From positions 1 to 64,000 of the forward strand of contig CAIUUO010000022.1 in assembly GCA_903902325.1 (NCBI GenBank): DNA of 64,000 bases. The letters are read 5' to 3'. The notes under the pieces were generated by a model. It had not been told where the DNA came from, searched no databases, and saw nothing but the letters and a program-made list of their open reading frames with translations. Source of the DNA: an uncultured Bacteroidia bacterium. Lineage in GTDB: Bacteria; Bacteroidota; Bacteroidia; Bacteroidales; Prolixibacteraceae. This document shows, piece after piece, positions 1 through 64,000 of the stretch; position 1 is the first letter of the stretch; each line of letters begins with the position of its first letter. A program made the translations under genes and the position numbers.

Positions 1-41
1 ATATCTCATGTCTTATATCTCATGTCTTATATCTCATGTCT
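1..41. repeat. Tandem 14-bp (2 x 7) repeat after lepA
   Basis: The unit ATATCTCATGTCTT is repeated almost three times. It is itself two similar 7-mers, ATATCTC and ATGTCTT. The array begins 3 bases beyond the lepA stop codon (lepA is read leftward). The same unit recurs in both orientations at 39731-39791. It may continue to the left of the window. Confidence 0.9.
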
Positions 42-44
42 ATT

Positions 45-1838
45 TTAATCCAACTTCAGAACGGCCAGGAAAGCTTTCTGGGGCACTTCGACATTCCCGA
101 TCTGCTTCATCCGTTTCTTGCCTTTTTTCTGCTTCTCCAGCAGTTTACGCTTGCGCGTGATGTCGCCTCCGTAACATTTGGCAGTCACATCCTTGCGGAC
201 AGCCTTTACAGTTTCCCTCGAAATGATTTTCGCACCGATGGCACCCTGTATCGCCACATCAAACTGTTGCCTTGGGATCAGCTCCTTCAGCTTTTCACAC
301 ATCCGGCGGCCGATATAGTAAGCATTGTCTACATGCAGCAGCGTTGAGAGCGCATCCACTGGTTCACTGTTCAGCAAAATATCCAGCTTTACCAGCTTGG
401 CCGGACGATAACCTGTAATATGGTAATCGAAAGAAGCATAGCCTTTTGAGATACTTTTAAGCTTGTCGTAAAAATCAATCACTATCTCACCCAATGGCAT
501 ATCGAAAGAAAGTTCTGCACGGTCAGCGGTGAGGTACTCCTGTTTTGTCAACATTCCTCGCTTATCCAGGCATAACGTCATGATGGCACCAATGTATTCT
601 GACCTGGTAATGATCTGCGCATGGATGAACGGCTCTTCGATGACATCGATAAGGGTCGACTCAGGCATTCCTGCCGGATTGTAAAATTCGAAAGTATCTC
701 CGGCCCTGGTTGTAACCATGTAGGAAACGTTGGGAACCGTCGTGATCACATTCATGTCGAACTCGCGGTCAAGCCGTTCCTGCACGATCTCCATGTGCAA
801 CAGTCCAAGGAAACCGCAGCGGAAACCAAAGCCCAGCGCCATGGAAGATTCAGGCACATAAGTCAGGGAAGCATCGTTCAATTGCAGCTTTTCCATGGCG
901 TTGCGAAGATCTTCATAGTCCTCACTGTCAATTGGGTAGACTCCAGCAAAAACCATGGGTTTTACCTCTTCGAATCCGGAGATGGCAGCGGAAGGATTTT
1001 TTACCTCGGTGATGGTATCTCCCACTTTGATCTCCTTCGCTGTCTTGATGCCACAAATAATGTAGCCCACATCACCAGCACTCAGTTCATCACGGATTTC
1101 GAGTCCCATCTTCAGCACTCCAACCTCGTCGACATTGTATTGCTTGTCAGCAGCCACAAACTTCACCAGGTCGCCTTTGCGGACTCTGCCGTTGGCCACC
1201 TTGAAGTAGGCAATTACCCCGCGAAACTGGTTGAATACCGAGTCGAAAATTAGCGCCTGCAGCGGAGCTTCCGGGTCTCCTTCCGGAGCTGGTATATCGG
1301 TTAGTATGCGTTCGAGTATTTCTGCCACACCATCGCCCGTTTTGCCGGATGCCCGGATAATAGTGGATCTTTTGCAGCCAATCAGTTCAATGATCTGGTC
1401 TTCGACGACTTCCGGCATGGCATTGGGCAGATCCATCTTATTCAGAATCGGAATGATCTCCAGATCGTGTTCAATGGCCAGATAAAGATTTGAGATGGTT
1501 TGTGCCTGTATACCCTGGGTGGCGTCGATGATCAGCAAGGCCCCTTCACAGGCAGCGATCGATCTGGAAACTTCGTAGGAAAAATCAACGTGCCCTGGGG
1601 TATCGATCAGATTGAGCAGATATTTCTCCCCTTCATGCATATATTCCATCTGGATGGCATGGCTCTTGATGGTGATTCCACGTTCCTTCTCCAGGTCCAT
1701 GTCATCCAACACCTGTGCCTCCATGTCGCGAGCACTGATCGTGGAGGTCATTTCCAGCAGGCGATCGGCCAGCGTACTTTTTCCATGGTCAATATGGGCA
1801 ATGATGCAAAAATTCCGGGTGTTATTCCTATCTGACAT
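45..1838 (-). CDS. lepA: Elongation factor 4 (LepA) GTPase
   Basis: Cytosolic ribosome-binding translational GTPase of 597 aa, the normal family length. The N-terminal GTPase domain shows the P-loop AHIDHGKST (residues 14-22), the switch [15 protein letters not shown] and NKMDLP. The EF-G-like middle domains and the LepA-specific basic C-terminus ([13 protein letters not shown], then KRMKQIGNV) are intact. The ATG at 1838 gives the conserved N-terminus running straight into [21 protein letters not shown] box lies about 50 bp upstream. The gene is monocistronic, followed at once by the 14-bp repeat array. Assignment is secure. Confidence 0.98.
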
Positions 1839-1886
1839 ACCTTATATACTTGATAATCTGAACTTAAATTGAAAATTAAAATCGTG

Positions 1887-1894
1887 CAAAGATA
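1887..1894 (-). promoter_or_regulatory. Possible -7 box of the lepA promoter
   Basis: TATCTTTG on the minus strand matches the Bacteroidota consensus TAnnTTTG and lies about 50 bp before the lepA ATG. I found no well-spaced TTG for the -33 element, so support is partial. Confidence 0.4.
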
Positions 1895-1895
1895 C

Positions 1896-3062
1896 TCAAT
1901 ATTTTGGATTTCCGGAATCGAACTTTATATCAAACACCACCACTTCCGGAGTATTTCCTATCCGAACCGGCGGTCCCCATGAGCCAAAACCAGAGGAGAC
2001 GTAGCAGGTGGTATTTCCTTTTTGTTTCAATCCCCAGCTTACTTCGAACATGGCTTCAGTGATGTAGTTGAAAGGCCACATTTGTCCGTTGTGGGTATGG
2101 CCTGACAGATGCAGGTCTGCCCCTACCTCAACAGCCTCTTCCAGATGGAATGGTTGGTGATTCATCACGATGATCGGTTTGGAATGATCCAGATTCTTTG
2201 TCAATTCTTTTAATTCATGAGGACCAGTAGTTTCTCCCATTCTGCGACTGTCGCGGTCATCCCTCCCTACAAGCTGGATTCCATCACCAAGAGTGACCAC
2301 TTCATCGCGAAGGACTTTGATATTGATACTTCGCAGATAAGGGAGTGTATTCTGAATGCCGCCAATGTATTCATGGTTGCCAGGAATCGCATAAACCCCA
2401 AGCGGAGTTCTGATCTCCTGGATGTGCTTCCCCAGGTTCTTGCGCAATACCGGTCCGATATCTCCGTCCACAAGGTCGCCGCAAAGTAGCACCAGATCGG
2501 GTTTCTGGTCGTTGATGATCCGTACGAGTTTCATCTCCTGCTGTTCTCCAATAAGCGCCCCCAGATGAATATCGGAAGCCATCAGAATTTTCAGCTCAGA
2601 TTTTCCTGTCACCTTTTTGTGAATGCTAAGTGGAATCTCCCTGATCCGTGTATTTTTTGCATTAAAATAACCATACCCAACAATCAGCGTCACCAACCCA
2701 ATGACTGCATAACCCAGATTCAATTTAGCTCCCGTTGAAAATGCAGGAAGAAAATGAAAAAAATAATCCGCCACCCTGACAAGGTCTATGACCAGCAAAA
2801 CCATCAGGAAATAAAACATGAAGGCAAGCCAGAATGCGCCTACCCTGTAAATCCATTCACTGACAATCGAAGAAGCCGTCCGCTCCCAAAACATACCAAC
2901 GATAAATGAAGAAACGACGGTCCAGAAAATAATGGTATAATACCGCTTCAGGGTTGGATTGCACGAAAATACCAAGAGACCTCTCGAGTAAACAAAGTAG
3001 TTGACTGCGGAATAAATAAGAAGGACGATGGAAAAAAATATCATAAAAGTGACTGTTCTCAT
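1896..3062 (-). CDS. Membrane-anchored metallophosphoesterase
   Basis: 388 aa. The first ~135 residues hold about four hydrophobic membrane segments. A calcineurin-like phosphoesterase domain follows, with the metal-binding motifs MASDIHLG (about residues 161-168), CGDLVDGD, PGNHEY, MNHQP and SGHTHNGQ all present. This matches the YkuE/YaeI-like membrane phosphodiesterase group. Some members hydrolyse UDP-diacylglucosamine or related lipids, but the substrate here cannot be told from sequence. It is divergent from the lipoprotein gene at 3171, and a TAGTTTTG box precedes it. Confidence 0.9.
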   Translation of the reverse strand: MRTVTFMIFFSIVLLIYSAVNYFVYSRGLLVFSCNPTLKRYYTIIFWTVVSSFIVGMFWERTASSIVSEWIYRVGAFWLAFMFYFLMVLLVIDLVRVADYFFHFLPAFSTGAKLNLGYAVIGLVTLIVGYGYFNAKNTRIREIPLSIHKKVTGKSELKILMASDIHLGALIGEQQEMKLVRIINDQKPDLVLLCGDLVDGDIGPVLRKNLGKHIQEIRTPLGVYAIPGNHEYIGGIQNTLPYLRSINIKVLRDEVVTLGDGIQLVGRDDRDSRRMGETTGPHELKELTKNLDHSKPIIVMNHQPFHLEEAVEVGADLHLSGHTHNGQMWPFNYITEAMFEVSWGLKQKGNTTCYVSSGFGSWGPPVRIGNTPEVVVFDIKFDSGNPKY

Positions 3063-3081
3063 ACAAAGTAAATTAGAAAGG

Positions 3082-3089
3082 CAAAACTA
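3082..3089 (-). promoter_or_regulatory. Possible -7 box before the metallophosphoesterase
   Basis: TAGTTTTG on the minus strand fits TAnnTTTG and lies about 20 bp before the ATG at 3062. No TTG element at the usual spacing is visible, so this is weak. Confidence 0.35.
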
Positions 3090-3131
3090 TCAATTATTTT
3101 TCGGGTATAAATCCCATCCGCCCAATTTGAT

Positions 3132-3139
3132 TATATTTG
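3132..3139 (+). promoter_or_regulatory. Possible -7 box before the DUF6452-like lipoprotein
   Basis: TATATTTG fits TAnnTTTG and lies 31 bp before the ATG at 3171. A -33 TTG at standard spacing is not seen. Confidence 0.4.
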
Positions 3140-3170
3140 CCGACAGATACACAACAAACCACTCTTTCGG

Positions 3171-3662
3171 ATGCGTATTCAGTTTTTAGGGTTCATTTCT
3201 GCTGTCTTGTTGCTTGCCTCCTGCAACAATGGCGGGCACTGCTACGAATCTGTCGATACCCTGATGGTAACCACTTTCATCGGAAATAATTCGAATAAGA
3301 TCGGTCCGATGGTTGTGCGTGGATTTGGCCGTAGCGCATTGGGTGACACACTTTTAAACAATCTGGACTCCGCTCTGATCAAGAGAATCGGATTGCCATT
3401 ATCACTTACTGCCGACTCGACAGGATATGTTGTCTCTGCCAACGGAAGGACCAGCATTTTCTGGGTTCGGCACACAATGAATATCCAATTAATTTCACAG
3501 GCCTGCGGCTTTGCTCCATACTACCAGGTGAATGCAACAAGACACACTTCCCTGATAGACTCCATGAGGGTATACAACCCTGTGATTGATCCAAAATCAA
3601 TAGAAACTTATTCCACCAGTGGACAAAATATTACGATATATCTTCATCTTACTGCTAATTAG
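3171..3662 (+). CDS. DUF6452-like lipoprotein
   Basis: 163 aa with a lipoprotein signal peptide ending in the lipobox LASC (Cys about residue 18), so probably lipid-anchored in the cell envelope. The rest is a small beta-rich domain with no catalytic motif I can identify. It resembles the Bacteroidota-specific family DUF6452, which is usually encoded directly before a DUF6048 protein, as here. Its last 44 bases overlap the next gene in another frame, suggesting translational coupling. Function unknown. Confidence 0.75.
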   Translation: MRIQFLGFISAVLLLASCNNGGHCYESVDTLMVTTFIGNNSNKIGPMVVRGFGRSALGDTLLNNLDSALIKRIGLPLSLTADSTGYVVSANGRTSIFWVRHTMNIQLISQACGFAPYYQVNATRHTSLIDSMRVYNPVIDPKSIETYSTSGQNITIYLHLTAN

Positions 3663-4431
3663 TCCGATAGCCGGATTCGGGCAGAAAAAGGACGACGTGT
3701 GGAGGTACGAAGGACCCCGCTTCGGGATTGATGTGTCGCGCTTTTTGATGCCCTATATTCAACAGACGACACGCAGTGCGATTGAGATCCAGGCGGATTA
3801 CCCGTACAAGGGAAACTGGTTTCCTACCGTAGAAGCCGGTTACCTGGATGTCAACGATGACAACGACAAATTCCATTATACCAACAAAGGACCGTATGCA
3901 AGGATTGGCGTCGATTTAAATATTGTCAAATTCGAATCCCTTGCCGACAACGACCTAGTATTTGTTGGAGTCAGGTATGGTTTCAGTCGCTTTTCCCATG
4001 AAACTCTAATGGCCAATTACACCAACTATTGGGGAGCGATTACTACGACATTCCCTAAGGATAACTTGAACGCCCATTGGGGAGAGCTCGTTTTCGGGAT
4101 GAAGGGCGAACTGGTTCGCAATTTCTTTTTCGGTTGGTCTGCCCGGGCAAAATTTCTTTTTGCCATGACCAAGGATCCTCATATGACTCCTTACGTCGTT
4201 CCGGGACTTGGTTATACCAACCTTGGGGTTCCTTTCGACTTTTCACTGACAGTTTCCTACCGGATACCGCTTATAAGGACGAAAACAATGCCCAAGGCGC
4301 TAAAAATGGGAGGTTCAAAACAAGATGGTTCTGAAAAGGATGATCCTGATGATCCCAATAACCTGAACAACCCCAACAATAGAAATTCAAACAACTATGG
4401 CACGGGAAGGACTGGTGGAAATCAGTTCTGA
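3619..4431 (+). CDS. DUF6048-like outer-membrane protein
   Basis: 270 aa starting at GTG. This start gives a good signal peptide (MDKILRYIFILLLISPIAG) and overlaps the upstream lipoprotein gene by 44 bp. The mature part is rich in alternating aromatic/polar strands and resembles an 8-stranded outer-membrane barrel. The tail is low-complexity (D/N/P/G repeats such as DDPNNLNNPNN). The pairing with the preceding lipoprotein is the main hint that the two act together at the outer membrane. Biochemical role unknown. Confidence 0.75.
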   Translation: MDKILRYIFILLLISPIAGFGQKKDDVWRYEGPRFGIDVSRFLMPYIQQTTRSAIEIQADYPYKGNWFPTVEAGYLDVNDDNDKFHYTNKGPYARIGVDLNIVKFESLADNDLVFVGVRYGFSRFSHETLMANYTNYWGAITTTFPKDNLNAHWGELVFGMKGELVRNFFFGWSARAKFLFAMTKDPHMTPYVVPGLGYTNLGVPFDFSLTVSYRIPLIRTKTMPKALKMGGSKQDGSEKDDPDDPNNLNNPNNRNSNNYGTGRTGGNQF

Positions 4432-4485
4432 ACAAAATGACAATATATACAGACTATTTGGATAATTTTGACTGGCATTAATATT

Positions 4486-5340
4486 CTATTTGCCAAATAA
4501 TTTTCTGTATTGCAGGGGAGTTTTACCTGTTGCATTCTTGTAGGTTTTATTGAAATGCGAGATATGGCCAAATCCGCTTTCGAAACAGATTTCAAAAACA
4601 GGTTTATCGGTTGAACGTAAAAGCTGGCAGGCATGGTTGATCCGGAAATCTGTTACAACCTCCATCAAGGTCTTGTGGGTTACATTTTTGAAATAGCGAC
4701 AGAATGCAGTTGGTGTTAAATGTGAAATATCTGCGAGTGTTCTAAGCGAAATGTCTTGCCGGTAATTCTCAATAAGGTAACTGAAAATAGTCTGAAACCG
4801 ACCGGCTTCAGCAGCAGAAGAACCATGAACTGAAAACAAAGGATCAATCAATACAGTTTCCTGAGAAACCGCAATGATTTGCAAAATCTCAAGGAAGCCA
4901 TTTAATCGTTCAAATCCCGAAACTGTTGCACAACGCTTCATTTTAGCGGAAATCTGTTGACTTGTAAAACCTGAAATCAAAATCCCGGCACCGGCTCTTT
5001 CCAGAAGTGCTTGGATTGCAGCCATCTCCGGGAGTTGCCAGAAAATTTCCCCTACAAAGTTCTTCTGAAACTGAAAAACAATGGCACTGGCTTGCATTTC
5101 TTTCTGAAGGATATCACTCATCCAGCAATGCGGAATATTTTCACCCACCAGAACCAGATCACCCGATTCATAATCAGAAACTTCCCCTCCAATGTACCTT
5201 TGCCCCTTTCCTTCCAGAATCAAAGTCAACTCCAGTTCAGGGTGAAAATGATAAGTGGCATCAAAATGTGGCTGGCTTATCTGAAGAATAGAAAAAGAGT
5301 TTCCGGGGTCGGCCGCAATTTGTTCAAATTTCGCCTTCAC
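4486..5340 (-). CDS. AraC-family transcriptional regulator
   Basis: 284 aa. The N-terminal ~110 residues look like a cupin sensor domain (HFDATYHFHPELELTLI). The C-terminal ~100 residues are an AraC-type double helix-turn-helix (DISLRTLADISHLTPTAFCRYFK, then GFGHISHFNKTYK and TPLQYR; motifs quoted in pieces). It is divergent, across 166 bp, from the catabolic run starting at 5507. That arrangement is typical of a local activator responding to a sugar or sugar derivative. The inducer is not predictable. Confidence 0.93.
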   Translation of the reverse strand: MKAKFEQIAADPGNSFSILQISQPHFDATYHFHPELELTLILEGKGQRYIGGEVSDYESGDLVLVGENIPHCWMSDILQKEMQASAIVFQFQKNFVGEIFWQLPEMAAIQALLERAGAGILISGFTSQQISAKMKRCATVSGFERLNGFLEILQIIAVSQETVLIDPLFSVHGSSAAEAGRFQTIFSYLIENYRQDISLRTLADISHLTPTAFCRYFKNVTHKTLMEVVTDFRINHACQLLRSTDKPVFEICFESGFGHISHFNKTYKNATGKTPLQYRKLFGK

Positions 5341-5506
5341 TTTGTCTTTTTTGCAATTTATGTCTCATTTATGAGCATAAAAATGGTAATATTACACAAT
5401 TTTCTGATAATCCAGACAAATAAAAAACTGGAAAATTTATCTTAATTTACTGAAAACAAATTCGGGCTCGCAACCCTCAGGAAAAGGGATTGACCAACTC
5501 CTTACC

Positions 5507-6508
5507 ATGATGAATAAAAGAGAAAAATTTCTTGCTTTCCTCAACAATGACAAAATTGAAAGTTATCTTCCCTTTCATCCAATTTTAATGCATTTCGCAG
5601 CAAGGTTAAACGGGAATACCTACGGTGAATTTGCTTCTGATTATAATGTCCTGGTCAAAAGCAACATAAAGGCTTTGGAAGAATTTGATCTGGACTGGGT
5701 TGAACTTATCTCTGATCCCTACCGGGAAACTGCCGCCTTTGGGGCCAAAATTGAATTTATCCCGGAAGGGGTACCCAAATGCCTGGCTCCCATCATCCAT
5801 ACCATCGATGATGTTATTGCACTTAAGAATCCTGATGTTTATAAATCTGAGCGAACGCTCGACCGTATCCGGGGTGCAAAACTCTACAGCCGTCTGCTGA
5901 AAGGTACCGTTCCTGTGTTCGGTTGGATTGAAGGCCCGCTGGCGGAAGCATGCGACCTCGTTGGAGTAAGTGAAATGCTGATGATGCTCATGATCGATCC
6001 TGACTTCAGTAATTTACTGATGGACAAATGCATGGTGACTGCCAAAGCCTTCGCCAAGGCACAAACAGATGCCGGATGCGATGTCATTGGTATCGGAGAT
6101 GCCATCTGTTCCCAGATTGACATTGATCTGTACGACACCTATGTCAAGGCGCGCCATGCAGATTTAATCAGTGATATCCATCATTCAGGCAGCAAGGTAA
6201 AAATGCATATTTGCGGAAACATCACGCACCTGCTGCCTTCATTGAAGGATCTCGGCATCGATATTCTTGATATCGACTCTCAGGTAAGTTTTGAGGATGC
6301 CTTTCATTTCATGGGACCGAATGTAGCCATTTGCGGCAACATCAACCCTGTTACCATTCAAAATCAGAGCCCTGCTGAGATTTCGAAACTGACGACCGAA
6401 CTTATCCAGAGCCAGAAAGGAAAGAAATTGATCCTGTCGGGTGGATGTGAAATTACCGTCAATACTCCCCACAGGAATCTGCGGGCAATGCATGACATTC
6501 AATTTTGA
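5507..6508 (+). CDS. Uroporphyrinogen decarboxylase-fold protein (MtaA/CmuA-like)
   Basis: 333 aa, a TIM barrel of the URO-D superfamily. It is not a typical haem enzyme. It carries the HxC...C zinc-site pattern of corrinoid methyltransferases (MHICGN near residue 235 and SGGCEI near residue 310), and the N-terminal HemE-type substrate motif is absent. Relatives are often found beside glycoside hydrolases and AraC regulators in Bacteroidota, with no established role there. It is the first gene after the divergent AraC gene, and no corrinoid protein gene is nearby. ATG ATG at 5507/5510 leaves the exact start uncertain by one codon. Confidence 0.8.
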   Translation: MMNKREKFLAFLNNDKIESYLPFHPILMHFAARLNGNTYGEFASDYNVLVKSNIKALEEFDLDWVELISDPYRETAAFGAKIEFIPEGVPKCLAPIIHTIDDVIALKNPDVYKSERTLDRIRGAKLYSRLLKGTVPVFGWIEGPLAEACDLVGVSEMLMMLMIDPDFSNLLMDKCMVTAKAFAKAQTDAGCDVIGIGDAICSQIDIDLYDTYVKARHADLISDIHHSGSKVKMHICGNITHLLPSLKDLGIDILDIDSQVSFEDAFHFMGPNVAICGNINPVTIQNQSPAEISKLTTELIQSQKGKKLILSGGCEITVNTPHRNLRAMHDIQF

Positions 6509-6537
6509 ATTAAGATGATCCAACTTTAACCAATTTA

Positions 6538-8307
6538 GTGATGAGAACAAGATTACTATTCTTTGCGCTGTTCCTGGTCTGTTCGATTGCAGGTGCACAA
6601 AACCTTCCCAAATTGGCTTCCGGAAGTATAACAAGGGTTGAAAATTTCAAGTCTGAATTTGTGTCTGTCCGTAACGTGGACATCTGGCTTCCTGAAGCCT
6701 ATGACACAAAAAAGAAATACAGTGTGGTGTACATGCATGATGGGCAAATGCTCTTCGACAGCACGACAACCTGGAACAAAAAGGAGTGGAAGGCAGATGA
6801 AACCTTCTCACAACTGATCAAGGAGAAAAAAATTGTGGATTGCATCCTAGTTGCCATCTGGAATACGGGAGCCGACCGGATTGCCGAATATCTTCCCAAC
6901 AAGATATATAATCTGCTGGACGAAAAGACCCGGACAAAAATCTCCGACAAATACCTGAATGGCAAATCGGTCAGTGGTGACAACTATCTGAAGTTCCTTG
7001 TCACAGAATTGAAACCGTATGTAGATAACCACTTCTCAACATACACAGACAAGGACCATACCTGGATGATCGGTTCGAGCATGGGCGCAATCATCTCCAT
7101 TTACGCCATTTGTGAATATCCGGATGTTTTCAATGGTGTCGCCTGCCTTTCGACGGCATGGCTGAGCCAGATTGAACCAAGTTACGAAGTCCCGACGGCT
7201 GCCTTTGAATACCTAAAAAAGAACCTTCCTTCCCCTTTCGGACACAAAATCTACATGGATTATGGCAGCGGTGAGGGTGATAAAACATATGCCGCCATCC
7301 AGTATTTTGTGGATGTAATTGCCAAAGGGAAAGGGTTCAATGAGACCAACTACCTCTCAAAGATCTTTGAGAAAGCTGAACACAACGAAGTTGCCTGGAG
7401 TGTCAGGCTGAATGTTCCCCTCGAGTTTTTAATGCCCAGACCAAAGCCGCAAATTCCCGTTGCAGGCAAAATTGACCTGTACGAAAACTTCGGGTCAAAA
7501 TACATTACTGAAAGAAATGTAGAAGTGTGGCTACCTGAAAATTATAGCACCAGGAAAAAATATGCGGTCCTGTACATGCATGATGGTCAGATGCTTTTTG
7601 ATTCAACCACAACCTGGAACCACCAGTCGTGGGATGTGGATAATGTGGCAACCAAATTATTGCAAGGGCATAAAGTTCAGGATTTTATCGTAGTTGGAGT
7701 CTCTAATGGCGGCAAAACAAGGCACGCAGATTACTTTCCTCAGAAACCCTTTGAATCGCTTACGCAGGATCAAAAGGATTTTGTCACCAAACAACTGCAG
7801 GGAGCCGGAAGGACAACGGAGGCATTCATCCCCGTTTCAGACAATTACCTCAAATTTCTGGTTACAGAACTCAAACCTTTTATCGACAAGAAATACCCTG
7901 TTCACAAGGACAGGTCCCACACCTTCATTGCAGGCAGCAGCATGGGGGGATTGATTTCGATGTATGCCATCTGTGAGTATCCAAAGATATTCGGGGGCGC
8001 AGCCTGTATGAGTACCCACTGGCCCGGCATATTTTCGATGGAAGGGAATCCGGTTCCTGATGCATTCGTAAATTATATGAAGAAGAACCTGCCCGATCCC
8101 AAATCCCATAAGATCTATTTCGATTACGGCGATCAGACCCTGGATGCCATGTATCCGCCATTGCAAAAAAAAGTGGATGAAGTTTTAAAAGACCAAGGGT
8201 ACACTGATAAGAACTGGATGACGAAATTCTTTCCCGGGAAAGATCACAGCGAAAAGTCGTGGAACCAGCGGTTTAATATTCCGCTTGAATTCTTGATGAA
8301 AAATTAG
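6538..8307 (+). CDS. Tandem-duplicated alpha/beta-hydrolase (enterochelin-esterase-like)
   Basis: 589 aa with a signal peptide (MRTRLLFFALFLVCSIAGA). It consists of two homologous esterase domains, about residues 30-300 and 310-589. Each has the same block YMHDGQMLFDSTTTWN, a GSSMG nucleophile elbow (Ser181 and Ser468) and a C-terminal His (His282 in AEHNE, His570 in KDHSE). Both halves therefore look catalytically complete. The family (esterase D/Fes-like) removes acyl or feruloyl groups or opens siderophore esters. Next to glycoside hydrolases, deacylation of a decorated glycan is a reasonable inference. Exported; substrate unknown. Confidence 0.9.
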   Translation: MMRTRLLFFALFLVCSIAGAQNLPKLASGSITRVENFKSEFVSVRNVDIWLPEAYDTKKKYSVVYMHDGQMLFDSTTTWNKKEWKADETFSQLIKEKKIVDCILVAIWNTGADRIAEYLPNKIYNLLDEKTRTKISDKYLNGKSVSGDNYLKFLVTELKPYVDNHFSTYTDKDHTWMIGSSMGAIISIYAICEYPDVFNGVACLSTAWLSQIEPSYEVPTAAFEYLKKNLPSPFGHKIYMDYGSGEGDKTYAAIQYFVDVIAKGKGFNETNYLSKIFEKAEHNEVAWSVRLNVPLEFLMPRPKPQIPVAGKIDLYENFGSKYITERNVEVWLPENYSTRKKYAVLYMHDGQMLFDSTTTWNHQSWDVDNVATKLLQGHKVQDFIVVGVSNGGKTRHADYFPQKPFESLTQDQKDFVTKQLQGAGRTTEAFIPVSDNYLKFLVTELKPFIDKKYPVHKDRSHTFIAGSSMGGLISMYAICEYPKIFGGAACMSTHWPGIFSMEGNPVPDAFVNYMKKNLPDPKSHKIYFDYGDQTLDAMYPPLQKKVDEVLKDQGYTDKNWMTKFFPGKDHSEKSWNQRFNIPLEFLMKN

Positions 8308-8311
8308 GAAA

Positions 8312-9175
8312 ATGAAGAAATATATTATTGCGTCTATCATAGCAATATGTGTATCCAGTTTATCTCCAACTATTTCAAACGGATCAACAACTGTGAAATC
8401 AAAGACAGAAAACAATCAGGTTAAAATCGCAATGGCTCAGATATTTTGTCTCGATGGCGATTTGTCGGGCAATTTTGTACGCATTGAAAATGCAATCATT
8501 GAGGCAAAGGAAAAGCAGGCTGAAATCATTGTTTTCCCTGAATCAAGCCTGCTTGGCTGGGTAAATCCGGATGCTCACCTTCGGGCTTGTCCGATTCCCG
8601 GGAAGGATAGCGAACAACTATGTAACCTGGCCAGGAAATACAAAATCTACATTTGTATTGGCCTCGATGAGAAAGCCGGTGTATATCTTTTTGATTCAGC
8701 CATCCTGATTGACGACGATGGCAATATTTTACTGAAGCACAGAAAGATAAACGTGCTTCCCGAACTGATGAATCCTCCCTATTCAGTAGGCGACGTAGTA
8801 CAGGTCGTTCAAACAAGATTCGGTCTCGTCGGATTGATGATTTGTGCTGACTCATTTATGGAAAATCTGCTGGAAAGCATGAAGTCCAAAAAGCCAGATC
8901 TTTTGCTTATTCCATACGGCTGGGCGGCGCCGGAAGATGCATGGCCGGCACATGGACAGGAATTGATAAAAGTGATTAAAAATGTGGCCAGTAAAGTTGG
9001 TTGTCCTGTTATCGGGACCAACCTCATCGGTCAGATATCACATGGTCCCTGGAAAGGACAGGTTTACGGAGGCCAGAGCGTGGCCTTTGATCAGAAAAAT
9101 AATGTTTTGTTTCTTGGCAAAGACAGGGATAGGGACATAATCGTTCAAACTATTGAAGTTAAGAATGAAAAGTAA
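8312..9175 (+). CDS. Exported carbon-nitrogen hydrolase (nitrilase superfamily)
   Basis: 287 aa. The Glu-Lys-Cys triad of the nitrilase/amidase superfamily is present: Glu77 in FPESS, Lys145 in KHRKIN and Cys178 in MICADS. A hydrophobic signal-peptide-like N-terminus (MKKYIIASIIAICVSS) precedes the domain, whereas most family members are cytosolic. It starts 4 bp after the esterase stop, so it is in the same operon. Likely an amidase on an exported or periplasmic amide; the specific substrate cannot be assigned. Confidence 0.88.
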   Translation: MKKYIIASIIAICVSSLSPTISNGSTTVKSKTENNQVKIAMAQIFCLDGDLSGNFVRIENAIIEAKEKQAEIIVFPESSLLGWVNPDAHLRACPIPGKDSEQLCNLARKYKIYICIGLDEKAGVYLFDSAILIDDDGNILLKHRKINVLPELMNPPYSVGDVVQVVQTRFGLVGLMICADSFMENLLESMKSKKPDLLLIPYGWAAPEDAWPAHGQELIKVIKNVASKVGCPVIGTNLIGQISHGPWKGQVYGGQSVAFDQKNNVLFLGKDRDRDIIVQTIEVKNEK

Positions 9176-9193
9176 AAAAATAAAAATTCAGCA

Positions 9194-10816
9194 ATGAAAA
9201 AATACTCAGTTATACTCCTAGTATTCAATGTTATTCTATTCTGTTCCTGCTCTTTAAAGAAGCCAAAAGATGCAGCAGAAAAACCGGACTGGAATAATGA
9301 AATCATTTACCATGTTCATCAGCGTAGTTTTTTCGATTCGAATGGAGACAGACATGGCGACCTCAAAGGTTTTACCGAAAAGCTGGGATATCTGAAAGAT
9401 CTGGGTATCACAACCGTCCTGTTTACCCCTTTGTATGAATCAGATTTCTACCACAATTATTTCGCCAGGGATTACGAAAAAATAGACCCGGAATATGGTA
9501 CCATGGATGACTACCTGACCTTCATCAAGGCAGTTCATCAAAATGGCCTCAAATTTATTATGGATATGGAAACCCAGTATGCACAAACCGGGAATAAATG
9601 GCTGGTAGATTCGTATAAAAACCCCGGATCGCCCTATTCCGGATTTATCTACTACAGCGATTCGTTAAACCGGTATCCTGAACAATTTTATGTACCATCG
9701 GGCACTGATTTGGTTTTTTCCAAGGCATGGCCTGACCAAAAATTGAACATCGTATATCTTAACCTCAACAGTCAGAAAGTTAAGAATTGGACAAAAACAT
9801 TCTATGCCCATTGGGTTGACCCCAATGGTGACGGAAAATTTGATGATGGAGTTGATGGTTTCCGGATTGACCACATGATGGACGACCTTGATAACAAGGG
9901 ATTGTTCACTCACATGTTCTCCAACTTCTGGAACCCGGTCTTTCAATATTGCAAAGCCATTAATCCTAACCTTTTCGTGGTCGGCGAACAATCGAATTGG
10001 GCTGAATATGGTGAAGATATGATAGTTCAAGGCGGAATTAATGCAAGTTTCGGATTTCCAATTCATTTTGCGATAGCAGGAACACCTGATTACTTTGCGA
10101 AAGATCCGGCAGACAAAACCCTGAGAAATAGCCTCAATGCAGAAAATATCGGGAAACAGGTTGAACAAACTTTAAAAAGAATCCCGGAAGGCAAAAACTA
10201 CATCAATTTCATTGAAAATCATGACACAGAGCGATTTGCATCCGTAGTTAAGCAGGACAAAAGAAAGCTATTTTGCGGGGCCGTTCTAAATATTTTATTG
10301 CCCGGAATTCCTTCAATTTATTACGGACAGGAACTGGGTGTATCCGGGCAGATAGGCAATTGGGGATATGATGTTAACCACATTCCCGTCAGGGAAGCTT
10401 TTCCCTGGACCCCTGATCCCAATGAACCGGGTACAGCAGTTTTCTACAAGGACTCCGGTCCATGGTGGGATCAATCCTATTTCAAAACAGGAGAATCTGA
10501 AAAACTCGCATTGTCCGTTCAACAGAAAGATCCGTCATCATTGTGGAACCTATACCGCAAACTCATTTTCTTCAGAAAGGCCAATAATGCAGTAAGGAAT
10601 GGCGATTTTAAACGCTTACAAACCGGAAAGCCTGATATCCTGGCCTTTTCAAGAGAAACCGCCTACGAAAAAGTGGTGGTCATGCTGAATCTTTCTGAGA
10701 GTAGCTTAACAGCGAAGTCCTCTTCAATCAAAAAATGTGATTTCCTCGAAAAGGCCGAAATTCATGGAGATAGTATTGTTTTTCAACCATATGGAATTGC
10801 AGTTTACAAAGAATAA
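9194..10816 (+). CDS. GH13 alpha-amylase-family lipoprotein
   Basis: 540 aa. Lipoprotein signal with Cys near residue 17 (LFCSC). The GH13 barrel carries the expected residues: DGFRIDH with nucleophile Asp226, VVGEQ with acid/base Glu265 and ENHDTER with Asp344. Region I is unusual, with FIMDMETQ where DxVxNH is normally seen, so specificity may differ from ordinary amylases. It cleaves or transfers alpha-glucosidic bonds at the cell surface or in the periplasm. 18 bp separate it from the amidase gene. Confidence 0.9.
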   Translation: MKKYSVILLVFNVILFCSCSLKKPKDAAEKPDWNNEIIYHVHQRSFFDSNGDRHGDLKGFTEKLGYLKDLGITTVLFTPLYESDFYHNYFARDYEKIDPEYGTMDDYLTFIKAVHQNGLKFIMDMETQYAQTGNKWLVDSYKNPGSPYSGFIYYSDSLNRYPEQFYVPSGTDLVFSKAWPDQKLNIVYLNLNSQKVKNWTKTFYAHWVDPNGDGKFDDGVDGFRIDHMMDDLDNKGLFTHMFSNFWNPVFQYCKAINPNLFVVGEQSNWAEYGEDMIVQGGINASFGFPIHFAIAGTPDYFAKDPADKTLRNSLNAENIGKQVEQTLKRIPEGKNYINFIENHDTERFASVVKQDKRKLFCGAVLNILLPGIPSIYYGQELGVSGQIGNWGYDVNHIPVREAFPWTPDPNEPGTAVFYKDSGPWWDQSYFKTGESEKLALSVQQKDPSSLWNLYRKLIFFRKANNAVRNGDFKRLQTGKPDILAFSRETAYEKVVVMLNLSESSLTAKSSSIKKCDFLEKAEIHGDSIVFQPYGIAVYKE

Positions 10817-10819
10817 CGA

Positions 10820-12748
10820 TTGCATAAACACGCTTTTGATCATATTTCCATGTTATTCGCCTCTGATCGTCCCAACTTGAACGAAGTCCCTGAAACTGAT
10901 GGTAGCTGGAAATTCCGGCTGTTCCCGCTTGGCAGCATCAAACCTTCCGGCTGGCTGAAAACCCAGATGCAAAAGGATATGGACGGTTTCGTCGGGAATC
11001 TCGACAAACTTGTTCCCGAATTAATCAACGATCCTATTTATGGGACGGAACGGCTGCACAGTAAGAGCAAAACTAAAGAGTTGGGGAATCTGAAATCAGG
11101 AGACCCGGAAGGTGAAGAACATTACAAATGGTGGAATTCCGAAACGCAGTCTAACTGGTGGGATGCATACATACGCAACGCGCTATTGCTCGACGATAAA
11201 CCATCCATAGAAAAGGCTAAAACCTATATCGATCGCATTTTATTCACGCAAGATAAGGATGGTTATCTTGGTATTTATGACAAGGAGTTACGCTATAAGT
11301 TCACATCTGAAAATGGCGAACTCTGGTCGAAAACAACGCTATATCGCGGGCTGCTGGCATGGTATGAAGGTACCGGCGATCGAATAGTCCTCGATGCTCT
11401 GCTAAAAGCCGTACACAATGTCATGCAGAACTATCCGTTAAACCAATCTGACCCTTTCAATGCCGGCAATGGATTGTCCGGCGGAGTTGCCCATGGGTTA
11501 ACTTTCACGGATGTGCTCGACAAGATGCATCAAATAACAGGTGACCAGAGATATCTTGATTATGCAGTTTTCCTCTACCTGAATTTCTCCCAAAATTACA
11601 GTTCCGAAAAAGATGCACAACTCAATAGCATCCTGGATAAGGATTACAAGCTTCAATCGCACGGAGTGCATACTTACGAGCATTTGCGTCCCCTGACAGT
11701 TGCAGCGTTTGTATCCGGAAATGAGGAACTGGTAAAGGCTTTGAGCATTTATATTTCAAGTATCGAGAAAACCACTACACTAACAGGAAGCCCCATCGGG
11801 GATGAATGGATAGACGGCAGAAATGCAGACGCCACCCAAACAGGCTATGAATATTGTTCGATCCATGAACTAACCGACAGTTATTCCCTTTTGCTGCGGA
11901 TGACCGGGAATTGTCAATTTGCAGAAAAAATCGAGAATACTTTTTTCAATGGAGCACAGGGCAGCCGTAATCCTGACCATTCCTGCATTGCCTATTTGAA
12001 AACGGATAATTCCTTCGAAATGATGGGAACCAAAAACGGAGAAATTGACCCGGGCCGGAAGCAAACCCGCTACAAATATTCGCCTGTACATCAGGACGTG
12101 GCTGTATGCTGTGTTCCGAATGCCGGAAGGATCTCTCCCTGCTTTCTTCAATCATGCTGGCTCATAGAAGACAACAACATTCTGGTAGCAGTAGTGTTGT
12201 GCCCGAATATACTCCAAACCACTGTGAAGAATATTCCCTTAAGAATCGAAGAAATTACCAACTATCCTTACGACAACCGCTTTCATTTCAAAATATCGGG
12301 TGGGGAAGATATGAATATCCGTCTGAAAGTGAGAAAACCAGAATGGGCGAAAACCATCAAAACCAAAGAAAAATATAGCCTTGAAAATGGATTCATCCTG
12401 TTTAACCGTAAATTTTCCCGCAATGATAGTCTGGAGCTTGAATTTTCAACAGATATCAGAGTAAGGGAAGATCTGAATCATGAAAAATATTTCACTTATG
12501 GCGCCTTGATTTATGCCAGACCAATTGCAGCCAGGGAAATTCCCGGGATAGTTTATGCTCCCGGATTTAAGGATTTCAATTATATACCAATGGATTTGAC
12601 CCTTTACGGTTTCAGCAGCAACAACAATGCCGTTTTCAGGGATGGTAGAATAAGCGTCAGATTGATCAACTCCAAAACAAAGAAAAAGGAAATGGTTGAG
12701 TTGATTCCTTTCGGAAAAACAATATTAAGACAAGTATCCTTCAAATAG
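10820..12748 (+). CDS. GH127-like beta-L-arabinofuranosidase
   Basis: 642 aa from TTG at 10820, 3 bp after the GH13 stop. An ATG at 10850 is an alternative start 10 codons in. It belongs to the DUF1680/GH127 family with an (alpha/alpha)6 barrel and C-terminal beta domains. The zinc-thiolate catalytic cluster is visible: Glu344 and Cys346 in GYEYCSIHE and Cys430-Cys431 in VAVCCVPN, as in the characterised bifidobacterial enzyme. No signal peptide is seen, so it probably acts in the cytosol, though retention of other members in the periplasm is known. Ends at the hairpin at 12751. Confidence 0.88.
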   Translation: MHKHAFDHISMLFASDRPNLNEVPETDGSWKFRLFPLGSIKPSGWLKTQMQKDMDGFVGNLDKLVPELINDPIYGTERLHSKSKTKELGNLKSGDPEGEEHYKWWNSETQSNWWDAYIRNALLLDDKPSIEKAKTYIDRILFTQDKDGYLGIYDKELRYKFTSENGELWSKTTLYRGLLAWYEGTGDRIVLDALLKAVHNVMQNYPLNQSDPFNAGNGLSGGVAHGLTFTDVLDKMHQITGDQRYLDYAVFLYLNFSQNYSSEKDAQLNSILDKDYKLQSHGVHTYEHLRPLTVAAFVSGNEELVKALSIYISSIEKTTTLTGSPIGDEWIDGRNADATQTGYEYCSIHELTDSYSLLLRMTGNCQFAEKIENTFFNGAQGSRNPDHSCIAYLKTDNSFEMMGTKNGEIDPGRKQTRYKYSPVHQDVAVCCVPNAGRISPCFLQSCWLIEDNNILVAVVLCPNILQTTVKNIPLRIEEITNYPYDNRFHFKISGGEDMNIRLKVRKPEWAKTIKTKEKYSLENGFILFNRKFSRNDSLELEFSTDIRVREDLNHEKYFTYGALIYARPIAAREIPGIVYAPGFKDFNYIPMDLTLYGFSSNNNAVFRDGRISVRLINSKTKKKEMVELIPFGKTILRQVSFK

Positions 12749-12750
12749 GA

Positions 12751-12791
12751 AAAGATCCATGCGGCTGATATCTACAGCCATATGGATCTTT
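12751..12791. terminator. Bidirectional hairpin between convergent genes
   Basis: The 10-bp arms AAAGATCCAT and ATGGATCTTT enclose a second 5-bp stem (GGCTG/CAGCC) with a short loop, flanked by A/T runs. It lies 2 bp beyond the GH127 stop and before the stop of the minus-strand gene ending at 12815. Confidence 0.75.
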
Positions 12792-12814
12792 CTGTTTTCT
12801 GTTTTACAGGACGC

Positions 12815-13540
12815 TCAAAAGTTTGACCGGCTGCGCATTCCCACTTCACTCCGTTGTTTTTCCATGGGTCTGAATACATAAACAACACCATATTCTGCGG
12901 CACGCTCCCTCTTGATTTCCTCCGGATATTCTGAAAAATATTCTTCCACTTCATTCCATATCTCCAGGATGATTTCGTCCGCTTCCGCACGCATTCCGGA
13001 AACTTTTTGCGTCCAGCGGACGGTATTGCTTTGAAGTGTTTTTTGAAAGTGGTAGGCATCAACAAACTGATCAAATTTGACCTTGACTACAGCTATTGAA
13101 GGATTGTAAAGAGGGTTACCCCCGTGGAGCAACCGCTGATGTTCACCTTCAATCATCTTTTTACCCCATTCAAGTAATTCAGATTCGAGAATTAGTGAAG
13201 GGGATTTTTTGTCGCCAACCATTCCATAATAATTCCGGACATCGGCTTTCATATCGCCCCGCTGAATCGAGAAATTAAGAATCTGTATAAAATGAGATAA
13301 ATAGATCCTGGCTTTTTTGGCAGTTTCCAGATAGGTTCGGCTGTTTTTGTCCTGTTGCTGCCTCGCCAGTTTATGGTGGATAAGGTTTGTTTCAAAACCC
13401 GGAAAGAAGGCGCGCAGCCGGTTCAGTGTACCAGCGGAGAAGGCAAGTTCTTCATTTTCCTTTTTCTGACCCATCAAAATAGCGGTATTGATGGCTCTTA
13501 ATCTTGCCTGATCTGTATTGGGTAGTCTTCTGTAAGGCAT
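12815..13540 (-). CDS. Conserved hypothetical helical protein
   Basis: 241 aa, not recognised as a named family. It starts MPYRRLPNTDQARLRA, a recognisable opening that I associate with Bacteroidota hypothetical proteins. It is almost entirely alpha-helical, rich in charged residues and Gln, with no signal peptide, no membrane segment and no Cys cluster. Two helical halves with similar spacing suggest a four-helix or paired-bundle protein. It stands alone between the catabolic run and a long gene-free region. Function unknown. Confidence 0.7.
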   Translation of the reverse strand: MPYRRLPNTDQARLRAINTAILMGQKKENEELAFSAGTLNRLRAFFPGFETNLIHHKLARQQQDKNSRTYLETAKKARIYLSHFIQILNFSIQRGDMKADVRNYYGMVGDKKSPSLILESELLEWGKKMIEGEHQRLLHGGNPLYNPSIAVVKVKFDQFVDAYHFQKTLQSNTVRWTQKVSGMRAEADEIILEIWNEVEEYFSEYPEEIKRERAAEYGVVYVFRPMEKQRSEVGMRSRSNF

Positions 13541-13915
13541 CTTTTCGGTTTTATGGACATAATTCCATCTGTCTTGGCGAAGTTATATATTATCAAAAAA
13601 AAAATGTTCTTCGCATAGGGGGTGCGACCAAGAGTTATGAACTATCTACTGTTAATAAGCAACAAACACTTGCGAAAATTGGTGTAGGATTTATACGGAC
13701 AAAAATATTCGCATGAAGGTTATTATGTCATGGGAAGAATAAAAATTGTAATCATTTCATTATTAAATGATTTAGCGCAGTAAGAAAATCCTATGTGCTT
13801 AGATTGGCTCGCATGATTGAAAATCCAAAACACTATCGTTCTATAGGCTTTGTTTAAGTCAATTCACTGGAAAATTTAAATGGGCAGGAATCTGTAGCTA
13901 GGTCCGATCAATAAA

Positions 13916-13939
13916 AGAGACGCAGCATGCTGCATCTCT
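13916..13939. repeat. REP-like palindrome (GAGACGC...)
   Basis: A 24-bp near-perfect palindrome: AGAGACGCAGCA followed by its complement with one mismatch, then TACGG. Palindromes with AGAGACGC arms are frequent dispersed intergenic elements in environmental bacterial genomes. Only one copy is present here. Confidence 0.6.
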
Positions 13940-14146
13940 ACGGATTATTATGCCGTTTTTGGCACTGAATATCTTAACTATACATTATATCTCCGTCCGG
14001 AAACCCCCGGCTCCTTCAACTCCACGACAAGTTCAAGGGTGACCAGACTCAGGGACCTTAGAATCACGAAGCAAAACCTTGGTACTGATATCACTCCGTC
14101 ATCTCCGTCTTTCCATCTCCCGGTCTCATTTTCTCATCGTCCCAGT

Positions 14147-14178
14147 CGTCCTCTCGTCCTCTCGTCCTCTCGTCCCGT
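14147..14178. repeat. Octamer tandem repeat CGTCCTCT
   Basis: Three exact copies of CGTCCTCT plus a diverged fourth, inside a ~100-bp polypyrimidine tract that ends shortly before the sdhB stop codon. On the sdhB sense strand it is a purine tract (GAGAGGAC repeats). A second octamer array sits after trmB at 63380. Confidence 0.8.
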
Positions 14179-14212
14179 CTCCAGATCTCCTCCGTCTTTC
14201 CTTGCATTCCCT

Positions 14213-14974
14213 CTAATCCGAAAGTTTCGCGCTCAGGTACTCGCGGTTTAGTCTGGCGATGTGTGCTATGGAAATACTCTTTGGGCAGGCAAGTTCGCAG
14301 CCACCGGTATTGGTGCAGCTGCCGAATCCAAGTTCGTCCATCTTGGCCACCATGGCTTTTGCACGCTTTTTGGCTTCAATTTTACCCTGTGGCAATTTGG
14401 CCAATTGAGATACCTTGGCAGCAACGAACAACATCGCGGAGGAATTCTTGCAGGTGGCTACACATGCACCACAGCCAATACAGGCCGCTGCGTCCATGGC
14501 TTCTTCCGCATCATCCTGCCCAATCAGGATGACATTGCCATCGGGAACACCACCGGTGTTCACAGACACATATCCGCCGGCTTGCTGGATTTTTTCAAAA
14601 GCGGTTCTGTCGACCATCACATCCTTGATGACTGGAAAGGCCGCAGCACGCCATGGTTCTACTACGATGGTCTGACCCTCGCTGAACTTGCGCATGTGAA
14701 GTTGACAAGTGGTCACCTCTGTATCCGGACCGTGTGCATGTCCATTCACGTACATCGAACACATCCCGCAGATACCTTCGCGGCAATCGTGGTCAAATGC
14801 GATAGGATCTTTACCCTCCCGTATCAGTTTGTCATTCAGGATGTCGATCATCTCAAGGAAGGAGGTGCCCTGAGAAACGTTTTCAACCTGGTAGGTTTCG
14901 AAGCGTCCTTTTGCCTTCGGACTATTTTGCCTCCAGACCTTTACATATATCTTATTGAGAATTATATCTGCCAT
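14213..14974 (-). CDS. sdhB: Succinate dehydrogenase/fumarate reductase iron-sulfur subunit
   Basis: 253 aa. The N-terminal plant-type ferredoxin domain has the [2Fe-2S] cysteines Cys64, Cys69, Cys72 and Cys90 ([10 protein letters not shown], then VTTC). The C-terminal ferredoxin domain has [11 protein letters not shown] and [12 protein letters not shown] for the [4Fe-4S] and [3Fe-4S] centres. It passes electrons between the flavin subunit and the membrane quinone pool. Last gene of sdhCAB, 26 bp after sdhA. The sequence does not decide between succinate oxidation and fumarate reduction. Confidence 0.97.
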
Positions 14975-15000
14975 TTTGATTGGTTTTTTCTGTCTGTCAA

Positions 15001-16941
15001 TTATTTATAACTCCTTTGGGTCAGGGCAATGGTCTCGAAAACCAGTTCTTCCTTGTGAAGTGCAGGCTCGGTATCGACCCCTTTGTATTCCCAGGCTGCC
15101 ACATATGCGAAATTTTCATCGTCACGTTTGGCTTCCCCCTCTTCGGTGGCTGATTCTTCACGGAAGTGTCCGCCGCAAGATTCTTTTCTGTTGAGCGCAT
15201 CTCGTGCCAGAAGCTCACCCAATTCAAGAAAGTCAGCCATCCTTCCTGCTTTTTCTAGTTCAGGATTGACATTTTTCAATTCTCCGGGTACGAGCAGGTC
15301 GGCGTAGAATTCCTTGCGCAGCTTCTTGATTTCATCAATGGCTTGTTTCAATCCGGCTTCATTGCGGGACATTCCAACGTGATCCCAAAGGATGGCGCCC
15401 AGTTTCTTGTGGAAATGATCCACAGGAGTCTTCCCCTTGATGTTGAACAACATCTCCAGTTTAGTCATTACTGCCTTTTCTGCAGCTTCAAACTCAGGTA
15501 GATTGGTACTAATTCTCGGCGTCATGATTTCACTTCCCAGGTAGTCGCCAATGGTATAAGGCAATACGAAATAACCATCAGCCAATCCTTGCATCAGTGC
15601 AGAGGCTCCCAGGCGGTTGGCACCGTGGTCAGAGAAATTGGCTTCGCCCAAAGAGTACAAGCCGGGTATGGAAGTCATCAGATTATAATCCACCCACGTT
15701 CCACCCATGGTATAATGGATAGCGGGATAGATTTGCATGGGTTCCTTGTAAGGATCCACATCCGTGATCTTTTCGTACATCTGGAACAGATTGCCATAAC
15801 GTTTGGCAATCGTATCCTTGCCCAGTCTTTGGATGGCATATTTAAAGTCCAGGAATACGGCCATCCCTTCCTTGTTCACCCCAAAACCGGCATCACATCT
15901 TTCTTTCGCTGCCCTGGAGGCAACGTCCCGGGGCACGAGGTTCCCATAGGAAGGATATCTGCGCTCAAGATAGAAATCCCGATTTTCATCGGCTATATCA
16001 TTCGGATTAATTTCACCCTTTCTCAGTTTTTCAGCATCTTCCTTTCTGGCTGGAACCCACACACGGCCGTCGTTGCGCAATGACTCCGACATCAGGGTCA
16101 GCTTGGATTGCTGTGATCCATGAACCGGGATACAGGTAGGATGTATCTGAACGTAACACGGGTTGGCGAAGAAAGCGCCTTTCTTATAAGCAACCCATGA
16201 TGCTGAAGCATTGCAACCCATGGCATTGGTAGAGAGGAAAAAGACGTTTCCGTATCCGCCTGTAGCTAAAACAACAGCATGTGCGCCAAAACGCTTGATT
16301 TCACCCGAAACCATGTCGCGTACAATGACACCGCGGGCCTTCCCCTCCACAACAACCAGGTCAAGCATCTCGTGACGGGTGTACATTTTAACAGTACCCT
16401 CGTGAATCTGACGGTTGAGTGCTGAGTAGGCTCCCAACAGCAGTTGCTGTCCGGTTTGTCCGCGCGCATAAAAAGTACGGCTTACCAGGACACCGCCAAA
16501 TGACCTGTTTGATAGTGTACCGCCATATTCGCGTGCAAAAGGTACACCCTGAGCCACACACTGGTCGATGATATTAGGTGAGACTTCCGCCAGACGATGC
16601 ACATTGGCTTCACGGGCACGATAGTCTCCTCCTTTGATGGTATCATAAAACAGGCGATAAACGGAGTCGTTATCGTTCTGGTAATTTTTGGCCGCGTTGA
16701 TTCCGCCCTGGGCGGCGATGGAGTGTGCCCTTCTTGGGCTGTCCTGGTAACAGAAAGCGGTAACATTGTAACCCAACTCGGCGAGTGAGGCAGCAGCCGA
16801 AGCTCCGGCCAGACCGGTGCCTACAACAATTACATCCAGTTTTCGCTTGTTGGCCGGACTGACAACTTTGATTTTAGCCTTGTGGTTCGTCCATTTTTCG
16901 GCAATTGGTCCGGAAGGTATTTTTGAATTCAGATCGCTCAT
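15001..16941 (-). CDS. sdhA: Succinate dehydrogenase/fumarate reductase flavoprotein subunit
   Basis: 646 aa. The FAD-binding Rossmann motif is [11 protein letters not shown] (about residues 40-50). The covalent flavin attachment site is [11 protein letters not shown] with His73. The family substrate-binding region ([17 protein letters not shown]) and the capping domain are present. Length and motifs match the B-type enzymes of Bacteroides, where the complex mainly works as fumarate reductase in anaerobic growth. Middle gene of the operon; 22 bp separate it from sdhC. Confidence 0.97.
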
Positions 16942-16963
16942 ATCTTGAAACTTTGAAGTTCAG

Positions 16964-17644
16964 TTAGAATTTAATCATAAAATATAAAGGGATGTAGGAG
17001 AAACCTGCAGCAAAAACGATCCCGATCGCTATAGCCAGAAATTTCAGTCTTTTCAGCCAGATCTGGTTGCTGAAACCAATCGTCTGAAACGCACTCCAGA
17101 AACCGTGGCTGATATGCAGTCCGATCAGGATTCCGCCGGCAACATATAGCAGATCATACCACCGACTAAGGAAAAGGTTGCTCACAAGTGCATAGGCATT
17201 GTGCATCTCAACGCCGTCCACAACGACATCTTTCAGAAGCGGATCTCCTGTTAATTTCATCTTGATCCAGAAGTTGGAAATATGTATAATCAGAAAGATC
17301 AACACCATAAATCCCAGAATAAACATATTCTTGGCAGGAGCCCACCAACTCAGAAGTTGGTCACCATAAGCATATTTTTGCGGACGTGCCCTCATGTTCT
17401 CAAGGGTAATCCAGCCTGACCAGATGATGTGGATGATAAAACCGAGAGCCAGCAAAGGTTCCATAATCCGTATGAAAGGGTTGGTAGCCATAAAATTTGC
17501 GGCAAGGTTAAAAAGGGTTCCGGTATCATCAAAGGTCAGAAACAGATTCAAAGTGAGGTGGATGCAGAGAAATGAGATCAGGAATAAGCCCGTAATACTC
17601 ATTAAAAACTTTCGCCCGATGGAGGCGCTCAAGAAACTGCTCAT
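16964..17644 (-). CDS. sdhC: Succinate dehydrogenase/fumarate reductase cytochrome b subunit
   Basis: 226 aa integral membrane protein with five hydrophobic segments, the single large anchor typical of B-type complexes. Candidate haem-ligand histidines lie within or at the ends of the helices (FLCIHLTL, GFIIHIIW, LIIHISNF, GLHISHGF). It binds the quinone and anchors SdhAB. First gene of the operon; a well-formed promoter precedes it. Confidence 0.95.
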   Translation of the reverse strand: MSSFLSASIGRKFLMSITGLFLISFLCIHLTLNLFLTFDDTGTLFNLAANFMATNPFIRIMEPLLALGFIIHIIWSGWITLENMRARPQKYAYGDQLLSWWAPAKNMFILGFMVLIFLIIHISNFWIKMKLTGDPLLKDVVVDGVEMHNAYALVSNLFLSRWYDLLYVAGGILIGLHISHGFWSAFQTIGFSNQIWLKRLKFLAIAIGIVFAAGFSYIPLYFMIKF

Positions 17645-18050
17645 AGAAACTTGTATTAATTTAATATTGAAAAATGTGCTGATTAAAGTATTTCAAATTT
17701 AGAAATTCAAGCATTGCCAAACAAATCGACAGGAGATAAAGATATTATTTATAATCTTTCCAATTATCAATGTGAGCTATATAACTATATAAATACAATC
17801 ATTTGGAAGTGCTAACTTGTTCAACGCGGATTACCTGTAGCCTGAACAGCCAGCAACTTTAAGTAATTATTAAACTTTCAAATTAACAGATGAAAAATGT
17901 TAACCTTTAGACTAATTGATCGTTAACTGATTATAAACAATTATCATTGGTGAAACAGCCTTCTATCCGTCACGTGGCAATTTAAGCTTAAATATTTACT
18001 TACTGGCGTATGACTGTTCTATCTAACCTCAATAAACAAGTTTCTATAAA
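17645..18050. other. Divergent intergenic region sdhC / TonB receptor
   Basis: 406 bp, AT-rich, with no gene. The sdhC promoter lies at 17694-17724. I see no clear TAnnTTTG box for the rightward TonB receptor gene and no riboswitch-like structure. Confidence 0.6.
17694..17724 (-). promoter_or_regulatory. Promoter of sdhCAB
   Basis: On the minus strand, TTG (17722-17724), a 20-bp spacer and TAAATTTG (17694-17701). This is a full match to the Bacteroidota -33 TTG / -7 TAnnTTTG pattern, about 50 bp before the sdhC ATG. Confidence 0.6.
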
Positions 18051-20444
18051 ATGAAAAAGCATATCACACTGTTAACTTATTTAATTTCGTTTTCCGTTTC
18101 AATTTCAGCGCAGCCATCCAACTCAACCATCAAAGGACGTGTTTACGATGCCAAAAATAATGAGCCAGTTGGTTTTGCGACCATCGTGATTCAAAATACA
18201 ACCAATGGCACCAACAGTGACGCGGATGGTAAATTCATCCTGAACCAGGTTGAGCCCGGATTCTATCAGTTGAAAGTTTCGGTAGTTGGATATAAAACCT
18301 ATATCTCCGAAACGTTCAGGATCACAAGGGCAGCCGGAGCAAACCTCAATATTCCGATGGATGAGGATGATATACACCTGGAGGAAGTCACTGTCAGACC
18401 CTCCTTTTTCCCGAAAAAAGAAGAAAGCCCCACCTCATTACGGACCATAGGAATTGATGAAATTGAAAAAAACCCAGGAGGCAACCGCGATATTACCAAG
18501 GTGATCCAATCATTCCCTGGCGTTTCGTCCGCGGCTTCTTTCCGCAATGACGTAATCGTCAGAGGAGGCGGGCCAAGTGAAAACAAGTTTTACCTCGACG
18601 GGGTAGAAATACCTAACCTCAATCACTTCGCTACCCAGGGGGCCTCCGGTGGGCCTGTGGGAATTATCAATGTTGATTTTGTGCGCGAAGTGGATTTTTA
18701 CTCAGGAGCTTTTCCTGCCAATTACAGCAATGCAATGAGTTCCGTGTTGTCTTTCTCCCAGAAAAATGCCAACACGGAAAAACCTAAATTCCGTGCAACA
18801 GTTGGAGCGTCCGATCTCGCCTTTTCGTCGGAAGGTCCGATCTCAGACAAAACGACCTATCTGGCTTCCGTTCGCCGGTCCTATCTGCAATTTTTGTTCA
18901 GTGCCTTGAAACTGCCATTTCTGCCAACCTACAATGATTTCCAGTTTAAGGTCAAAACAAAAATAAACGACAAAACGGAACTCTCATTCATAGGACTTGG
19001 CGCTCTGGATAATTCAGTGCTCAACCTGAAGGCAAACCAAACGGATGAACAACGGTACATTCTCAGTTATCTTCCAGAGAACAAACAGTGGAACTATACA
19101 CTCGGACTGGTATTGAAACATTATAATCAGTCGGGATACGATACTTATGTTTTAAGCCACAATACCCTCAACAATAGTCAGATCAAATACCAGAACAACA
19201 TCAACGATCCAACGAATCTGATCCTTAAATACGACTCCCGCGAAGGCGAAACAAAATTCAGGTATGAGCACTACTATCTTTCCAATACAAAATTCAAGTT
19301 TACATACGGAGCTGATTTACAGTACACACAATATTATAATAAGACATTTCAAAAAGTATTTGTTTCGAACAGCGTTCAATCTCTCAACTATTTATCCAAC
19401 CTCGACTTTGTCAAATATGGACTTTTCGGTCAGGTGACAAAAGACCTGTTTAATCAAAACCTGCAACTTTCATTGGGAATAAGGGGTGATGGCAACAGCT
19501 ATTCTGCCCTGATGTCAAATCCATTCCAGAATCTTTCTCCCCGTTTCTCGGCCAGTTACAAGATCGGAGCAAGAACCTCCCTCAACCTCAATGCAGGTCG
19601 TTACAGGCAGCTGCCTGCCTATACAACGCTTGGGTTCAACAATAACTCCGGAGTATTGATCAACAAACAGAACGGGATCCAAATGATTGGCGTCAACCAC
19701 CTGGTCGCGGGAATGGACTTCAGACCCAACGCAACCACCCAATTATCTGTCGAAGGATTTTACAAGGGTTATGATCATTATCCTTTCTCAGTAAGGGATT
19801 CCGTTTCATTGGCAAGCAAAGGTGCAGACTTTGGGGTTTTCGGCGATGAGGAGGTTAAATCATCAGGAAATGGCCGCGCATACGGGATTGAATTCCTGGC
19901 CAGATACAAGGATCTCCTTGGATTCAAAGGTGTATTAACCTATACCTATGTCAGAAGTGAGTTTACGGATATCAAAGGAACATATATTCCATCTTCCTGG
20001 GACAACCGCAACCTTTTGACTGTCACGGCCACCCGTTCACTCAAGAAAAACTGGGATCTCGGATTCAAATGGAGGTTTATCGGAGGTTCGCCATACACAC
20101 CCTGGGATATCGGCAAGTCTTCCATCAAAGCCGCCTGGGATGCCCAGGGCCGTGGATATCTTGACTACGGCCAGTTCAACAAATTGCGTTTGGGGAACTT
20201 CCAGCAACTTGACATCAGGGTCGACAAGGCATACTATTATAAGAACTGGTCTCTGATGTTTTATGCAGACATTCAGAATGCCTACAATTTCAAGGCAGAT
20301 CTTCCGCCAAGTCTGGTTCAGCAGACCGATGCCAACGGAATTCCGCTGACAGATCCTCATGATCCAACAAGGTATTTGCTGAAATCAATTGATTCATCAT
20401 CAGGAAGCGTCCTTCCTACGATAGGAATAATGGTGGAATTCTAA
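18051..20444 (+). CDS. TonB-dependent outer-membrane receptor
   Basis: 797 aa. A signal peptide (MKKHITLLTYLISFSVSISA) is followed by a carboxypeptidase regulatory-like beta-sandwich domain (about residues 25-115). A plug domain follows (RNDVIVRGGGPSENKFYLDG, then GVEIPN), and then a barrel ending in aromatic Phe (GIMVEF). It imports an unidentified ligand across the outer membrane using TonB energy. No SusD partner gene follows, so it is not a standard SusCD pair; at ~800 aa it is also shorter than SusC. Monocistronic between sdhC and topA. Confidence 0.93.
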   Translation: MKKHITLLTYLISFSVSISAQPSNSTIKGRVYDAKNNEPVGFATIVIQNTTNGTNSDADGKFILNQVEPGFYQLKVSVVGYKTYISETFRITRAAGANLNIPMDEDDIHLEEVTVRPSFFPKKEESPTSLRTIGIDEIEKNPGGNRDITKVIQSFPGVSSAASFRNDVIVRGGGPSENKFYLDGVEIPNLNHFATQGASGGPVGIINVDFVREVDFYSGAFPANYSNAMSSVLSFSQKNANTEKPKFRATVGASDLAFSSEGPISDKTTYLASVRRSYLQFLFSALKLPFLPTYNDFQFKVKTKINDKTELSFIGLGALDNSVLNLKANQTDEQRYILSYLPENKQWNYTLGLVLKHYNQSGYDTYVLSHNTLNNSQIKYQNNINDPTNLILKYDSREGETKFRYEHYYLSNTKFKFTYGADLQYTQYYNKTFQKVFVSNSVQSLNYLSNLDFVKYGLFGQVTKDLFNQNLQLSLGIRGDGNSYSALMSNPFQNLSPRFSASYKIGARTSLNLNAGRYRQLPAYTTLGFNNNSGVLINKQNGIQMIGVNHLVAGMDFRPNATTQLSVEGFYKGYDHYPFSVRDSVSLASKGADFGVFGDEEVKSSGNGRAYGIEFLARYKDLLGFKGVLTYTYVRSEFTDIKGTYIPSSWDNRNLLTVTATRSLKKNWDLGFKWRFIGGSPYTPWDIGKSSIKAAWDAQGRGYLDYGQFNKLRLGNFQQLDIRVDKAYYYKNWSLMFYADIQNAYNFKADLPPSLVQQTDANGIPLTDPHDPTRYLLKSIDSSSGSVLPTIGIMVEF

Positions 20445-20575
20445 GCCGTTTTGCGGTTACAGTTTTTTGCCTTAACTTGTATGGTATGAGGAAGTCATGA
20501 CCTCATGATCCATCCCTTTTCATCTGCTTCCTGATCAGGTGAAATACAAATATCGAGATTAAATGAACTAAATAC

Positions 20576-20607
20576 TTGGAAGTTAGGATTTGATTTTCGT
20601 TAATTTG
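20576..20607 (+). promoter_or_regulatory. Possible topA promoter
   Basis: TTG (20576-20578), a 21-bp spacer, and TTAATTTG (20600-20607), which deviates from TAnnTTTG at one position. It lies 40 bp before the topA ATG. Confidence 0.35.
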
Positions 20608-20647
20608 CAAAGTTTTTTAGAAGTCATCGGTCATTTATGTTCAAATT

Positions 20648-22978
20648 ATGGAAGAAAATCTGGTCATCGTCGAGTCTCCTGCCAAGGCAAAAACCATTGA
20701 AAAATTTTTAGGCAAAGATTATCTGGTCAAATCCAGTTTTGGACATATCCGGGATCTGGAAAAGAAAGATTTCGGCGTTGATCTGAACAACCGGTATCAG
20801 CCCAACTACATTGTTTCAGAGGATAAGAAAAAAGTAGTAGCCGAATTGAAGAAAATGGCCAAAGCCGCTAAAACCATCTGGATCGCATCGGACGAGGACC
20901 GCGAGGGGGAGGCTATCGCATGGCATCTCATGGAGGTTTTGAATCTGGATTCCAAAACCACCAATCGAATTGTTTTTCATGAAATTACAAAAGACGCCAT
21001 TCAGCATGCCATTGACCATCCGCGTCATCTGGACAAAAACCTGGTGGATGCACAGCAGGCCCGCAGGATTCTGGATCGACTTGTTGGATTTGAAATCTCT
21101 CCTGTTTTATGGAAAAAGGTAAAACCGTCCCTTTCTGCCGGCAGGGTTCAATCGGTTGCCGTACGTTTAATTGTTGAACGTGAGCGTGAAATTACGAATA
21201 CAGAATCCGTTCCATATTTTAAGGTGACTGCACTTTTTGTTGTTCCGGAGAAAAACGGAAAGAATACACTTTTAAAGGCAGACTGTTCTGAGCGATTTGA
21301 TAATGAAGAGGATGCTTCCAAATTTCTGCAAAAATGCAGCCAGGCTGAATTTGTCATTGGGGATATCGTTACCAAACCTGCAAAAAAATCTCCGGCACCG
21401 CCGTTTACAACCTCCACCCTCCAGCAGGAAGCCAGTAGAAAACTGGGGTTCCCGGTTTCCCTTACTATGTCTGTTGCACAACGGCTTTATGAAGCAGGAA
21501 AAATAACCTATATGCGTACGGATTCAGTTAATCTTTCTCAAACTGCGCTTAACGCTGCCCAAAAGAAGATTATCGGGTCATACGGAGAAAAATACGTGAA
21601 GATCCGAAACTATAAAACCAGTTCCAAGGGGGCACAGGAGGCTCACGAAGCCATTCGTCCAACCAATTTTTTTGATGAGGAAACGGATGGATCTCCGCAG
21701 GAGCAAAAACTTTACAGCCTTATCTGGAAACGTACGCTCGCCTCACAAATGGCGGATGCCGAACTGGAACGTACAAACGTCACAATAAATATATCCAATA
21801 CTTCCGAGCGATTTATGGCTCTTGGGGAGGTATTGAGATTTGACGGTTTCCTGGGTGTTTACCTCGAATCGAATGATGATGAAAGCTTAACGGACGACGA
21901 GAAAGGATTGCTTCCTCCACTTACCGTCAAACAAAAGCTTGTTGCTGAGTCCATCCAGGCACTTCAACGATTCACACTAAAGCCTCCGCGCTATACGGAG
22001 GCAAGCCTGGTTAAGAAACTCGAAGAACTTGGGATTGGCCGCCCGTCTACGTACGCCCCAACCATTACCACAATCCAGCAAAGGGATTATGTAGTAAAGG
22101 AGGACCGTCAGGGTACTGACCGGATGTATGTTCAACTTGTACTCAGAGCCGGAAATATCAGGCGTGAGGAGAAAACGGAGATTACAGGGGCAGAGAAATC
22201 CAAACTTTTCCCGACAGACATCGGACTGGTAGTCAATGACTTTTTGATGAAACATTTTGAATCCATCGTCGATTTCAACTTTACAGCCTCCGTCGAAAAG
22301 CAATTCGATGAAATAGCAGAAGGCAATCTGGTCTGGCAGGAAATGATCGATGATTTTTATCTCCCTTTTCACAAGCAGATTGAAGATGCACTGGCAAATT
22401 CTGAACGAGCCCGTGGTGAAAGGATTCTTGGCACTGATCCAGTCTCCGGGAAGGTCGTATCAGCAAAAATAGGCAGGTTTGGACCCTTTATCCAGATCGG
22501 TGAAACCTCGGAAGACGGGAGCGAAAAACCAACATTCGCCAGTTTGCAGCAAGGTCAGAGCATCGAAACCATCACCCTTGAACAGGGATTAAAGCTTTTT
22601 GATCTTCCCCGGGACCTGGGTGAGTTTGAGGGGAAGAAGGTTACCATTGGGATTGGGAAATTCGGACCTTATGTAAAACATGACTCCAATTTCGTCTCTC
22701 TCAAAAAGGGATTGGATGATCCATATACAATTCTTCTTGAAAGAGCGGAGGAATTGATTCTGGAGAAACGGGAAAAAGTATCAAATTCACTACTGAAAAT
22801 TTTTGTTGAGGATCCTGATATCCGTATTTTACAGGGTAGATGGGGCCCTTATATCTCCTACAAAAAACAAAACATCAAACTGAGAAAGGGAATCATACCC
22901 GAACAAATTACTTATCTCATCTGCAAAGAGGCCATTGATGCCGAACTAAAAAAGCCCAGACAAAAGAAAACTAAATAG
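20648..22978 (+). CDS. topA: DNA topoisomerase I
   Basis: 776 aa type IA topoisomerase that relaxes negative supercoils. The Toprim domain (LVIVESPAKAKTIEKFLG at residues 5-22 and SDEDREGEAIAWHL) and the active-site Tyr288 in ITYMRTDS are present. The C-terminal region has three FGPY/FGPF/WGPY-type repeats (IGRFGPF, IGKFGPY, GRWGPY) in place of Cys4 zinc fingers, which I understand is usual in this phylum. It ends in a basic Lys-rich tail. ATG at 20648 gives the standard N-terminus. Confidence 0.97.
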   Translation: MEENLVIVESPAKAKTIEKFLGKDYLVKSSFGHIRDLEKKDFGVDLNNRYQPNYIVSEDKKKVVAELKKMAKAAKTIWIASDEDREGEAIAWHLMEVLNLDSKTTNRIVFHEITKDAIQHAIDHPRHLDKNLVDAQQARRILDRLVGFEISPVLWKKVKPSLSAGRVQSVAVRLIVEREREITNTESVPYFKVTALFVVPEKNGKNTLLKADCSERFDNEEDASKFLQKCSQAEFVIGDIVTKPAKKSPAPPFTTSTLQQEASRKLGFPVSLTMSVAQRLYEAGKITYMRTDSVNLSQTALNAAQKKIIGSYGEKYVKIRNYKTSSKGAQEAHEAIRPTNFFDEETDGSPQEQKLYSLIWKRTLASQMADAELERTNVTINISNTSERFMALGEVLRFDGFLGVYLESNDDESLTDDEKGLLPPLTVKQKLVAESIQALQRFTLKPPRYTEASLVKKLEELGIGRPSTYAPTITTIQQRDYVVKEDRQGTDRMYVQLVLRAGNIRREEKTEITGAEKSKLFPTDIGLVVNDFLMKHFESIVDFNFTASVEKQFDEIAEGNLVWQEMIDDFYLPFHKQIEDALANSERARGERILGTDPVSGKVVSAKIGRFGPFIQIGETSEDGSEKPTFASLQQGQSIETITLEQGLKLFDLPRDLGEFEGKKVTIGIGKFGPYVKHDSNFVSLKKGLDDPYTILLERAEELILEKREKVSNSLLKIFVEDPDIRILQGRWGPYISYKKQNIKLRKGIIPEQITYLICKEAIDAELKKPRQKKTK

Positions 22979-23041
22979 ATTTTACTTCTTCGAGGCTATT
23001 ATTGCTGAAAGTTTTTTTAATTTGCCGTAAAACCAGAACTC

Positions 23042-24166
23042 ATGTTTAGGGAACTATTAACATCTGCCAATGCATTACCGGTTGTAAAAAAATTTTCAGG
23101 AGACAAGGATGACCTTGGAACTATTTTGAAGAACTCTGTCTGGAGTGATTCGGATATGCCTGATGCGGTGATTCTCGGTATCTCGGACGACCGCGTTTCT
23201 CTTTCTTCTTTCAAAGATGCCTCCGATTCCATCAGGGAGCAGTTGTATCAACTCAAAGGTTTTTCTGAAAGTTTCCGGATCGTTGATCTTGGAAATGTTA
23301 AAACAGGCAAAGAGGTCACAGATACGATTGCCGCTGTCCGACTTATCGCAGAGGAGATCGGATCCATGGAAATTCCACTTCTTTTTTTAGGTGGCAATCA
23401 ATGTCTTACTCTTCCTCTTTTCGAAGGATTGAATAAAAATGAAGCCGTTTTAACCGTTATTGATGATCGTATTGATAACCACTCACAGCATAAGGGTGGA
23501 AGCGATGATATTTTTCTCAGTAATTTATCTACCGAATCGATTGTTAACCTGCTGGCAGTTCAGTCATTCTTTCTTTCACCCGACAGCAAGGAGAATTTTT
23601 CAGATGAATACAATGGATCACTTTTTACGCTTGGCGAAATAAGGAATGGGATTCGTGAGATGGAGCCTTATCTCAGGGAGACCGATCTAGTAAGTTTTGA
23701 TTTCGGATCTCTGAAATTAAGTGAAGCACCTGGTCAAATCAGGAATTCGCCCAACGGACTAACCGGAGAGGAAGCCTGTCAACTTGCCTGGTACGCAGGG
23801 ATTTCAACCAAACCGGGATGGTTTTCGATCTTCGGATACAATCCGGAGCAAGATCCTGACCATACCGGGGCTATGATGGCAGCACAGATTGTTTGGTATT
23901 ACCTCAATGGGAGATCAAAGAATTTAGACGAAATTCCAATGGATGAAGCAGTTGATTTCATGCATTTTATTGTTCCGATTGAAGGAATTCCGGAGCCTGT
24001 AACTTTTCTCAAACATCCGGTTTCCAAGAGATGGTGGATGGAAGTTCCTTCGCCCGACTGCGATCTCTTCCCGCTTCGAATTCCCTGTTCAAAAAAAGAT
24101 TATAGGAAAGCATGCAAGAATGAGATTCCTGACAGGTGGTGGACCTCATTCAATAAAAGTTATTAG
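23042..24166 (+). CDS. Degenerate arginase-fold protein upstream of the T9SS operon
   Basis: 374 aa with recognisable arginase/formimidoylglutamase fold blocks, but the manganese ligands are missing. GGDH is replaced by GGNQ (117-120), DAHxD by DDRID (141-145) and SxDxDxxDP by SFDFGSLKLS (218-227). A ureohydrolase activity is therefore unlikely and a structural or regulatory role is more probable. It precedes porP by only 3 bp, so it is co-transcribed with porP-gldKLMN. No signal peptide; cytosolic. It could also be annotated formimidoylglutamase, which I consider misleading. Confidence 0.8.
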   Translation: MFRELLTSANALPVVKKFSGDKDDLGTILKNSVWSDSDMPDAVILGISDDRVSLSSFKDASDSIREQLYQLKGFSESFRIVDLGNVKTGKEVTDTIAAVRLIAEEIGSMEIPLLFLGGNQCLTLPLFEGLNKNEAVLTVIDDRIDNHSQHKGGSDDIFLSNLSTESIVNLLAVQSFFLSPDSKENFSDEYNGSLFTLGEIRNGIREMEPYLRETDLVSFDFGSLKLSEAPGQIRNSPNGLTGEEACQLAWYAGISTKPGWFSIFGYNPEQDPDHTGAMMAAQIVWYYLNGRSKNLDEIPMDEAVDFMHFIVPIEGIPEPVTFLKHPVSKRWWMEVPSPDCDLFPLRIPCSKKDYRKACKNEIPDRWWTSFNKSY

Positions 24167-24169
24167 CAG

Positions 24170-25111
24170 ATGAAAATTAACAGACTTTTGTTGATTTTGT
24201 TAAATATGTGTACATTTACATCCTTTGCGCAACAGGATCCGCAGATTAGTCAGCATATGTTTAACCATCTGATGATCAATCCCGGATACGCCGGAAGTAA
24301 CGGATTAATCGATCTGTCTTTGTTGAACAGACAACAATGGGTCGGATTTCCGGGGGCTCCGGTTACTACTGTTTTTCAGGTTGATGCACCTGCAAAATTA
24401 ATCGGAAGTGCAGACGGGCTGGGACTTACAGTAGTTAAAGATGCAATTGGCTATGAAAGTAACGTCTCTTTCGGATTGAATTATTCATTCCGTTTTAAAC
24501 TTGGGCAAGGACTGTTGGGCTGTGGCATTTACGTTGGTTTAATGAACAAAAATCTGCGTCCAGGCTGGTCTGATTCTCAGGCAGGAGATCTTGTCGATGG
24601 CTCGGATCCCGCATTACCAAAACAGGAGGTAAATGGGATTCTAACGGATATTGGAGCTGGATTATTTTACAGGCAGAAAAAATATTATCTTGCTTTTTCT
24701 TCCCTGCATGTTAACCAACCCTCTTTTTCGTTTGAAGAGCAGGGTCACTATTCGTTAAGGAGACATTATTATTTGACTGGTGGTTACAACCTTGAGCTAA
24801 ACGATGACCGTTTCACCGTACAACCTTCGTTCTTGATGAAGTCAGACGGAACAACCTCTCAAATTGATTTGGACTTTATTGTTCAGTACAACAAGAAATT
24901 TGGGGGGGGAATTGGTTACAGAAATAAAGATGCAGTTGTAGTGTTTCTGGGCTTTGAGATGCAAAATGGAATACGAATTGGATATTCTTACGATTTGAAT
25001 ACATCCGTATTGTCAAATTATAATTCAGGTTCTCATGAACTTTTTTTGTCTTATTCTGTTCTATTAAACAAAAACAAAGGTCAGAAAACCAAAAGTGTGA
25101 GGTTTTTGTAA
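24170..25111 (+). CDS. porP: PorP/SprF-family T9SS outer-membrane protein
   Basis: 313 aa. A signal peptide ends near residue 20 (TFTSFAQQDP), followed by the family hallmark QDPQISQHMFNHLMINPGYAG (given here as its recognised opening block) and a beta-barrel-like body. In type IX secretion PorP/SprF proteins sit in the outer membrane, and related copies serve individual cargo proteins. The position directly before gldK identifies this as the core copy. Three bases separate it from the arginase-like gene. Confidence 0.93.
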   Translation: MKINRLLLILLNMCTFTSFAQQDPQISQHMFNHLMINPGYAGSNGLIDLSLLNRQQWVGFPGAPVTTVFQVDAPAKLIGSADGLGLTVVKDAIGYESNVSFGLNYSFRFKLGQGLLGCGIYVGLMNKNLRPGWSDSQAGDLVDGSDPALPKQEVNGILTDIGAGLFYRQKKYYLAFSSLHVNQPSFSFEEQGHYSLRRHYYLTGGYNLELNDDRFTVQPSFLMKSDGTTSQIDLDFIVQYNKKFGGGIGYRNKDAVVVFLGFEMQNGIRIGYSYDLNTSVLSNYNSGSHELFLSYSVLLNKNKGQKTKSVRFL

Positions 25112-25143
25112 ATTTGAATTGAAACTTTAGTGGTTCACAAGAT

Positions 25144-26490
25144 ATGAGTCGAACGATAAAACGATTGTTTGCTTATGGCAGCTTATCAGCAATGCTGCTA
25201 CTTTCCGGATGTCATAATTCCGGAAGCGGTGAATTGGTGGGTGTCCAAAAACGAGGAAAATACCTCGAACCTACCCCTCAGGGGATGGTATTGATACCCG
25301 GAAGGAGTTTCAATATGGGGCCTTCAGATCAGGATATTACCGGTGTTACAACTCCTACCCGTACAGTCGATCTAGCTACATTCTGGATGGACGACACTGA
25401 AATTACTAACAACGAATACCGGCAGTTCGTTTATTGGGTGCGTGATTCCATTGCAAGGGATCTTCTTTCTCAAAAATATCCGGAATTTAAGCCTACAACA
25501 ACACGAAGGGGTGAACCTATTGATCCCCCGATTCTTGACTGGAACGTCAAACTCAACTGGCGTAAGGCTGATTATTCTACAGAACTTGAGCAACTCTATT
25601 ATGACAAGAGTGAAAGAATTTTCGGAAAAAAAGAAATCGATATCAGGAAACTGAATTATAATTATTTCTGGGTCGACCTTCAACAGGCCGGTCAGCGTGC
25701 AAATGCATACAATTACAGCAAGCAAGCCTATACCGGTACCGTAGTGGATCTAAACGGAAAAGTCGTTCCCATTCAAAACCGCTCCAGCTTCCTTATGAGC
25801 GAAACTGTCAATATTTATCCGGATACATTGGTTTGGATCCGCGATTTCACCTACGCCTTCAATGAACCAATGGCTAAGATGTATTTTTCACATCCAAGTT
25901 TTGATGATTATCCCGTTGTCGGTGTAACATGGAAACAGGCCAAGGCATTCTGCATGTGGAGAACCAACTTTAAAAACAAGAGTCTCTCCAACAAAGGCGA
26001 ATACGAAGTCCAGGACTATCGTCTTCCATCTGAGGCTGAGTGGGAATTCGCTGCACGAGGCGGTCTGGATAATTCGATGTATCCATGGGGTGGTTATTAT
26101 ACCCGCTCCAGAACAGGATGCTTTCTGGCTAATTTCAAACCTATGCGCGGTAACTACAGCGACGATGGTGGAAAAGCATCCGTTAAAGTTGCAACTTATG
26201 AGCCAAATGGTTACGGATTGTACGACATGGCCGGCAACGTAGCAGAATGGACCATTACGGCATACGATGAATCAACGTATAACTTCATGCACGACTTGAA
26301 TCCTAACTTTGAATACAATGCACTACCTGACGATCCACCAACCATGAAACGTAAGGTTATCAGAGGAGGTTCATGGAAGGACATTGCTTTTTATATACAG
26401 GTTGGGACGCGAACATTTGAATATCAGGATACCGCAAAATCATATGTCGGCTTCCGGTGTGTGCGTTCTTCATTTGGCGACGAATTTTAA
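25144..26490 (+). CDS. gldK: T9SS ring lipoprotein GldK/PorK
   Basis: 448 aa. A lipoprotein signal ends at the lipobox LLSGC. The domain is FGE-sulfatase-like (SUMF1 fold), with blocks MVLIPGRSFNMG, WMDDTEITNNEY, LPSEAEWEFAARGG, NGYGLYDMAGNVAEW and IRGGSW. In T9SS, PorK and PorN form a large periplasmic ring attached to the outer membrane. The formylglycine-generating cysteines are not evident, as expected for a structural member. 32 bp after porP. Confidence 0.97.
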   Translation: MSRTIKRLFAYGSLSAMLLLSGCHNSGSGELVGVQKRGKYLEPTPQGMVLIPGRSFNMGPSDQDITGVTTPTRTVDLATFWMDDTEITNNEYRQFVYWVRDSIARDLLSQKYPEFKPTTTRRGEPIDPPILDWNVKLNWRKADYSTELEQLYYDKSERIFGKKEIDIRKLNYNYFWVDLQQAGQRANAYNYSKQAYTGTVVDLNGKVVPIQNRSSFLMSETVNIYPDTLVWIRDFTYAFNEPMAKMYFSHPSFDDYPVVGVTWKQAKAFCMWRTNFKNKSLSNKGEYEVQDYRLPSEAEWEFAARGGLDNSMYPWGGYYTRSRTGCFLANFKPMRGNYSDDGGKASVKVATYEPNGYGLYDMAGNVAEWTITAYDESTYNFMHDLNPNFEYNALPDDPPTMKRKVIRGGSWKDIAFYIQVGTRTFEYQDTAKSYVGFRCVRSSFGDEF

Positions 26491-26513
26491 CCAAAACCAA
26501 AAATAAAAATATC

Positions 26514-27491
26514 ATGGGACTCGCGGAATTAACTCACTCTCAAAGATGGAGATCCACAATGAATTACGCCTACAGTATGGGCGCATCTGTTGTATTGCTT
26601 GGAGCTCTTTTTAAATTGCAACACTGGACAGGTGGAACTACGATGCTTACGATCGGAATGACTTGCGAAGCGCTGATTTTTTTCCTCTCAGCATTTGAGC
26701 CAATGGTTGAGAATCCGGATTGGACGAAGGTATATCCCCAGTTGAGTCCTGACTTTGAATTTGGGGGAGAGATTGCCCTTGCCGAAAAATCCACGACCGA
26801 CGGCGGCTTCAGTGACATGCTGGTAAAAGCGGAAATCACTCCTGAATTGTTATCCAAGTTAAAACAAGGATTAGTAGATCTGACCAACACAGCAAAAGGT
26901 ATTTCTGATGTTTCAAACGCTACACTTGCAACTGAATTGTACATCAATAACCTGGGCGCCGCAGCCCAGTCAGTAAGTTCATTTTCAGAAGTAAACAATA
27001 AGGCTTCCTTATCTGTTCAACGTTCATTGGGCGACCTGGTTCAAAATTATGAACACTCATCCAAACTTATCTCCGACTCATCGAAAGATCTTGCAGAGAG
27101 TTTTGCCGATTCAACCAAAAAAATCAATCAGCAACTTGCGACCACGAGCGAAAAACTGACTGTTTCTTACAAGCAATTCACAGAGTCTATCCACAAGGAT
27201 ATTCTTACCATCGACGAAAATTCGAAAAACTATTCAGGAGAGATTTCCAAGATTAATGCAAGTATGGCCTCTTTGAACTCTTCGTATGAGCTTCATCTTC
27301 AGAATGTTAAAAAACTAACTGAATTATCCGGTAAAAGTGTTTCCGATCAGACTGGATTGGAAAAACTAGTCAATCAGACCCTGGAAGAAGCTAAAAAATA
27401 TAGTCTGCTTACTGAGCGCATGAACAAGAATCTGGAAGCATTGAACCATGTATATGGGAATATGCTTGGTGCAATGAATATCAAAGGTTAA
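26514..27491 (+). CDS. gldL: T9SS inner-membrane motor protein GldL/PorL
   Basis: 325 aa from ATG at 26514. An upstream in-frame start at 26457 would overlap gldK by 34 bp and lacks conservation. Two transmembrane helices lie near the N-terminus (about residues 15-60; SMGASVVLLGALFKLQHW), followed by a long cytoplasmic coiled-coil-rich region. GldL and GldM form the proton-driven motor of the system. 23 bp separate it from gldK and 21 bp from gldM. Confidence 0.96.
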   Translation: MGLAELTHSQRWRSTMNYAYSMGASVVLLGALFKLQHWTGGTTMLTIGMTCEALIFFLSAFEPMVENPDWTKVYPQLSPDFEFGGEIALAEKSTTDGGFSDMLVKAEITPELLSKLKQGLVDLTNTAKGISDVSNATLATELYINNLGAAAQSVSSFSEVNNKASLSVQRSLGDLVQNYEHSSKLISDSSKDLAESFADSTKKINQQLATTSEKLTVSYKQFTESIHKDILTIDENSKNYSGEISKINASMASLNSSYELHLQNVKKLTELSGKSVSDQTGLEKLVNQTLEEAKKYSLLTERMNKNLEALNHVYGNMLGAMNIKG

Positions 27492-27512
27492 TCTAATCAA
27501 TTCGCTGACCAA

Positions 27513-29057
27513 ATGAGTGTAAAAAACTGTCCGGAAACACCCCGGCAACGAATGATCAGCCTGATGTACCTGGTATTAACGGCTATGCTTGCGCTCAATG
27601 TCGACAAGTCGGTTGTAGATGCATTCGCTGTAGTTGACAAGGGTTTAATGAAAACAATCCAAAACTTCAACAACAAGAATCAAAGCGTTTACGATCATTT
27701 CAACAATGCTGCCCTCGAAAATCCGCAAAAGGCCGGAGAATTGAACCGGACAGTACTTCAGGTCAAGGAAAGAACTGACTCTTTATACAAATACATTACC
27801 CATTTTAAAGAGATAATCGTCAAAAAAGCAGACGGTCCTCAAGGAAGAATTGACAGTATTGTCAACATGACAGACCTTCAGTATCCTGAGGAAATAATGA
27901 TGACAAAAGGCAATGGCGTCTTATTGAAAAGTGCGATTGAAGAATACCGTAAATTTGTACTCTCAAAAATAGATCCCAGTGAAACTGCGCTGATTGCATC
28001 GATAGAGAAGAATCTGGACACTTCAAATCCCCCTGGCAAGGAAGGGAGCAAACCTACCTGGGAAAGCAGTAAATTTGAGGGCTATCCTCTGATTGCCGTG
28101 ATCACGCTGATGTCCAAAATGCAAAGCGATATCCGGAACACGGAATCGGATGTGATCAGTTATTACTATACCAAAATTGATGCATCCTCCTTTAAATTCA
28201 ACAAACTGAAGGCAGTGGTTATGCCCAAAACAGACTTCGTCCTGTTGGGAGAAAAATATGAGGCCAAAGTATTTATTTCGGCCATCGACACAACAGCAGT
28301 CCCCGACATCATAGTGAATGGGAACAAACTGCCCATATTACCCGGTGAGAATGCCGGAACTTACAGTGCTAATGGTAGCGCCGAAGGAACTTTCGTCTGG
28401 AAAGGATTTATCAATTTCAAAAATCCCAACGGTATCATCGTACAATATCCTTTTGAGAAGGAATATCAGGTTGCCAGACCAACCATGGTAGTATCTCCAA
28501 CCAAAATGAATATCCTCTATGCAGGGCTTCCAAATCCTATTTCAGTTTCTGTACCAGGATTTACCGTCAGAGATATTGTTGTGACCATGAGCAATGGCCG
28601 CATTGAGCCCACAACTGATGGTTTCCTGGCCTATCCGGATAAAATCGAAGAGAAGGCCATTATTTCTGTCAGCGTTAAGGAGGAGAAAACGCTCAAACCA
28701 ATTGGCTCAACACCTTTCAGGGTTAAACGTGTTCCGAAACCTGTGGCATCCGTTGCAGGGAACTTGGGGGGCCCAATCGAAAAAAACAGTCTGATGGCTG
28801 ACGAAGGAGTATTTGCAGAAATACCCGAATTCGAGTTCGACATGAAATTCCAGGTTCTTTCGTTTAACTTGTCTGTAACCCAGACGGATGGTTACACGGT
28901 AGATAAACCTGCAACGGGAAACCGGTTTTCGCCCGAACAGAAGAATTTGTTGAGCAAACTGACAAAGGGAAGCCATCTTTACATCGATAACATCGTTGTC
29001 AAGGGAGATGACGGATTCACCAGAACTCTGGCTCCTCTCACTTATAAAATTAAATAA
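27513..29057 (+). CDS. gldM: T9SS inner-membrane/periplasmic protein GldM/PorM
   Basis: 514 aa. A single N-terminal transmembrane helix (QRMISLMYLVLTAMLALNV, residues about 11-29) begins just after the family start KNCPETPRQ. The large periplasmic part has the four-domain layout of the family: a helical D1, then three beta domains ending in a characteristic KLTKGS block. It partners GldL in the motor and reaches the GldK/GldN ring. Confidence 0.97.
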   Translation: MSVKNCPETPRQRMISLMYLVLTAMLALNVDKSVVDAFAVVDKGLMKTIQNFNNKNQSVYDHFNNAALENPQKAGELNRTVLQVKERTDSLYKYITHFKEIIVKKADGPQGRIDSIVNMTDLQYPEEIMMTKGNGVLLKSAIEEYRKFVLSKIDPSETALIASIEKNLDTSNPPGKEGSKPTWESSKFEGYPLIAVITLMSKMQSDIRNTESDVISYYYTKIDASSFKFNKLKAVVMPKTDFVLLGEKYEAKVFISAIDTTAVPDIIVNGNKLPILPGENAGTYSANGSAEGTFVWKGFINFKNPNGIIVQYPFEKEYQVARPTMVVSPTKMNILYAGLPNPISVSVPGFTVRDIVVTMSNGRIEPTTDGFLAYPDKIEEKAIISVSVKEEKTLKPIGSTPFRVKRVPKPVASVAGNLGGPIEKNSLMADEGVFAEIPEFEFDMKFQVLSFNLSVTQTDGYTVDKPATGNRFSPEQKNLLSKLTKGSHLYIDNIVVKGDDGFTRTLAPLTYKIK

Positions 29058-29145
29058 ATGAGTATAAGAACTACGGGTAAAAATTAGTCGCTTGTAACAT
29101 TATTACCTGACGGTTCTTTGGGATATTTAAAAAAATTGTTGAAAT

Positions 29146-30027
29146 ATGAAAAATAAATATCTTTTCATTTTGGTCTTTCTTGTAGGAACAACTGCCTGCA
29201 ATACCCTGATGGGTCAGGGGATTGAGGAACTTGTCAGGAACAAGAATGGCGGGGCTTACGAAAAGAGGATCACCATTGAGCGTAAACCCGCAATTCTGCC
29301 TACAGTAAGAGAAGCAGACGTCATCTGGTCCAAGACCGTGTGGCGGATTATCGATATGAGGGAGAAAATGAATCAGCATTTCTATTTCCCGACCCGCGAG
29401 ATTCAAGGGAGGGTCAATTTGGTCAATCTTCTGCTGAAAGGAATTAAAGAAAACTCCATCACTGCATTTGATGCTTCCGGCACAGATGACAATGAGTTTG
29501 CTGCTCCCATCAGTTATGATCAGGTGATAAAGGAATTTGGGGCGACAAGCAAGACTGGCCAGAAAAGAAATTTTGCAACAGGTCAGCTGGAAGATGTGAC
29601 CATCCAGCAGGACATTCATGCCGATCTAGTCAAACAGCTGATGATCAAAGAAATATGGTATTTCGACAAACAAAAATCTTCGTTGCAGGTACGGATTCTT
29701 GGCATTTGCCCCATCAAGTTGTATTATCGTGATGAGGATGTTAACATGGAAAATCTGCAGAAGAAAAGACTCTTCTGGGTATATTATCCGGACATTAGAA
29801 AACTATTGGCACAAAATGAATCACTGAACGCCCGGAATGGTGCAAGGAATTACAGTTTTGACGATCTTTTTTTAATCCGGAACTTTGATGGGTACATTGT
29901 CAGGGAAGAAAATATTTATGACAACCGTGTCATCACACAATACGCAAACGACGAATACGCTCTCCAGGAATCAGACAGGATTAAAAATTCCATTTTTAAT
30001 TACGAACAGGATCTTTGGGAATACTAG
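29146..30027 (+). CDS. gldN: T9SS ring protein GldN/PorN
   Basis: 293 aa with an exported N-terminus (MKNKYLFILVFLVGTTACN; TTAC may be a lipobox). Family blocks are WSKTVWRIIDMREKMN, IKEIWYFDKQ, RILGICPIKLYY and FWVYYPDIRKLLA. It forms the periplasmic ring with GldK. 88 bp follow gldM. The stop TAG is followed after 7 bases by a heptamer array (GGATAAA) and a strong hairpin, marking the operon end. Confidence 0.96.
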   Translation: MKNKYLFILVFLVGTTACNTLMGQGIEELVRNKNGGAYEKRITIERKPAILPTVREADVIWSKTVWRIIDMREKMNQHFYFPTREIQGRVNLVNLLLKGIKENSITAFDASGTDDNEFAAPISYDQVIKEFGATSKTGQKRNFATGQLEDVTIQQDIHADLVKQLMIKEIWYFDKQKSSLQVRILGICPIKLYYRDEDVNMENLQKKRLFWVYYPDIRKLLAQNESLNARNGARNYSFDDLFLIRNFDGYIVREENIYDNRVITQYANDEYALQESDRIKNSIFNYEQDLWEY

Positions 30028-30034
30028 AAAAAAA

Positions 30035-30055
30035 GGATAAAGGATAAAGGATAAA
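30035..30055 (+). repeat. Heptamer array GGATAAA x3 after gldN
   Basis: Three exact copies of GGATAAA starting 7 bases after the gldN stop. It shares its sense-strand unit with the arrays after radA and after the dCMP deaminase gene. Confidence 0.9.
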
Positions 30056-30096
30056 ATGGAAGAGGCTGCAATATTGATTTGCGGCCTCTTCCATTT
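30054..30096. terminator. Bidirectional terminator gldN / radA
   Basis: A 16-18 bp stem (AAATGGAAGAGGCTGC paired with GCGGCCTCTTCCATTT, one G-T pair) with a short AT loop and A/T runs on both sides. It serves both converging genes and sits between two heptamer arrays. Confidence 0.85.
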
Positions 30097-30130
30097 AAAA
30101 AAAGTACAAGTTGATTCTGCACGAATGCAA

Positions 30131-30172
30131 CTTTTTCCTTTTTCCTTTAGCCTTTAGCCTTTAGCCTTTGGC
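30131..30172 (-). repeat. Heptamer array overlapping the radA 3' end
   Basis: Six 7-bp units on the plus strand: CTTTTTC x2, CTTTAGC x3 and CTTTGGC. On the radA sense strand they read GGCTAAA/GGAAAAA. The radA stop TAA (30161-30163) lies inside a unit, and the last residues of RadA (AKG) are encoded by the array. Confidence 0.9.
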
Positions 30173-31531
30173 CTTCCCAAACAATTCTCTCACCAGTTTC
30201 TCCACACGTTCGATCTGGTGGATCCTGATGTCAAAGCGGGAGAAGTCAACTCCCTTGTTGTATTTGGAGATATAAATATCCTTAAAACCCAACTTCTGGG
30301 CTTCCGCGATTCGTTGTTCGACCCTGCCCACAGGCCGGATTTCACCGGTAAGGCCAATTTCTCCCGAAAAAGCAATTCCCTTATCAATGGCGACATCAAA
30401 ATTCGAAGAGAGGATTGCACAGATAACGGCAAGGTCCATGGCTGGATCATCCACCTTCAAACCCCCGGCAATATTGAGAAAAACATCCTTGACCATCAAT
30501 TTAAATCCTGCCCGCTTTTCCAGCACAGCAAGAAGCATGTTCATGCGACGAAGGTCATAACCTGTGGCCGACCGCTGTGGCGTTCCATATGCAGCAGATC
30601 CTACAAGCGCCTGAACCTCAATCAGAAATGAACGCATTCCTTCGATGGCAGCAGCCGTTGAAGTACCGCTAAGTCCTTCGTTGTGCGAAGAGAGAAGCAT
30701 CTCCGAAGGATTACTCACCTCGCGAAGACCGGATTGCTGCATTTCGTAAATGCCAAGTTCTGAGGTCGACCCGAATCGGTTTTTTACGGATCTGACAATC
30801 CTGTATAGGTGGTTTCTGTCGCCTTCAAACTGTAAAACCGTGTCAACAATGTGTTCAAGGACTTTTGGCCCGGCAAGGCTGCCTTCCTTGTTAATATGCC
30901 CGATAAGTATAACGGAAATGTTGCGGGCTTTGGCCAGTTTCATAATAGCGATGGTGCACTCCCTGATTTGCGTCACGCTGCCTGCCGTAGATTCGATGGC
31001 TTCGCTGCTGACGGTCTGAATGGAATCAATGATAACAAGATCAGGAGATTCTCTTTCGATGTGCAGAAGTACAGATTCCAGAATTGTCTCACATAAAAAA
31101 AGACATGCCGGATTGTTCCCCTCAAGCCTCTCCGCACGCATCTTCAACTGCTGAAGACTCTCCTCCCCTGAAATATAAAGCACCTTTTTGTTTTTCAGTT
31201 GCAAAGCAATCTGAAGTACCAAAGTTGACTTTCCAATTCCCGGTTCACCGCCAAGCAAAATCAGCCCGCCGGGAACCATTCCTCCGCCCAGAACCCGGTT
31301 AAACTCGACATTTGAAGTATCAATACGTGGCAGTTCAAGCAGATTAATCTCATCCAGGGTTACAGGTCTGGCAGATGACTGGATGCCAGAATTTGTTGAT
31401 TGGCTCCTTGCCGGAAGTGATACTTCTTCCTGAAAAGTATTCCACTCGCCACAGGATGAACAATGTCCAATCCATTTAGGGGAGGCATATCCGCAATTCT
31501 GGCAGACGAAGGAAGTTTTAATCTTTGCCAA
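30161..31531 (-). CDS. radA: DNA repair protein RadA
   Basis: 456 aa RecA-family ATPase that promotes branch migration in recombination. Order: N-terminal C4 zinc finger (CQNCGYASPKW..CSSCGEW, residues 10-30), Walker A GGEPGIGKST, the RadA-specific KNRFGST motif, and a C-terminal Lon-like domain (GLTGEIRPVGR). All key motifs are intact. Last gene of panC-panD-radA, 5 bp after panD. The C-terminal tail GKAKG comes from a heptamer array that also supplies the stop. Confidence 0.97.
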   Translation of the reverse strand: MAKIKTSFVCQNCGYASPKWIGHCSSCGEWNTFQEEVSLPARSQSTNSGIQSSARPVTLDEINLLELPRIDTSNVEFNRVLGGGMVPGGLILLGGEPGIGKSTLVLQIALQLKNKKVLYISGEESLQQLKMRAERLEGNNPACLFLCETILESVLLHIERESPDLVIIDSIQTVSSEAIESTAGSVTQIRECTIAIMKLAKARNISVILIGHINKEGSLAGPKVLEHIVDTVLQFEGDRNHLYRIVRSVKNRFGSTSELGIYEMQQSGLREVSNPSEMLLSSHNEGLSGTSTAAAIEGMRSFLIEVQALVGSAAYGTPQRSATGYDLRRMNMLLAVLEKRAGFKLMVKDVFLNIAGGLKVDDPAMDLAVICAILSSNFDVAIDKGIAFSGEIGLTGEIRPVGRVEQRIAEAQKLGFKDIYISKYNKGVDFSRFDIRIHQIERVEKLVRELFGKAKG

Positions 31532-31536
31532 TTTAT

Positions 31537-31887
31537 TTATATCAGCCTGTTGGTTTCAGTATCTGGAAAAACTATAGAAGGTTGAAATGTCTTCGCCTCT
31601 TCAAAATCGATGGTGGCATAGGAAACAATGATGATAACATCTCCCACAACCACCTTTCGTGCAGCCGGGCCATTCAGAATGATATCACCTGATTTCCTCT
31701 TTCCGCGTATCACATAGGTTTCGAACCGCTCACCATTGTTAACATTGATGACCTGCACCTTCTCATTCACAATCAGGTTGGCAGCTTCCATCAGATCTTC
31801 ATCGATGGTAATACTCCCCACATACTGAAGATCAGCGCCAGTTACAGTTACCCGATGGATTTTTGATTTGCAAATTTCTATAAACAT
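31537..31887 (-). CDS. panD: Aspartate 1-decarboxylase
   Basis: 116 aa pyruvoyl enzyme making beta-alanine for pantothenate. The self-cleavage site Gly24-Ser25 lies in QYVGSITID, and the conserved Lys9 and the NGPAAR loop are present. It lies 11 bp after panC, whose product uses the beta-alanine made here. Confidence 0.97.
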
Positions 31888-31898
31888 CTGTGATATTG

Positions 31899-32744
31899 TT
31901 ATTTGTCAAAAACTATGTTGTCGATTAATCTGACTGAACCTGCAAAGACAGCGATACAGCCAACTTTTGTTCCTTTTTGATTCCAGTCAGTGACTGACTG
32001 AAGCGTCAGTTCATCCACAATTTCAAAATATTCCGTTTTAAGAAGTCCTAGCGAGTCAATTTTTCCAATCACCCGTGTTTTCACTTCATGAGGAGTAAAA
32101 TTTGTGGCATCTGCTCGTGCCTCCTTCAGTATACGGTAAATTTGCGGAACAACTATCCGATGTTCCGGAGTTAGAAGCTTATTCCGTGAACTCAAAGCCA
32201 GACCGTCATCTTCCCTGACTGTTTCACAGGCAACCAGATTTACGGGAAGATGAAGCTTTTCCTTCAGATTTTTGATGATTGAATATTGCTGAAAATCCTT
32301 AAGCCCAAAATAGGCTCTATCGGGCATGACAATGCTGAAAAGTTTACTGACTACCTGAGCGACACCATTAAAATGACCAGGTCTGAAATGCCCTTCCATC
32401 ACCGTTTCCAGAGTACCAAAATCAAATTCTCTCGTATCAGAATCTGGATAGATTTCAGTGACACTGGGTACGAAAATGTAATCGCATACAACAGTAGAAA
32501 GTAATCCGGCATCTGCATCCAGGTTTCTCGGATAATTTTTCAAATCATTCGGATCATTGAATTGAGTCGGGTTGACAAATATTGAGACGACAACGCGATC
32601 GTTTTCCTTTGCTGCTTGTTCTACCAATGAGAGGTGCCCCTTGTGTAAGGCACCCATGGTGGGCACAAAGCCAATCAACAGACCCTTGTCCCTGTCAGCC
32701 TTAAGTGACTGCTGCAATTCACTAATCGTCTTGAAAATCTCCAT
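31899..32744 (-). CDS. panC: Pantothenate synthetase
   Basis: 281 aa from ATG at 32744 ([10 protein letters not shown]); the longer frame to 32822 adds a non-conserved leader. It joins pantoate to beta-alanine using ATP. The nucleotidyltransferase motif [10 protein letters not shown] (HxGH type), FVNPTQFN, and [10 protein letters not shown] are intact. First gene of panC-panD-radA. Confidence 0.96.
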
Positions 32745-32958
32745 TTCTAAATTCAGATCTGTATGCAAAGTAACAAAATAAAAGTGACTAAACTGAACTA
32801 ACGTGACTAAAGTAAAAGGCAATAACTAATTTCCAATCATGTTTTTTGGAAGGATAATTGCACGTTCAACCATTCATGCGTCCTTCGTGAAACGATCGTC
32901 CACTTTGACACACTTTCCTTACTTTCACTTAGTTTAACTTTTAGCCTCTTGGAATTGG

Positions 32959-32989
32959 TTGAAAGTTGCGGAAATTTTATATATTTTTG
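32959..32989 (+). promoter_or_regulatory. Promoter of the glycogen-synthase-like gene
   Basis: TTG (32959-32961), a 20-bp spacer and TATTTTTG (32982-32989), a full match to the Bacteroidota promoter pattern, 22 bp before the ATG at 33012. Confidence 0.55.
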
Positions 32990-33011
32990 CAAAACATTTT
33001 AAGTTAAAGAA

Positions 33012-33815
33012 ATGGAAAAAAAGAAGGTTCTATTTATCTCACAAGAAATCACACCGTATTTGCCTGAATCGGAAATTGCCGAAATTGGTCGGTATCTGCC
33101 TCAGGGGATACAGGAACGGGGGAAAGAGATCCGTACCTTCATGCCACGTTTCGGGAATGTCAATGAAAGAAGAAACCAACTCCATGAAGTGATCAGACTA
33201 TCCGGAATGAATCTGATAATCAATGACAATGATCATCCCCTGATAATTAAAGTTGCATCCATTCAGGCTGCCCGGATGCAGGTTTACTTCATCGACAATG
33301 AAGATTATTTTCAAAGAAAATATTCACTGAGAAACGAGAATAATGTCGAATTCGAAGACAACGATGAACGTGCAATTTTCTTCGCAAGGGGAGTACTTGA
33401 GACTGTAATCAAACTCCGTTGGTCACCTGACATTATTCATTGTCATGGCTGGTTTACAGGAATGGTACCTTTATTTGTTAAAAAAACTTACAAAGACAAC
33501 CCCTTGTTTGCCAATACCCGCATTGTTTATTCTGTGTATAACGATCAGTTTGAAAATCCTCTTAACAGCGAGATGGCCAGGAAAATCGCAGAGGATGGCA
33601 TAGATATGAGTGACATCTCAATCATCAACGAACCAAATTTTGAAAATTACAGTAAGCTTGCCCTTAATTATTCGGATGCGGCGATCAAAGGGAGTGAAGT
33701 GATTAATAAGAACATAGAACAATATATTATAGATTCCGGAATGCAGTATCTCGACTTTCAACCCAAAGAAAGTTACATCGATTCTTATTTCGATTTTTAC
33801 AATAAAATTTTATAA
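33012..33815 (+). CDS. Half-length glycogen/starch synthase-like protein (GT5 N-domain only)
   Basis: 267 aa. It matches only the N-terminal starch-synthase catalytic domain: KVLFISQEITPYLPESEIAE near the start, GRYLPQGI, and DIIHCHGWFTGMVP near residue 140. The C-terminal nucleotide-sugar-binding half of GT5 is absent, and the ADP-glucose site KxGGL is replaced by a variant (ESEIAEIG). Glycogen synthesis by this protein alone is therefore doubtful. The frame closes cleanly before the DUF4270 gene, and I recall such short forms as normal in Bacteroidales next to panC and DUF4270, so it does not look like recent damage. Confidence 0.8.
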   Translation: MEKKKVLFISQEITPYLPESEIAEIGRYLPQGIQERGKEIRTFMPRFGNVNERRNQLHEVIRLSGMNLIINDNDHPLIIKVASIQAARMQVYFIDNEDYFQRKYSLRNENNVEFEDNDERAIFFARGVLETVIKLRWSPDIIHCHGWFTGMVPLFVKKTYKDNPLFANTRIVYSVYNDQFENPLNSEMARKIAEDGIDMSDISIINEPNFENYSKLALNYSDAAIKGSEVINKNIEQYIIDSGMQYLDFQPKESYIDSYFDFYNKIL

Positions 33816-33838
33816 TTTTCGCCGATTTTACTAAAAAG

Positions 33839-35149
33839 TTGATTCCATTGAAAAATCGAAATTTTGAAGTATTTTCCCTTGTTGGGGCTATATTTATAAT
33901 CTCTCTCATAATTACAGGTTGCAAAAAAGGTGACATCAGTCTGGGTAAAAATTTATTACCCGGCAGCTCGGTGGTTTACAGCAGAAACTATTATGAGGCC
34001 GGTACAATTCGGTCATTTACCTACTTTGATGATAAAATAAGGGTTGATCATCCCGCTTACAATTTTATCGGCAGCTTTAATGATCCGCTTTTCGGGAGGA
34101 CTGATGGTGGTTTTGCCGCACAATACCGTCTCGCCGCAAATCCAGATTATGATAAAACCGCAACCCTTGATTCGCTCATATTAAGGTTAACGTACAAACA
34201 ATTGTATGGGGATACTCTGACAAAACAGACCCTGAACGTGTATGAATTGAACGGAGACCTTGATTACGATGCCAAATACCTGTCATCTTTCAACTTAAAA
34301 TCTTTAGCCAATACAAAATCGCTCGGTTCGGTAAGTTTTATTCCAAGATTCAAAACGGATTCTGCAAAGACGGATACCACCATACAGTATATTCGTTTAA
34401 TGCTTAATCCTGAACTGGGCAAACGGCTTTTGAAAATGGATTCGCTGCAGATGATCTCAAACGAGGAGTTTCTGAAATATTTTAAGGGTCTTTATATTGA
34501 ACCCGCTGCCGTCTCGAGGAAGGGAACCTTGATCGGGCTTACTGTTGCAGGGTCAGGAATGGGACTTTATTACCATACAGCAACGAAGGACTCCCTGTTT
34601 TTCTCCTATAATGTTACCTCCAATTCAGCCAATGTAGCCGCATTCGCACACGATTACCAGAAAAGTCCATTCATACCACATATGAACCAGAACATTATTC
34701 AGGATTCCCTGATTTACCTCCAACCTACGGGAGGTACTAAAGTCAGGGTCGATATTCCATCCATGAGTAAATGGAAGGATTCGACACAATATGTAGTGAG
34801 CAAGGCTTCCGTGGTATTTCATGTTGATACGCTTGCCACCGACTTCAGAAGGTATGATTTGCCAAGCCGGTTGTATCTGAAGTATATGGATGCCAGCGGA
34901 GTCGAAACATTTCCGAAGGATAGCCAGTTATCATCCGTTTATTATGGTGGTATTTATGATGCGACAACGGCCACCTATACATTTAACATAACAAGGCACG
35001 TAGATCAAATTATTAGCGGGGAAGTTCTTACGACAAGCTTCTATCTGGTACATGCCAACAGGAACGGATCTGCCAGCCGTGTCGTCCTGAAAGGAGGGAA
35101 CAGTTCACAGCCAATTGAACTGTACGTCAAATATACCCGGTACCAATAA
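33839..35149 (+). CDS. DUF4270 outer-envelope lipoprotein
   Basis: 436 aa starting at TTG (33839, or TTG 33848). Lipoprotein signal with lipobox IITGC. The body is beta-rich with the DUF4270 pattern: GSFNDPLFGRTDGGFAAQY near the N-terminus (split motif) and LYVKYTRYQ at the end. No catalytic residues are identifiable; DUF4270 proteins are surface or periplasmic lipoproteins of unknown role. 23 bp after the glycogen-synthase-like gene, so probably co-transcribed. Confidence 0.85.
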   Translation: MIPLKNRNFEVFSLVGAIFIISLIITGCKKGDISLGKNLLPGSSVVYSRNYYEAGTIRSFTYFDDKIRVDHPAYNFIGSFNDPLFGRTDGGFAAQYRLAANPDYDKTATLDSLILRLTYKQLYGDTLTKQTLNVYELNGDLDYDAKYLSSFNLKSLANTKSLGSVSFIPRFKTDSAKTDTTIQYIRLMLNPELGKRLLKMDSLQMISNEEFLKYFKGLYIEPAAVSRKGTLIGLTVAGSGMGLYYHTATKDSLFFSYNVTSNSANVAAFAHDYQKSPFIPHMNQNIIQDSLIYLQPTGGTKVRVDIPSMSKWKDSTQYVVSKASVVFHVDTLATDFRRYDLPSRLYLKYMDASGVETFPKDSQLSSVYYGGIYDATTATYTFNITRHVDQIISGEVLTTSFYLVHANRNGSASRVVLKGGNSSQPIELYVKYTRYQ

Positions 35150-35238
35150 CCAAATGACGAAACTAACAGGATGCCGGTTAAAATTTAAGGTATCTGCTTG
35201 TACCGGTAAGAGAATTCGAATTAAAAACGAGATGGACT

Positions 35239-37113
35239 GTGACAAAGAGGATTTTATATAACATTGTTTCAGTACTGGTTCCGATAGTTCTGGTCTATTC
35301 CTGTGCTAATATGGGGATGCCCAAGGGTGGACCCAAAGACAAGACGCCTCCCGTTATTGTCAGAAGTATCCCCGCATTCAATCAACTCAATTACAAGGAT
35401 AACAAAGTCAGGATTACGTTCAATGAATTCGTGATACCGGATGATTTGAACGAAAAATTCATCATCTCACCCCCTACCAAAAAGAAGCCAAAATTCAGCA
35501 CCAAGGGCAAAACTTTTGTTGTAGACCTGCAAGAAAAACTGCAGCCAAATACCACTTATTCACTTGATTTCAAGGACGGGATCGTTGACAACAACGAGAA
35601 GAACAAATACAAGAATCTTCGGATGGCCTTCTCAACTGGTCCCACTCTGGATACGCTAAGGATTGTTGGATTTGTCAGGGACGCCTTCACCCTGGAACCT
35701 TCAAAAAACTGTTATGTATTGCTTTACAAAGGAACATCGGATACCCTGGTTCATAAATCCCGACCGGATTTTGTCGGGAAAACAAATTTTCAGGGTTTCT
35801 TTGCCATTACCAACTTACCTGCGGCAAGTTACATGATGTACGCCATTGCCGACATAGACAACAACCTGAAATATACGGCAGGAGTCGATTCCATCTCCTT
35901 TCTGGACAAAAGAATTACTCCTACTGCCACATATGAGCCCAAAAGGGATACCGTTGTGACTGGTTCAGATACACTGGTTGTTTTGGGCAAAACGAGGTTT
36001 TATCCTGACCCTGTTAATTTCTCCTTGTTCTTCGAGAAGGGTTTCGATCTCAACCTGGATAAATATAACCGGACTAGTCGTCAGACCATTGACCTAACCT
36101 TTACAGGCTCTACAGCGGATACTTTCAACATCGAATTACTCAAAGTCCATCCGAAGGGCTCCTGGAACCAGATTGAAAAATCAAGGTATGCTGATACAAT
36201 GAAGGTTTGGATTACTGATTCCATGGTTATTAAAAGGGATACACTTGCGCTCAAACTTTCCTTCCTGCAACAGGATAGTCTGGGGGCTTTTTTTGTCAAA
36301 AAGGATACAATTAAACTTTACCTACCAGAAGATCTGACAAATAAGTCGGATAAAAATGACCGTAAAAAGCGAAGAAAAATTGTGAATGAGCAAAAAAACA
36401 TAACCCTTACGTCCAATATCGGGGCCAATTTCGATACGTACAAAAGCATCCGCATAGATTCGCCCGAACCAATTGCCTCGTTCGACACTTCGAAAGTCAG
36501 GCTCTTCGTAAAAAAAGATACTACCTTTTTCAAAATATCTCCCAAAATCAAGGCTGACTCAACAAGTCACAGAAGGTTTTTCATCTCATATCCATGGGGA
36601 TTTGGCACGAGTTACAGACTCACAATAGATTCCACTGCTTTCTATACAATTTACGGGCTATATGGGAAAGCCGTCAAAACAGATTTTAAAACACAGGAGG
36701 AAGAACATTACGGGAAAATTATTTGCTCCATAAAGAATGCAAACGGGCCAACCATCATTCAGCTCCTTGAGAACACCAAAGAAGAAAGGGTGCTGAAAAC
36801 CTTCCGGATCAAAAAGGACGAAGTGGTTACCATTCCCTTTCTCGAACCCACCAAATACCTGTTAAAAGCAATTTTCGACAAAAATAATAACGGAGTTTGG
36901 GATTCAGGGAATCTGAAGACAAAGCAGGTACCAGAAGAGGTGTGCTATTATCAGGCCGTTATCAAGGTCAGGTCAAACTGGGACAATAGTTTTGCATGGA
37001 CATTACCCGATCCTGAGGGTTTCAGGAAGAAGATCATTGATGCAGATGTAGAAGCAGAGAAACTCAATAAAAAGAAGAAGAACCCAACCCAACAAAAATC
37101 AAGACTCTTTTAA
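35239..37113 (+). CDS. Ig-like domain-containing lipoprotein
   Basis: 624 aa from GTG at 35239; the signal peptide has a lipobox near VLVYSCAN. An N-terminal bacterial Ig-like domain of the BIG_5/SwmB type covers about residues 30-125 (KDKTPPVIVRSIPAFNQ, then ITFNEFV and LQPNTTYSLDF). Long beta-rich repeats follow, with a basic Lys-rich C-terminus. This architecture is common in Bacteroidota; role unknown, probably cell-surface. It follows DUF4270 by 89 bp. Confidence 0.82.
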   Translation: MTKRILYNIVSVLVPIVLVYSCANMGMPKGGPKDKTPPVIVRSIPAFNQLNYKDNKVRITFNEFVIPDDLNEKFIISPPTKKKPKFSTKGKTFVVDLQEKLQPNTTYSLDFKDGIVDNNEKNKYKNLRMAFSTGPTLDTLRIVGFVRDAFTLEPSKNCYVLLYKGTSDTLVHKSRPDFVGKTNFQGFFAITNLPAASYMMYAIADIDNNLKYTAGVDSISFLDKRITPTATYEPKRDTVVTGSDTLVVLGKTRFYPDPVNFSLFFEKGFDLNLDKYNRTSRQTIDLTFTGSTADTFNIELLKVHPKGSWNQIEKSRYADTMKVWITDSMVIKRDTLALKLSFLQQDSLGAFFVKKDTIKLYLPEDLTNKSDKNDRKKRRKIVNEQKNITLTSNIGANFDTYKSIRIDSPEPIASFDTSKVRLFVKKDTTFFKISPKIKADSTSHRRFFISYPWGFGTSYRLTIDSTAFYTIYGLYGKAVKTDFKTQEEEHYGKIICSIKNANGPTIIQLLENTKEERVLKTFRIKKDEVVTIPFLEPTKYLLKAIFDKNNNGVWDSGNLKTKQVPEEVCYYQAVIKVRSNWDNSFAWTLPDPEGFRKKIIDADVEAEKLNKKKKNPTQQKSRLF

Positions 37114-37131
37114 ATAATCTAAAATTAAGTT

Positions 37132-37413
37132 ATGGCAAGTATCAGACAACTGAAAAAGGAGATAGAATTTCTATCCTCGCAATTAATCGGTGATTGCATC
37201 GATTTTGTACAGACCTTCAATGGCAAGGAACATGAGGCAATGGCTGTAATCGACGAAATCGTTGTTTTACATAACACTACAGTCGACAAGATCAATAGTC
37301 CGGATGGGAAAGATAATCCCAAACTGGTGAAGGCCTATTACCAGACACTGAAACAGGAATATGTGACTGGTATTAACGAAGCATACAAAAGGCTTGAAAA
37401 TCTCGTTAAATAA
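37132..37413 (+). CDS. Small conserved helical protein
   Basis: 93 aa (MASIRQLKKEIEFLSSQ...), all-helical with no signal peptide and no known motif. It follows the Ig-like lipoprotein by 18 bp and ends in a strong terminator hairpin. The codon use and its place at an operon end support a real gene. The function is not recognised. Confidence 0.75.
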   Translation: MASIRQLKKEIEFLSSQLIGDCIDFVQTFNGKEHEAMAVIDEIVVLHNTTVDKINSPDGKDNPKLVKAYYQTLKQEYVTGINEAYKRLENLVK

Positions 37414-37444
37414 AAATAGGGTTGAGTGATCTCAACCCTATTTT
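37413..37444. terminator. Bidirectional terminator
   Basis: A perfect 14-bp stem (AAAATAGGGTTGAG / CTCAACCCTATTTT) with a TGAT loop and A/T runs on both sides, between the converging genes ending at 37413 and 37471. Confidence 0.92.
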
Positions 37445-37470
37445 ATTTAAACTTTCAATTCTCCTCTACC

Positions 37471-39099
37471 CTATTTCACGCTTACAAGTTTGTCTTTGCT
37501 GTTGATGGTTTTCACAGCCACCTGCAGCGTATTGTCAATGTTGCTAATAATACTGTAGAATCCCTCCTCACCAATGATATTCCTCGCAATATAGGCCATT
37601 AACTGGGATTCAATAATCTTGCCGGACGTTTTAATTCCGGTGTCATTTCCTGCGACCCCATTTTTCACAGCATACTTTATAAATTCATCCAAAATTGATC
37701 TCTTGTGCAAGAGGTCAGCAAATTCTGGTCCTGATTTCAGATGAGATAACTCATCCCTGTGCTTGTCTGCATAATCGAAGGCATATTGGTACACAAGCCC
37801 TTTCTGCATGAGTTTAAAAAGATAGGGTGAGTTTCCGGTCGTGTCAGCCGGCACAAAAATATCCGGCATGATCCCGCCGCCACCATAAACAATCCTCTTA
37901 TTCCGGGTATAATACTTCACAGTATCGGCCATGTGAATACTGTCTTTTTGTTCAAATTCGCCATGTGAATATCTTCTGGTGATGTCGGCATAATAGTCGT
38001 CGGTACCTTTGAGGTAAGATTTTTGGATACAACGTCCGGATGGTGTGTAATATCTTGCTACCGTAAGTCGGATAGCAGAGCCGTCATAAAATGGGATCTG
38101 CTCCTGAACCAATCCCTTGCCGAAAGTTCTTCTGCCGATGATGGTGCCACGATCATTGTCCTGGATGGCACCGGCAAAGATTTCGCTGGCTGAAGCCGAA
38201 TACTCATCGACCAAAATAACCGACCTTTTCCCAAAGTATTTACCCCTGCTCTCCGAATTAAATACCTTTTTAGGCTGTGTTCTGCCGGCTGTATAGACAA
38301 TGAGTTCACCCTTATCTAGCATCTCATTGACCATCCTGATCACGGAACTCAGGTAACCACCAGGGTTTCCGCGAAGGTCAATAATAAATTGTTCAGCTCC
38401 TCCATTTTCCAGCTTGGCTAAGGCAGCCATGAACTCTTCGTATGTTTTCTCTGCAAAGCGCCCAACCTTCACGTATCCAGTTTTGTTGTCAATCATGTAG
38501 GATACATCCACGCTATAAATAGGAATATCACCCCTGGTAATGTTAAAACTGAGTAAATCAGGCAAACCCTTGCGCCAGATTCCAACCTTAACATTGGTAC
38601 CTTTGGGTCCCCGGAGTTTTTTAAAAACAGTCTCATTCTTGACGTTTTTACCCACCAGTGTGGAATCATCAACTTTGACAATCCTGTCGCCCGCATGAAT
38701 ACCCAACTTCTGGGAAGGACCTCCGGAAATCACATCGATGACCATCACCGTATCGTTCTGAATTGAAAACTGGACTCCAATTCCGCCAAAATTGCCTGAC
38801 ATCTCCTCGGATACCCCCTGCATTTCTTTGGCAGGGATATATACTGTGTGAGGATCCAATTGCTTCAACACCTCAGGAATAGCGTCCTCGACTAATTTTT
38901 TTGAATTGACTTCATCCACATAATTTCCCTCAACCAGATTAATGACCTGATCCAGTTTACTTCTGTTGCTTAATTGAGCGGGCAACATGGTCGCCAATTT
39001 TCTGTTCTGCAATCTGATTCCCAGCCACACACCAAAGATCAGGGTTAAACCCAATAATAAAGGGATCCAGGTTGATATTCTTCTGTTGTTGTTTTCCAT
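37471..39099 (-). CDS. C-terminal processing protease, S41 family
   Basis: 542 aa. N-terminal membrane anchor (WIPLLLGLTLIFGVWLGI, residues about 11-28), a PDZ domain (GGIGVQFSI to VDDSTLVG), and the S41 core with the catalytic serine block DEYSASASE and lysine block TFGKGLVQ. It cleaves proteins from the C-terminal side in the periplasm. Length and architecture match CtpA/Prc of Bacteroidota. It lies downstream of the dCMP deaminase gene and two heptamer arrays. Confidence 0.95.
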   Translation of the reverse strand: MENNNRRISTWIPLLLGLTLIFGVWLGIRLQNRKLATMLPAQLSNRSKLDQVINLVEGNYVDEVNSKKLVEDAIPEVLKQLDPHTVYIPAKEMQGVSEEMSGNFGGIGVQFSIQNDTVMVIDVISGGPSQKLGIHAGDRIVKVDDSTLVGKNVKNETVFKKLRGPKGTNVKVGIWRKGLPDLLSFNITRGDIPIYSVDVSYMIDNKTGYVKVGRFAEKTYEEFMAALAKLENGGAEQFIIDLRGNPGGYLSSVIRMVNEMLDKGELIVYTAGRTQPKKVFNSESRGKYFGKRSVILVDEYSASASEIFAGAIQDNDRGTIIGRRTFGKGLVQEQIPFYDGSAIRLTVARYYTPSGRCIQKSYLKGTDDYYADITRRYSHGEFEQKDSIHMADTVKYYTRNKRIVYGGGGIMPDIFVPADTTGNSPYLFKLMQKGLVYQYAFDYADKHRDELSHLKSGPEFADLLHKRSILDEFIKYAVKNGVAGNDTGIKTSGKIIESQLMAYIARNIIGEEGFYSIISNIDNTLQVAVKTINSKDKLVSVK

Positions 39100-39153
39100 C
39101 TATCTAATTTGTAGGCAATATTTGTTTTTTGTTACTTTTTCTTATTATACTTT

Positions 39154-39188
39154 GTTGCAAGTTACAGGTTACAAGTTACAGGTTAAGG
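39154..39188 (-). repeat. Heptamer array GTTACAR
   Basis: About five 7-bp units on the plus strand (GTTGCAA, GTTACAG, GTTACAA, GTTACAG, GTTAAGG). On the sense strand of the flanking genes each reads YTGTAAC, containing TAA. The same unit recurs at 62712-62735. Confidence 0.88.
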
Positions 39189-39213
39189 GTGAATCATATT
39201 TGGAGCGTTCTTC

Positions 39214-39255
39214 CCTTTATCCTTTATCCTTTATCCTTTAGCCTTTAGCCTTTAT
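39214..39255 (-). repeat. Heptamer array overlapping the dCMP deaminase 3' end
   Basis: Six units CCTTTAT/CCTTTAG on the plus strand. On the sense strand they are GGATAAA/GGCTAAA, the same units as at 30035 and 30131. The stop TAA of the deaminase gene (39245-39247) falls inside a unit, and the array encodes the C-terminal residues KDKG together with the adjacent ATCC unit. Confidence 0.9.
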
Positions 39256-39670
39256 CCTTAATTTGTACTACATCAATCTTTGCCCTGTGCAACAATTCGA
39301 TGCCATCATTCAAATGGTAGTTTTCGGAAAAGACCACCCTTCTGATTCCGGCCTGAATGATCAGTTTGGCGCACTCAATACAGGGGGATGAAGTGACATA
39401 CAAAGTCGCACCATCGCTACTGTTGTGGGATTTGGCGATCTTGGTGATTGCATTCGCCTCAGCATGAAGGACATATGGCTTTGTCTTGTCATTTTCATCT
39501 TCACATATATTTTCAAATCCGGAGGGTGTTCCATTGTAACCATCCGAGATAATCATTTTGTTCTTGATCAGCAACGCTCCTACCTGACGCCTCTTGCAAT
39601 AGGAATTTTCGGCCCAAACAGCTGCCATCCTAAGGTAACGTTCATCCAGTTTCAATTGCTTATCGTCCAT
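39245..39670 (-). CDS. dCMP/deoxycytidylate deaminase family protein (ComEB-like)
   Basis: 141 aa zinc deaminase. It has HAEANAI (catalytic Glu and Zn His) and SPCIECAKLI (PCxxC Zn cysteines), plus the additional N-terminal segment CKRRQVGALLIKN typical of dCMP deaminases. It converts dCMP to dUMP for thymidylate synthesis. The C-terminus (IKDKG) is encoded by a heptamer array containing the stop. Confidence 0.93.
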   Translation of the reverse strand: MDDKQLKLDERYLRMAAVWAENSYCKRRQVGALLIKNKMIISDGYNGTPSGFENICEDENDKTKPYVLHAEANAITKIAKSHNSSDGATLYVTSSPCIECAKLIIQAGIRRVVFSENYHLNDGIELLHRAKIDVVQIKDKG

Positions 39671-39736
39671 TCTTGCATTAAATTATCTTCAATTTAACCT
39701 TTAGTGCCTCCGCATGCCAAATATAAGAAATAAGAC

Positions 39737-39791
39737 ATGAGATATAAGACATGAGAGGATAGATTCCCTTATCTCATGTCTTATATCTCAT
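39737..39791. repeat. Inverted pair of 7/14-bp repeats (20-bp arms)
   Basis: Plus-strand units ATAAGAC/ATGAGAT are followed by their inverted copies. The arms 39737-39756 and 39772-39791 are a perfect 20-bp inverted repeat with a 15-nt loop. The unit is the reverse complement of the array at 1-41. It lies just downstream of the S41 lipoprotein stop and may act as a terminator hairpin. Confidence 0.9.
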
Positions 39792-39811
39792 ATCCTATAT
39801 TTCTATCTGTC

Positions 39812-41317
39812 CTATTTCGTGCGGTTCAGCAATGTATGAGGATTTACATACATATCATGTGAAAACTGGGATTTATCTTTTGCACCAAACAGGGATCTAG
39901 AGTTGGCCAGAGGACTAGCATTTGTGAGTGTTTGCGATTTTAATCCCTTTATATTGTCGAGGGCTGCTTTTAAGAGTGTCTCATTCACGTCGCCCATAGG
40001 CAAAAGGTTCCCAATATCCTCCTGCAATGTAATATCAGGTGTAAGTCCAGTTACGAAATCTGAAACACCCAGGGAATTGGAAAATTTTGCCACGATCGGT
40101 TGCATGGCATATTTGTGGGTCGTAACCAACACATAGTCCCCATTGCCGTCAGGAATCAGATTACCCTTACTATCTAAAGCATAATCATAGATCGACACGG
40201 ATGCAACATATTTTCCGTATGTGTTTGTACCAATGGATTTTACATTCATATATGGTTTCAATCCATTAATCAGCAACTCGCTTGCGGATGCCGTTTCACC
40301 TGAAACAAGGAAGTAAACATCAGACAGGCTGAGCGTATTGATCGGGGTCGTCGTACCTGTTGAAGAGGTAATTTTATCCGTAAATGTTTGGCTTTGATTA
40401 TACATGGCATATAAACTATTCCAAACACTCTTGGAAAATATTTTGGCGGTATTGTTTGTATAGATCATACTGCCCAAATAAGTTGCCGTTGCCGTGGAGC
40501 CTCCTCCATTGTACCGCAGGTCAACGACTAATTTGGTGACTCCTGCCGCCTTGAATTGCTGAAAAGCAGTATTCAGTTCCAGATCAAAATCCGAATTAAA
40601 TGCGTTGTAAACCAAATAGCCGACATAAATCCCATTCGCGGAAATAACTTTACTCAACAATACCGGATCCTCCTGCATGGTAATGGCTGTAAGCGGCACA
40701 TCCTTGCCGGTTGGCGTGACTACATTGTTGACAATTTTAGAAATTGAGAGCGTATAGGTGTCCTTGTTGATGAAGTTGGCTGTATAATTGGCAACAGTCA
40801 GCTGGACACCGTCAACTTTGGAAAAGATATCACCACGTTGTATCCCAGCCTTTTCTGCCGGAGAGCCTTTCCACACATAACGAACCACGCCAAAAATATC
40901 AGTAGCCGAACTACTGTAGCGATAGAGCATGAAATCGAACCCTGTTGTTTTAGCCGTACCTGAAATCCAATTTCTGATCGAATCATAATCACTCACAATA
41001 AACGACCACTTGTCAACAGTTTTATATTGATACAATAAATTATAAAAGAGCGTCCTGGGACTACTGTATTTATTCAGAAAAGTATTTAGGCTGTCCTTGA
41101 CAGTCAGATAGGAATTGTTCGTAAGAGAAGGTATATTGGTATTCCACAAATAAATATCATGCATGGAGCTCCATACGAAATAATTCACTTCTGTAGCAGC
41201 AGGAATAATGACGGGTTTTACAACCACAGGAACTACTGCATCTTTTTTACATTGCGCGAGAGTGAACAAAATCACTGTCAACCAGAGTGTTAAAACACTT
41301 GTACTATTCCGTTTCAT
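39812..41317 (-). CDS. S41 peptidase lipoprotein
   Basis: 501 aa. Lipoprotein signal with lipobox TLAQC near residue 23. An N-terminal helical cap region and a PDZ-like domain (GSPAEKAGIQRGDIFSKVDG, split) precede the S41 core: LVVDLRYNGGGS, then GETASASELL with the catalytic Ser and NTYGKYV with Lys. It is a different subfamily from the CtpA-like protease at 37471 and probably surface- or periplasm-anchored. A heptamer inverted repeat follows its stop. Confidence 0.9.
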   Translation of the reverse strand: MKRNSTSVLTLWLTVILFTLAQCKKDAVVPVVVKPVIIPAATEVNYFVWSSMHDIYLWNTNIPSLTNNSYLTVKDSLNTFLNKYSSPRTLFYNLLYQYKTVDKWSFIVSDYDSIRNWISGTAKTTGFDFMLYRYSSSATDIFGVVRYVWKGSPAEKAGIQRGDIFSKVDGVQLTVANYTANFINKDTYTLSISKIVNNVVTPTGKDVPLTAITMQEDPVLLSKVISANGIYVGYLVYNAFNSDFDLELNTAFQQFKAAGVTKLVVDLRYNGGGSTATATYLGSMIYTNNTAKIFSKSVWNSLYAMYNQSQTFTDKITSSTGTTTPINTLSLSDVYFLVSGETASASELLINGLKPYMNVKSIGTNTYGKYVASVSIYDYALDSKGNLIPDGNGDYVLVTTHKYAMQPIVAKFSNSLGVSDFVTGLTPDITLQEDIGNLLPMGDVNETLLKAALDNIKGLKSQTLTNASPLANSRSLFGAKDKSQFSHDMYVNPHTLLNRTK

Positions 41318-41436
41318 GAGACTTGAATTTTAACTTGAAAGACAAAAATACGATATAAAAGAAACTACAGTTGTGCCATCCGGGATTTTTAAGTCCCTTT
41401 ACCACAATTTCAGAATATTTAACGCTTCAGAAAGGG

Positions 41437-41476
41437 AGCTTTTAGCTATTAGCGGTTGGCTTTTAGCTTTAGCTTC
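41437..41476. repeat. Heptamer array AGCTNTT
   Basis: Units AGCTTTT, AGCTATT, AGCGGTT, GGCTTTT and then degenerate copies. The unit recurs at 52771-52812. Unlike most arrays, this one lies between two divergent starts rather than after a stop codon. Confidence 0.8.
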
Positions 41477-41621
41477 AGTATTCCAATAACAAATTTCATG
41501 CCCAAAACCACGGATTAAGGGCAGTATCGGGATAATATTTCTGAAAACCTTTCCAAAGACTACAATATATCAGACGTAAACAATACGAAAATGTTTCTTA
41601 AACTGCTACATCCTGCTTAAC

Positions 41622-41654
41622 TTGCAGGCAGTGGAACCTTCACTGTAACTTTTG
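41622..41654 (+). promoter_or_regulatory. Possible promoter of the ECF sigma gene
   Basis: TTG (41622-41624), a 21-bp spacer and TAACTTTTG, one base longer than the TAnnTTTG consensus; 43 bp before the ATG at 41697. Confidence 0.35.
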
Positions 41655-41696
41655 ATTGAGTTGTCCGTCTTATTCCTAAATAAACGAGAGCTGACG

Positions 41697-42182
41697 ATGA
41701 CCATTGCCGATTATAACAGGGCTGTTGATGCTTGGGCTGATGCCCTCTATCGCTATGTCCTAAAAAATCTGGGATCAGCCATGCCTGCACAGGATGTTGT
41801 GCAGGACTCCTTTGAAAAGCTCTGGATCCATCGTGAAAATATTAACTCCGAAAAAGTAAAATCATGGTTGTTCACAACGGCACACCACACCATGATTGAT
41901 GGGATCAGAAAAGCACAAAAGGTGAGCTTTCCGGGTTCCGGGAAAATACCTGAAAAGGCTCATGAGCAAGGATACAGCGATCTGCATGAGATCCTGAACC
42001 AGGCAGTAGAAAGACTTCCGGAGATCCAGAAATCCGTTCTGCTGCTGCGTGATTATGAAGGATACTCCTACCATGAGATCGGCGATATCACAGGCCTCTC
42101 CGAAGCCCAGGTCAAAGTATATATTTACCGATCCAGGATATTTGTGAAAAACTACATTGGCACAATTGACGCAGTCCTATGA
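41697..42182 (+). CDS. ECF-type RNA polymerase sigma factor
   Basis: 161 aa from ATG at 41697; an in-frame TTG at 41652 is upstream of the conserved region. Sigma-70 region 2 (AQDVVQDSFEKLW) and region 4 (EIQKSVLLLRDYEGYSYHEI, then GLSEAQVKVYIYRSR) are intact. Its stop overlaps the next start as ATGA, so it is translationally coupled to a membrane protein that is probably its anti-sigma factor. Confidence 0.93.
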   Translation: MTIADYNRAVDAWADALYRYVLKNLGSAMPAQDVVQDSFEKLWIHRENINSEKVKSWLFTTAHHTMIDGIRKAQKVSFPGSGKIPEKAHEQGYSDLHEILNQAVERLPEIQKSVLLLRDYEGYSYHEIGDITGLSEAQVKVYIYRSRIFVKNYIGTIDAVL

Positions 42183-43201
42183 AGATTACAAGAGACAATT
42201 ATGAAATCTGGTTCCTTGATTATCTGGAGGGAAGACTCAATGATTCGGAGAAAGAAGAATTGCATCAATTTCTGGCCAGTCATCATGACCTTGCTGCGGA
42301 ACTTGACGAATATATACCAACTATCTCAGCCGATAGCAGCATTGTTTATCCGGACAAGGAAATGCTGAAAAAAGAGACATACAATGATCCCGCTCTTTTT
42401 GAAACAGCCGTTGTGGCTGCTATGGAAGGAGATCTGAATAAAGAGGAATTGCATTCTCTGGAGAAGTGGCTCACAAAAAATCCAGAAGAGCTGCGATTTT
42501 TTAGGGAACTGGAAAAAACAAAGCTAAAACCTGATCTCTCAATCATTTTTCCAGCAAAAAACAGGCTGAAAAAGAGAACTGCCATGATGACCTTATGGAT
42601 AAGGGTTGCAACTGCAGCAGCCATCCTTCTGCTCGCAATGTTCCTTTACGACCCCGGGAAAAAGGAGAGCATACCGGAAAATCAAACAATATCCGCTTCA
42701 ATCTCCCCGCAACCTAATATTCCGGCTGAAAAATTCACTACTGATACCCAAAGTGCTTCTAAGTCAAACAAGGAAAATCAGGTAAAAAGGCAAACGGCTA
42801 CAATCTACAGGCGAAAGAGTTCAAAGCAAATTGCTTCGATTCAAAAACCTGCAGAGACCAGACAACCCGAACACCTCGAAATACTGAAGTCGCGGTCCTA
42901 TCCCATGATTTCAATTTTCTCTGAATTCACTGATCTGTTGGTTCTTAAATCTCCGGAGATACCCTTATGCGCAAATATTGAAATTACCCTTTCTGACTTT
43001 CTGAACAACAAACTTCAGGAGATGAAGGCAAACGGGCCGAAAGGATTTATGACCCGGGAGGAAGTTGCCCTTGCGGGATTGCATCTGTTTTCCCGGTTGC
43101 CTGGAAATCACCTGACGGGAAGAAAAGGGACAGACGGTCGGCTTACATCCATCTCCCTGAACACGCAATTGCTGGCGATTTCAATCCCTGTAAACAGGTA
43201 A
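42179..43201 (+). CDS. Probable anti-sigma factor-like membrane protein
   Basis: 340 aa. The N-terminal ~120 residues are acidic and helical, with a repeated motif (NYEIWFLDYLEGRLND, and EGDLNKEELHSLEKWL). One transmembrane helix follows (WIRVATAAAILLLAMFLY, about residues 140-157), then a Ser/Lys/Gln-rich periplasmic part. The layout and ATGA overlap with the sigma gene support an anti-sigma role, but no Zn-finger anti-sigma motif is present, so this is inference from context. Confidence 0.7.
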   Translation: MKITRDNYEIWFLDYLEGRLNDSEKEELHQFLASHHDLAAELDEYIPTISADSSIVYPDKEMLKKETYNDPALFETAVVAAMEGDLNKEELHSLEKWLTKNPEELRFFRELEKTKLKPDLSIIFPAKNRLKKRTAMMTLWIRVATAAAILLLAMFLYDPGKKESIPENQTISASISPQPNIPAEKFTTDTQSASKSNKENQVKRQTATIYRRKSSKQIASIQKPAETRQPEHLEILKSRSYPMISIFSEFTDLLVLKSPEIPLCANIEITLSDFLNNKLQEMKANGPKGFMTREEVALAGLHLFSRLPGNHLTGRKGTDGRLTSISLNTQLLAISIPVNR

Positions 43202-43259
43202 TTGTAACTTTAGGCTATGGATGGTCGTCTTAAGTAAAAAATTTAAACAATCAGTAATT

Positions 43260-44171
43260 ATGAAAACAACTCACTTCTTCATAGCAATTTTATTGACTCT
43301 TGGCATTCAATCATTTGCCCAGGATACTGTCCGCGTAAATGTACTGGGCAAGAATATGGTCACTGTGGTTGAAAGCGGAAACAAAACCGATGTAAAAATC
43401 GGGGACAGCAATGTCAAGATCCATGAGGGTCTTAGCGACTCCGTCAAGATCCGTGTAGGCCGAAAAACGATGGTGGTTTCAGATGGTAAACATGGTACAA
43501 AGGTCGCTATCGATCAGCTTGATGACCAGGGCTATAAAAAATGGACTGGTCATTTACCAAAATTCAAAGGCCATTGGGCAATCTTCGAAATGGGTGTAAA
43601 TTCCTTTACCAACGTTAACTATTCAAACTACGCCACCAAAAATTTTATGGATGTTGATCATAACAAGTCGATGGAAGTTAACATCAATATTTTCAAGATT
43701 AGCTTTGGATTGCAGAAGAAGGAAAACAACATCGGACTGGTTACAGGTATGGGACTGAATTTTAATGACTACCGATTTTCCAATCCATACACAATTAAAA
43801 ATGACAACGGAAATATTGTACCTGTTCCAATCACAGACCAGCATCTGACCAAAACAAAACTATCGACAGGTTATTTGACAGTTCCGCTTCTTCTGGAATT
43901 TCGATTACCCAGGGAATCCGGATTATGGGTATCGGTGGGTGCTATCGGAGGGATCAAAATGGGATCACATACCAAAACGATAATTAACGATACGACCGTC
44001 AAGGACCACAATGATTTTAATATCAGCCCGTTTCGACTCGGAGGAACCGCCCGAATCGGATACAAGGGTATCAATCTGTTTGGGACCTATTACTTCACCC
44101 AGTTCTTCAGGGATAACAGGGGGCCAGCCATGAATCCGATAGCTATAGGCATTGGCATTCTAAACTGGTAA
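43260..44171 (+). CDS. Outer-membrane beta-barrel protein (PorT-like)
   Basis: 303 aa from ATG at 43260, which gives a clean signal peptide (MKTTHFFIAILLTLGIQSFA); the in-frame ATG at 43221 would add 13 residues. The mature N-terminus has a Val/Lys/Asp-rich repeat region (KIGDSNVKIHEGLSDSVKI). A barrel with strands such as GTARIGYKGINLFGTYYF follows, ending in NW. It follows the sigma/anti-sigma pair by 58 bp and may be their target or stress output. Confidence 0.78.
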   Translation: MKTTHFFIAILLTLGIQSFAQDTVRVNVLGKNMVTVVESGNKTDVKIGDSNVKIHEGLSDSVKIRVGRKTMVVSDGKHGTKVAIDQLDDQGYKKWTGHLPKFKGHWAIFEMGVNSFTNVNYSNYATKNFMDVDHNKSMEVNINIFKISFGLQKKENNIGLVTGMGLNFNDYRFSNPYTIKNDNGNIVPVPITDQHLTKTKLSTGYLTVPLLLEFRLPRESGLWVSVGAIGGIKMGSHTKTIINDTTVKDHNDFNISPFRLGGTARIGYKGINLFGTYYFTQFFRDNRGPAMNPIAIGIGILNW

Positions 44172-44179
44172 CAAACTAA

Positions 44180-44207
44180 TTGACAATTGATAGTTGACAA
44201 TTAATTA
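44180..44207 (+). repeat. Heptamer array TTGACAA (after the beta-barrel gene)
   Basis: Units TTGACAA, TTGATAG, TTGACAA and TTAATTA, starting 8 bases after the stop codon. Each of the first three contains TGA. Confidence 0.88.
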
Positions 44208-44227
44208 GATCAGAATTGTTATCTCGA

Positions 44228-44269
44228 AACAAACAAAAAGAGGCTGGATCCAGCCTCTTTTTGTTTGTT
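44228..44269. terminator. Perfect 42-bp palindrome, bidirectional terminator
   Basis: A 21-bp arm (centre GGATCC, with GAGGCTGG and poly-A/T flanks) is exactly complementary to the other half. It stands between converging genes and between two heptamer arrays that share one unit. Confidence 0.9.
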
Positions 44270-44277
44270 CACATTTC

Positions 44278-44312
44278 ATTGTCAATTGTCAACTGTCCAT
44301 TGTCAATTACAA
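44278..44312 (-). repeat. Heptamer array TTGACAA overlapping the carboxyltransferase 3' end
   Basis: Plus-strand units ATTGTCA x2, ACTGTCC, ATTGTCA and ATTACAA. On the sense strand of the carboxyltransferase gene these are TTGACAA and variants, directly after and including its TAA (44307-44309). Confidence 0.88.
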
Positions 44313-45836
44313 AGGAATGTTCCCGTGTTTCTTGAGCGGATTTGTCTTGTGTTTGTTATGAGTCATCTCAAGGGCCTGAATCAATTTTGAACGTGTATGG
44401 CGCGGATAGATCACCTCGTCTATGTAACCCAACTCTGCGGCCTTATATGGATTGGAGAAGGCATCCCTGTAGTTTTCCACGGCTTCGGCTTTTTGCGCCG
44501 GATCCAGTTTGTCGCGGTGAATAATGCGGACTGCTCCCTCAGCGCCCATCACGGCAATCTCCGCAGACGGATAGGCATAATTGACATCCCCGCCAATATG
44601 TTTGCTGCTCATCACATCATAGGCACCACCGTAGGCTTTTCGGGTGATCATGGTAATTTTGGGAACCGTAGCTTCTGCATAGGCGTAAAGCAACTTGGCT
44701 CCGTGACGGATGATACCGCCAAACTCCTGGACAGTCCCTGGCAGGAATCCGGGTACATCCACGAAGGTAATCAGCGGAATGTTGAATGCGTCGCAAAAAC
44801 GAACGAAACGGGCTGCTTTCGTGGATGAATTGATATCAAGCACTCCCGCCAGGTAGGCAGGCTGATTGGCCACGATACCGACGCTGTGTCCGCCCATTCT
44901 GGCAAAGCCGATGAGAATATTGGGAGCGTACGCGGATTGTACTTCAAAGAATTTCTGGTCGTCCACTACCTTGTCGATCAGTTCGTGCATGTCGTAAGGC
45001 TTGTTCGGATCAGCAGGAATCAGCTGGTCGAGGTCTGGTTCTTCGCGGAAACTGTCATCCGACGAAGGAACATACGGTGGATCTTCCATGTTGTTGGATG
45101 GCAGATAGCTGAAAAGTTCGCGAATCATCAGCATCGCATGTTCATCATCATCTGCAGTCAGGTGTGTGACTCCGCTCTTGCTGCCATGGGTAACCGAACC
45201 ACCGAGTTCTTCCTTGGTCACTTCCTCGTGAGTTACCTCCTTGACCACATCCGGCCCTGTGACAAACATGTAGCTCGACTCCTTCACCATGATAATAAAG
45301 TCGGTGATGGCAGGCGAATATACTGCTCCACCTGCACACGGTCCCAAAATGGCTGATATCTGTGGTATAACTCCGGAACTCATCACGTTACGGTAGAATA
45401 TATCGGCATATCCTGCCAGACTCTGCACTCCCTCCTGGATTCGTGCCCCGCCGGAGTCATTTAATCCAATCACCGGAGCACCCATGTTCATGGCAAGATC
45501 CATGATCTTGATGATCTTATCCGCATTGGTGCGGCTCATGGTACCTCCAAAAACAGTAAAGTCCTGTGCATAAACATACACCAGACGGCTGTCGATCTTG
45601 CCATAGCCAGTGATCACTCCGTCGCCGGATATGATTGATTTTTCCATCCCAAAATCATGGCTTCTGTGCACGACAAACTTATCGAACTCGACGAAAGTCC
45701 CGGGATCCAACAGATCACCCAGGCGCTCCCTTGCCGTTTTTCTTCCGGCAGCATGCTGTTTGGCCACACGATCCAGTCCGCCTCCTACTTCAGCTTCCTG
45801 ATTTCTTCTTTCCAGTTCCTTGTATTTGTCAATCAT
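44307..45836 (-). CDS. Acyl-CoA carboxylase carboxyltransferase subunit (propionyl/methylmalonyl-CoA type)
   Basis: 509 aa from ATG at 45836 ([12 protein letters not shown]); a longer frame to 45887 overlaps the carrier gene. Crotonase-fold carboxyltransferase with both halves on one chain: [19 protein letters not shown] (split motif), [12 protein letters not shown], and the C-terminal VDVPGFLPG and RKAYGGAY. It moves a carboxyl group between biotin and an acyl-CoA, most likely propionyl/methylmalonyl-CoA by its length. 16 bp after the carrier gene. Confidence 0.93.
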
Positions 45837-45852
45837 CTTTTCTGAATTAATC

Positions 45853-46383
45853 TTAGTCTTTTTTCTTTGTGTCTTTCCCGATAACAACCATCAATTGATT
45901 GCCATCAACGGTATCTCCTTCCTTGACGGCCACTTTTGAAACTACACCATTGCAACCGGCTTTGTATTCACTCTCCATTTTCATGGCCGAAAGAATCACT
46001 ACAGTGTCTCCCTTTTCAACATGATCCCCTTTCTTGACCAATACTTTCACTACTTTCCCAGGCATCGGTGATTTGATGGTATCTGAGGTTCCGTCATTTT
46101 CCTTGCCTTTCCGTTTCAGGTTGTAGCGGGATTCTGCATCGTTGACGCTGACATCCAGCCCAAAATAGATTGTATTGACGCGGTAGACCTTGGGATCATC
46201 AGTGGGTATTACCTCCACGTTGTAGGATTTACCTTCCGAAAGAATGGAATATTCCTCCCCGCTGACCTTTTCCACGTCGACTTCATAGATTTTATTGTCG
46301 ATCGAAAGCGTCACCAGGTTGCCTTTTCGCTTAATTTCCCTGACAACGGCATTTCGGTCATTCACCTTAAATTCAAGTTGCAT
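45853..46383 (-). CDS. Biotin carboxyl carrier protein
   Basis: 176 aa. The N-terminal ~85 residues are a beta-rich tether. The C-terminal biotinyl domain carries the biotin site LSAMKMES (Lys135), with [13 protein letters not shown] at its start. It shuttles carboxybiotin between the carboxylase and carboxyltransferase encoded on either side. Confidence 0.94.
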
Positions 46384-46456
46384 ATTGCTGTATAAGAATT
46401 TTAATGTTTTTGCTTAATCTCTGAGAGTATTTAAATCTGTGCACTATCATAAAGCT

Positions 46457-46484
46457 ATGAGTTATGAGTTAGGAGTTAGGAGCT
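46457..46484. repeat. Heptamer array ATGAGTT, inverted partner
   Basis: Units ATGAGTT x2, then AGGAGTT and AGGAGCT. Sixteen bases (46456-46471) are exactly complementary to part of the array at 46547-46595, allowing a long hairpin between accC and the carrier gene. Confidence 0.88.
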
Positions 46485-46546
46485 TTTGATTGGATTGAAT
46501 CCCTGAATTTGTTATTCCTAAATGCATCAGTGACTATTTGCCAAAA

Positions 46547-46595
46547 TAACTTATAACTCATAACTCATAACTTATAACTCATAACTCATAACTCT
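46547..46595 (-). repeat. Heptamer array TAACTYA after accC
   Basis: Seven consecutive units TAACTCA/TAACTTA. On the accC sense strand they read TGAGTTA/TAAGTTA, starting 3 bases after the accC stop TGA. The same unit occurs after the alkyltransferase-like gene at 62673. Confidence 0.92.
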
Positions 46596-46597
46596 AC

Positions 46598-48136
46598 TCA
46601 CATCCTTTGCATTCCTGCTCTTCTGCCTCTGTGTTTCCATCCCTTGATGCCTACAACCCGGTCATTCGGAATCACGGCCTTGGCTTGTTTCAGCCTCGTT
46701 GAGTGTTCCATGAATGCAGCAATCAGGGATATGTCTTCACAATGGGTATCACATTTATATTTGCTTTTCAGAAATTCCTCATTCTTCTCAATAAAATGGG
46801 TATTGTAGGTCCCATTTCTAAAATCAGGTGTTTCCATGATTTTCACCAGGTACTTGATCGAAGTCTTCACCCCGGAAATCTTATATTCATGCAAGGCACG
46901 GCGCATCCTATCGATCACTTCCACACGGGTCCTTCCCCAAATGATCAACTTACTGATCATCGGATCGTAATAGATGGGTATGGTATAACCTTCGTGGATG
47001 TAGCCATCGCAACGGACGCCCAGACCCATTGGCTCCGTGATGTGTGTGATCTTTCCCGGATTCGGCATGAAATTATTATCAGTATCTTCTGCATAGATCC
47101 TGCATTCCATGGAATGTCCGTTCATCTTGAGATCTTTCTGTCTGAAAGGGAGTGGATGCCCTTCTGCCACACGGATCTGTTCCCGCACCAGGTCAACTCC
47201 AACCACACGTTCCGTTATCGGATGTTCTACCTGCAGACGGGTATTCATTTCGAGGAAATAAAAATTAAGCTGGTCATCGACAATAAATTCAATGGTTCCT
47301 GCGCCTTCGTAGTTGGCAGCCTTGGTCGCCGCAACGGCACAGGCTCCCATTTTTTCCCTTACTTCGGGAGTCATGATAGGAGAAGGAGTCTCTTCAACTA
47401 CTTTCTGGTGGCGGCGCTGAACAGAGCACTCCCGCTCAAAGAGATGGACGGCATCTCCGTATCTGTCGGCCAAAACCTGGAATTCGATGTGGTGTGGAGA
47501 TTCAATGTATTTTTCAATGTAGAGGGAATCATCCCCAAATGCAGTCTTTGCTTCGGATTTTGCACCCCTGATGGCGCCTCTGATATCTTCCTCCCGCCTG
47601 ACAAGTCTCATCCCTTTACCCCCGCCACCAGCAGAAGCCTTGATCATGACCGGCAGACCGATGCCAAGGATAACCTTAACTGCCTCCTTCTCATCCACAA
47701 TTTTTTCAGTTGTACCCGGCACAACAGGAACACCGGCTGCTATCATCCTCTTTCTCGCGCTGATCTTATCCCCCATCGCCTCAATGGATTCAGGGGACGG
47801 CCCAATAAATATGATACCGGCTTCATTGCATTTCCTGGCAAAAGTGGAATTTTCGGAAAGAAAACCATAACCGGGATGAATCGCGTCAGCTCCGGATATT
47901 CTTGCAACTTCAAGAATTTTATCCATCCTCAGGTAGCTCTCTGAGGAAGCACTTGGCCCGATGTGATAAGCCTCATTGGCATAACGTACATGTAGGGAAG
48001 AACGGTCGGCATCACTGTATACCGCAACTGTTTCAATTCCCATTTCCCTGCACGAACGCATGATTCGAACTGCAATTTCACCGCGGTTGGCAACCAGTAT
48101 TTTTTTAATATCAACCTGACTATTCGTTTTTCCCAT
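46598..48136 (-). CDS. accC: Biotin carboxylase subunit of acyl-CoA carboxylase
   Basis: 512 aa ATP-grasp enzyme that carboxylates the biotin carrier. N-terminal KKILVANRGEIAVRIMRSC, the glycine-rich ATP loop KASAGGGGKGMR, and EMNTRLQVEHP with the catalytic region are intact. The C-terminal ~45 residues extend beyond the usual AccC and end in a basic tail (WKHRGRRAGMQRM). First gene of the accC - carrier - carboxyltransferase run. 214 bp holding the heptamer arrays separate it from the carrier gene. Confidence 0.95.
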   Translation of the reverse strand: MGKTNSQVDIKKILVANRGEIAVRIMRSCREMGIETVAVYSDADRSSLHVRYANEAYHIGPSASSESYLRMDKILEVARISGADAIHPGYGFLSENSTFARKCNEAGIIFIGPSPESIEAMGDKISARKRMIAAGVPVVPGTTEKIVDEKEAVKVILGIGLPVMIKASAGGGGKGMRLVRREEDIRGAIRGAKSEAKTAFGDDSLYIEKYIESPHHIEFQVLADRYGDAVHLFERECSVQRRHQKVVEETPSPIMTPEVREKMGACAVAATKAANYEGAGTIEFIVDDQLNFYFLEMNTRLQVEHPITERVVGVDLVREQIRVAEGHPLPFRQKDLKMNGHSMECRIYAEDTDNNFMPNPGKITHITEPMGLGVRCDGYIHEGYTIPIYYDPMISKLIIWGRTRVEVIDRMRRALHEYKISGVKTSIKYLVKIMETPDFRNGTYNTHFIEKNEEFLKSKYKCDTHCEDISLIAAFMEHSTRLKQAKAVIPNDRVVGIKGWKHRGRRAGMQRM

Positions 48137-48558
48137 ATCTAACTTTGAAAATTTAAGCGGGGTAAAAATATTTATTTATCCTTCTGAATCGTTTAAAATC
48201 AAATTTCAAATCCCCCTTTTCAAGGTGTTTATACGAAAAAATGGCAAATAATGTTCGTTTTTAACACTTTTTAGACCCAGATGTATAAAAATTCGGTGAA
48301 AATGGCACCTGATCAGGCAATTTTTGACAAAGTGAAAGAAACGATTCCTTAGTCAGAAATTTGATTTAATTTAGCAATGAATGTCAATAATCGAGGGTTA
48401 ATTGTTAAACCGAACTTTGTGTCCTTTGAGAGAACCTTTGAGTCCTTTGTGGTGAATTAAAATATTTAACCACAAAGGTCACTAAGGATGGAGAAAAGGT
48501 TCACAAAGGGTTTTGCTGACAACCCAACATTGGTATAATAAAAGATATACTATTGAAT
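48137..48558. other. Divergent region accC / pepE
   Basis: 422 bp, AT-rich, with no gene. It contains a CCACAAAGGA-type inverted repeat (48444-48478) and further CCTTTG/CAAAGG copies from 48421 to 48510. No clear promoter box is seen. Confidence 0.6.
48444..48478. repeat. ACCACAAAGG inverted repeat
   Basis: Arms CCTTTGTGGT (48444-48453) and ACCACAAAGG (48469-48478) are exactly complementary with a 15-nt loop. Looser copies lie on both sides. The same words recur at 51972 and 63260. Confidence 0.85.
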
Positions 48559-49269
48559 ATGAGACTATTATTAATAAGTAACTCCACCATGCCGGGCGAA
48601 GAATACCTTCGCTACCCGATGCCTGAAATCACAAGTTTCCTGGGCCAAAAACCTTTGAAAATCATATTTATACCCTATGCTGCAGTAACTTTTTCGTTTG
48701 ATGAATACGAGAAAAGGGTGAAAGAACGATTTGCAGAAATCGGTCATTCGGTCACAAGCATTCACCATTCTGCGGATCCTGCAGAGGCAATCAGGGAAGC
48801 GGAAGCCATAGTTACTGGAGGAGGGAATACCTGGCAACTGGTCAGGATGATGAACGATTTGGGACTTTTCCCAATGATCAGGGAGCGGGTACTTGGCGGA
48901 ATTCCCTATATCGGCTGGAGTGCCGGATCCAATATCGCCTGCCCAACTCTGAGAACCACCAACGACATGCCGATCATTGATCCAAAAGGATTTGATTGCC
49001 TCAACCTTGTTCCATTCCAGATTAACCCACACTACCTCGATAAAAATCCGGAAGGGCATGGTGGTGAAACCCGTGAGCAGCGGATTGAAGAGTTCCTGGA
49101 AATCAACCCGGACTTGTTTGTCGTTGGCTTGCGCGAAGGAACCATGCTCCGATTGGAAGGAACCCGGCTCTCATTGGTTGGTGAGAGAACCGCCAGAATC
49201 TTCAAAAAAGGGCACATCCCTGTGGAACTGGGTCAGAAAGATGATTTTAGTTTTCTGCTCAAAAATTAA
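48559..49269 (+). CDS. pepE: Dipeptidase E (peptidase family S51)
   Basis: 236 aa from ATG at 48559; a TTG two codons earlier is in frame. It hydrolyses aspartyl dipeptides in the cytosol. The nucleophile Ser lies in IGWSAGSN, with IVTGGGNTWQLV and NPHYLDKN supplying the other conserved blocks. Its stop overlaps the stop of the converging minus-strand gene by 2-3 bases, with no terminator between them. Confidence 0.95.
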   Translation: MRLLLISNSTMPGEEYLRYPMPEITSFLGQKPLKIIFIPYAAVTFSFDEYEKRVKERFAEIGHSVTSIHHSADPAEAIREAEAIVTGGGNTWQLVRMMNDLGLFPMIRERVLGGIPYIGWSAGSNIACPTLRTTNDMPIIDPKGFDCLNLVPFQINPHYLDKNPEGHGGETREQRIEEFLEINPDLFVVGLREGTMLRLEGTRLSLVGERTARIFKKGHIPVELGQKDDFSFLLKN

Positions 49270-51896
49270 AAAAGTATATCCTTGTTGATATTCTTGTTGG
49301 CTTTGGAGTGATCCTTGGCATAATCAAAAATAAGGTCTCCGGTTTTTTTCATGACCGTAATGCTGTTCAATGGGAACCAGACAAATGCCTTTCCGACTTT
49401 AGCGCCTGAAATGAAATCGATCCGCGCGTCTCCATCCGGAGTAGTCACCATCTTCATGTTGGCTTCATTTTTCACTTTCAGCATGTCCAGCTCAAGATAC
49501 TGGTCATTCAGGGTACGTATGGTAACCACACCATTGCTGTTTTTCAGAAACTCGACAACGGTCAAGGTTTTATACAAATTTGGGCTCTTCGTTTTGAAGG
49601 TTGGATTGTATTTGTCGAGCGTTTGCTGAACGACTGTTCCTGTCAGCTTTGATTCAAATTCATTGAGCATCTGAAACACAGCAAACAGTCCGGCGATTCC
49701 CTTGTCATAACCGCTCAGGATCAGTTTGTCATTCTTTTCCTTCAGCATTGCCGAAAGGTCATAGTTTGCAACATCATTGACAGCTCCTGTATGCTTGATC
49801 ATTCCTGGGACGCTACTGAAACCTCCGGTAGCAAGCAGGTTGTTCTTTTCATCCAGCATCAGCATGTTTTTCCAGTTGATGTTCTGCTGAGGCAGATATT
49901 CCGTTCCAAGCAATTTCCCGCTGGTATCCAGATGCACCTGGTAATAGATATTTTCGCGTGTTTTGACCTCATCGAAAAATACAGGCGTGAGCCAGTTGAT
50001 GACTCCACCAGGTTTCATGGAAAGCAGGAAGAGGGATTGATCAGGCTTGTCCGTTTTGATGCTCTTACTGTCTGCACCGAAACTACCGGAGAAATTCCCC
50101 GAGATGATGAAATTCCCCGAAGGATCCCTGACGATGCCGGTTACATATTCGGCGCCGGTGCCTTCAAGTACTTTCACCCAGTTGACATTGGTTTCCGCGT
50201 TCAGCGAAGCAACAAATAAATCGCGTCCTCCCATTGGGTTTACAGGAGCTTTTCCAAGCGTGAATGCCTTGTCGAACCAACCTGTTATGATGATATTCCC
50301 CTGTCCGTCGGCAACATCACATTTGCCTTCTCCCGGATAACCTCCCTTTTGGTTGACCTTATCCCAAACCTTATCCGCCAGTAGCTCATCTGCATTCACC
50401 TCCGGCCGCAGGATAATCTCACCCGATTTGCCGGCAAACTGGGGCATACATCGCCCGACCGGAGCGCCAATAAATGTTCCGTCGCATATGGTGTATTTTT
50501 TTTGTTTGGAGAAGACACAATCGCCGGGCACGTCGTTCGGGAAAAGCACTGCAGTGCTCACATGACCCGGGAAGAGAATCCCGACCACATCCAGTTTGGC
50601 AATGTTGTACACCAGCCAGGATAAAAGCGCGGCCCTGTCGTCGCAATCGCTGAAAGGATAATAGAAAATTTCATCCGGAAAATCCCATTTCTCATAACCA
50701 AACTGTGCCTGGTCATTCTTGTAGGGAAATGCCTTTTGCGTAAATTCAAGTAACACTGCAACTGTTTCGACGGGATTTTTGCCTTTGGTCCATTTTCCGA
50801 AATAACTCATCAGTGACTCCTTCAGACCGGGATTCATCGGAGCGCTCATCGTTACGTAGAAATCAGTCTGGGGATAGGTGGCATAAAAAGCTATCTCATT
50901 GAGTGGAACGTTGAGCTCCAGGTCAGGATAGTCCTGTGAAAAACTGAATTTTTTTGTCTGGTATTTCTCTTTAAAATTGAGTGGCCTTGTTACCGCCAGA
51001 TTTATCCTTTTTTTCGCATCACCATACTCTTCGTCGTAGGTAAGTACGGAACCTACCTCCTCACCGAAGTTGGCGATAAAATAATATTCCTGTCCGTTCA
51101 ATTTCAAAAACTGGCAACCAAAAACATTGTTGGTCGACGGTATCAGCAGGTACAATTTATTGGCCGTTTCGGAATAAGCCAGTCGTGTCTGGAAACCCGA
51201 AACTGTCATCAGGAACCAGGTGTAGAGTGTTTTGGTATTGTTGTTGTTTGCAGAAATCCTGGAGGCAAACTGGTTGATCAGCTGGTACATGCCCCAATCG
51301 TTCAGGTTCAACTGCTCCCTGATCACATTCATTTGCAGGAGCAGATCCCCGTAATTCGTTTCTGTCACCTTCCTCCAGAAACGGGCTACCTCATTCTGCC
51401 CGGGTTTACCGAGAGAAAAATCTATCAGGTGTGGATCGGCTTTAATAATCAGGTTTTGACCAAAAAAATCGACAGGCACTTCCAGCCTTCTGACAGTCTG
51501 TTCGGGAATGGGCAACGGTTGGGGCCGTTCTTGTTCTGCTTTTGGAAGTACAACAACCGGAGCTTCTTTGGCAATTACCTTCACAGGAACCGGAGCAACT
51601 TTTGGAGGCTCGTATTTGAAAGGATCCGGTGGCTTAGGCGCCTCAACAGGCTTGTTTGCCTTCACTGCATCGTAGCTTACCCAACCTTTTTCAAGGTATT
51701 TGGCAAACTCTTCGTTCCTTTTTTTGACAAAGTCATTGTATTCCTGTTGCAGCTTCAGCATCCCTTCCTGCTGCTCCCTCACATAATTGTCGTATTGCTT
51801 TTGCTGCTGTTTCAAGTACTCGTCAAATGTCTGGGCTCCTGCCGGGAAGACGCAGGCCATCGTCAGAACCAGGATTAAAAAGTATCTTTCTTTCAT
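49266..51896 (-). CDS. Exported transglutaminase-fold protein with coiled coil and beta-propeller-like region
   Basis: 876 aa; signal peptide ending near MACVFPAGAQT. Order: Gln/Glu-rich coiled coil (about 22-72), a Pro-rich segment (80-130), a mixed region, then a transglutaminase-like core with Cys418 (FSDCDDRAALLSW), His445 (PGHVSTAVLF) and Asp472 (TICDGTF), a complete Cys-His-Asp triad. From about 525 come repeats of the GNIIITGWF / GNFIISGNF type (SBBP-like propeller), ending in a beta/alpha tail. Probably a cysteine protease or crosslinking enzyme in the envelope. It is the last gene of the exported cluster. The family is not recognised by name. Confidence 0.8.
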   Translation of the reverse strand: MKERYFLILVLTMACVFPAGAQTFDEYLKQQQKQYDNYVREQQEGMLKLQQEYNDFVKKRNEEFAKYLEKGWVSYDAVKANKPVEAPKPPDPFKYEPPKVAPVPVKVIAKEAPVVVLPKAEQERPQPLPIPEQTVRRLEVPVDFFGQNLIIKADPHLIDFSLGKPGQNEVARFWRKVTETNYGDLLLQMNVIREQLNLNDWGMYQLINQFASRISANNNNTKTLYTWFLMTVSGFQTRLAYSETANKLYLLIPSTNNVFGCQFLKLNGQEYYFIANFGEEVGSVLTYDEEYGDAKKRINLAVTRPLNFKEKYQTKKFSFSQDYPDLELNVPLNEIAFYATYPQTDFYVTMSAPMNPGLKESLMSYFGKWTKGKNPVETVAVLLEFTQKAFPYKNDQAQFGYEKWDFPDEIFYYPFSDCDDRAALLSWLVYNIAKLDVVGILFPGHVSTAVLFPNDVPGDCVFSKQKKYTICDGTFIGAPVGRCMPQFAGKSGEIILRPEVNADELLADKVWDKVNQKGGYPGEGKCDVADGQGNIIITGWFDKAFTLGKAPVNPMGGRDLFVASLNAETNVNWVKVLEGTGAEYVTGIVRDPSGNFIISGNFSGSFGADSKSIKTDKPDQSLFLLSMKPGGVINWLTPVFFDEVKTRENIYYQVHLDTSGKLLGTEYLPQQNINWKNMLMLDEKNNLLATGGFSSVPGMIKHTGAVNDVANYDLSAMLKEKNDKLILSGYDKGIAGLFAVFQMLNEFESKLTGTVVQQTLDKYNPTFKTKSPNLYKTLTVVEFLKNSNGVVTIRTLNDQYLELDMLKVKNEANMKMVTTPDGDARIDFISGAKVGKAFVWFPLNSITVMKKTGDLIFDYAKDHSKANKNINKDILF

Positions 51897-51971
51897 GGTA
51901 TCCGAAATTTTTAGGGTTGGTTACGACTGTCGCTGCAAACAAACATTATCTGAAGTCATCTAAAAAGTTTT

Positions 51972-52071
51972 ATTTAACCACAAAGGATGCACAAAGGACA
52001 CAAACAAATACTATTGAAAATGTTATCGTTGTGACCTTTGTGACTTACCTTTGAGTCCTTTGTGGTTAAAT
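51972..52071. repeat. Large CCACAAAGGA hairpin
   Basis: Perfect 16-bp arms ATTTAACCACAAAGGA (51972-51987) and its complement (52056-52071), with an inner second stem (CACAAAGG-CACAA). It fills the gap between the LPP20-like gene and the transglutaminase-fold gene and is a likely terminator/attenuator. Confidence 0.85.
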
Positions 52072-52130
52072 ATTTTCACTTTCGGACAACCTCAGATAAA
52101 AAATAATTACCTGTTCTTTTGGTTTTTTAC

Positions 52131-52709
52131 CTACTTGGCATTTTTATCCATCTCCTTGTTGAACTCATTTTTGAATTTTTCATATTCAAAATCGAGTCTC
52201 AGCTTTTCGTCACCGGAGATCTTGTTCTGGATGCTTTTCAGAATTTCTTCTCCATTCAGCTCCTGAGCAAGATAACATTTCCAGGTACCCGTTTTGGTAG
52301 TAACAAATTTCTCGCAGATGGTTGTCACTCCTGAAAGTTGTTGGTCAACAACCTGACGGGTCAAGCCTTCGAATCGGGTTTTAGCCTGTTCTACGTTGTC
52401 GATGGTCTTGGAACTGTAATAGTTGTCGACCACGCTTTTGATCGTTACATTCAGAGTGGCTGCCAGTTGTTCCCTGGAGTTGGCCTGGGCTTTTTTCTTG
52501 GCCATCATCTGATCCGAACTTTCGCCAATAGCGCTTGCCCTGATAATTCCTTTTTTGGAATAAAATTCCGGTCCGTTGCAGGGGATAGTTACCTCGGTTT
52601 CTCCTTTAGGCATTGGAGCTGGCTTGGAACTTTTACATCCTGACATTCCGATCAAAAGTGCGATGCATGAAACTCCGATTAATACCGGAAAAAATCTGTT
52701 TGTTTTCAT
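52131..52709 (-). CDS. LPP20/FlgT-like lipoprotein
   Basis: 192 aa. Signal peptide with lipobox IGMSGC near residue 25. The domain starts IIRASAIGESSDQMMAKKKA and continues as a helix of AxxxAxxxLA spacing, the LPP20/FlgT N-terminal pattern. It ends in a charged helix. Envelope lipoprotein of unknown role; sixth gene of the minus-strand cluster. Confidence 0.82.
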   Translation of the reverse strand: MKTNRFFPVLIGVSCIALLIGMSGCKSSKPAPMPKGETEVTIPCNGPEFYSKKGIIRASAIGESSDQMMAKKKAQANSREQLAATLNVTIKSVVDNYYSSKTIDNVEQAKTRFEGLTRQVVDQQLSGVTTICEKFVTTKTGTWKCYLAQELNGEEILKSIQNKISGDEKLRLDFEYEKFKNEFNKEMDKNAK

Positions 52710-52770
52710 TTTGTTAAGTCTAAAGTGTTTGTAATCTGCTGTATAAATATTTGAATATAATTTAATAGCT

Positions 52771-52812
52771 AGCTAAAAGCTGTTGGCTGTTAGCTATTAG
52801 CTTTTAGCCTTT
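52771..52812 (-). repeat. Heptamer array AGCTNTT
   Basis: Six 7-bp units (AGCTAAA, AGCTGTT, GGCTGTT, AGCTATT, AGCTTTT, AGCCTTT). On the sense strand several units read AATAGCT/AACAGCT with TAA frames. Same unit as at 41437. Confidence 0.85.
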
Positions 52813-52823
52813 TTTAAGCCCAA

Positions 52824-52851
52824 TCCAAAATCCAAAATCGAAAATCAAAAA
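52824..52851 (-). repeat. Heptamer array TCCAAAA/TCGAAAA
   Basis: Four 7-bp units TCCAAAA x2, TCGAAAA and TCAAAAA, starting 9 bases after the stop of the gene at 52860-54149. Its reverse complement TTTTCGA recurs at 63171. Confidence 0.85.
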
Positions 52852-52859
52852 TTGTTTTA

Positions 52860-54149
52860 TTACCATCCCGTCGTATAATCCATCCTGTATATGCGAATTG
52901 CAGAGCTTTTCCCTGTTTTAACCGAATTGTAAAGGACTGAGCCATTCAGTTGTTTGACCGGTTTGACCGCATTTGAAATTTTAGATATCGGAAGTTCATT
53001 CGGAATGGTGACTCTCAGATCATGCTGACCTTTGTTGCTGTAGGTATCGTTGACAGGTATATCCAGTACAATGCCAAACTCTTTCCATTCCAGTTTCAGA
53101 TTGGTTACGGTGCAGGGACTGTCGAATTTCGACATAATCGGAATCACACAAATGGCATTGGTCACTTTATCGCCCGCAACATCACCTCCCATGATCCTGA
53201 TATTGCCGCTGATCAGCAACTCTGCCTTGGTTTCAGCCACATCGAAATAGAACATTTTCTCGGCTTTCGTATTTCCAAATGAGTAGGTTACTTTCACATT
53301 GTTACCCGGTTCGTCGTAGCATTCATCAAAGCGGTAAGTAATCTCGCAAACATCAATGCCCAGTCTGCGGTCCTCGATTTTAGCGCATTGAGAATTGATC
53401 ACCGGGACACGTGCACACCTTACAATTTTATCGCCAATCTTAATGCTATACCTCACCTTACCCAGTTCACTTCCGGCATCGGCCAGATAAGCAGATGCAA
53501 GCAATGCCTTGCAACGTTCGATGCCGACCTGGCATTTACTTTTTCGCTCATCGATGAAGATCTGTTCCAGTTTGGAGAGTTGGCTCTGACACTGGATCAA
53601 CTCCTCAATGGTGCCATAGGTATCCAACAAGGCAAGGACTTTGTTCATCTCCTCGGTCAGTTGCTGATCCTTTTGCCTGAAATCCTGAACCAGGTCGTCC
53701 AGATCAAACTGACTGAACGGGTATTTGACAAAATACTGGTATTTGACAGCTTTGGATTGCTTATCCACCTGCTTCTCCCAGTAAAAAGCCACGACATTGG
53801 AGGCGGAAACTCCCTGCAGGTAGTCGCGCTTGCCGGATTGTGTGGTAATCACGTTCGAAAAGCTCTGGTAGAGTTCGTTCAGTTTTCCTGCAGTGATTTC
53901 AGTACTTTTGGAAACCGATGTCGAAGAGATAAAATCCGCCACAGAAGTCGTAATCTGGGCTTTCACATTGGCCATGGCGTTCTCCTTGGCGTCTTCGATG
54001 ACTGTCCCGTTCCCGATTCCCACGATAAAGCCTTTTTCCATGCTCATGGTCCATTCGGGTTTTTTTCCGCTTTTATCTGCCACGGAATACTGTGCCAAAA
54101 GAGAAAGAGGAAAAATAACCGTACAAAGGATAAATATTGTTCTCTTCAT
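52860..54149 (-). CDS. Exported LPP20-domain protein
   Basis: 429 aa; signal peptide MKRTIFILCTVIFPLSLLA. An LPP20-like domain (KKPEWTMSMEKGFIVGIGNG, then VIEDAKENAMANVKAQI; about residues 28-85) is followed by a helical region and a C-terminal beta domain. There are cysteine-containing loops (EIFIDERKSKCQVGIERCKALL, split) but no lipobox. Probably periplasmic, functioning with the neighbours. 19 bp separate it from the upstream gene. Confidence 0.75.
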   Translation of the reverse strand: MKRTIFILCTVIFPLSLLAQYSVADKSGKKPEWTMSMEKGFIVGIGNGTVIEDAKENAMANVKAQITTSVADFISSTSVSKSTEITAGKLNELYQSFSNVITTQSGKRDYLQGVSASNVVAFYWEKQVDKQSKAVKYQYFVKYPFSQFDLDDLVQDFRQKDQQLTEEMNKVLALLDTYGTIEELIQCQSQLSKLEQIFIDERKSKCQVGIERCKALLASAYLADAGSELGKVRYSIKIGDKIVRCARVPVINSQCAKIEDRRLGIDVCEITYRFDECYDEPGNNVKVTYSFGNTKAEKMFYFDVAETKAELLISGNIRIMGGDVAGDKVTNAICVIPIMSKFDSPCTVTNLKLEWKEFGIVLDIPVNDTYSNKGQHDLRVTIPNELPISKISNAVKPVKQLNGSVLYNSVKTGKSSAIRIYRMDYTTGW

Positions 54150-54168
54150 TAGATTAGTATTTAGAAAT

Positions 54169-55236
54169 TTACCTGGTTATTGGCAGATTTTTGAACTTGA
54201 AGAAATTGTCGTTGATATAGAATCGTAGAAACCTGATCTCGTTCACTTTTGGGAATTCGCAGATTACTTCCGTGTTTACTTCAGGCAGGATCGTCACATC
54301 CAGGTAGTTGTTGCTTTCCCTGGATCCTATCTTTGTCATGGTATTGCGTTTCTCATCCCCATTCTCGTTAATCAGCATGGTTTCATAGAGGCGGTACATT
54401 TTCTGCACATAGTCTTCTGTGTTTTTATTGATGAGTTCGAAATATGCATACAATTTCTCCCCTCTCACCACGGCATTTTTGAACCTCAGGAAAATTTTAT
54501 TGCCAATGTCAATCGTCTGTCCGCCAGTATATTCAGGCTCCTTGTCAATAATGGCTTTGCTTTCGACCGTAATGATCACCGGCATATTTCGACCTATTTC
54601 ACCTGCTACTTCGTTGGCTTTGTCGAAGCATTCGCGGCAAACAGGAGGCACGGAATTCAGTAGTCCAAGGGCAGCCACCCAGTTTCGCTGATCGGCCAGG
54701 CTTTTCCCCCTCGAAATAACCAGGTCGCAGTTGGAATTGAAGTATTCGACGATGGCAGTCTTTCCTTTCTCCATCATGGCCTTGTATTTTCCGTTGCGGA
54801 TGTTGATTTCGTTGAAGGCAGCATTGTATGCGGCCTGCTCCGTTTTTCCGGCACCTTTTACTGTTTGGGAGGCAGTTGCATAAACATTGCCTGTATACCT
54901 GTCGGCCATGTTGAAAACGACTTCCATGCTGTAGGTGTACATCGGAGGGGCGGTAGGAGTGACATCGTTGCTGAGAACCATCAGTTGGGGGGTCATGATA
55001 AACAGCGGGGCATCATCGAGTGCACTCATGCCATTGAGGCCGATGATCTGCCTCATCTTGCCCAGCAGCAAATCCTGCGTACCCCTCGGGATGTTCTTCA
55101 TGGCCTCCGGAATCGTGGGCGCAATGGCAATCCGTGCGAAATCATCGCTGGCACCCGTGCTGTTCTGCCCCCGGACATTTTGAATAAAAAGGGAGCAAAG
55201 TACCAAAAGCACTACTCCTAATCTTTGTCTTCTCAT
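54169..55236 (-). CDS. Exported FlgT/LPP20-like protein
   Basis: 355 aa; signal peptide MRRQRLGVVLLVLCSLFIQ. After a CsgG/FlgT-like segment (SYSMEVVFNMAD is read here as YSMEVVFNMADRYTG, and AAYNAAFNEI follows), the C-terminal ~150 residues are beta-rich with no named motif. It has cysteines in VPPVCRECFDKAN that may form a disulfide. Family not recognised. 15 bp after the DUF6175-like gene. Confidence 0.7.
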   Translation of the reverse strand: MRRQRLGVVLLVLCSLFIQNVRGQNSTGASDDFARIAIAPTIPEAMKNIPRGTQDLLLGKMRQIIGLNGMSALDDAPLFIMTPQLMVLSNDVTPTAPPMYTYSMEVVFNMADRYTGNVYATASQTVKGAGKTEQAAYNAAFNEINIRNGKYKAMMEKGKTAIVEYFNSNCDLVISRGKSLADQRNWVAALGLLNSVPPVCRECFDKANEVAGEIGRNMPVIITVESKAIIDKEPEYTGGQTIDIGNKIFLRFKNAVVRGEKLYAYFELINKNTEDYVQKMYRLYETMLINENGDEKRNTMTKIGSRESNNYLDVTILPEVNTEVICEFPKVNEIRFLRFYINDNFFKFKNLPITR

Positions 55237-55251
55237 GAGATTTAGATTTTG

Positions 55252-56220
55252 TTATTTTTCTCCAATAATCAACCAAGCTTCGCCCAAACCGCGCTGATAA
55301 ATCTTGTTTTCAAGATTGAATGGTGGCCCGGCCAGGTATTTGCTCAGGTTAGAGATGTACCTGCGTGTATCCATTGCCACATCGCGGCCATTCTGGTTAA
55401 ACATCATCGGGATACGAACCTGCTCAAAACGCAGCATCGTCGCGGTAGCATCGATGGTCGAAAATCTGCCTTTGACCGTATTCTCGGTCAGCCAGTTTTC
55501 GATGTGAAAACTCAGCTGGTCGTTGGTACCCTTTACATCAAAATCATGTTCAAAATCGACTCCGGCATTGTCCCACACCCTTAAAACCAAAGCAACTTCG
55601 CGTCCGTTGGCGAACATGTCGTCGAAAAATTTCGTCAGCTGGCCATTGAACTCATCCATGTGACTGAGCACTGCCTCTTCGAGCAGCAGATCAGCAGTTG
55701 CCGCGGAAGAGGGTTTACCTGTACCGGCTGCCGCAGCTACCTGTTTGTTGGTGTAGGAATCAAGTCCTTTGAGGGCGAAGGTGATGTAATTGTTAGGCCC
55801 CTGTCGCTTGATGTTGAAATCGATGTCCATGATGATATCCGCCTTGGCGATCCTTTTCAGCACATCGATAGGCGTCTCCTTGATGGCAGCGCCCGAACTC
55901 TTGGAGGAGAGCATGGCAATTTCGGCACTCTGCGAGTCAATGCTTTTAAGCGTCTGTTCAAGGTCTTTCAAAGGGAAACCCCTTTCCGTCATAATGCTTC
56001 CCATTTTGATGATGACCATCCGTAACTCCTCGCTTCCCTGCATGGCCTTCTTGTAGTCAGGAAGGACCTCGTCCTTGCCGTTCGCATTGACTGTCATAGT
56101 ATACCCGTGCGACACACAGAAGATGTCGCTGGGAACCACCATGATGATCGGTTTCTTTGCCTGTCCCCAGGTTAGAATTGCGGCAAAGCAAAACACAATG
56201 GATAAAATTATTTTCTTCAT
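55252..56220 (-). CDS. DUF6175-like exported protein
   Basis: 322 aa; signal peptide MKKIILSIVFCFAAILTWG. The body starts KKPIIMVVPSD, resembling the N-terminal strand of TolB/CsgG-type proteins, and contains IAKADIIMDIDFNI. It fits the Bacteroidota family DUF6175, whose function is unknown. 34 bp after the gene at 56255. Confidence 0.75.
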   Translation of the reverse strand: MKKIILSIVFCFAAILTWGQAKKPIIMVVPSDIFCVSHGYTMTVNANGKDEVLPDYKKAMQGSEELRMVIIKMGSIMTERGFPLKDLEQTLKSIDSQSAEIAMLSSKSSGAAIKETPIDVLKRIAKADIIMDIDFNIKRQGPNNYITFALKGLDSYTNKQVAAAAGTGKPSSAATADLLLEEAVLSHMDEFNGQLTKFFDDMFANGREVALVLRVWDNAGVDFEHDFDVKGTNDQLSFHIENWLTENTVKGRFSTIDATATMLRFEQVRIPMMFNQNGRDVAMDTRRYISNLSKYLAGPPFNLENKIYQRGLGEAWLIIGEK

Positions 56221-56254
56221 ATCAGATGATTATTGATTTAGTTGCTAATAGCAT

Positions 56255-56764
56255 TTAAAATCCTGCATCCATCCTCTTGGCAATCCCCTTATCCTCAAGA
56301 TATTTCCGCAAAGCATTGAAATTGACCGAAGCGCTCACCGCCACTTTGTATCCATGGCTCATCTTGAGGTTGTCGGATCCACCCGGAGTTCCGTCGGTAG
56401 TAAGGTTGATAAAACTCAGGTACATCCCGCCATCCTTGAAAAAATCATCGAAAAAATCGGGATGCTGATCGTAACCGTCTATTGGCAGGATCGAAGGGGT
56501 CGGAGCTGCACCGTTGCCAGCAGGAACTCCCCTGAAAATGACAGCAGCGACGGCAGTACGTTTGGCATCATAAATGGCATTGTCCACCTTCTTGCCATAG
56601 CCCCAAACCTTCAGCAATTTAGTCCCGTCCTGGCCAACACCAAGGCAGGCAAGTTCGTAATTGTACTGACTGTCGTACATGGCTTTGCGCTCCTTGCGGG
56701 TCTGCCCGAAGGAATTAGCCAGAAGAAGAAAAAGGACAATCGATGTAAAAAGGCTCTTTTTCAT
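56255..56764 (-). CDS. Small exported hypothetical protein
   Basis: 169 aa from ATG at 56764 (MKKSLFTSIVLFLLLANSFG signal peptide); the longer frame to 56803 adds a leader that overlaps the upstream gene. It contains LLKVWGYGKKVDNAIYDAKR, followed by TAVAAVIF, a GYG...DA...A pattern like LPP20 domains. Function unknown; part of the cluster. Confidence 0.75.
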   Translation of the reverse strand: MKKSLFTSIVLFLLLANSFGQTRKERKAMYDSQYNYELACLGVGQDGTKLLKVWGYGKKVDNAIYDAKRTAVAAVIFRGVPAGNGAAPTPSILPIDGYDQHPDFFDDFFKDGGMYLSFINLTTDGTPGGSDNLKMSHGYKVAVSASVNFNALRKYLEDKGIAKRMDAGF

Positions 56765-56783
56765 ATCACAATTGATTTGGAAA

Positions 56784-58430
56784 TTAGAATTCGAATCGAA
56801 CACCGATCATGATGGATGTTCCGTTACGCCCTTTGAAATAACTATCCCACGATCCTGCATAGGCTGATTCTGCCGTGCTGTCTTTGGTTTTCTTTACGGT
56901 AGTACTCCCCGTCATATAATCGTTGGCCTGTCCAAATAAAGAAATATTGTGCGCAATATTGAACCCGAGCATGGCTCCCAGTTTGATGTAGGAGGTTGAT
57001 ATGTCTTCGTATGTTTTATCTTTTGTGCTTTCAATTCCGTACTGCACATAAGGAGTCAGTTCAACAATCCTGGCAAAACGCAATCCTTTTCCAACGCCAA
57101 TGGAGTACCTTAGAAAGTTGTATTTGGTCATTGAACCGTTAAAGACCGGATTATAATTGCCTGTACCATAACCAATGTCTCCCAGTAGGTACAATGCCGT
57201 GACCTTAGTAAGAGGACCCGTTCTGAACATGATACCAAGATCCATTCCACCTATTCCTCCAACTTCAAACCCAGGCATCAATGAGATTCCAAAATCGAGC
57301 TTTTGCTGTAAAACCATTCCTTCCTGAATCGTTTTGCCATACGTCTGATAAAATTTACTTTCAGGGCTAGATCCGGTAGCGATGGTTCTGTTTTCCGCAA
57401 TTTTGCTTGTAGCCCTGATCACGGCCTGTCTTTCGGGGTTTACCTGCTTCGTTGCTTCATCATAGGTATATTGGTAAACGAAGAATTGCTGGTCACATTT
57501 CAGACCTTCCTTCTTTCCGATTTTTGCCATGACCGGATGAACCTTTGATACTTTGGTCTTGACCCTGAAATCTTCGATGGATTTATCAAGAGAGAAAGTC
57601 GCATTCTCATACATGTGATTCACCAGATCCACTGCCAGTTCATCCATCGTTTTTTTCTTCTTCATGATGGTAATGGCATCACTTGAGGATGCCGACATGA
57701 AAGGTTTGCTCTGGATGTTGTCAAACTTGAAAGTAAGCGTATCAAACGCTGCAATTTTACTTTGTTTCACAGCCGGAGAGTCATCCTCATAAGGCCAAAC
57801 ATTATAGAAACTTGCCACAACATCTGGGGTAAAGACCAGCTGAAAACAGAACATATCATACGAACAATCCCATCCACGGTTCTTTTCGTCATCCGTAGAT
57901 TTCACATCATAAGGAACAAGAATCAAAACATACGTTTTGTTGACCAGGTTCTGACCCGCATCTTTCAGAAAGGCATCCCCCCTTTTAGCAGCAACCGCCA
58001 TTTTAACATCCTGGTCAGTAGCATTGTAGAGTCCGCTTTGATGAATGTAATCCAGACTCATCATTCCACTTGCCTGCCTGTTGAACCACTTGGCAACCAT
58101 TGTTCTTCCGACCCCCTGCTTTGCAAGAAGGTTTTTCAGATAAGCCTGTTTTTTATCAAAAGTAAGCGTCTTAAATTCAGAACCGACCTGAAGAACAAGA
58201 TTATCCAGATTGTGGTTAAAATATTTATCCGAGAACTTAATTTTCCCGACATTGTTTGATGGCGCTGCATTTACACCGGGAACAGATCCCATGAAAAATG
58301 TAATTGACTGACGGGAATAGGTTTCTGCAAGTTTTTCTTTGGCCGGTTTAGTCACTTGCTGAGCAAAGGATGAACCGACAAATCCAACCAGCATCAAAAG
58401 AAAAATAATCTGTTTCAGTAGATTTTTCAT
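56784..58430 (-). CDS. Exported protein with C-terminal outer-membrane beta-barrel
   Basis: 548 aa; signal peptide MKNLLKQIIFLLMLVGFVGSSFA. The first ~330 residues are a soluble mixed domain. The last ~200 alternate in barrel strands ending in the C-terminal aromatic IMIGVRFEF. First gene of the cluster, so this protein probably anchors the others to the outer membrane (inference). Its ATG overlaps the stop of the upstream decaying frame as ATGA. Confidence 0.75.
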   Translation of the reverse strand: MKNLLKQIIFLLMLVGFVGSSFAQQVTKPAKEKLAETYSRQSITFFMGSVPGVNAAPSNNVGKIKFSDKYFNHNLDNLVLQVGSEFKTLTFDKKQAYLKNLLAKQGVGRTMVAKWFNRQASGMMSLDYIHQSGLYNATDQDVKMAVAAKRGDAFLKDAGQNLVNKTYVLILVPYDVKSTDDEKNRGWDCSYDMFCFQLVFTPDVVASFYNVWPYEDDSPAVKQSKIAAFDTLTFKFDNIQSKPFMSASSSDAITIMKKKKTMDELAVDLVNHMYENATFSLDKSIEDFRVKTKVSKVHPVMAKIGKKEGLKCDQQFFVYQYTYDEATKQVNPERQAVIRATSKIAENRTIATGSSPESKFYQTYGKTIQEGMVLQQKLDFGISLMPGFEVGGIGGMDLGIMFRTGPLTKVTALYLLGDIGYGTGNYNPVFNGSMTKYNFLRYSIGVGKGLRFARIVELTPYVQYGIESTKDKTYEDISTSYIKLGAMLGFNIAHNISLFGQANDYMTGSTTVKKTKDSTAESAYAGSWDSYFKGRNGTSIMIGVRFEF

Positions 58431-58630
58431 TGGAGATTGATTAAGTTAATTATCTGATTATATGTAATTTGTCTTACCGCAACAAGTACATTTCCAAATT
58501 TATTTCCGCACTCAATATGGATGGGCTCTTCAACAGATAAAGACTGGTCAGCAACAAAAACCAGCATGGTACTACCAAATTTAAAGAATAAAATAATCGA
58601 CTGTTTAGCCCTGTCTAATTTATATCGCTT
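58427..58630 (-). pseudogene. Probable phosphatidylserine decarboxylase C-terminal relic
   Basis: A 67-codon open frame with no start codon, ending in a TGA that overlaps the next ATG. It reads through FFKFGSTMLVFVADQ and NKFGNVLVAVRQ, resembling the C-terminus of phosphatidylserine decarboxylase, where an L/F-GST motif is the self-cleavage site that forms the pyruvoyl group. A stop codon precedes it and the rest of the gene is not seen. The match is by eye and short, so I give it moderate weight. Confidence 0.35.
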
Positions 58631-58658
58631 CTAAATTGATTGGTGTCTCGATGTATAA

Positions 58659-58677
58659 AATGGAATTCTCTTCCATT
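58659..58677 (-). terminator. Hairpin after porW
   Basis: 7-bp arms AATGGAA/TTCCATT around a 5-nt loop, followed on the minus strand by TTTAT; it lies about 140 bp after the PorW/SprE stop. Confidence 0.5.
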
Positions 58678-58812
58678 CAAATAGGAGGCAAACAAGCGAA
58701 AGTTCAGCGACTTCACAAGATCCTGTTTTGTGATAACTAAATAACCAATAAAAAATTTCTGGAGTAATAGCCCCAATGAGTCATTTTTAGATGGACAATG
58801 ACGGATAAGGAG

Positions 58813-61518
58813 CTATTTGGGAGGCGAAGATATTTTGCTGTAATTCTGGACAAAGAATCTCAGGTACTCAAGCAGATCCTGATCAGCAATCATCTTGCGA
58901 TAGTTGGGTGAGGAAGCGATGAAGAAGTGATAGTCGACACCTTTCAAAGATTTAAATACGGCGCTCTGTTTGAGAATACTGCCGAAATAACCCAATCCCT
59001 CCTCTTTATTGGGCAAACTGCGAACCACCACGAGCCGGATCTGGTCATTCAATTTGATCTCTTCTATATCGAAATCGAAGGAGGTATAATAATCAATGTT
59101 GAAATTGGCAATATCGAAGATCAGGCGATTGACATCGACTTTTGCACTCGCCGGAAATGAAATGACGTAATAGTGGAATAGCTCTTCATCGTAGGAATAT
59201 TTTCCCCCAAACGGATCATTGATCGCGTTGCTTTGCTTTCCCTGTTGCTGGGTCATTCCGGCAGAGTCTATCCGCGCAATCATCTTTTCAAGTTCTGCCA
59301 GTGAATTTTGCTGCACCAATTCACGGATTTTAAGAACCACAGGGTCTGCAGGAGAACCAGGATATTCAGCATGATACTTTTCAAGCATTTTTGAAAAATC
59401 TTCCTTTGAAGAATTTTTCCCCTTGGCAATCAATTCAATAAATTTTACCTTGGGCATGAGGAGGCTATCTGGCTGAAGTGCCAAGACTTCAGAAACAAGC
59501 TTTCCTGCTGATGAATAATCCCCTTTCCCGTAAAAAGCCGTAGCCTCAGCATATTTCTTTTCCCTCAACTGCTTGGTTGCTTCCAACTGTTTGAAAAAAT
59601 CAGGATTAAGCAGATATTTTGCATAGTTGGATTCCGGGTATTTCTGGGTGATCTTACTCCTGTAGAGTTCTGTCTCGTATTTTATTTTGTGAAGTTCAAT
59701 CCAGGTTGGAAGTTCATAAAGGCTCGCCGGATATCTCCTGTTTAACTCTTCGTACATGGCAATGGCACGTGGTTCATCCTTCAGGATACTGACATAGATT
59801 CTGCCTGCAGCAAAGAGCGCCGACTTGATACGATCATTTGAAACTTGCCTCATAGAATCTGTCAAAGGCAGATCCTGGATGTAGTATTCTATTGTTTTCG
59901 GATTGGATTCCTTTGGTTTAAGATTTTCTTTTTTCTGCGTTTCAGCGGTGGTTTCTGACTGATCGGCTTCCCCTGGATTCAAAGAGATTTTGTTCTTTCG
60001 TCTCCAGTTGTCCTCCAGTTTACGCTTGCCCCATATTCGCTGGAATTCTGTTTTTCCAAGCCCTGCGGTTACCGAGTTGTAAAAATACCACTGACTGCTG
60101 GTGTTGCTGCTGGTATAGGATTGACGGTACTGCTGGCCACGGAAGTAATTCTGGTCGTTCTGTTCCTTTTGCTGCTCTCTCAGCCTCCTGTTTTCCTCTT
60201 CACTGATCTTGGTTATGAGTTTGTTGATAAAAGCTATTCGATCCTTCTCGGGCATACTTGCAACCCTTTGCAAGCTGTCCTCTCTCGTCACCGTATCGAG
60301 GTTCTTTACCAGCGAGGCTAACCCATTGGTTTTGACTACAATCTCTTCATAATTGGGATAATATTGGTTGATAACGGCCAAGGCGCTGTCATAATAGCAG
60401 GAAGAAAGGCGGTAATTCCCTTTGTCAAAGAAGAGTCGGGCCACTGTAAGGCTCGAAAGTGCTCTCTGGCTGTTGTTTTCCATACTGTATGTGACGGAAG
60501 CCTGAAAATCATGGATTGCCTCTGTTTTACGATCAGTCCTGAGTTCAACCTCACCCTTTGCGAAATAAATCCTGTCAAGATATGGCCGGTTGTTTCCGTT
60601 TCGGATCATCTTGGCAAGTGCCTTGTCAATTTCCTCCGGACTGCTGTTTGATAATTCAAGCAAAGAAATTTTAGCCTCAAATTTCATTCTGTATGGTGGG
60701 CTGGACTTGAGAACCCGGTTCAATGTTGCGATAGCCTCCTCATTTTGTCCTGCCTTTCTGTAAAGCTGTGCAAGAATGAAATTGTACCTGCTACTCTGCT
60801 TATTGTCCAATTTGAATTTTAGCGCCTGCTTTAGCTGTAAAACCGCCTCGGGCATATCTCCCTTTAAAATAGAATAATCAGTTTTTACCAGTTGAAGGTC
60901 TTTCCGGATATCCTCGGGAAGTCCGCCATCCCGCTCTAGTACCTTAAAAATTTCAACCGCTTTCTCGAATTCACCCGTTTCCAAATAGCATCTTGATAAC
61001 CAGAGGAATGCCGGATTTCGTGTGGGCTGATTTGAAAAATTGTGCAGGATATAGTTGAAATTCTCTTCCGCTTTGTGAAATTCGTGAAGATAAAAATTTG
61101 CCTGTCCCATGAGCAGATAAGCATCGTCAACCCACTTGTTGTATTCTCCCTGAGAAGCAAAAGATTTGTATAGCTCAGACGTATTCGGTTTGCGTTTCGG
61201 ACTGACTGTAATTGAATGAATTGCTATCAATTTCTGGCATTTCTGGACAGCATAGTCCATTTGGGATGCACCGGCCTGTGCCGCCATCGGATTGGTCTCA
61301 GTGAAGATCGGTAAGAGATGAGTATAGTCTTCAACCCCATATTCATTCATCCTCAACAAACCTTCCTTAACACTCTCCCTGGCATTGAAATACACATTGT
61401 AATGGGAGGTCAAATCATGGTATTGCCTGGTAATGGCCGTGTTTTTCTTGGTCGAACATCCGACAGACAAAAATAGAAACAACCATCCTGAAATCAGGTA
61501 TAAACTGTATTTCTTCAA
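58813..61518 (-). CDS. porW: T9SS lipoprotein PorW/SprE, TPR-rich
   Basis: About 901 aa if TTG at 61518 is used. That start gives a lipoprotein signal (MKKYSLYLISGWLFLFLSVG then Cys); a GTG at 61545 is in frame but leaves a poorer leader. Starts of the mature protein match the family: TRQYHDLTSHYNVYFNARES. Many TPR units follow (YLLMGQANFYLHEFHKAEEN etc., in shorter blocks). PorW/SprE is needed for type IX secretion and gliding in relatives and contacts PorN/PorM-side components. It lies 29 kb from the porP-gldN locus. Confidence 0.9.
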   Translation of the reverse strand: MKKYSLYLISGWLFLFLSVGCSTKKNTAITRQYHDLTSHYNVYFNARESVKEGLLRMNEYGVEDYTHLLPIFTETNPMAAQAGASQMDYAVQKCQKLIAIHSITVSPKRKPNTSELYKSFASQGEYNKWVDDAYLLMGQANFYLHEFHKAEENFNYILHNFSNQPTRNPAFLWLSRCYLETGEFEKAVEIFKVLERDGGLPEDIRKDLQLVKTDYSILKGDMPEAVLQLKQALKFKLDNKQSSRYNFILAQLYRKAGQNEEAIATLNRVLKSSPPYRMKFEAKISLLELSNSSPEEIDKALAKMIRNGNNRPYLDRIYFAKGEVELRTDRKTEAIHDFQASVTYSMENNSQRALSSLTVARLFFDKGNYRLSSCYYDSALAVINQYYPNYEEIVVKTNGLASLVKNLDTVTREDSLQRVASMPEKDRIAFINKLITKISEEENRRLREQQKEQNDQNYFRGQQYRQSYTSSNTSSQWYFYNSVTAGLGKTEFQRIWGKRKLEDNWRRKNKISLNPGEADQSETTAETQKKENLKPKESNPKTIEYYIQDLPLTDSMRQVSNDRIKSALFAAGRIYVSILKDEPRAIAMYEELNRRYPASLYELPTWIELHKIKYETELYRSKITQKYPESNYAKYLLNPDFFKQLEATKQLREKKYAEATAFYGKGDYSSAGKLVSEVLALQPDSLLMPKVKFIELIAKGKNSSKEDFSKMLEKYHAEYPGSPADPVVLKIRELVQQNSLAELEKMIARIDSAGMTQQQGKQSNAINDPFGGKYSYDEELFHYYVISFPASAKVDVNRLIFDIANFNIDYYTSFDFDIEEIKLNDQIRLVVVRSLPNKEEGLGYFGSILKQSAVFKSLKGVDYHFFIASSPNYRKMIADQDLLEYLRFFVQNYSKISSPPK

Positions 61519-61569
61519 GCGAATTTGGATAAATATGCTACACAAATTAACTCAAAATTGCTGAAAAAA

Positions 61570-62661
61570 TCACCTCCGTCTCACCTTAACTTTCTCGGTA
61601 GGTTTAAAATATATATTTCTGCGTTCCAACTGCACAATAAGTTCCTCTGCAAGGTCACCAAATGCTATTCCGGTAGCAGATTCTTCATTCACAGCTGCGG
61701 GAAGTCCGCTGTCTGCGCCTTCGCGGATACTCATCACCAAAGGCACCTGACCCAATAATGGAAGATCCATTTTTGCTGCAAGATCTTTTCCTCCGTCTTT
61801 TCCGAAGATATAGTATTTATTTTCAGGCAGTTCTTCGGGCGTGAACCATGACATGTTTTCAATGATTCCAAGAACAGGCACATTGATGGATTTGCTGTTG
61901 AACATCGAAACTCCTTTGACCACATCAGCAAGGGCCACGTCCTGGGGTGTGGTTATGATGACGGCGCCTGTAACTGCAACGGTCTGTACGAGGGTAAGAT
62001 GGATATCGCTCGTTCCCGGAGGAAGGTCTACAAGCAGGAAATCTAGCTCACCCCAATTCCCATCCATCATCAACTGTTTGAGTGCATTCGAGGCAACAGG
62101 TCCGCGCCAGATCAATGCATCATCCTTTTTGGCGAAAAAACCTATAGACAGAAATTTTACTCCGAATTTTTCGATGGGAACAATGCGGTCGCGTCCATCG
62201 ATCTTTTCAAAATAAGGATGAGAATCTTCCTCTCCAAACATCTTGGGGATGGATGGACCAAAAATATCCGCATCAACCAGACCAACCTTCGCCCCACGAT
62301 TTGCCAGCGCTACAGCCAGATTGACAGCCATGGTGGATTTACCCACTCCTCCTTTGCCCGAGGCTATCGCGATAATATTCTTTACTCCCGGAAGAACAGG
62401 AGGAGCCATGCGTGCTGAACTCTTTGGTGTGATGGCTACTTCACAGTCATTCCCGTATTCACGCCTGATTTCATCTGTGCAGGCTTCCGAAACGGGACGT
62501 ATCGCTGGATCGTCCTCCTTTTGGAAAATGAGGGAAAAACTGATCCGTTTGCCGGCAATACGAATCTCCTGTACCATTTCAAGTTCAATAATATTTTTAT
62601 CTGAACCTGGGTAGAGTATTCGTTGAAGGGTGTCTGAAATATTTTTAGGAACTATGGCCAT
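61570..62661 (-). CDS. mrp: Mrp/NBP35-family iron-sulfur cluster carrier ATPase
   Basis: 363 aa. N-terminal MIP18/DUF59 domain (about 1-90), then a P-loop ATPase with ASGKGGVGKST, GLVDADIFGPSIP and LVDLPPGTSD. The family CxxC motif in the loop after ENMSWFT is replaced by TPEELPENK, so cluster binding must use other ligands or not occur in this protein. I recall this variant as usual in Bacteroidota. Next gene is porW; 172 bp with two heptamer arrays separate it from the alkyltransferase-like gene. Confidence 0.93.
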   Translation of the reverse strand: MAIVPKNISDTLQRILYPGSDKNIIELEMVQEIRIAGKRISFSLIFQKEDDPAIRPVSEACTDEIRREYGNDCEVAITPKSSARMAPPVLPGVKNIIAIASGKGGVGKSTMAVNLAVALANRGAKVGLVDADIFGPSIPKMFGEEDSHPYFEKIDGRDRIVPIEKFGVKFLSIGFFAKKDDALIWRGPVASNALKQLMMDGNWGELDFLLVDLPPGTSDIHLTLVQTVAVTGAVIITTPQDVALADVVKGVSMFNSKSINVPVLGIIENMSWFTPEELPENKYYIFGKDGGKDLAAKMDLPLLGQVPLVMSIREGADSGLPAAVNEESATGIAFGDLAEELIVQLERRNIYFKPTEKVKVRRR

Positions 62662-62672
62662 GGGGGTAAGAT

Positions 62673-62705
62673 ATGAGTTATGAGTTATGAGTTATGAGTT
62701 ATGAG
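62673..62705 (-). repeat. Heptamer array ATGAGTT
   Basis: Four complete units and a partial fifth of ATGAGTT. Identical to the unit flanking the accC-carrier gap at 46457/46547. Located between the alkyltransferase-like stop and the mrp start. Confidence 0.92.
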
Positions 62706-62711
62706 AAAATT

Positions 62712-62735
62712 GTTACGGGTTACAAGTTACAAGTT
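62712..62735 (-). repeat. Heptamer array GTTACAA
   Basis: Units GTTACGG, GTTACAA, GTTACAA and GTT; sense strand TTGTAAC with TAA. Same unit as at 39154. Confidence 0.88.
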
Positions 62736-62833
62736 AAATGATAAAAAATCTTTGCTGCCTTTTCTTACGGTGGAATGGGTGAAAAGTTTTCAGTATTTAT
62801 TGAGTCAGATGAATCCATTTCGATTTTAAGGAC

Positions 62834-63160
62834 TCACTCCAATTCTTTCATCGGGTCCCAAAAATGTGCAGCAAAATTCACAACGGCATCATCTTCTACC
62901 TTGATCCCTTCGTTTTCAAGTAGTTCCTGCATGGCAGATGGAGGATGGAAATGAACCTTCCCTGTCAGCAGGCCATTCCTGTTCACGACGCGGTGTGCCG
63001 GCACAAAAGGCTCCTGTTCATGAGAGTTATTGAGCGCCCAGCCCACAACCCTGGCAGACAAACCCGTACCAAGGTATCTGGCGATGGCTCCATAATTCGT
63101 CACCTTGCCGGGAGGTATCTGTCTGGTTGTCTCATAAACCTTTTGGTAAAAATCGTTCAT
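62834..63160 (-). CDS. Alkyltransferase-like (ATL) DNA-repair protein
   Basis: 108 aa, the MGMT/Ada C-terminal domain. The alkyl-accepting Cys of PCHRV is replaced by Ala55 in VPAHRVVN, while the RVVGWAL recognition helix and the TNYGAIA loop are kept. It should bind O6-alkylguanine DNA and hand lesions to nucleotide excision repair, without transferring the alkyl group itself. Between trmB and mrp. Confidence 0.93.
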   Translation of the reverse strand: MNDFYQKVYETTRQIPPGKVTNYGAIARYLGTGLSARVVGWALNNSHEQEPFVPAHRVVNRNGLLTGKVHFHPPSAMQELLENEGIKVEDDAVVNFAAHFWDPMKELE

Positions 63161-63170
63161 ATCAAGATAA

Positions 63171-63186
63171 ATTTTCGATTTTCGAT
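63171..63186 (-). repeat. Heptamer repeat TTTTCGA
   Basis: Two copies of ATTTTCG and a partial third, 10 bases before the ATL start. It is the reverse complement of the unit at 52824. Confidence 0.6.
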
Positions 63187-63259
63187 TGGCAGGAATCTGT
63201 GATAATATAAGCTTTTTGACCTTTTGATGATTTTTAGTGCGACTTTATATTAAGATTTT

Positions 63260-63289
63260 ACCACGAAGGACTCAAAGGTTCCTCAAAGG
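63260..63289. repeat. CCACGAAGGA family repeat
   Basis: ACCACGAAGGACTCAAAGG followed by TTCCTCAAAGG; third copy of the family at 48444 and 51972. Confidence 0.75.
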
Positions 63290-63379
63290 AACACTTTGGA
63301 TAATCAAAGTCATTTTTTCACTTATCTTCTTAATCCTCAAACAATACGATACTATGACGCGCTCTAGTCCGGAAGTTGC

Positions 63380-63427
63380 ATTCGCCCGCTCGCCCCCTCG
63401 CCCAGTCTCCCCTTCATTCGTTCATTC
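63380..63427 (-). repeat. Octamer array overlapping the trmB 3' end
   Basis: Six 8-bp units on the plus strand (ATTCGCCC, GCTCGCCC, CCTCGCCC, AGTCTCCC, CTTCATTC, GTTCATTC). On the trmB sense strand the first units contain its stop TGA (GAATGAAC), followed by GGGCGAGN copies. Confidence 0.85.
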
Positions 63428-64000
63428 CTTCACGATCCTGCTTCGCTGGTCCCGGCCAAAACTCCTGTACTCATCAAATTCGATTTCAATATCTGGTTCG
63501 ATGAGGTTTTCGGCATGTGGCACAAACTTCAGGTATTTAATAGTGATACCCCTGCTGAGCCATTGTTGTTCGTAATAGGTCTTGATTCCAAGGATTTCAT
63601 TTGCATAGGGAGATGAATAGAGGTCATCGGTTTCTATCACTATCGGAAAATTATTGAGATGTATTAATGCCGAAGTATACGTGAAAAGGAAATTACTGTC
63701 TGTTTTGAGATGTACTACTCCTCCTGCCTTCATCACTTTACAATAATGTGCAAGCAACGTAGTGGAGGTGAGCCGCTTTCGATACTTTTTCATTTGGGGA
63801 TCCGGAAAAGTAATCCAGATTTCGCTGATCTCCCCCGTTTCAAAGAAGGAAGGCAACAACTCGACATAGGTACGCAGGAAGGCCGCATTCTTTAATCCCT
63901 TTTCATGGGCTGATGTTGCTCCGGTCCAAATTCTGGCACCTTTGATATCGATCCCGATGAAGTTCTTTTCGGGGAAATTCTCTGCCAGTCCGACGGTATA
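63422..64000 (-). CDS. trmB: tRNA (guanine-N7-)-methyltransferase, 3' part
   Basis: The frame runs off the right edge; about 192 C-terminal residues are in the window. SAM-methyltransferase motifs are YTVGLAENFPEKNFIGIDIKG (split) near the edge, and EIWITFPDPQMKKY, then KRL, the TrmB-specific block. It makes m7G46 in tRNA. An internal ATG at 63859 is not the start; the true N-terminus with the GCGKGE-type motif lies outside. The stop codon lies in an octamer repeat. Confidence 0.93.
   Translation of the reverse strand, partial: YTVGLAENFPEKNFIGIDIKGARIWTGATSAHEKGLKNAAFLRTYVELLPSFFETGEISEIWITFPDPQMKKYRKRLTSTTLLAHYCKVMKAGGVVHLKTDSNFLFTYTSALIHLNNFPIVIETDDLYSSPYANEILGIKTYYEQQWLSRGITIKYLKFVPHAENLIEPDIEIEFDEYRSFGRDQRSRIVKE

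Follow-up and report, generated by a model that had tools for sequence, protein, structure and literature searches.

A conserved DUF6175 gene module of Bacteroidota may encode a FlgT-like scaffold at the outer membrane

Six genes in the genome of an uncultured member of the Prolixibacteraceae, designated here A to F, constitute a genuine conserved module that has apparently gone undescribed so far. Based on predicted structures, it is proposed with moderate confidence that their products form one envelope complex at the periplasmic face of the outer membrane, an oligomeric scaffold of the FlgT/CsgG/LPP20 type. A literature search returned no paper naming DUF6175, the family to which the product of gene C belongs, and none combining FlgT, FlgO and FlgP with Bacteroidetes. 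The genes lie in a stretch of 64,000 nucleotides (the window), in which a first-pass annotation had described seven minus-strand genes for exported proteins at positions 49266-58430. All of these open reading frames are present, and each product has a Sec-type signal as judged by eye. The seven genes are as follows.

Gene A, 56784-58430, minus strand: 548 amino acids, signal peptide, two domains and a C-terminal barrel (predicted)
Gene B, 56255-56764, minus strand: exported protein of 169 amino acids with a predicted SHS2/LPP20 (FlgT-N)-like fold
Gene C, 55252-56220, minus strand: 322 amino acids, DUF6175 (PF19672), predicted CsgG/PelC/TolB-N/FlgT-M-like fold
Gene D, 54169-55236, minus strand: exported protein of 355 amino acids, TPR-like middle in relatives
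Gene E, 52860-54149, minus strand: exported protein of 429 amino acids, LPP20-like N-terminal domain and conserved C-terminal part
Gene F, 52131-52709, minus strand: LPP20-like lipoprotein of 192 amino acids, lipobox Cys25
Gene G, 49266-51896, minus strand: exported protein of 876 amino acids, Cys418-His445-Asp472 and CylK-like propeller tail, accessory neighbour

The mechanically called reading frame of gene B opens at a GTG at 56803, and the ATG that carries the signal peptide, at 56764, is most likely the true start. Spacing in the window is approximately 15-35 bases for A-B, B-C, C-D and D-E, 150 bases for E-F and 234 bases for F-G. Median gaps over 80 loci in other genomes are 33 bases (A-B), 30 (B-C), 26.5 (C-D) and 10 (D-E), and the short spacing of A-B-C-D-E in both the window and these loci is typical of a single transcript. 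Scanning for promoters and terminators, and for the Bacteroidota promoter pattern, gave matches at chance level only. A convergent pepE is the downstream neighbour of the seven-gene cluster.

The order of the genes is deeply conserved. The 80 named loci were obtained by scanning contigs with a DUF6175 alignment and come nearly all from Bacteroidota MAGs, mostly Bacteroidales; their neighbouring genes were found with iterated profiles and counted on the same strand, and the loci form 22 groups at 75% DUF6175 identity. A adjoins B in 64 of 69 loci (18 of the 22 groups), B adjoins C in 73 of 75 (20 groups), and D directly follows C in all 78 of 78 (21 groups). E or F comes after D in 53 of 73 loci (D-E in 30 and D-F in 23), and the order F-E also occurs. 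The most recurrent flanking family is found in 5 of the 22 groups and none in more, which indicates that the module itself is conserved rather than the whole region. The order A-B-C-D is kept outside the class as well (locus L145), B-C-D is present in two further families of the class of L145 (L146 and L147), and in a distant family of a distant class (f28) a fused B-C gene adjoins one whose product scores above the PF02169 cut-off. The first-pass annotation had staked its proposal on conservation of gene order in relatives, and on that point the proposal stands. As a separate observation, a divergent gene of very large size (at least 2320 amino acids) lies upstream of A in L079 (1-6961), its first 1300 residues giving no NCBIfam match, and the arrangement is similar in other Salinivirgaceae loci.

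Genes A and C also occur together across genomes. Of 295 genomes sampled from the order, 67 have DUF6175, 50 have A and 49 have both (Fisher p=1.7e-39), and DUF6175 with its partners forms a conserved block in about one-fifth of this sample. A is detectable in 49 of the 67 DUF6175 genomes, leaving 18 of the 67 without it, where presence is counted in genome samples of which many are incomplete. Because the co-occurrence tests treat related genomes as independent, their p-values are too small; the 49/50 pattern of A and DUF6175 spans many families and does not depend on them.

Gene G behaves differently. It is present in 69 of the 295 genomes, 31 of them with DUF6175 and 38 without (odds ratio 4.3, p=2e-6), it is missing from 36 of the 67 DUF6175 genomes, and it adjoins F in only 4 of 31 cases. 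G is enriched with DUF6175 but not bound to it, and is a frequent neighbour rather than a core member. The seven genes had been taken as one unit, a view that holds for A to F, which travel together, and fails for G, which accompanies them only in some lineages. The triad Cys418-His445-Asp472 and propeller-like tail described earlier for G were both recovered, as the three residues, which form a Cys-His-Asp triad like that of the transglutaminase-like superfamily, are invariant in 9 of 9 sequences and the tail resembles the beta-propeller of CylK (E=1.6e-19). Pfam searches of G gave no transglutaminase or peptidase model, and residues 380-500 matched no family at E<=10. Given its distribution and the lack of a Pfam enzyme match, the idea that G is the cluster's own processing enzyme was not upheld. 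Two further partial matches to G lie in the same genome (G000:C103:25685-27091 and G000:C104:16183-17325) and are possibly one paralogue split between contigs. Two loci (L091, 13983-15017, and L099, 6772-7845) encode an exported protein of 344-357 amino acids between F and G, which in L091 has no NCBIfam match.

The surroundings of the module raise another explanation, namely that it serves the type IX secretion/gliding machinery as an accessory, for instance by forming a scaffold about SprE/PorW or the SprA translocon. A gene for PorW/SprE (NF052312, E=2.1e-187) occupies 58813-61545 and ends 382 bp upstream of A, the same gene adjoins A in two related loci, and porP-porK-porL-porM-porN are found at 24170-30027 of the window. 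In addition, G389 and G287 have sprA at a distance of two genes from A, and SprA is encoded in 64 of the 67 DUF6175 genomes. Of the 295 genomes, however, 277 have SprA in any case, and its presence is not associated with that of DUF6175 (p=0.77); the module is absent from most SprA genomes, and G455 and G323, each 99% complete, have no SprA but possess A, B and C, with D as well in G455. An accessory role in type IX secretion is thus unlikely, and dependence on that system as a general rule is rejected by the co-occurrence data; type IX secretion is a candidate partner where sprE or sprA adjoins, not generally. The sprA gene two genes away from A is divergent in L123 (7375-18071) and L124 (1353-11871), with a gene for a protein of 193 amino acids between.

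That A to F may form a FlgT/CsgG/LPP20-type scaffold is suggested by predicted folds. The product of gene C, noted earlier as resembling DUF6175, is a clear member of that family, matching PF19672 over its full length (362.8 bits against a cut-off of 23, E=1.6e-108), and is the sole protein of the seven with a clear family. B and C are a single polypeptide in at least eight loci (L072, L109, L114, L021, L023, L024, L025 and L028), in which the C part is without its own signal peptide, placing both domains in one compartment. FlgT is a protein of the Vibrio flagellar H-ring, and the AlphaFold model of a natural B-C fusion (pLDDT 82) has as its top PDB matches in Foldseek FlgT (3w1e, E=5.7e-6) and the LPHT-ring chain 8z5n (E=1.6e-5), with CsgG next at 2.2e-3 and GNA1162 and PelC also behind. 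The LPHT-ring chain (8z5n_0) is presumed here to be FlgT. VIA comparisons of the C part gave Z 10.2 for CsgG and 9.7 for PelC, a likeness at the level of fold only, as the Pfam CsgG model matches none of the seven proteins at E<=1. The model of B is SHS2/LPP20 (FlgT-N)-like and has an insert of approximately 57 residues between the SHS2-like helix and the next strand; within the FlgP/LPP20 family, ring formation is reported to correlate with the presence of an insertion after the SHS2 helix and before the second strand (PMC12222027).

Gene A encodes a three-part protein in its AlphaFold model (pLDDT 82), consisting of a FlgT-M/CsgG-like alpha/beta domain (residues ~40-285), an SH3-like domain resembling FlgT-C (residues ~290-376) and an OmpX-like outer-membrane barrel of eight strands (residues ~382-547), the last in agreement with the barrel that had been proposed from sequence. 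Its best PDB match in Foldseek is FlgT (3w1e, E=5.3e-7), with chain 8z5n at rank 5 (E=1.3e-5) and barrel proteins at ranks between the two and below. In VIA-align, FlgT residues 93-355 align with residues 35-379 of the model at Z 8.0, a value of about 8 lying in the range which the tool terms possibly common. The models of A and of B-C, which are independent, each have FlgT as top match and so lead to the same protein. These matches hold at the level of domains (with a by-query TM of about 0.2 and large rmsd, perhaps from hinge differences) and are spread over separate chains, and Pfam gave no sequence-level match to FlgT. The barrel is missing from some homologues of A, and tandem copies of A, of which one has the barrel and the other lacks it, occur at G411:C1:4482608-4485795 and G259:C143:8643-11835.

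The LPP20-like proteins recognized in the first-pass annotation are backed for E and F by their relatives. PF02169 (LPP20) matches 16 of 20 F-family proteins (best E 1.9e-6) and 6 of 17 E-family proteins (best E 1.1e-4), with the window's own F below the cut-off (13.1 bits against 25.9) and its E not listed; for B the assignment comes through fold only. Profile-profile comparison links E with F (93%), B with neither of them, and C with neither D nor A beyond signal peptides. Profile searches of PDB sequences gave no meaningful matches for A, B, C, D or E and, for F, a weak match to H. pylori LPP20 (E=0.95). The lipobox cysteine of F, Cys25, is invariant in 20 of 20 relatives. Further cysteines are invariant in pairs in F (Cys44 and Cys132) and in D (Cys170 and Cys203), whose relatives have a TPR-like stretch in the middle. 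DUF6175 has a single invariant cysteine, Cys35 (12 of 12), and a lone periplasmic cysteine suggests, by analogy with the inter-protein disulfide reported for SprF-GldK (PMC12635249), that C may be disulfide-bonded to another protein.

Folds of the CsgG/TolB-N-like class are shared by many envelope proteins with no relationship to one another (such as LptE, PqiC and TolB), an observation that would fit the view that the genes encode separate envelope-maintenance lipoproteins or regulators with LpoB/TolB/LptE-like folds that are merely co-expressed; the B-C fusion, the fixed A-B-C-D order in more than one class and the co-occurrence of A with C make this quite improbable. Least probable is a CsgG- or PelBC-type channel that would export fibre subunits or polysaccharide across the outer membrane. 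The CsgG and PelC matches of C would point to it, but FlgT outscores CsgG in Foldseek, the sole predicted membrane barrel is narrow and eight-stranded, and no conserved neighbouring gene for a substrate, synthase or chaperone was seen over the 80 loci. The earlier suggestion of an export or surface-anchoring apparatus finds no support, as nothing points to a conduit of export width and no type IX cargo domain was found in the seven proteins.

What endures of the first-pass proposal is an envelope complex of a barrel protein with LPP20-like partners, for which deep synteny, the co-occurrence of A and C, the B-C fusion and the FlgT/CsgG-type folds all argue. In the scaffold proposed here, A would be anchored in the outer membrane via its own barrel and F via its lipid, while the LPP20/SHS2-type proteins B, E and F would pack with the FlgT-M/CsgG-type proteins A and C into an oligomer. 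In this proposal, which draws on models of single chains, the scaffold of A to F would probably be ring- or disc-like, perhaps a ring, as are FlgT, FlgO and FlgP around the Vibrio flagellar L-ring. FlhA (PF00771) was not found in this genome by a search that found it in four control genomes, and no flagellum is therefore expected. Since there is no flagellar export gate, what the scaffold braces would be either a different structure of the envelope or the outer membrane as such. In some lineages G may act on this scaffold, but G is dispensable.

The Vibrio H-ring, composed of FlgO, FlgP and FlgT, encircles the flagellar L-ring (PMC6375700). The module resembles it in that N-, M- and C-type domains of FlgT are predicted in B, C and A, and in its LPP20/FlgP-type partners and predicted outer-membrane location. 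It differs in that its genome is without FlhA, the FlgT-type domains are split over several chains, A has a barrel of its own, and likeness to FlgT does not extend to the sequence level. With the Campylobacter FlgP basal disk and Helicobacter LPP20 the module shares the LPP20/SHS2-type domain (in E, F and B) and the lipid anchor (in F), but it includes DUF6175 and a barrel protein and is non-flagellar. The core alpha/beta fold of DUF6175 is like that of the CsgG curli channel and the PelC ring, whereas no fibre or polysaccharide partner is seen beside the module.

Tying DUF6175 and its partners to FlgT/CsgG folds provides a testable functional idea for the module, and the link bears on the origin of flagellar accessory rings. 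It is conceivable, although doubtful at present, that in non-flagellated Bacteroidota FlgT/FlgP-type parts form a ring in the outer membrane that encloses some other trans-envelope machine. If this were true, the flagellar H-ring would have drawn from a broader family of ring systems of the outer membrane.
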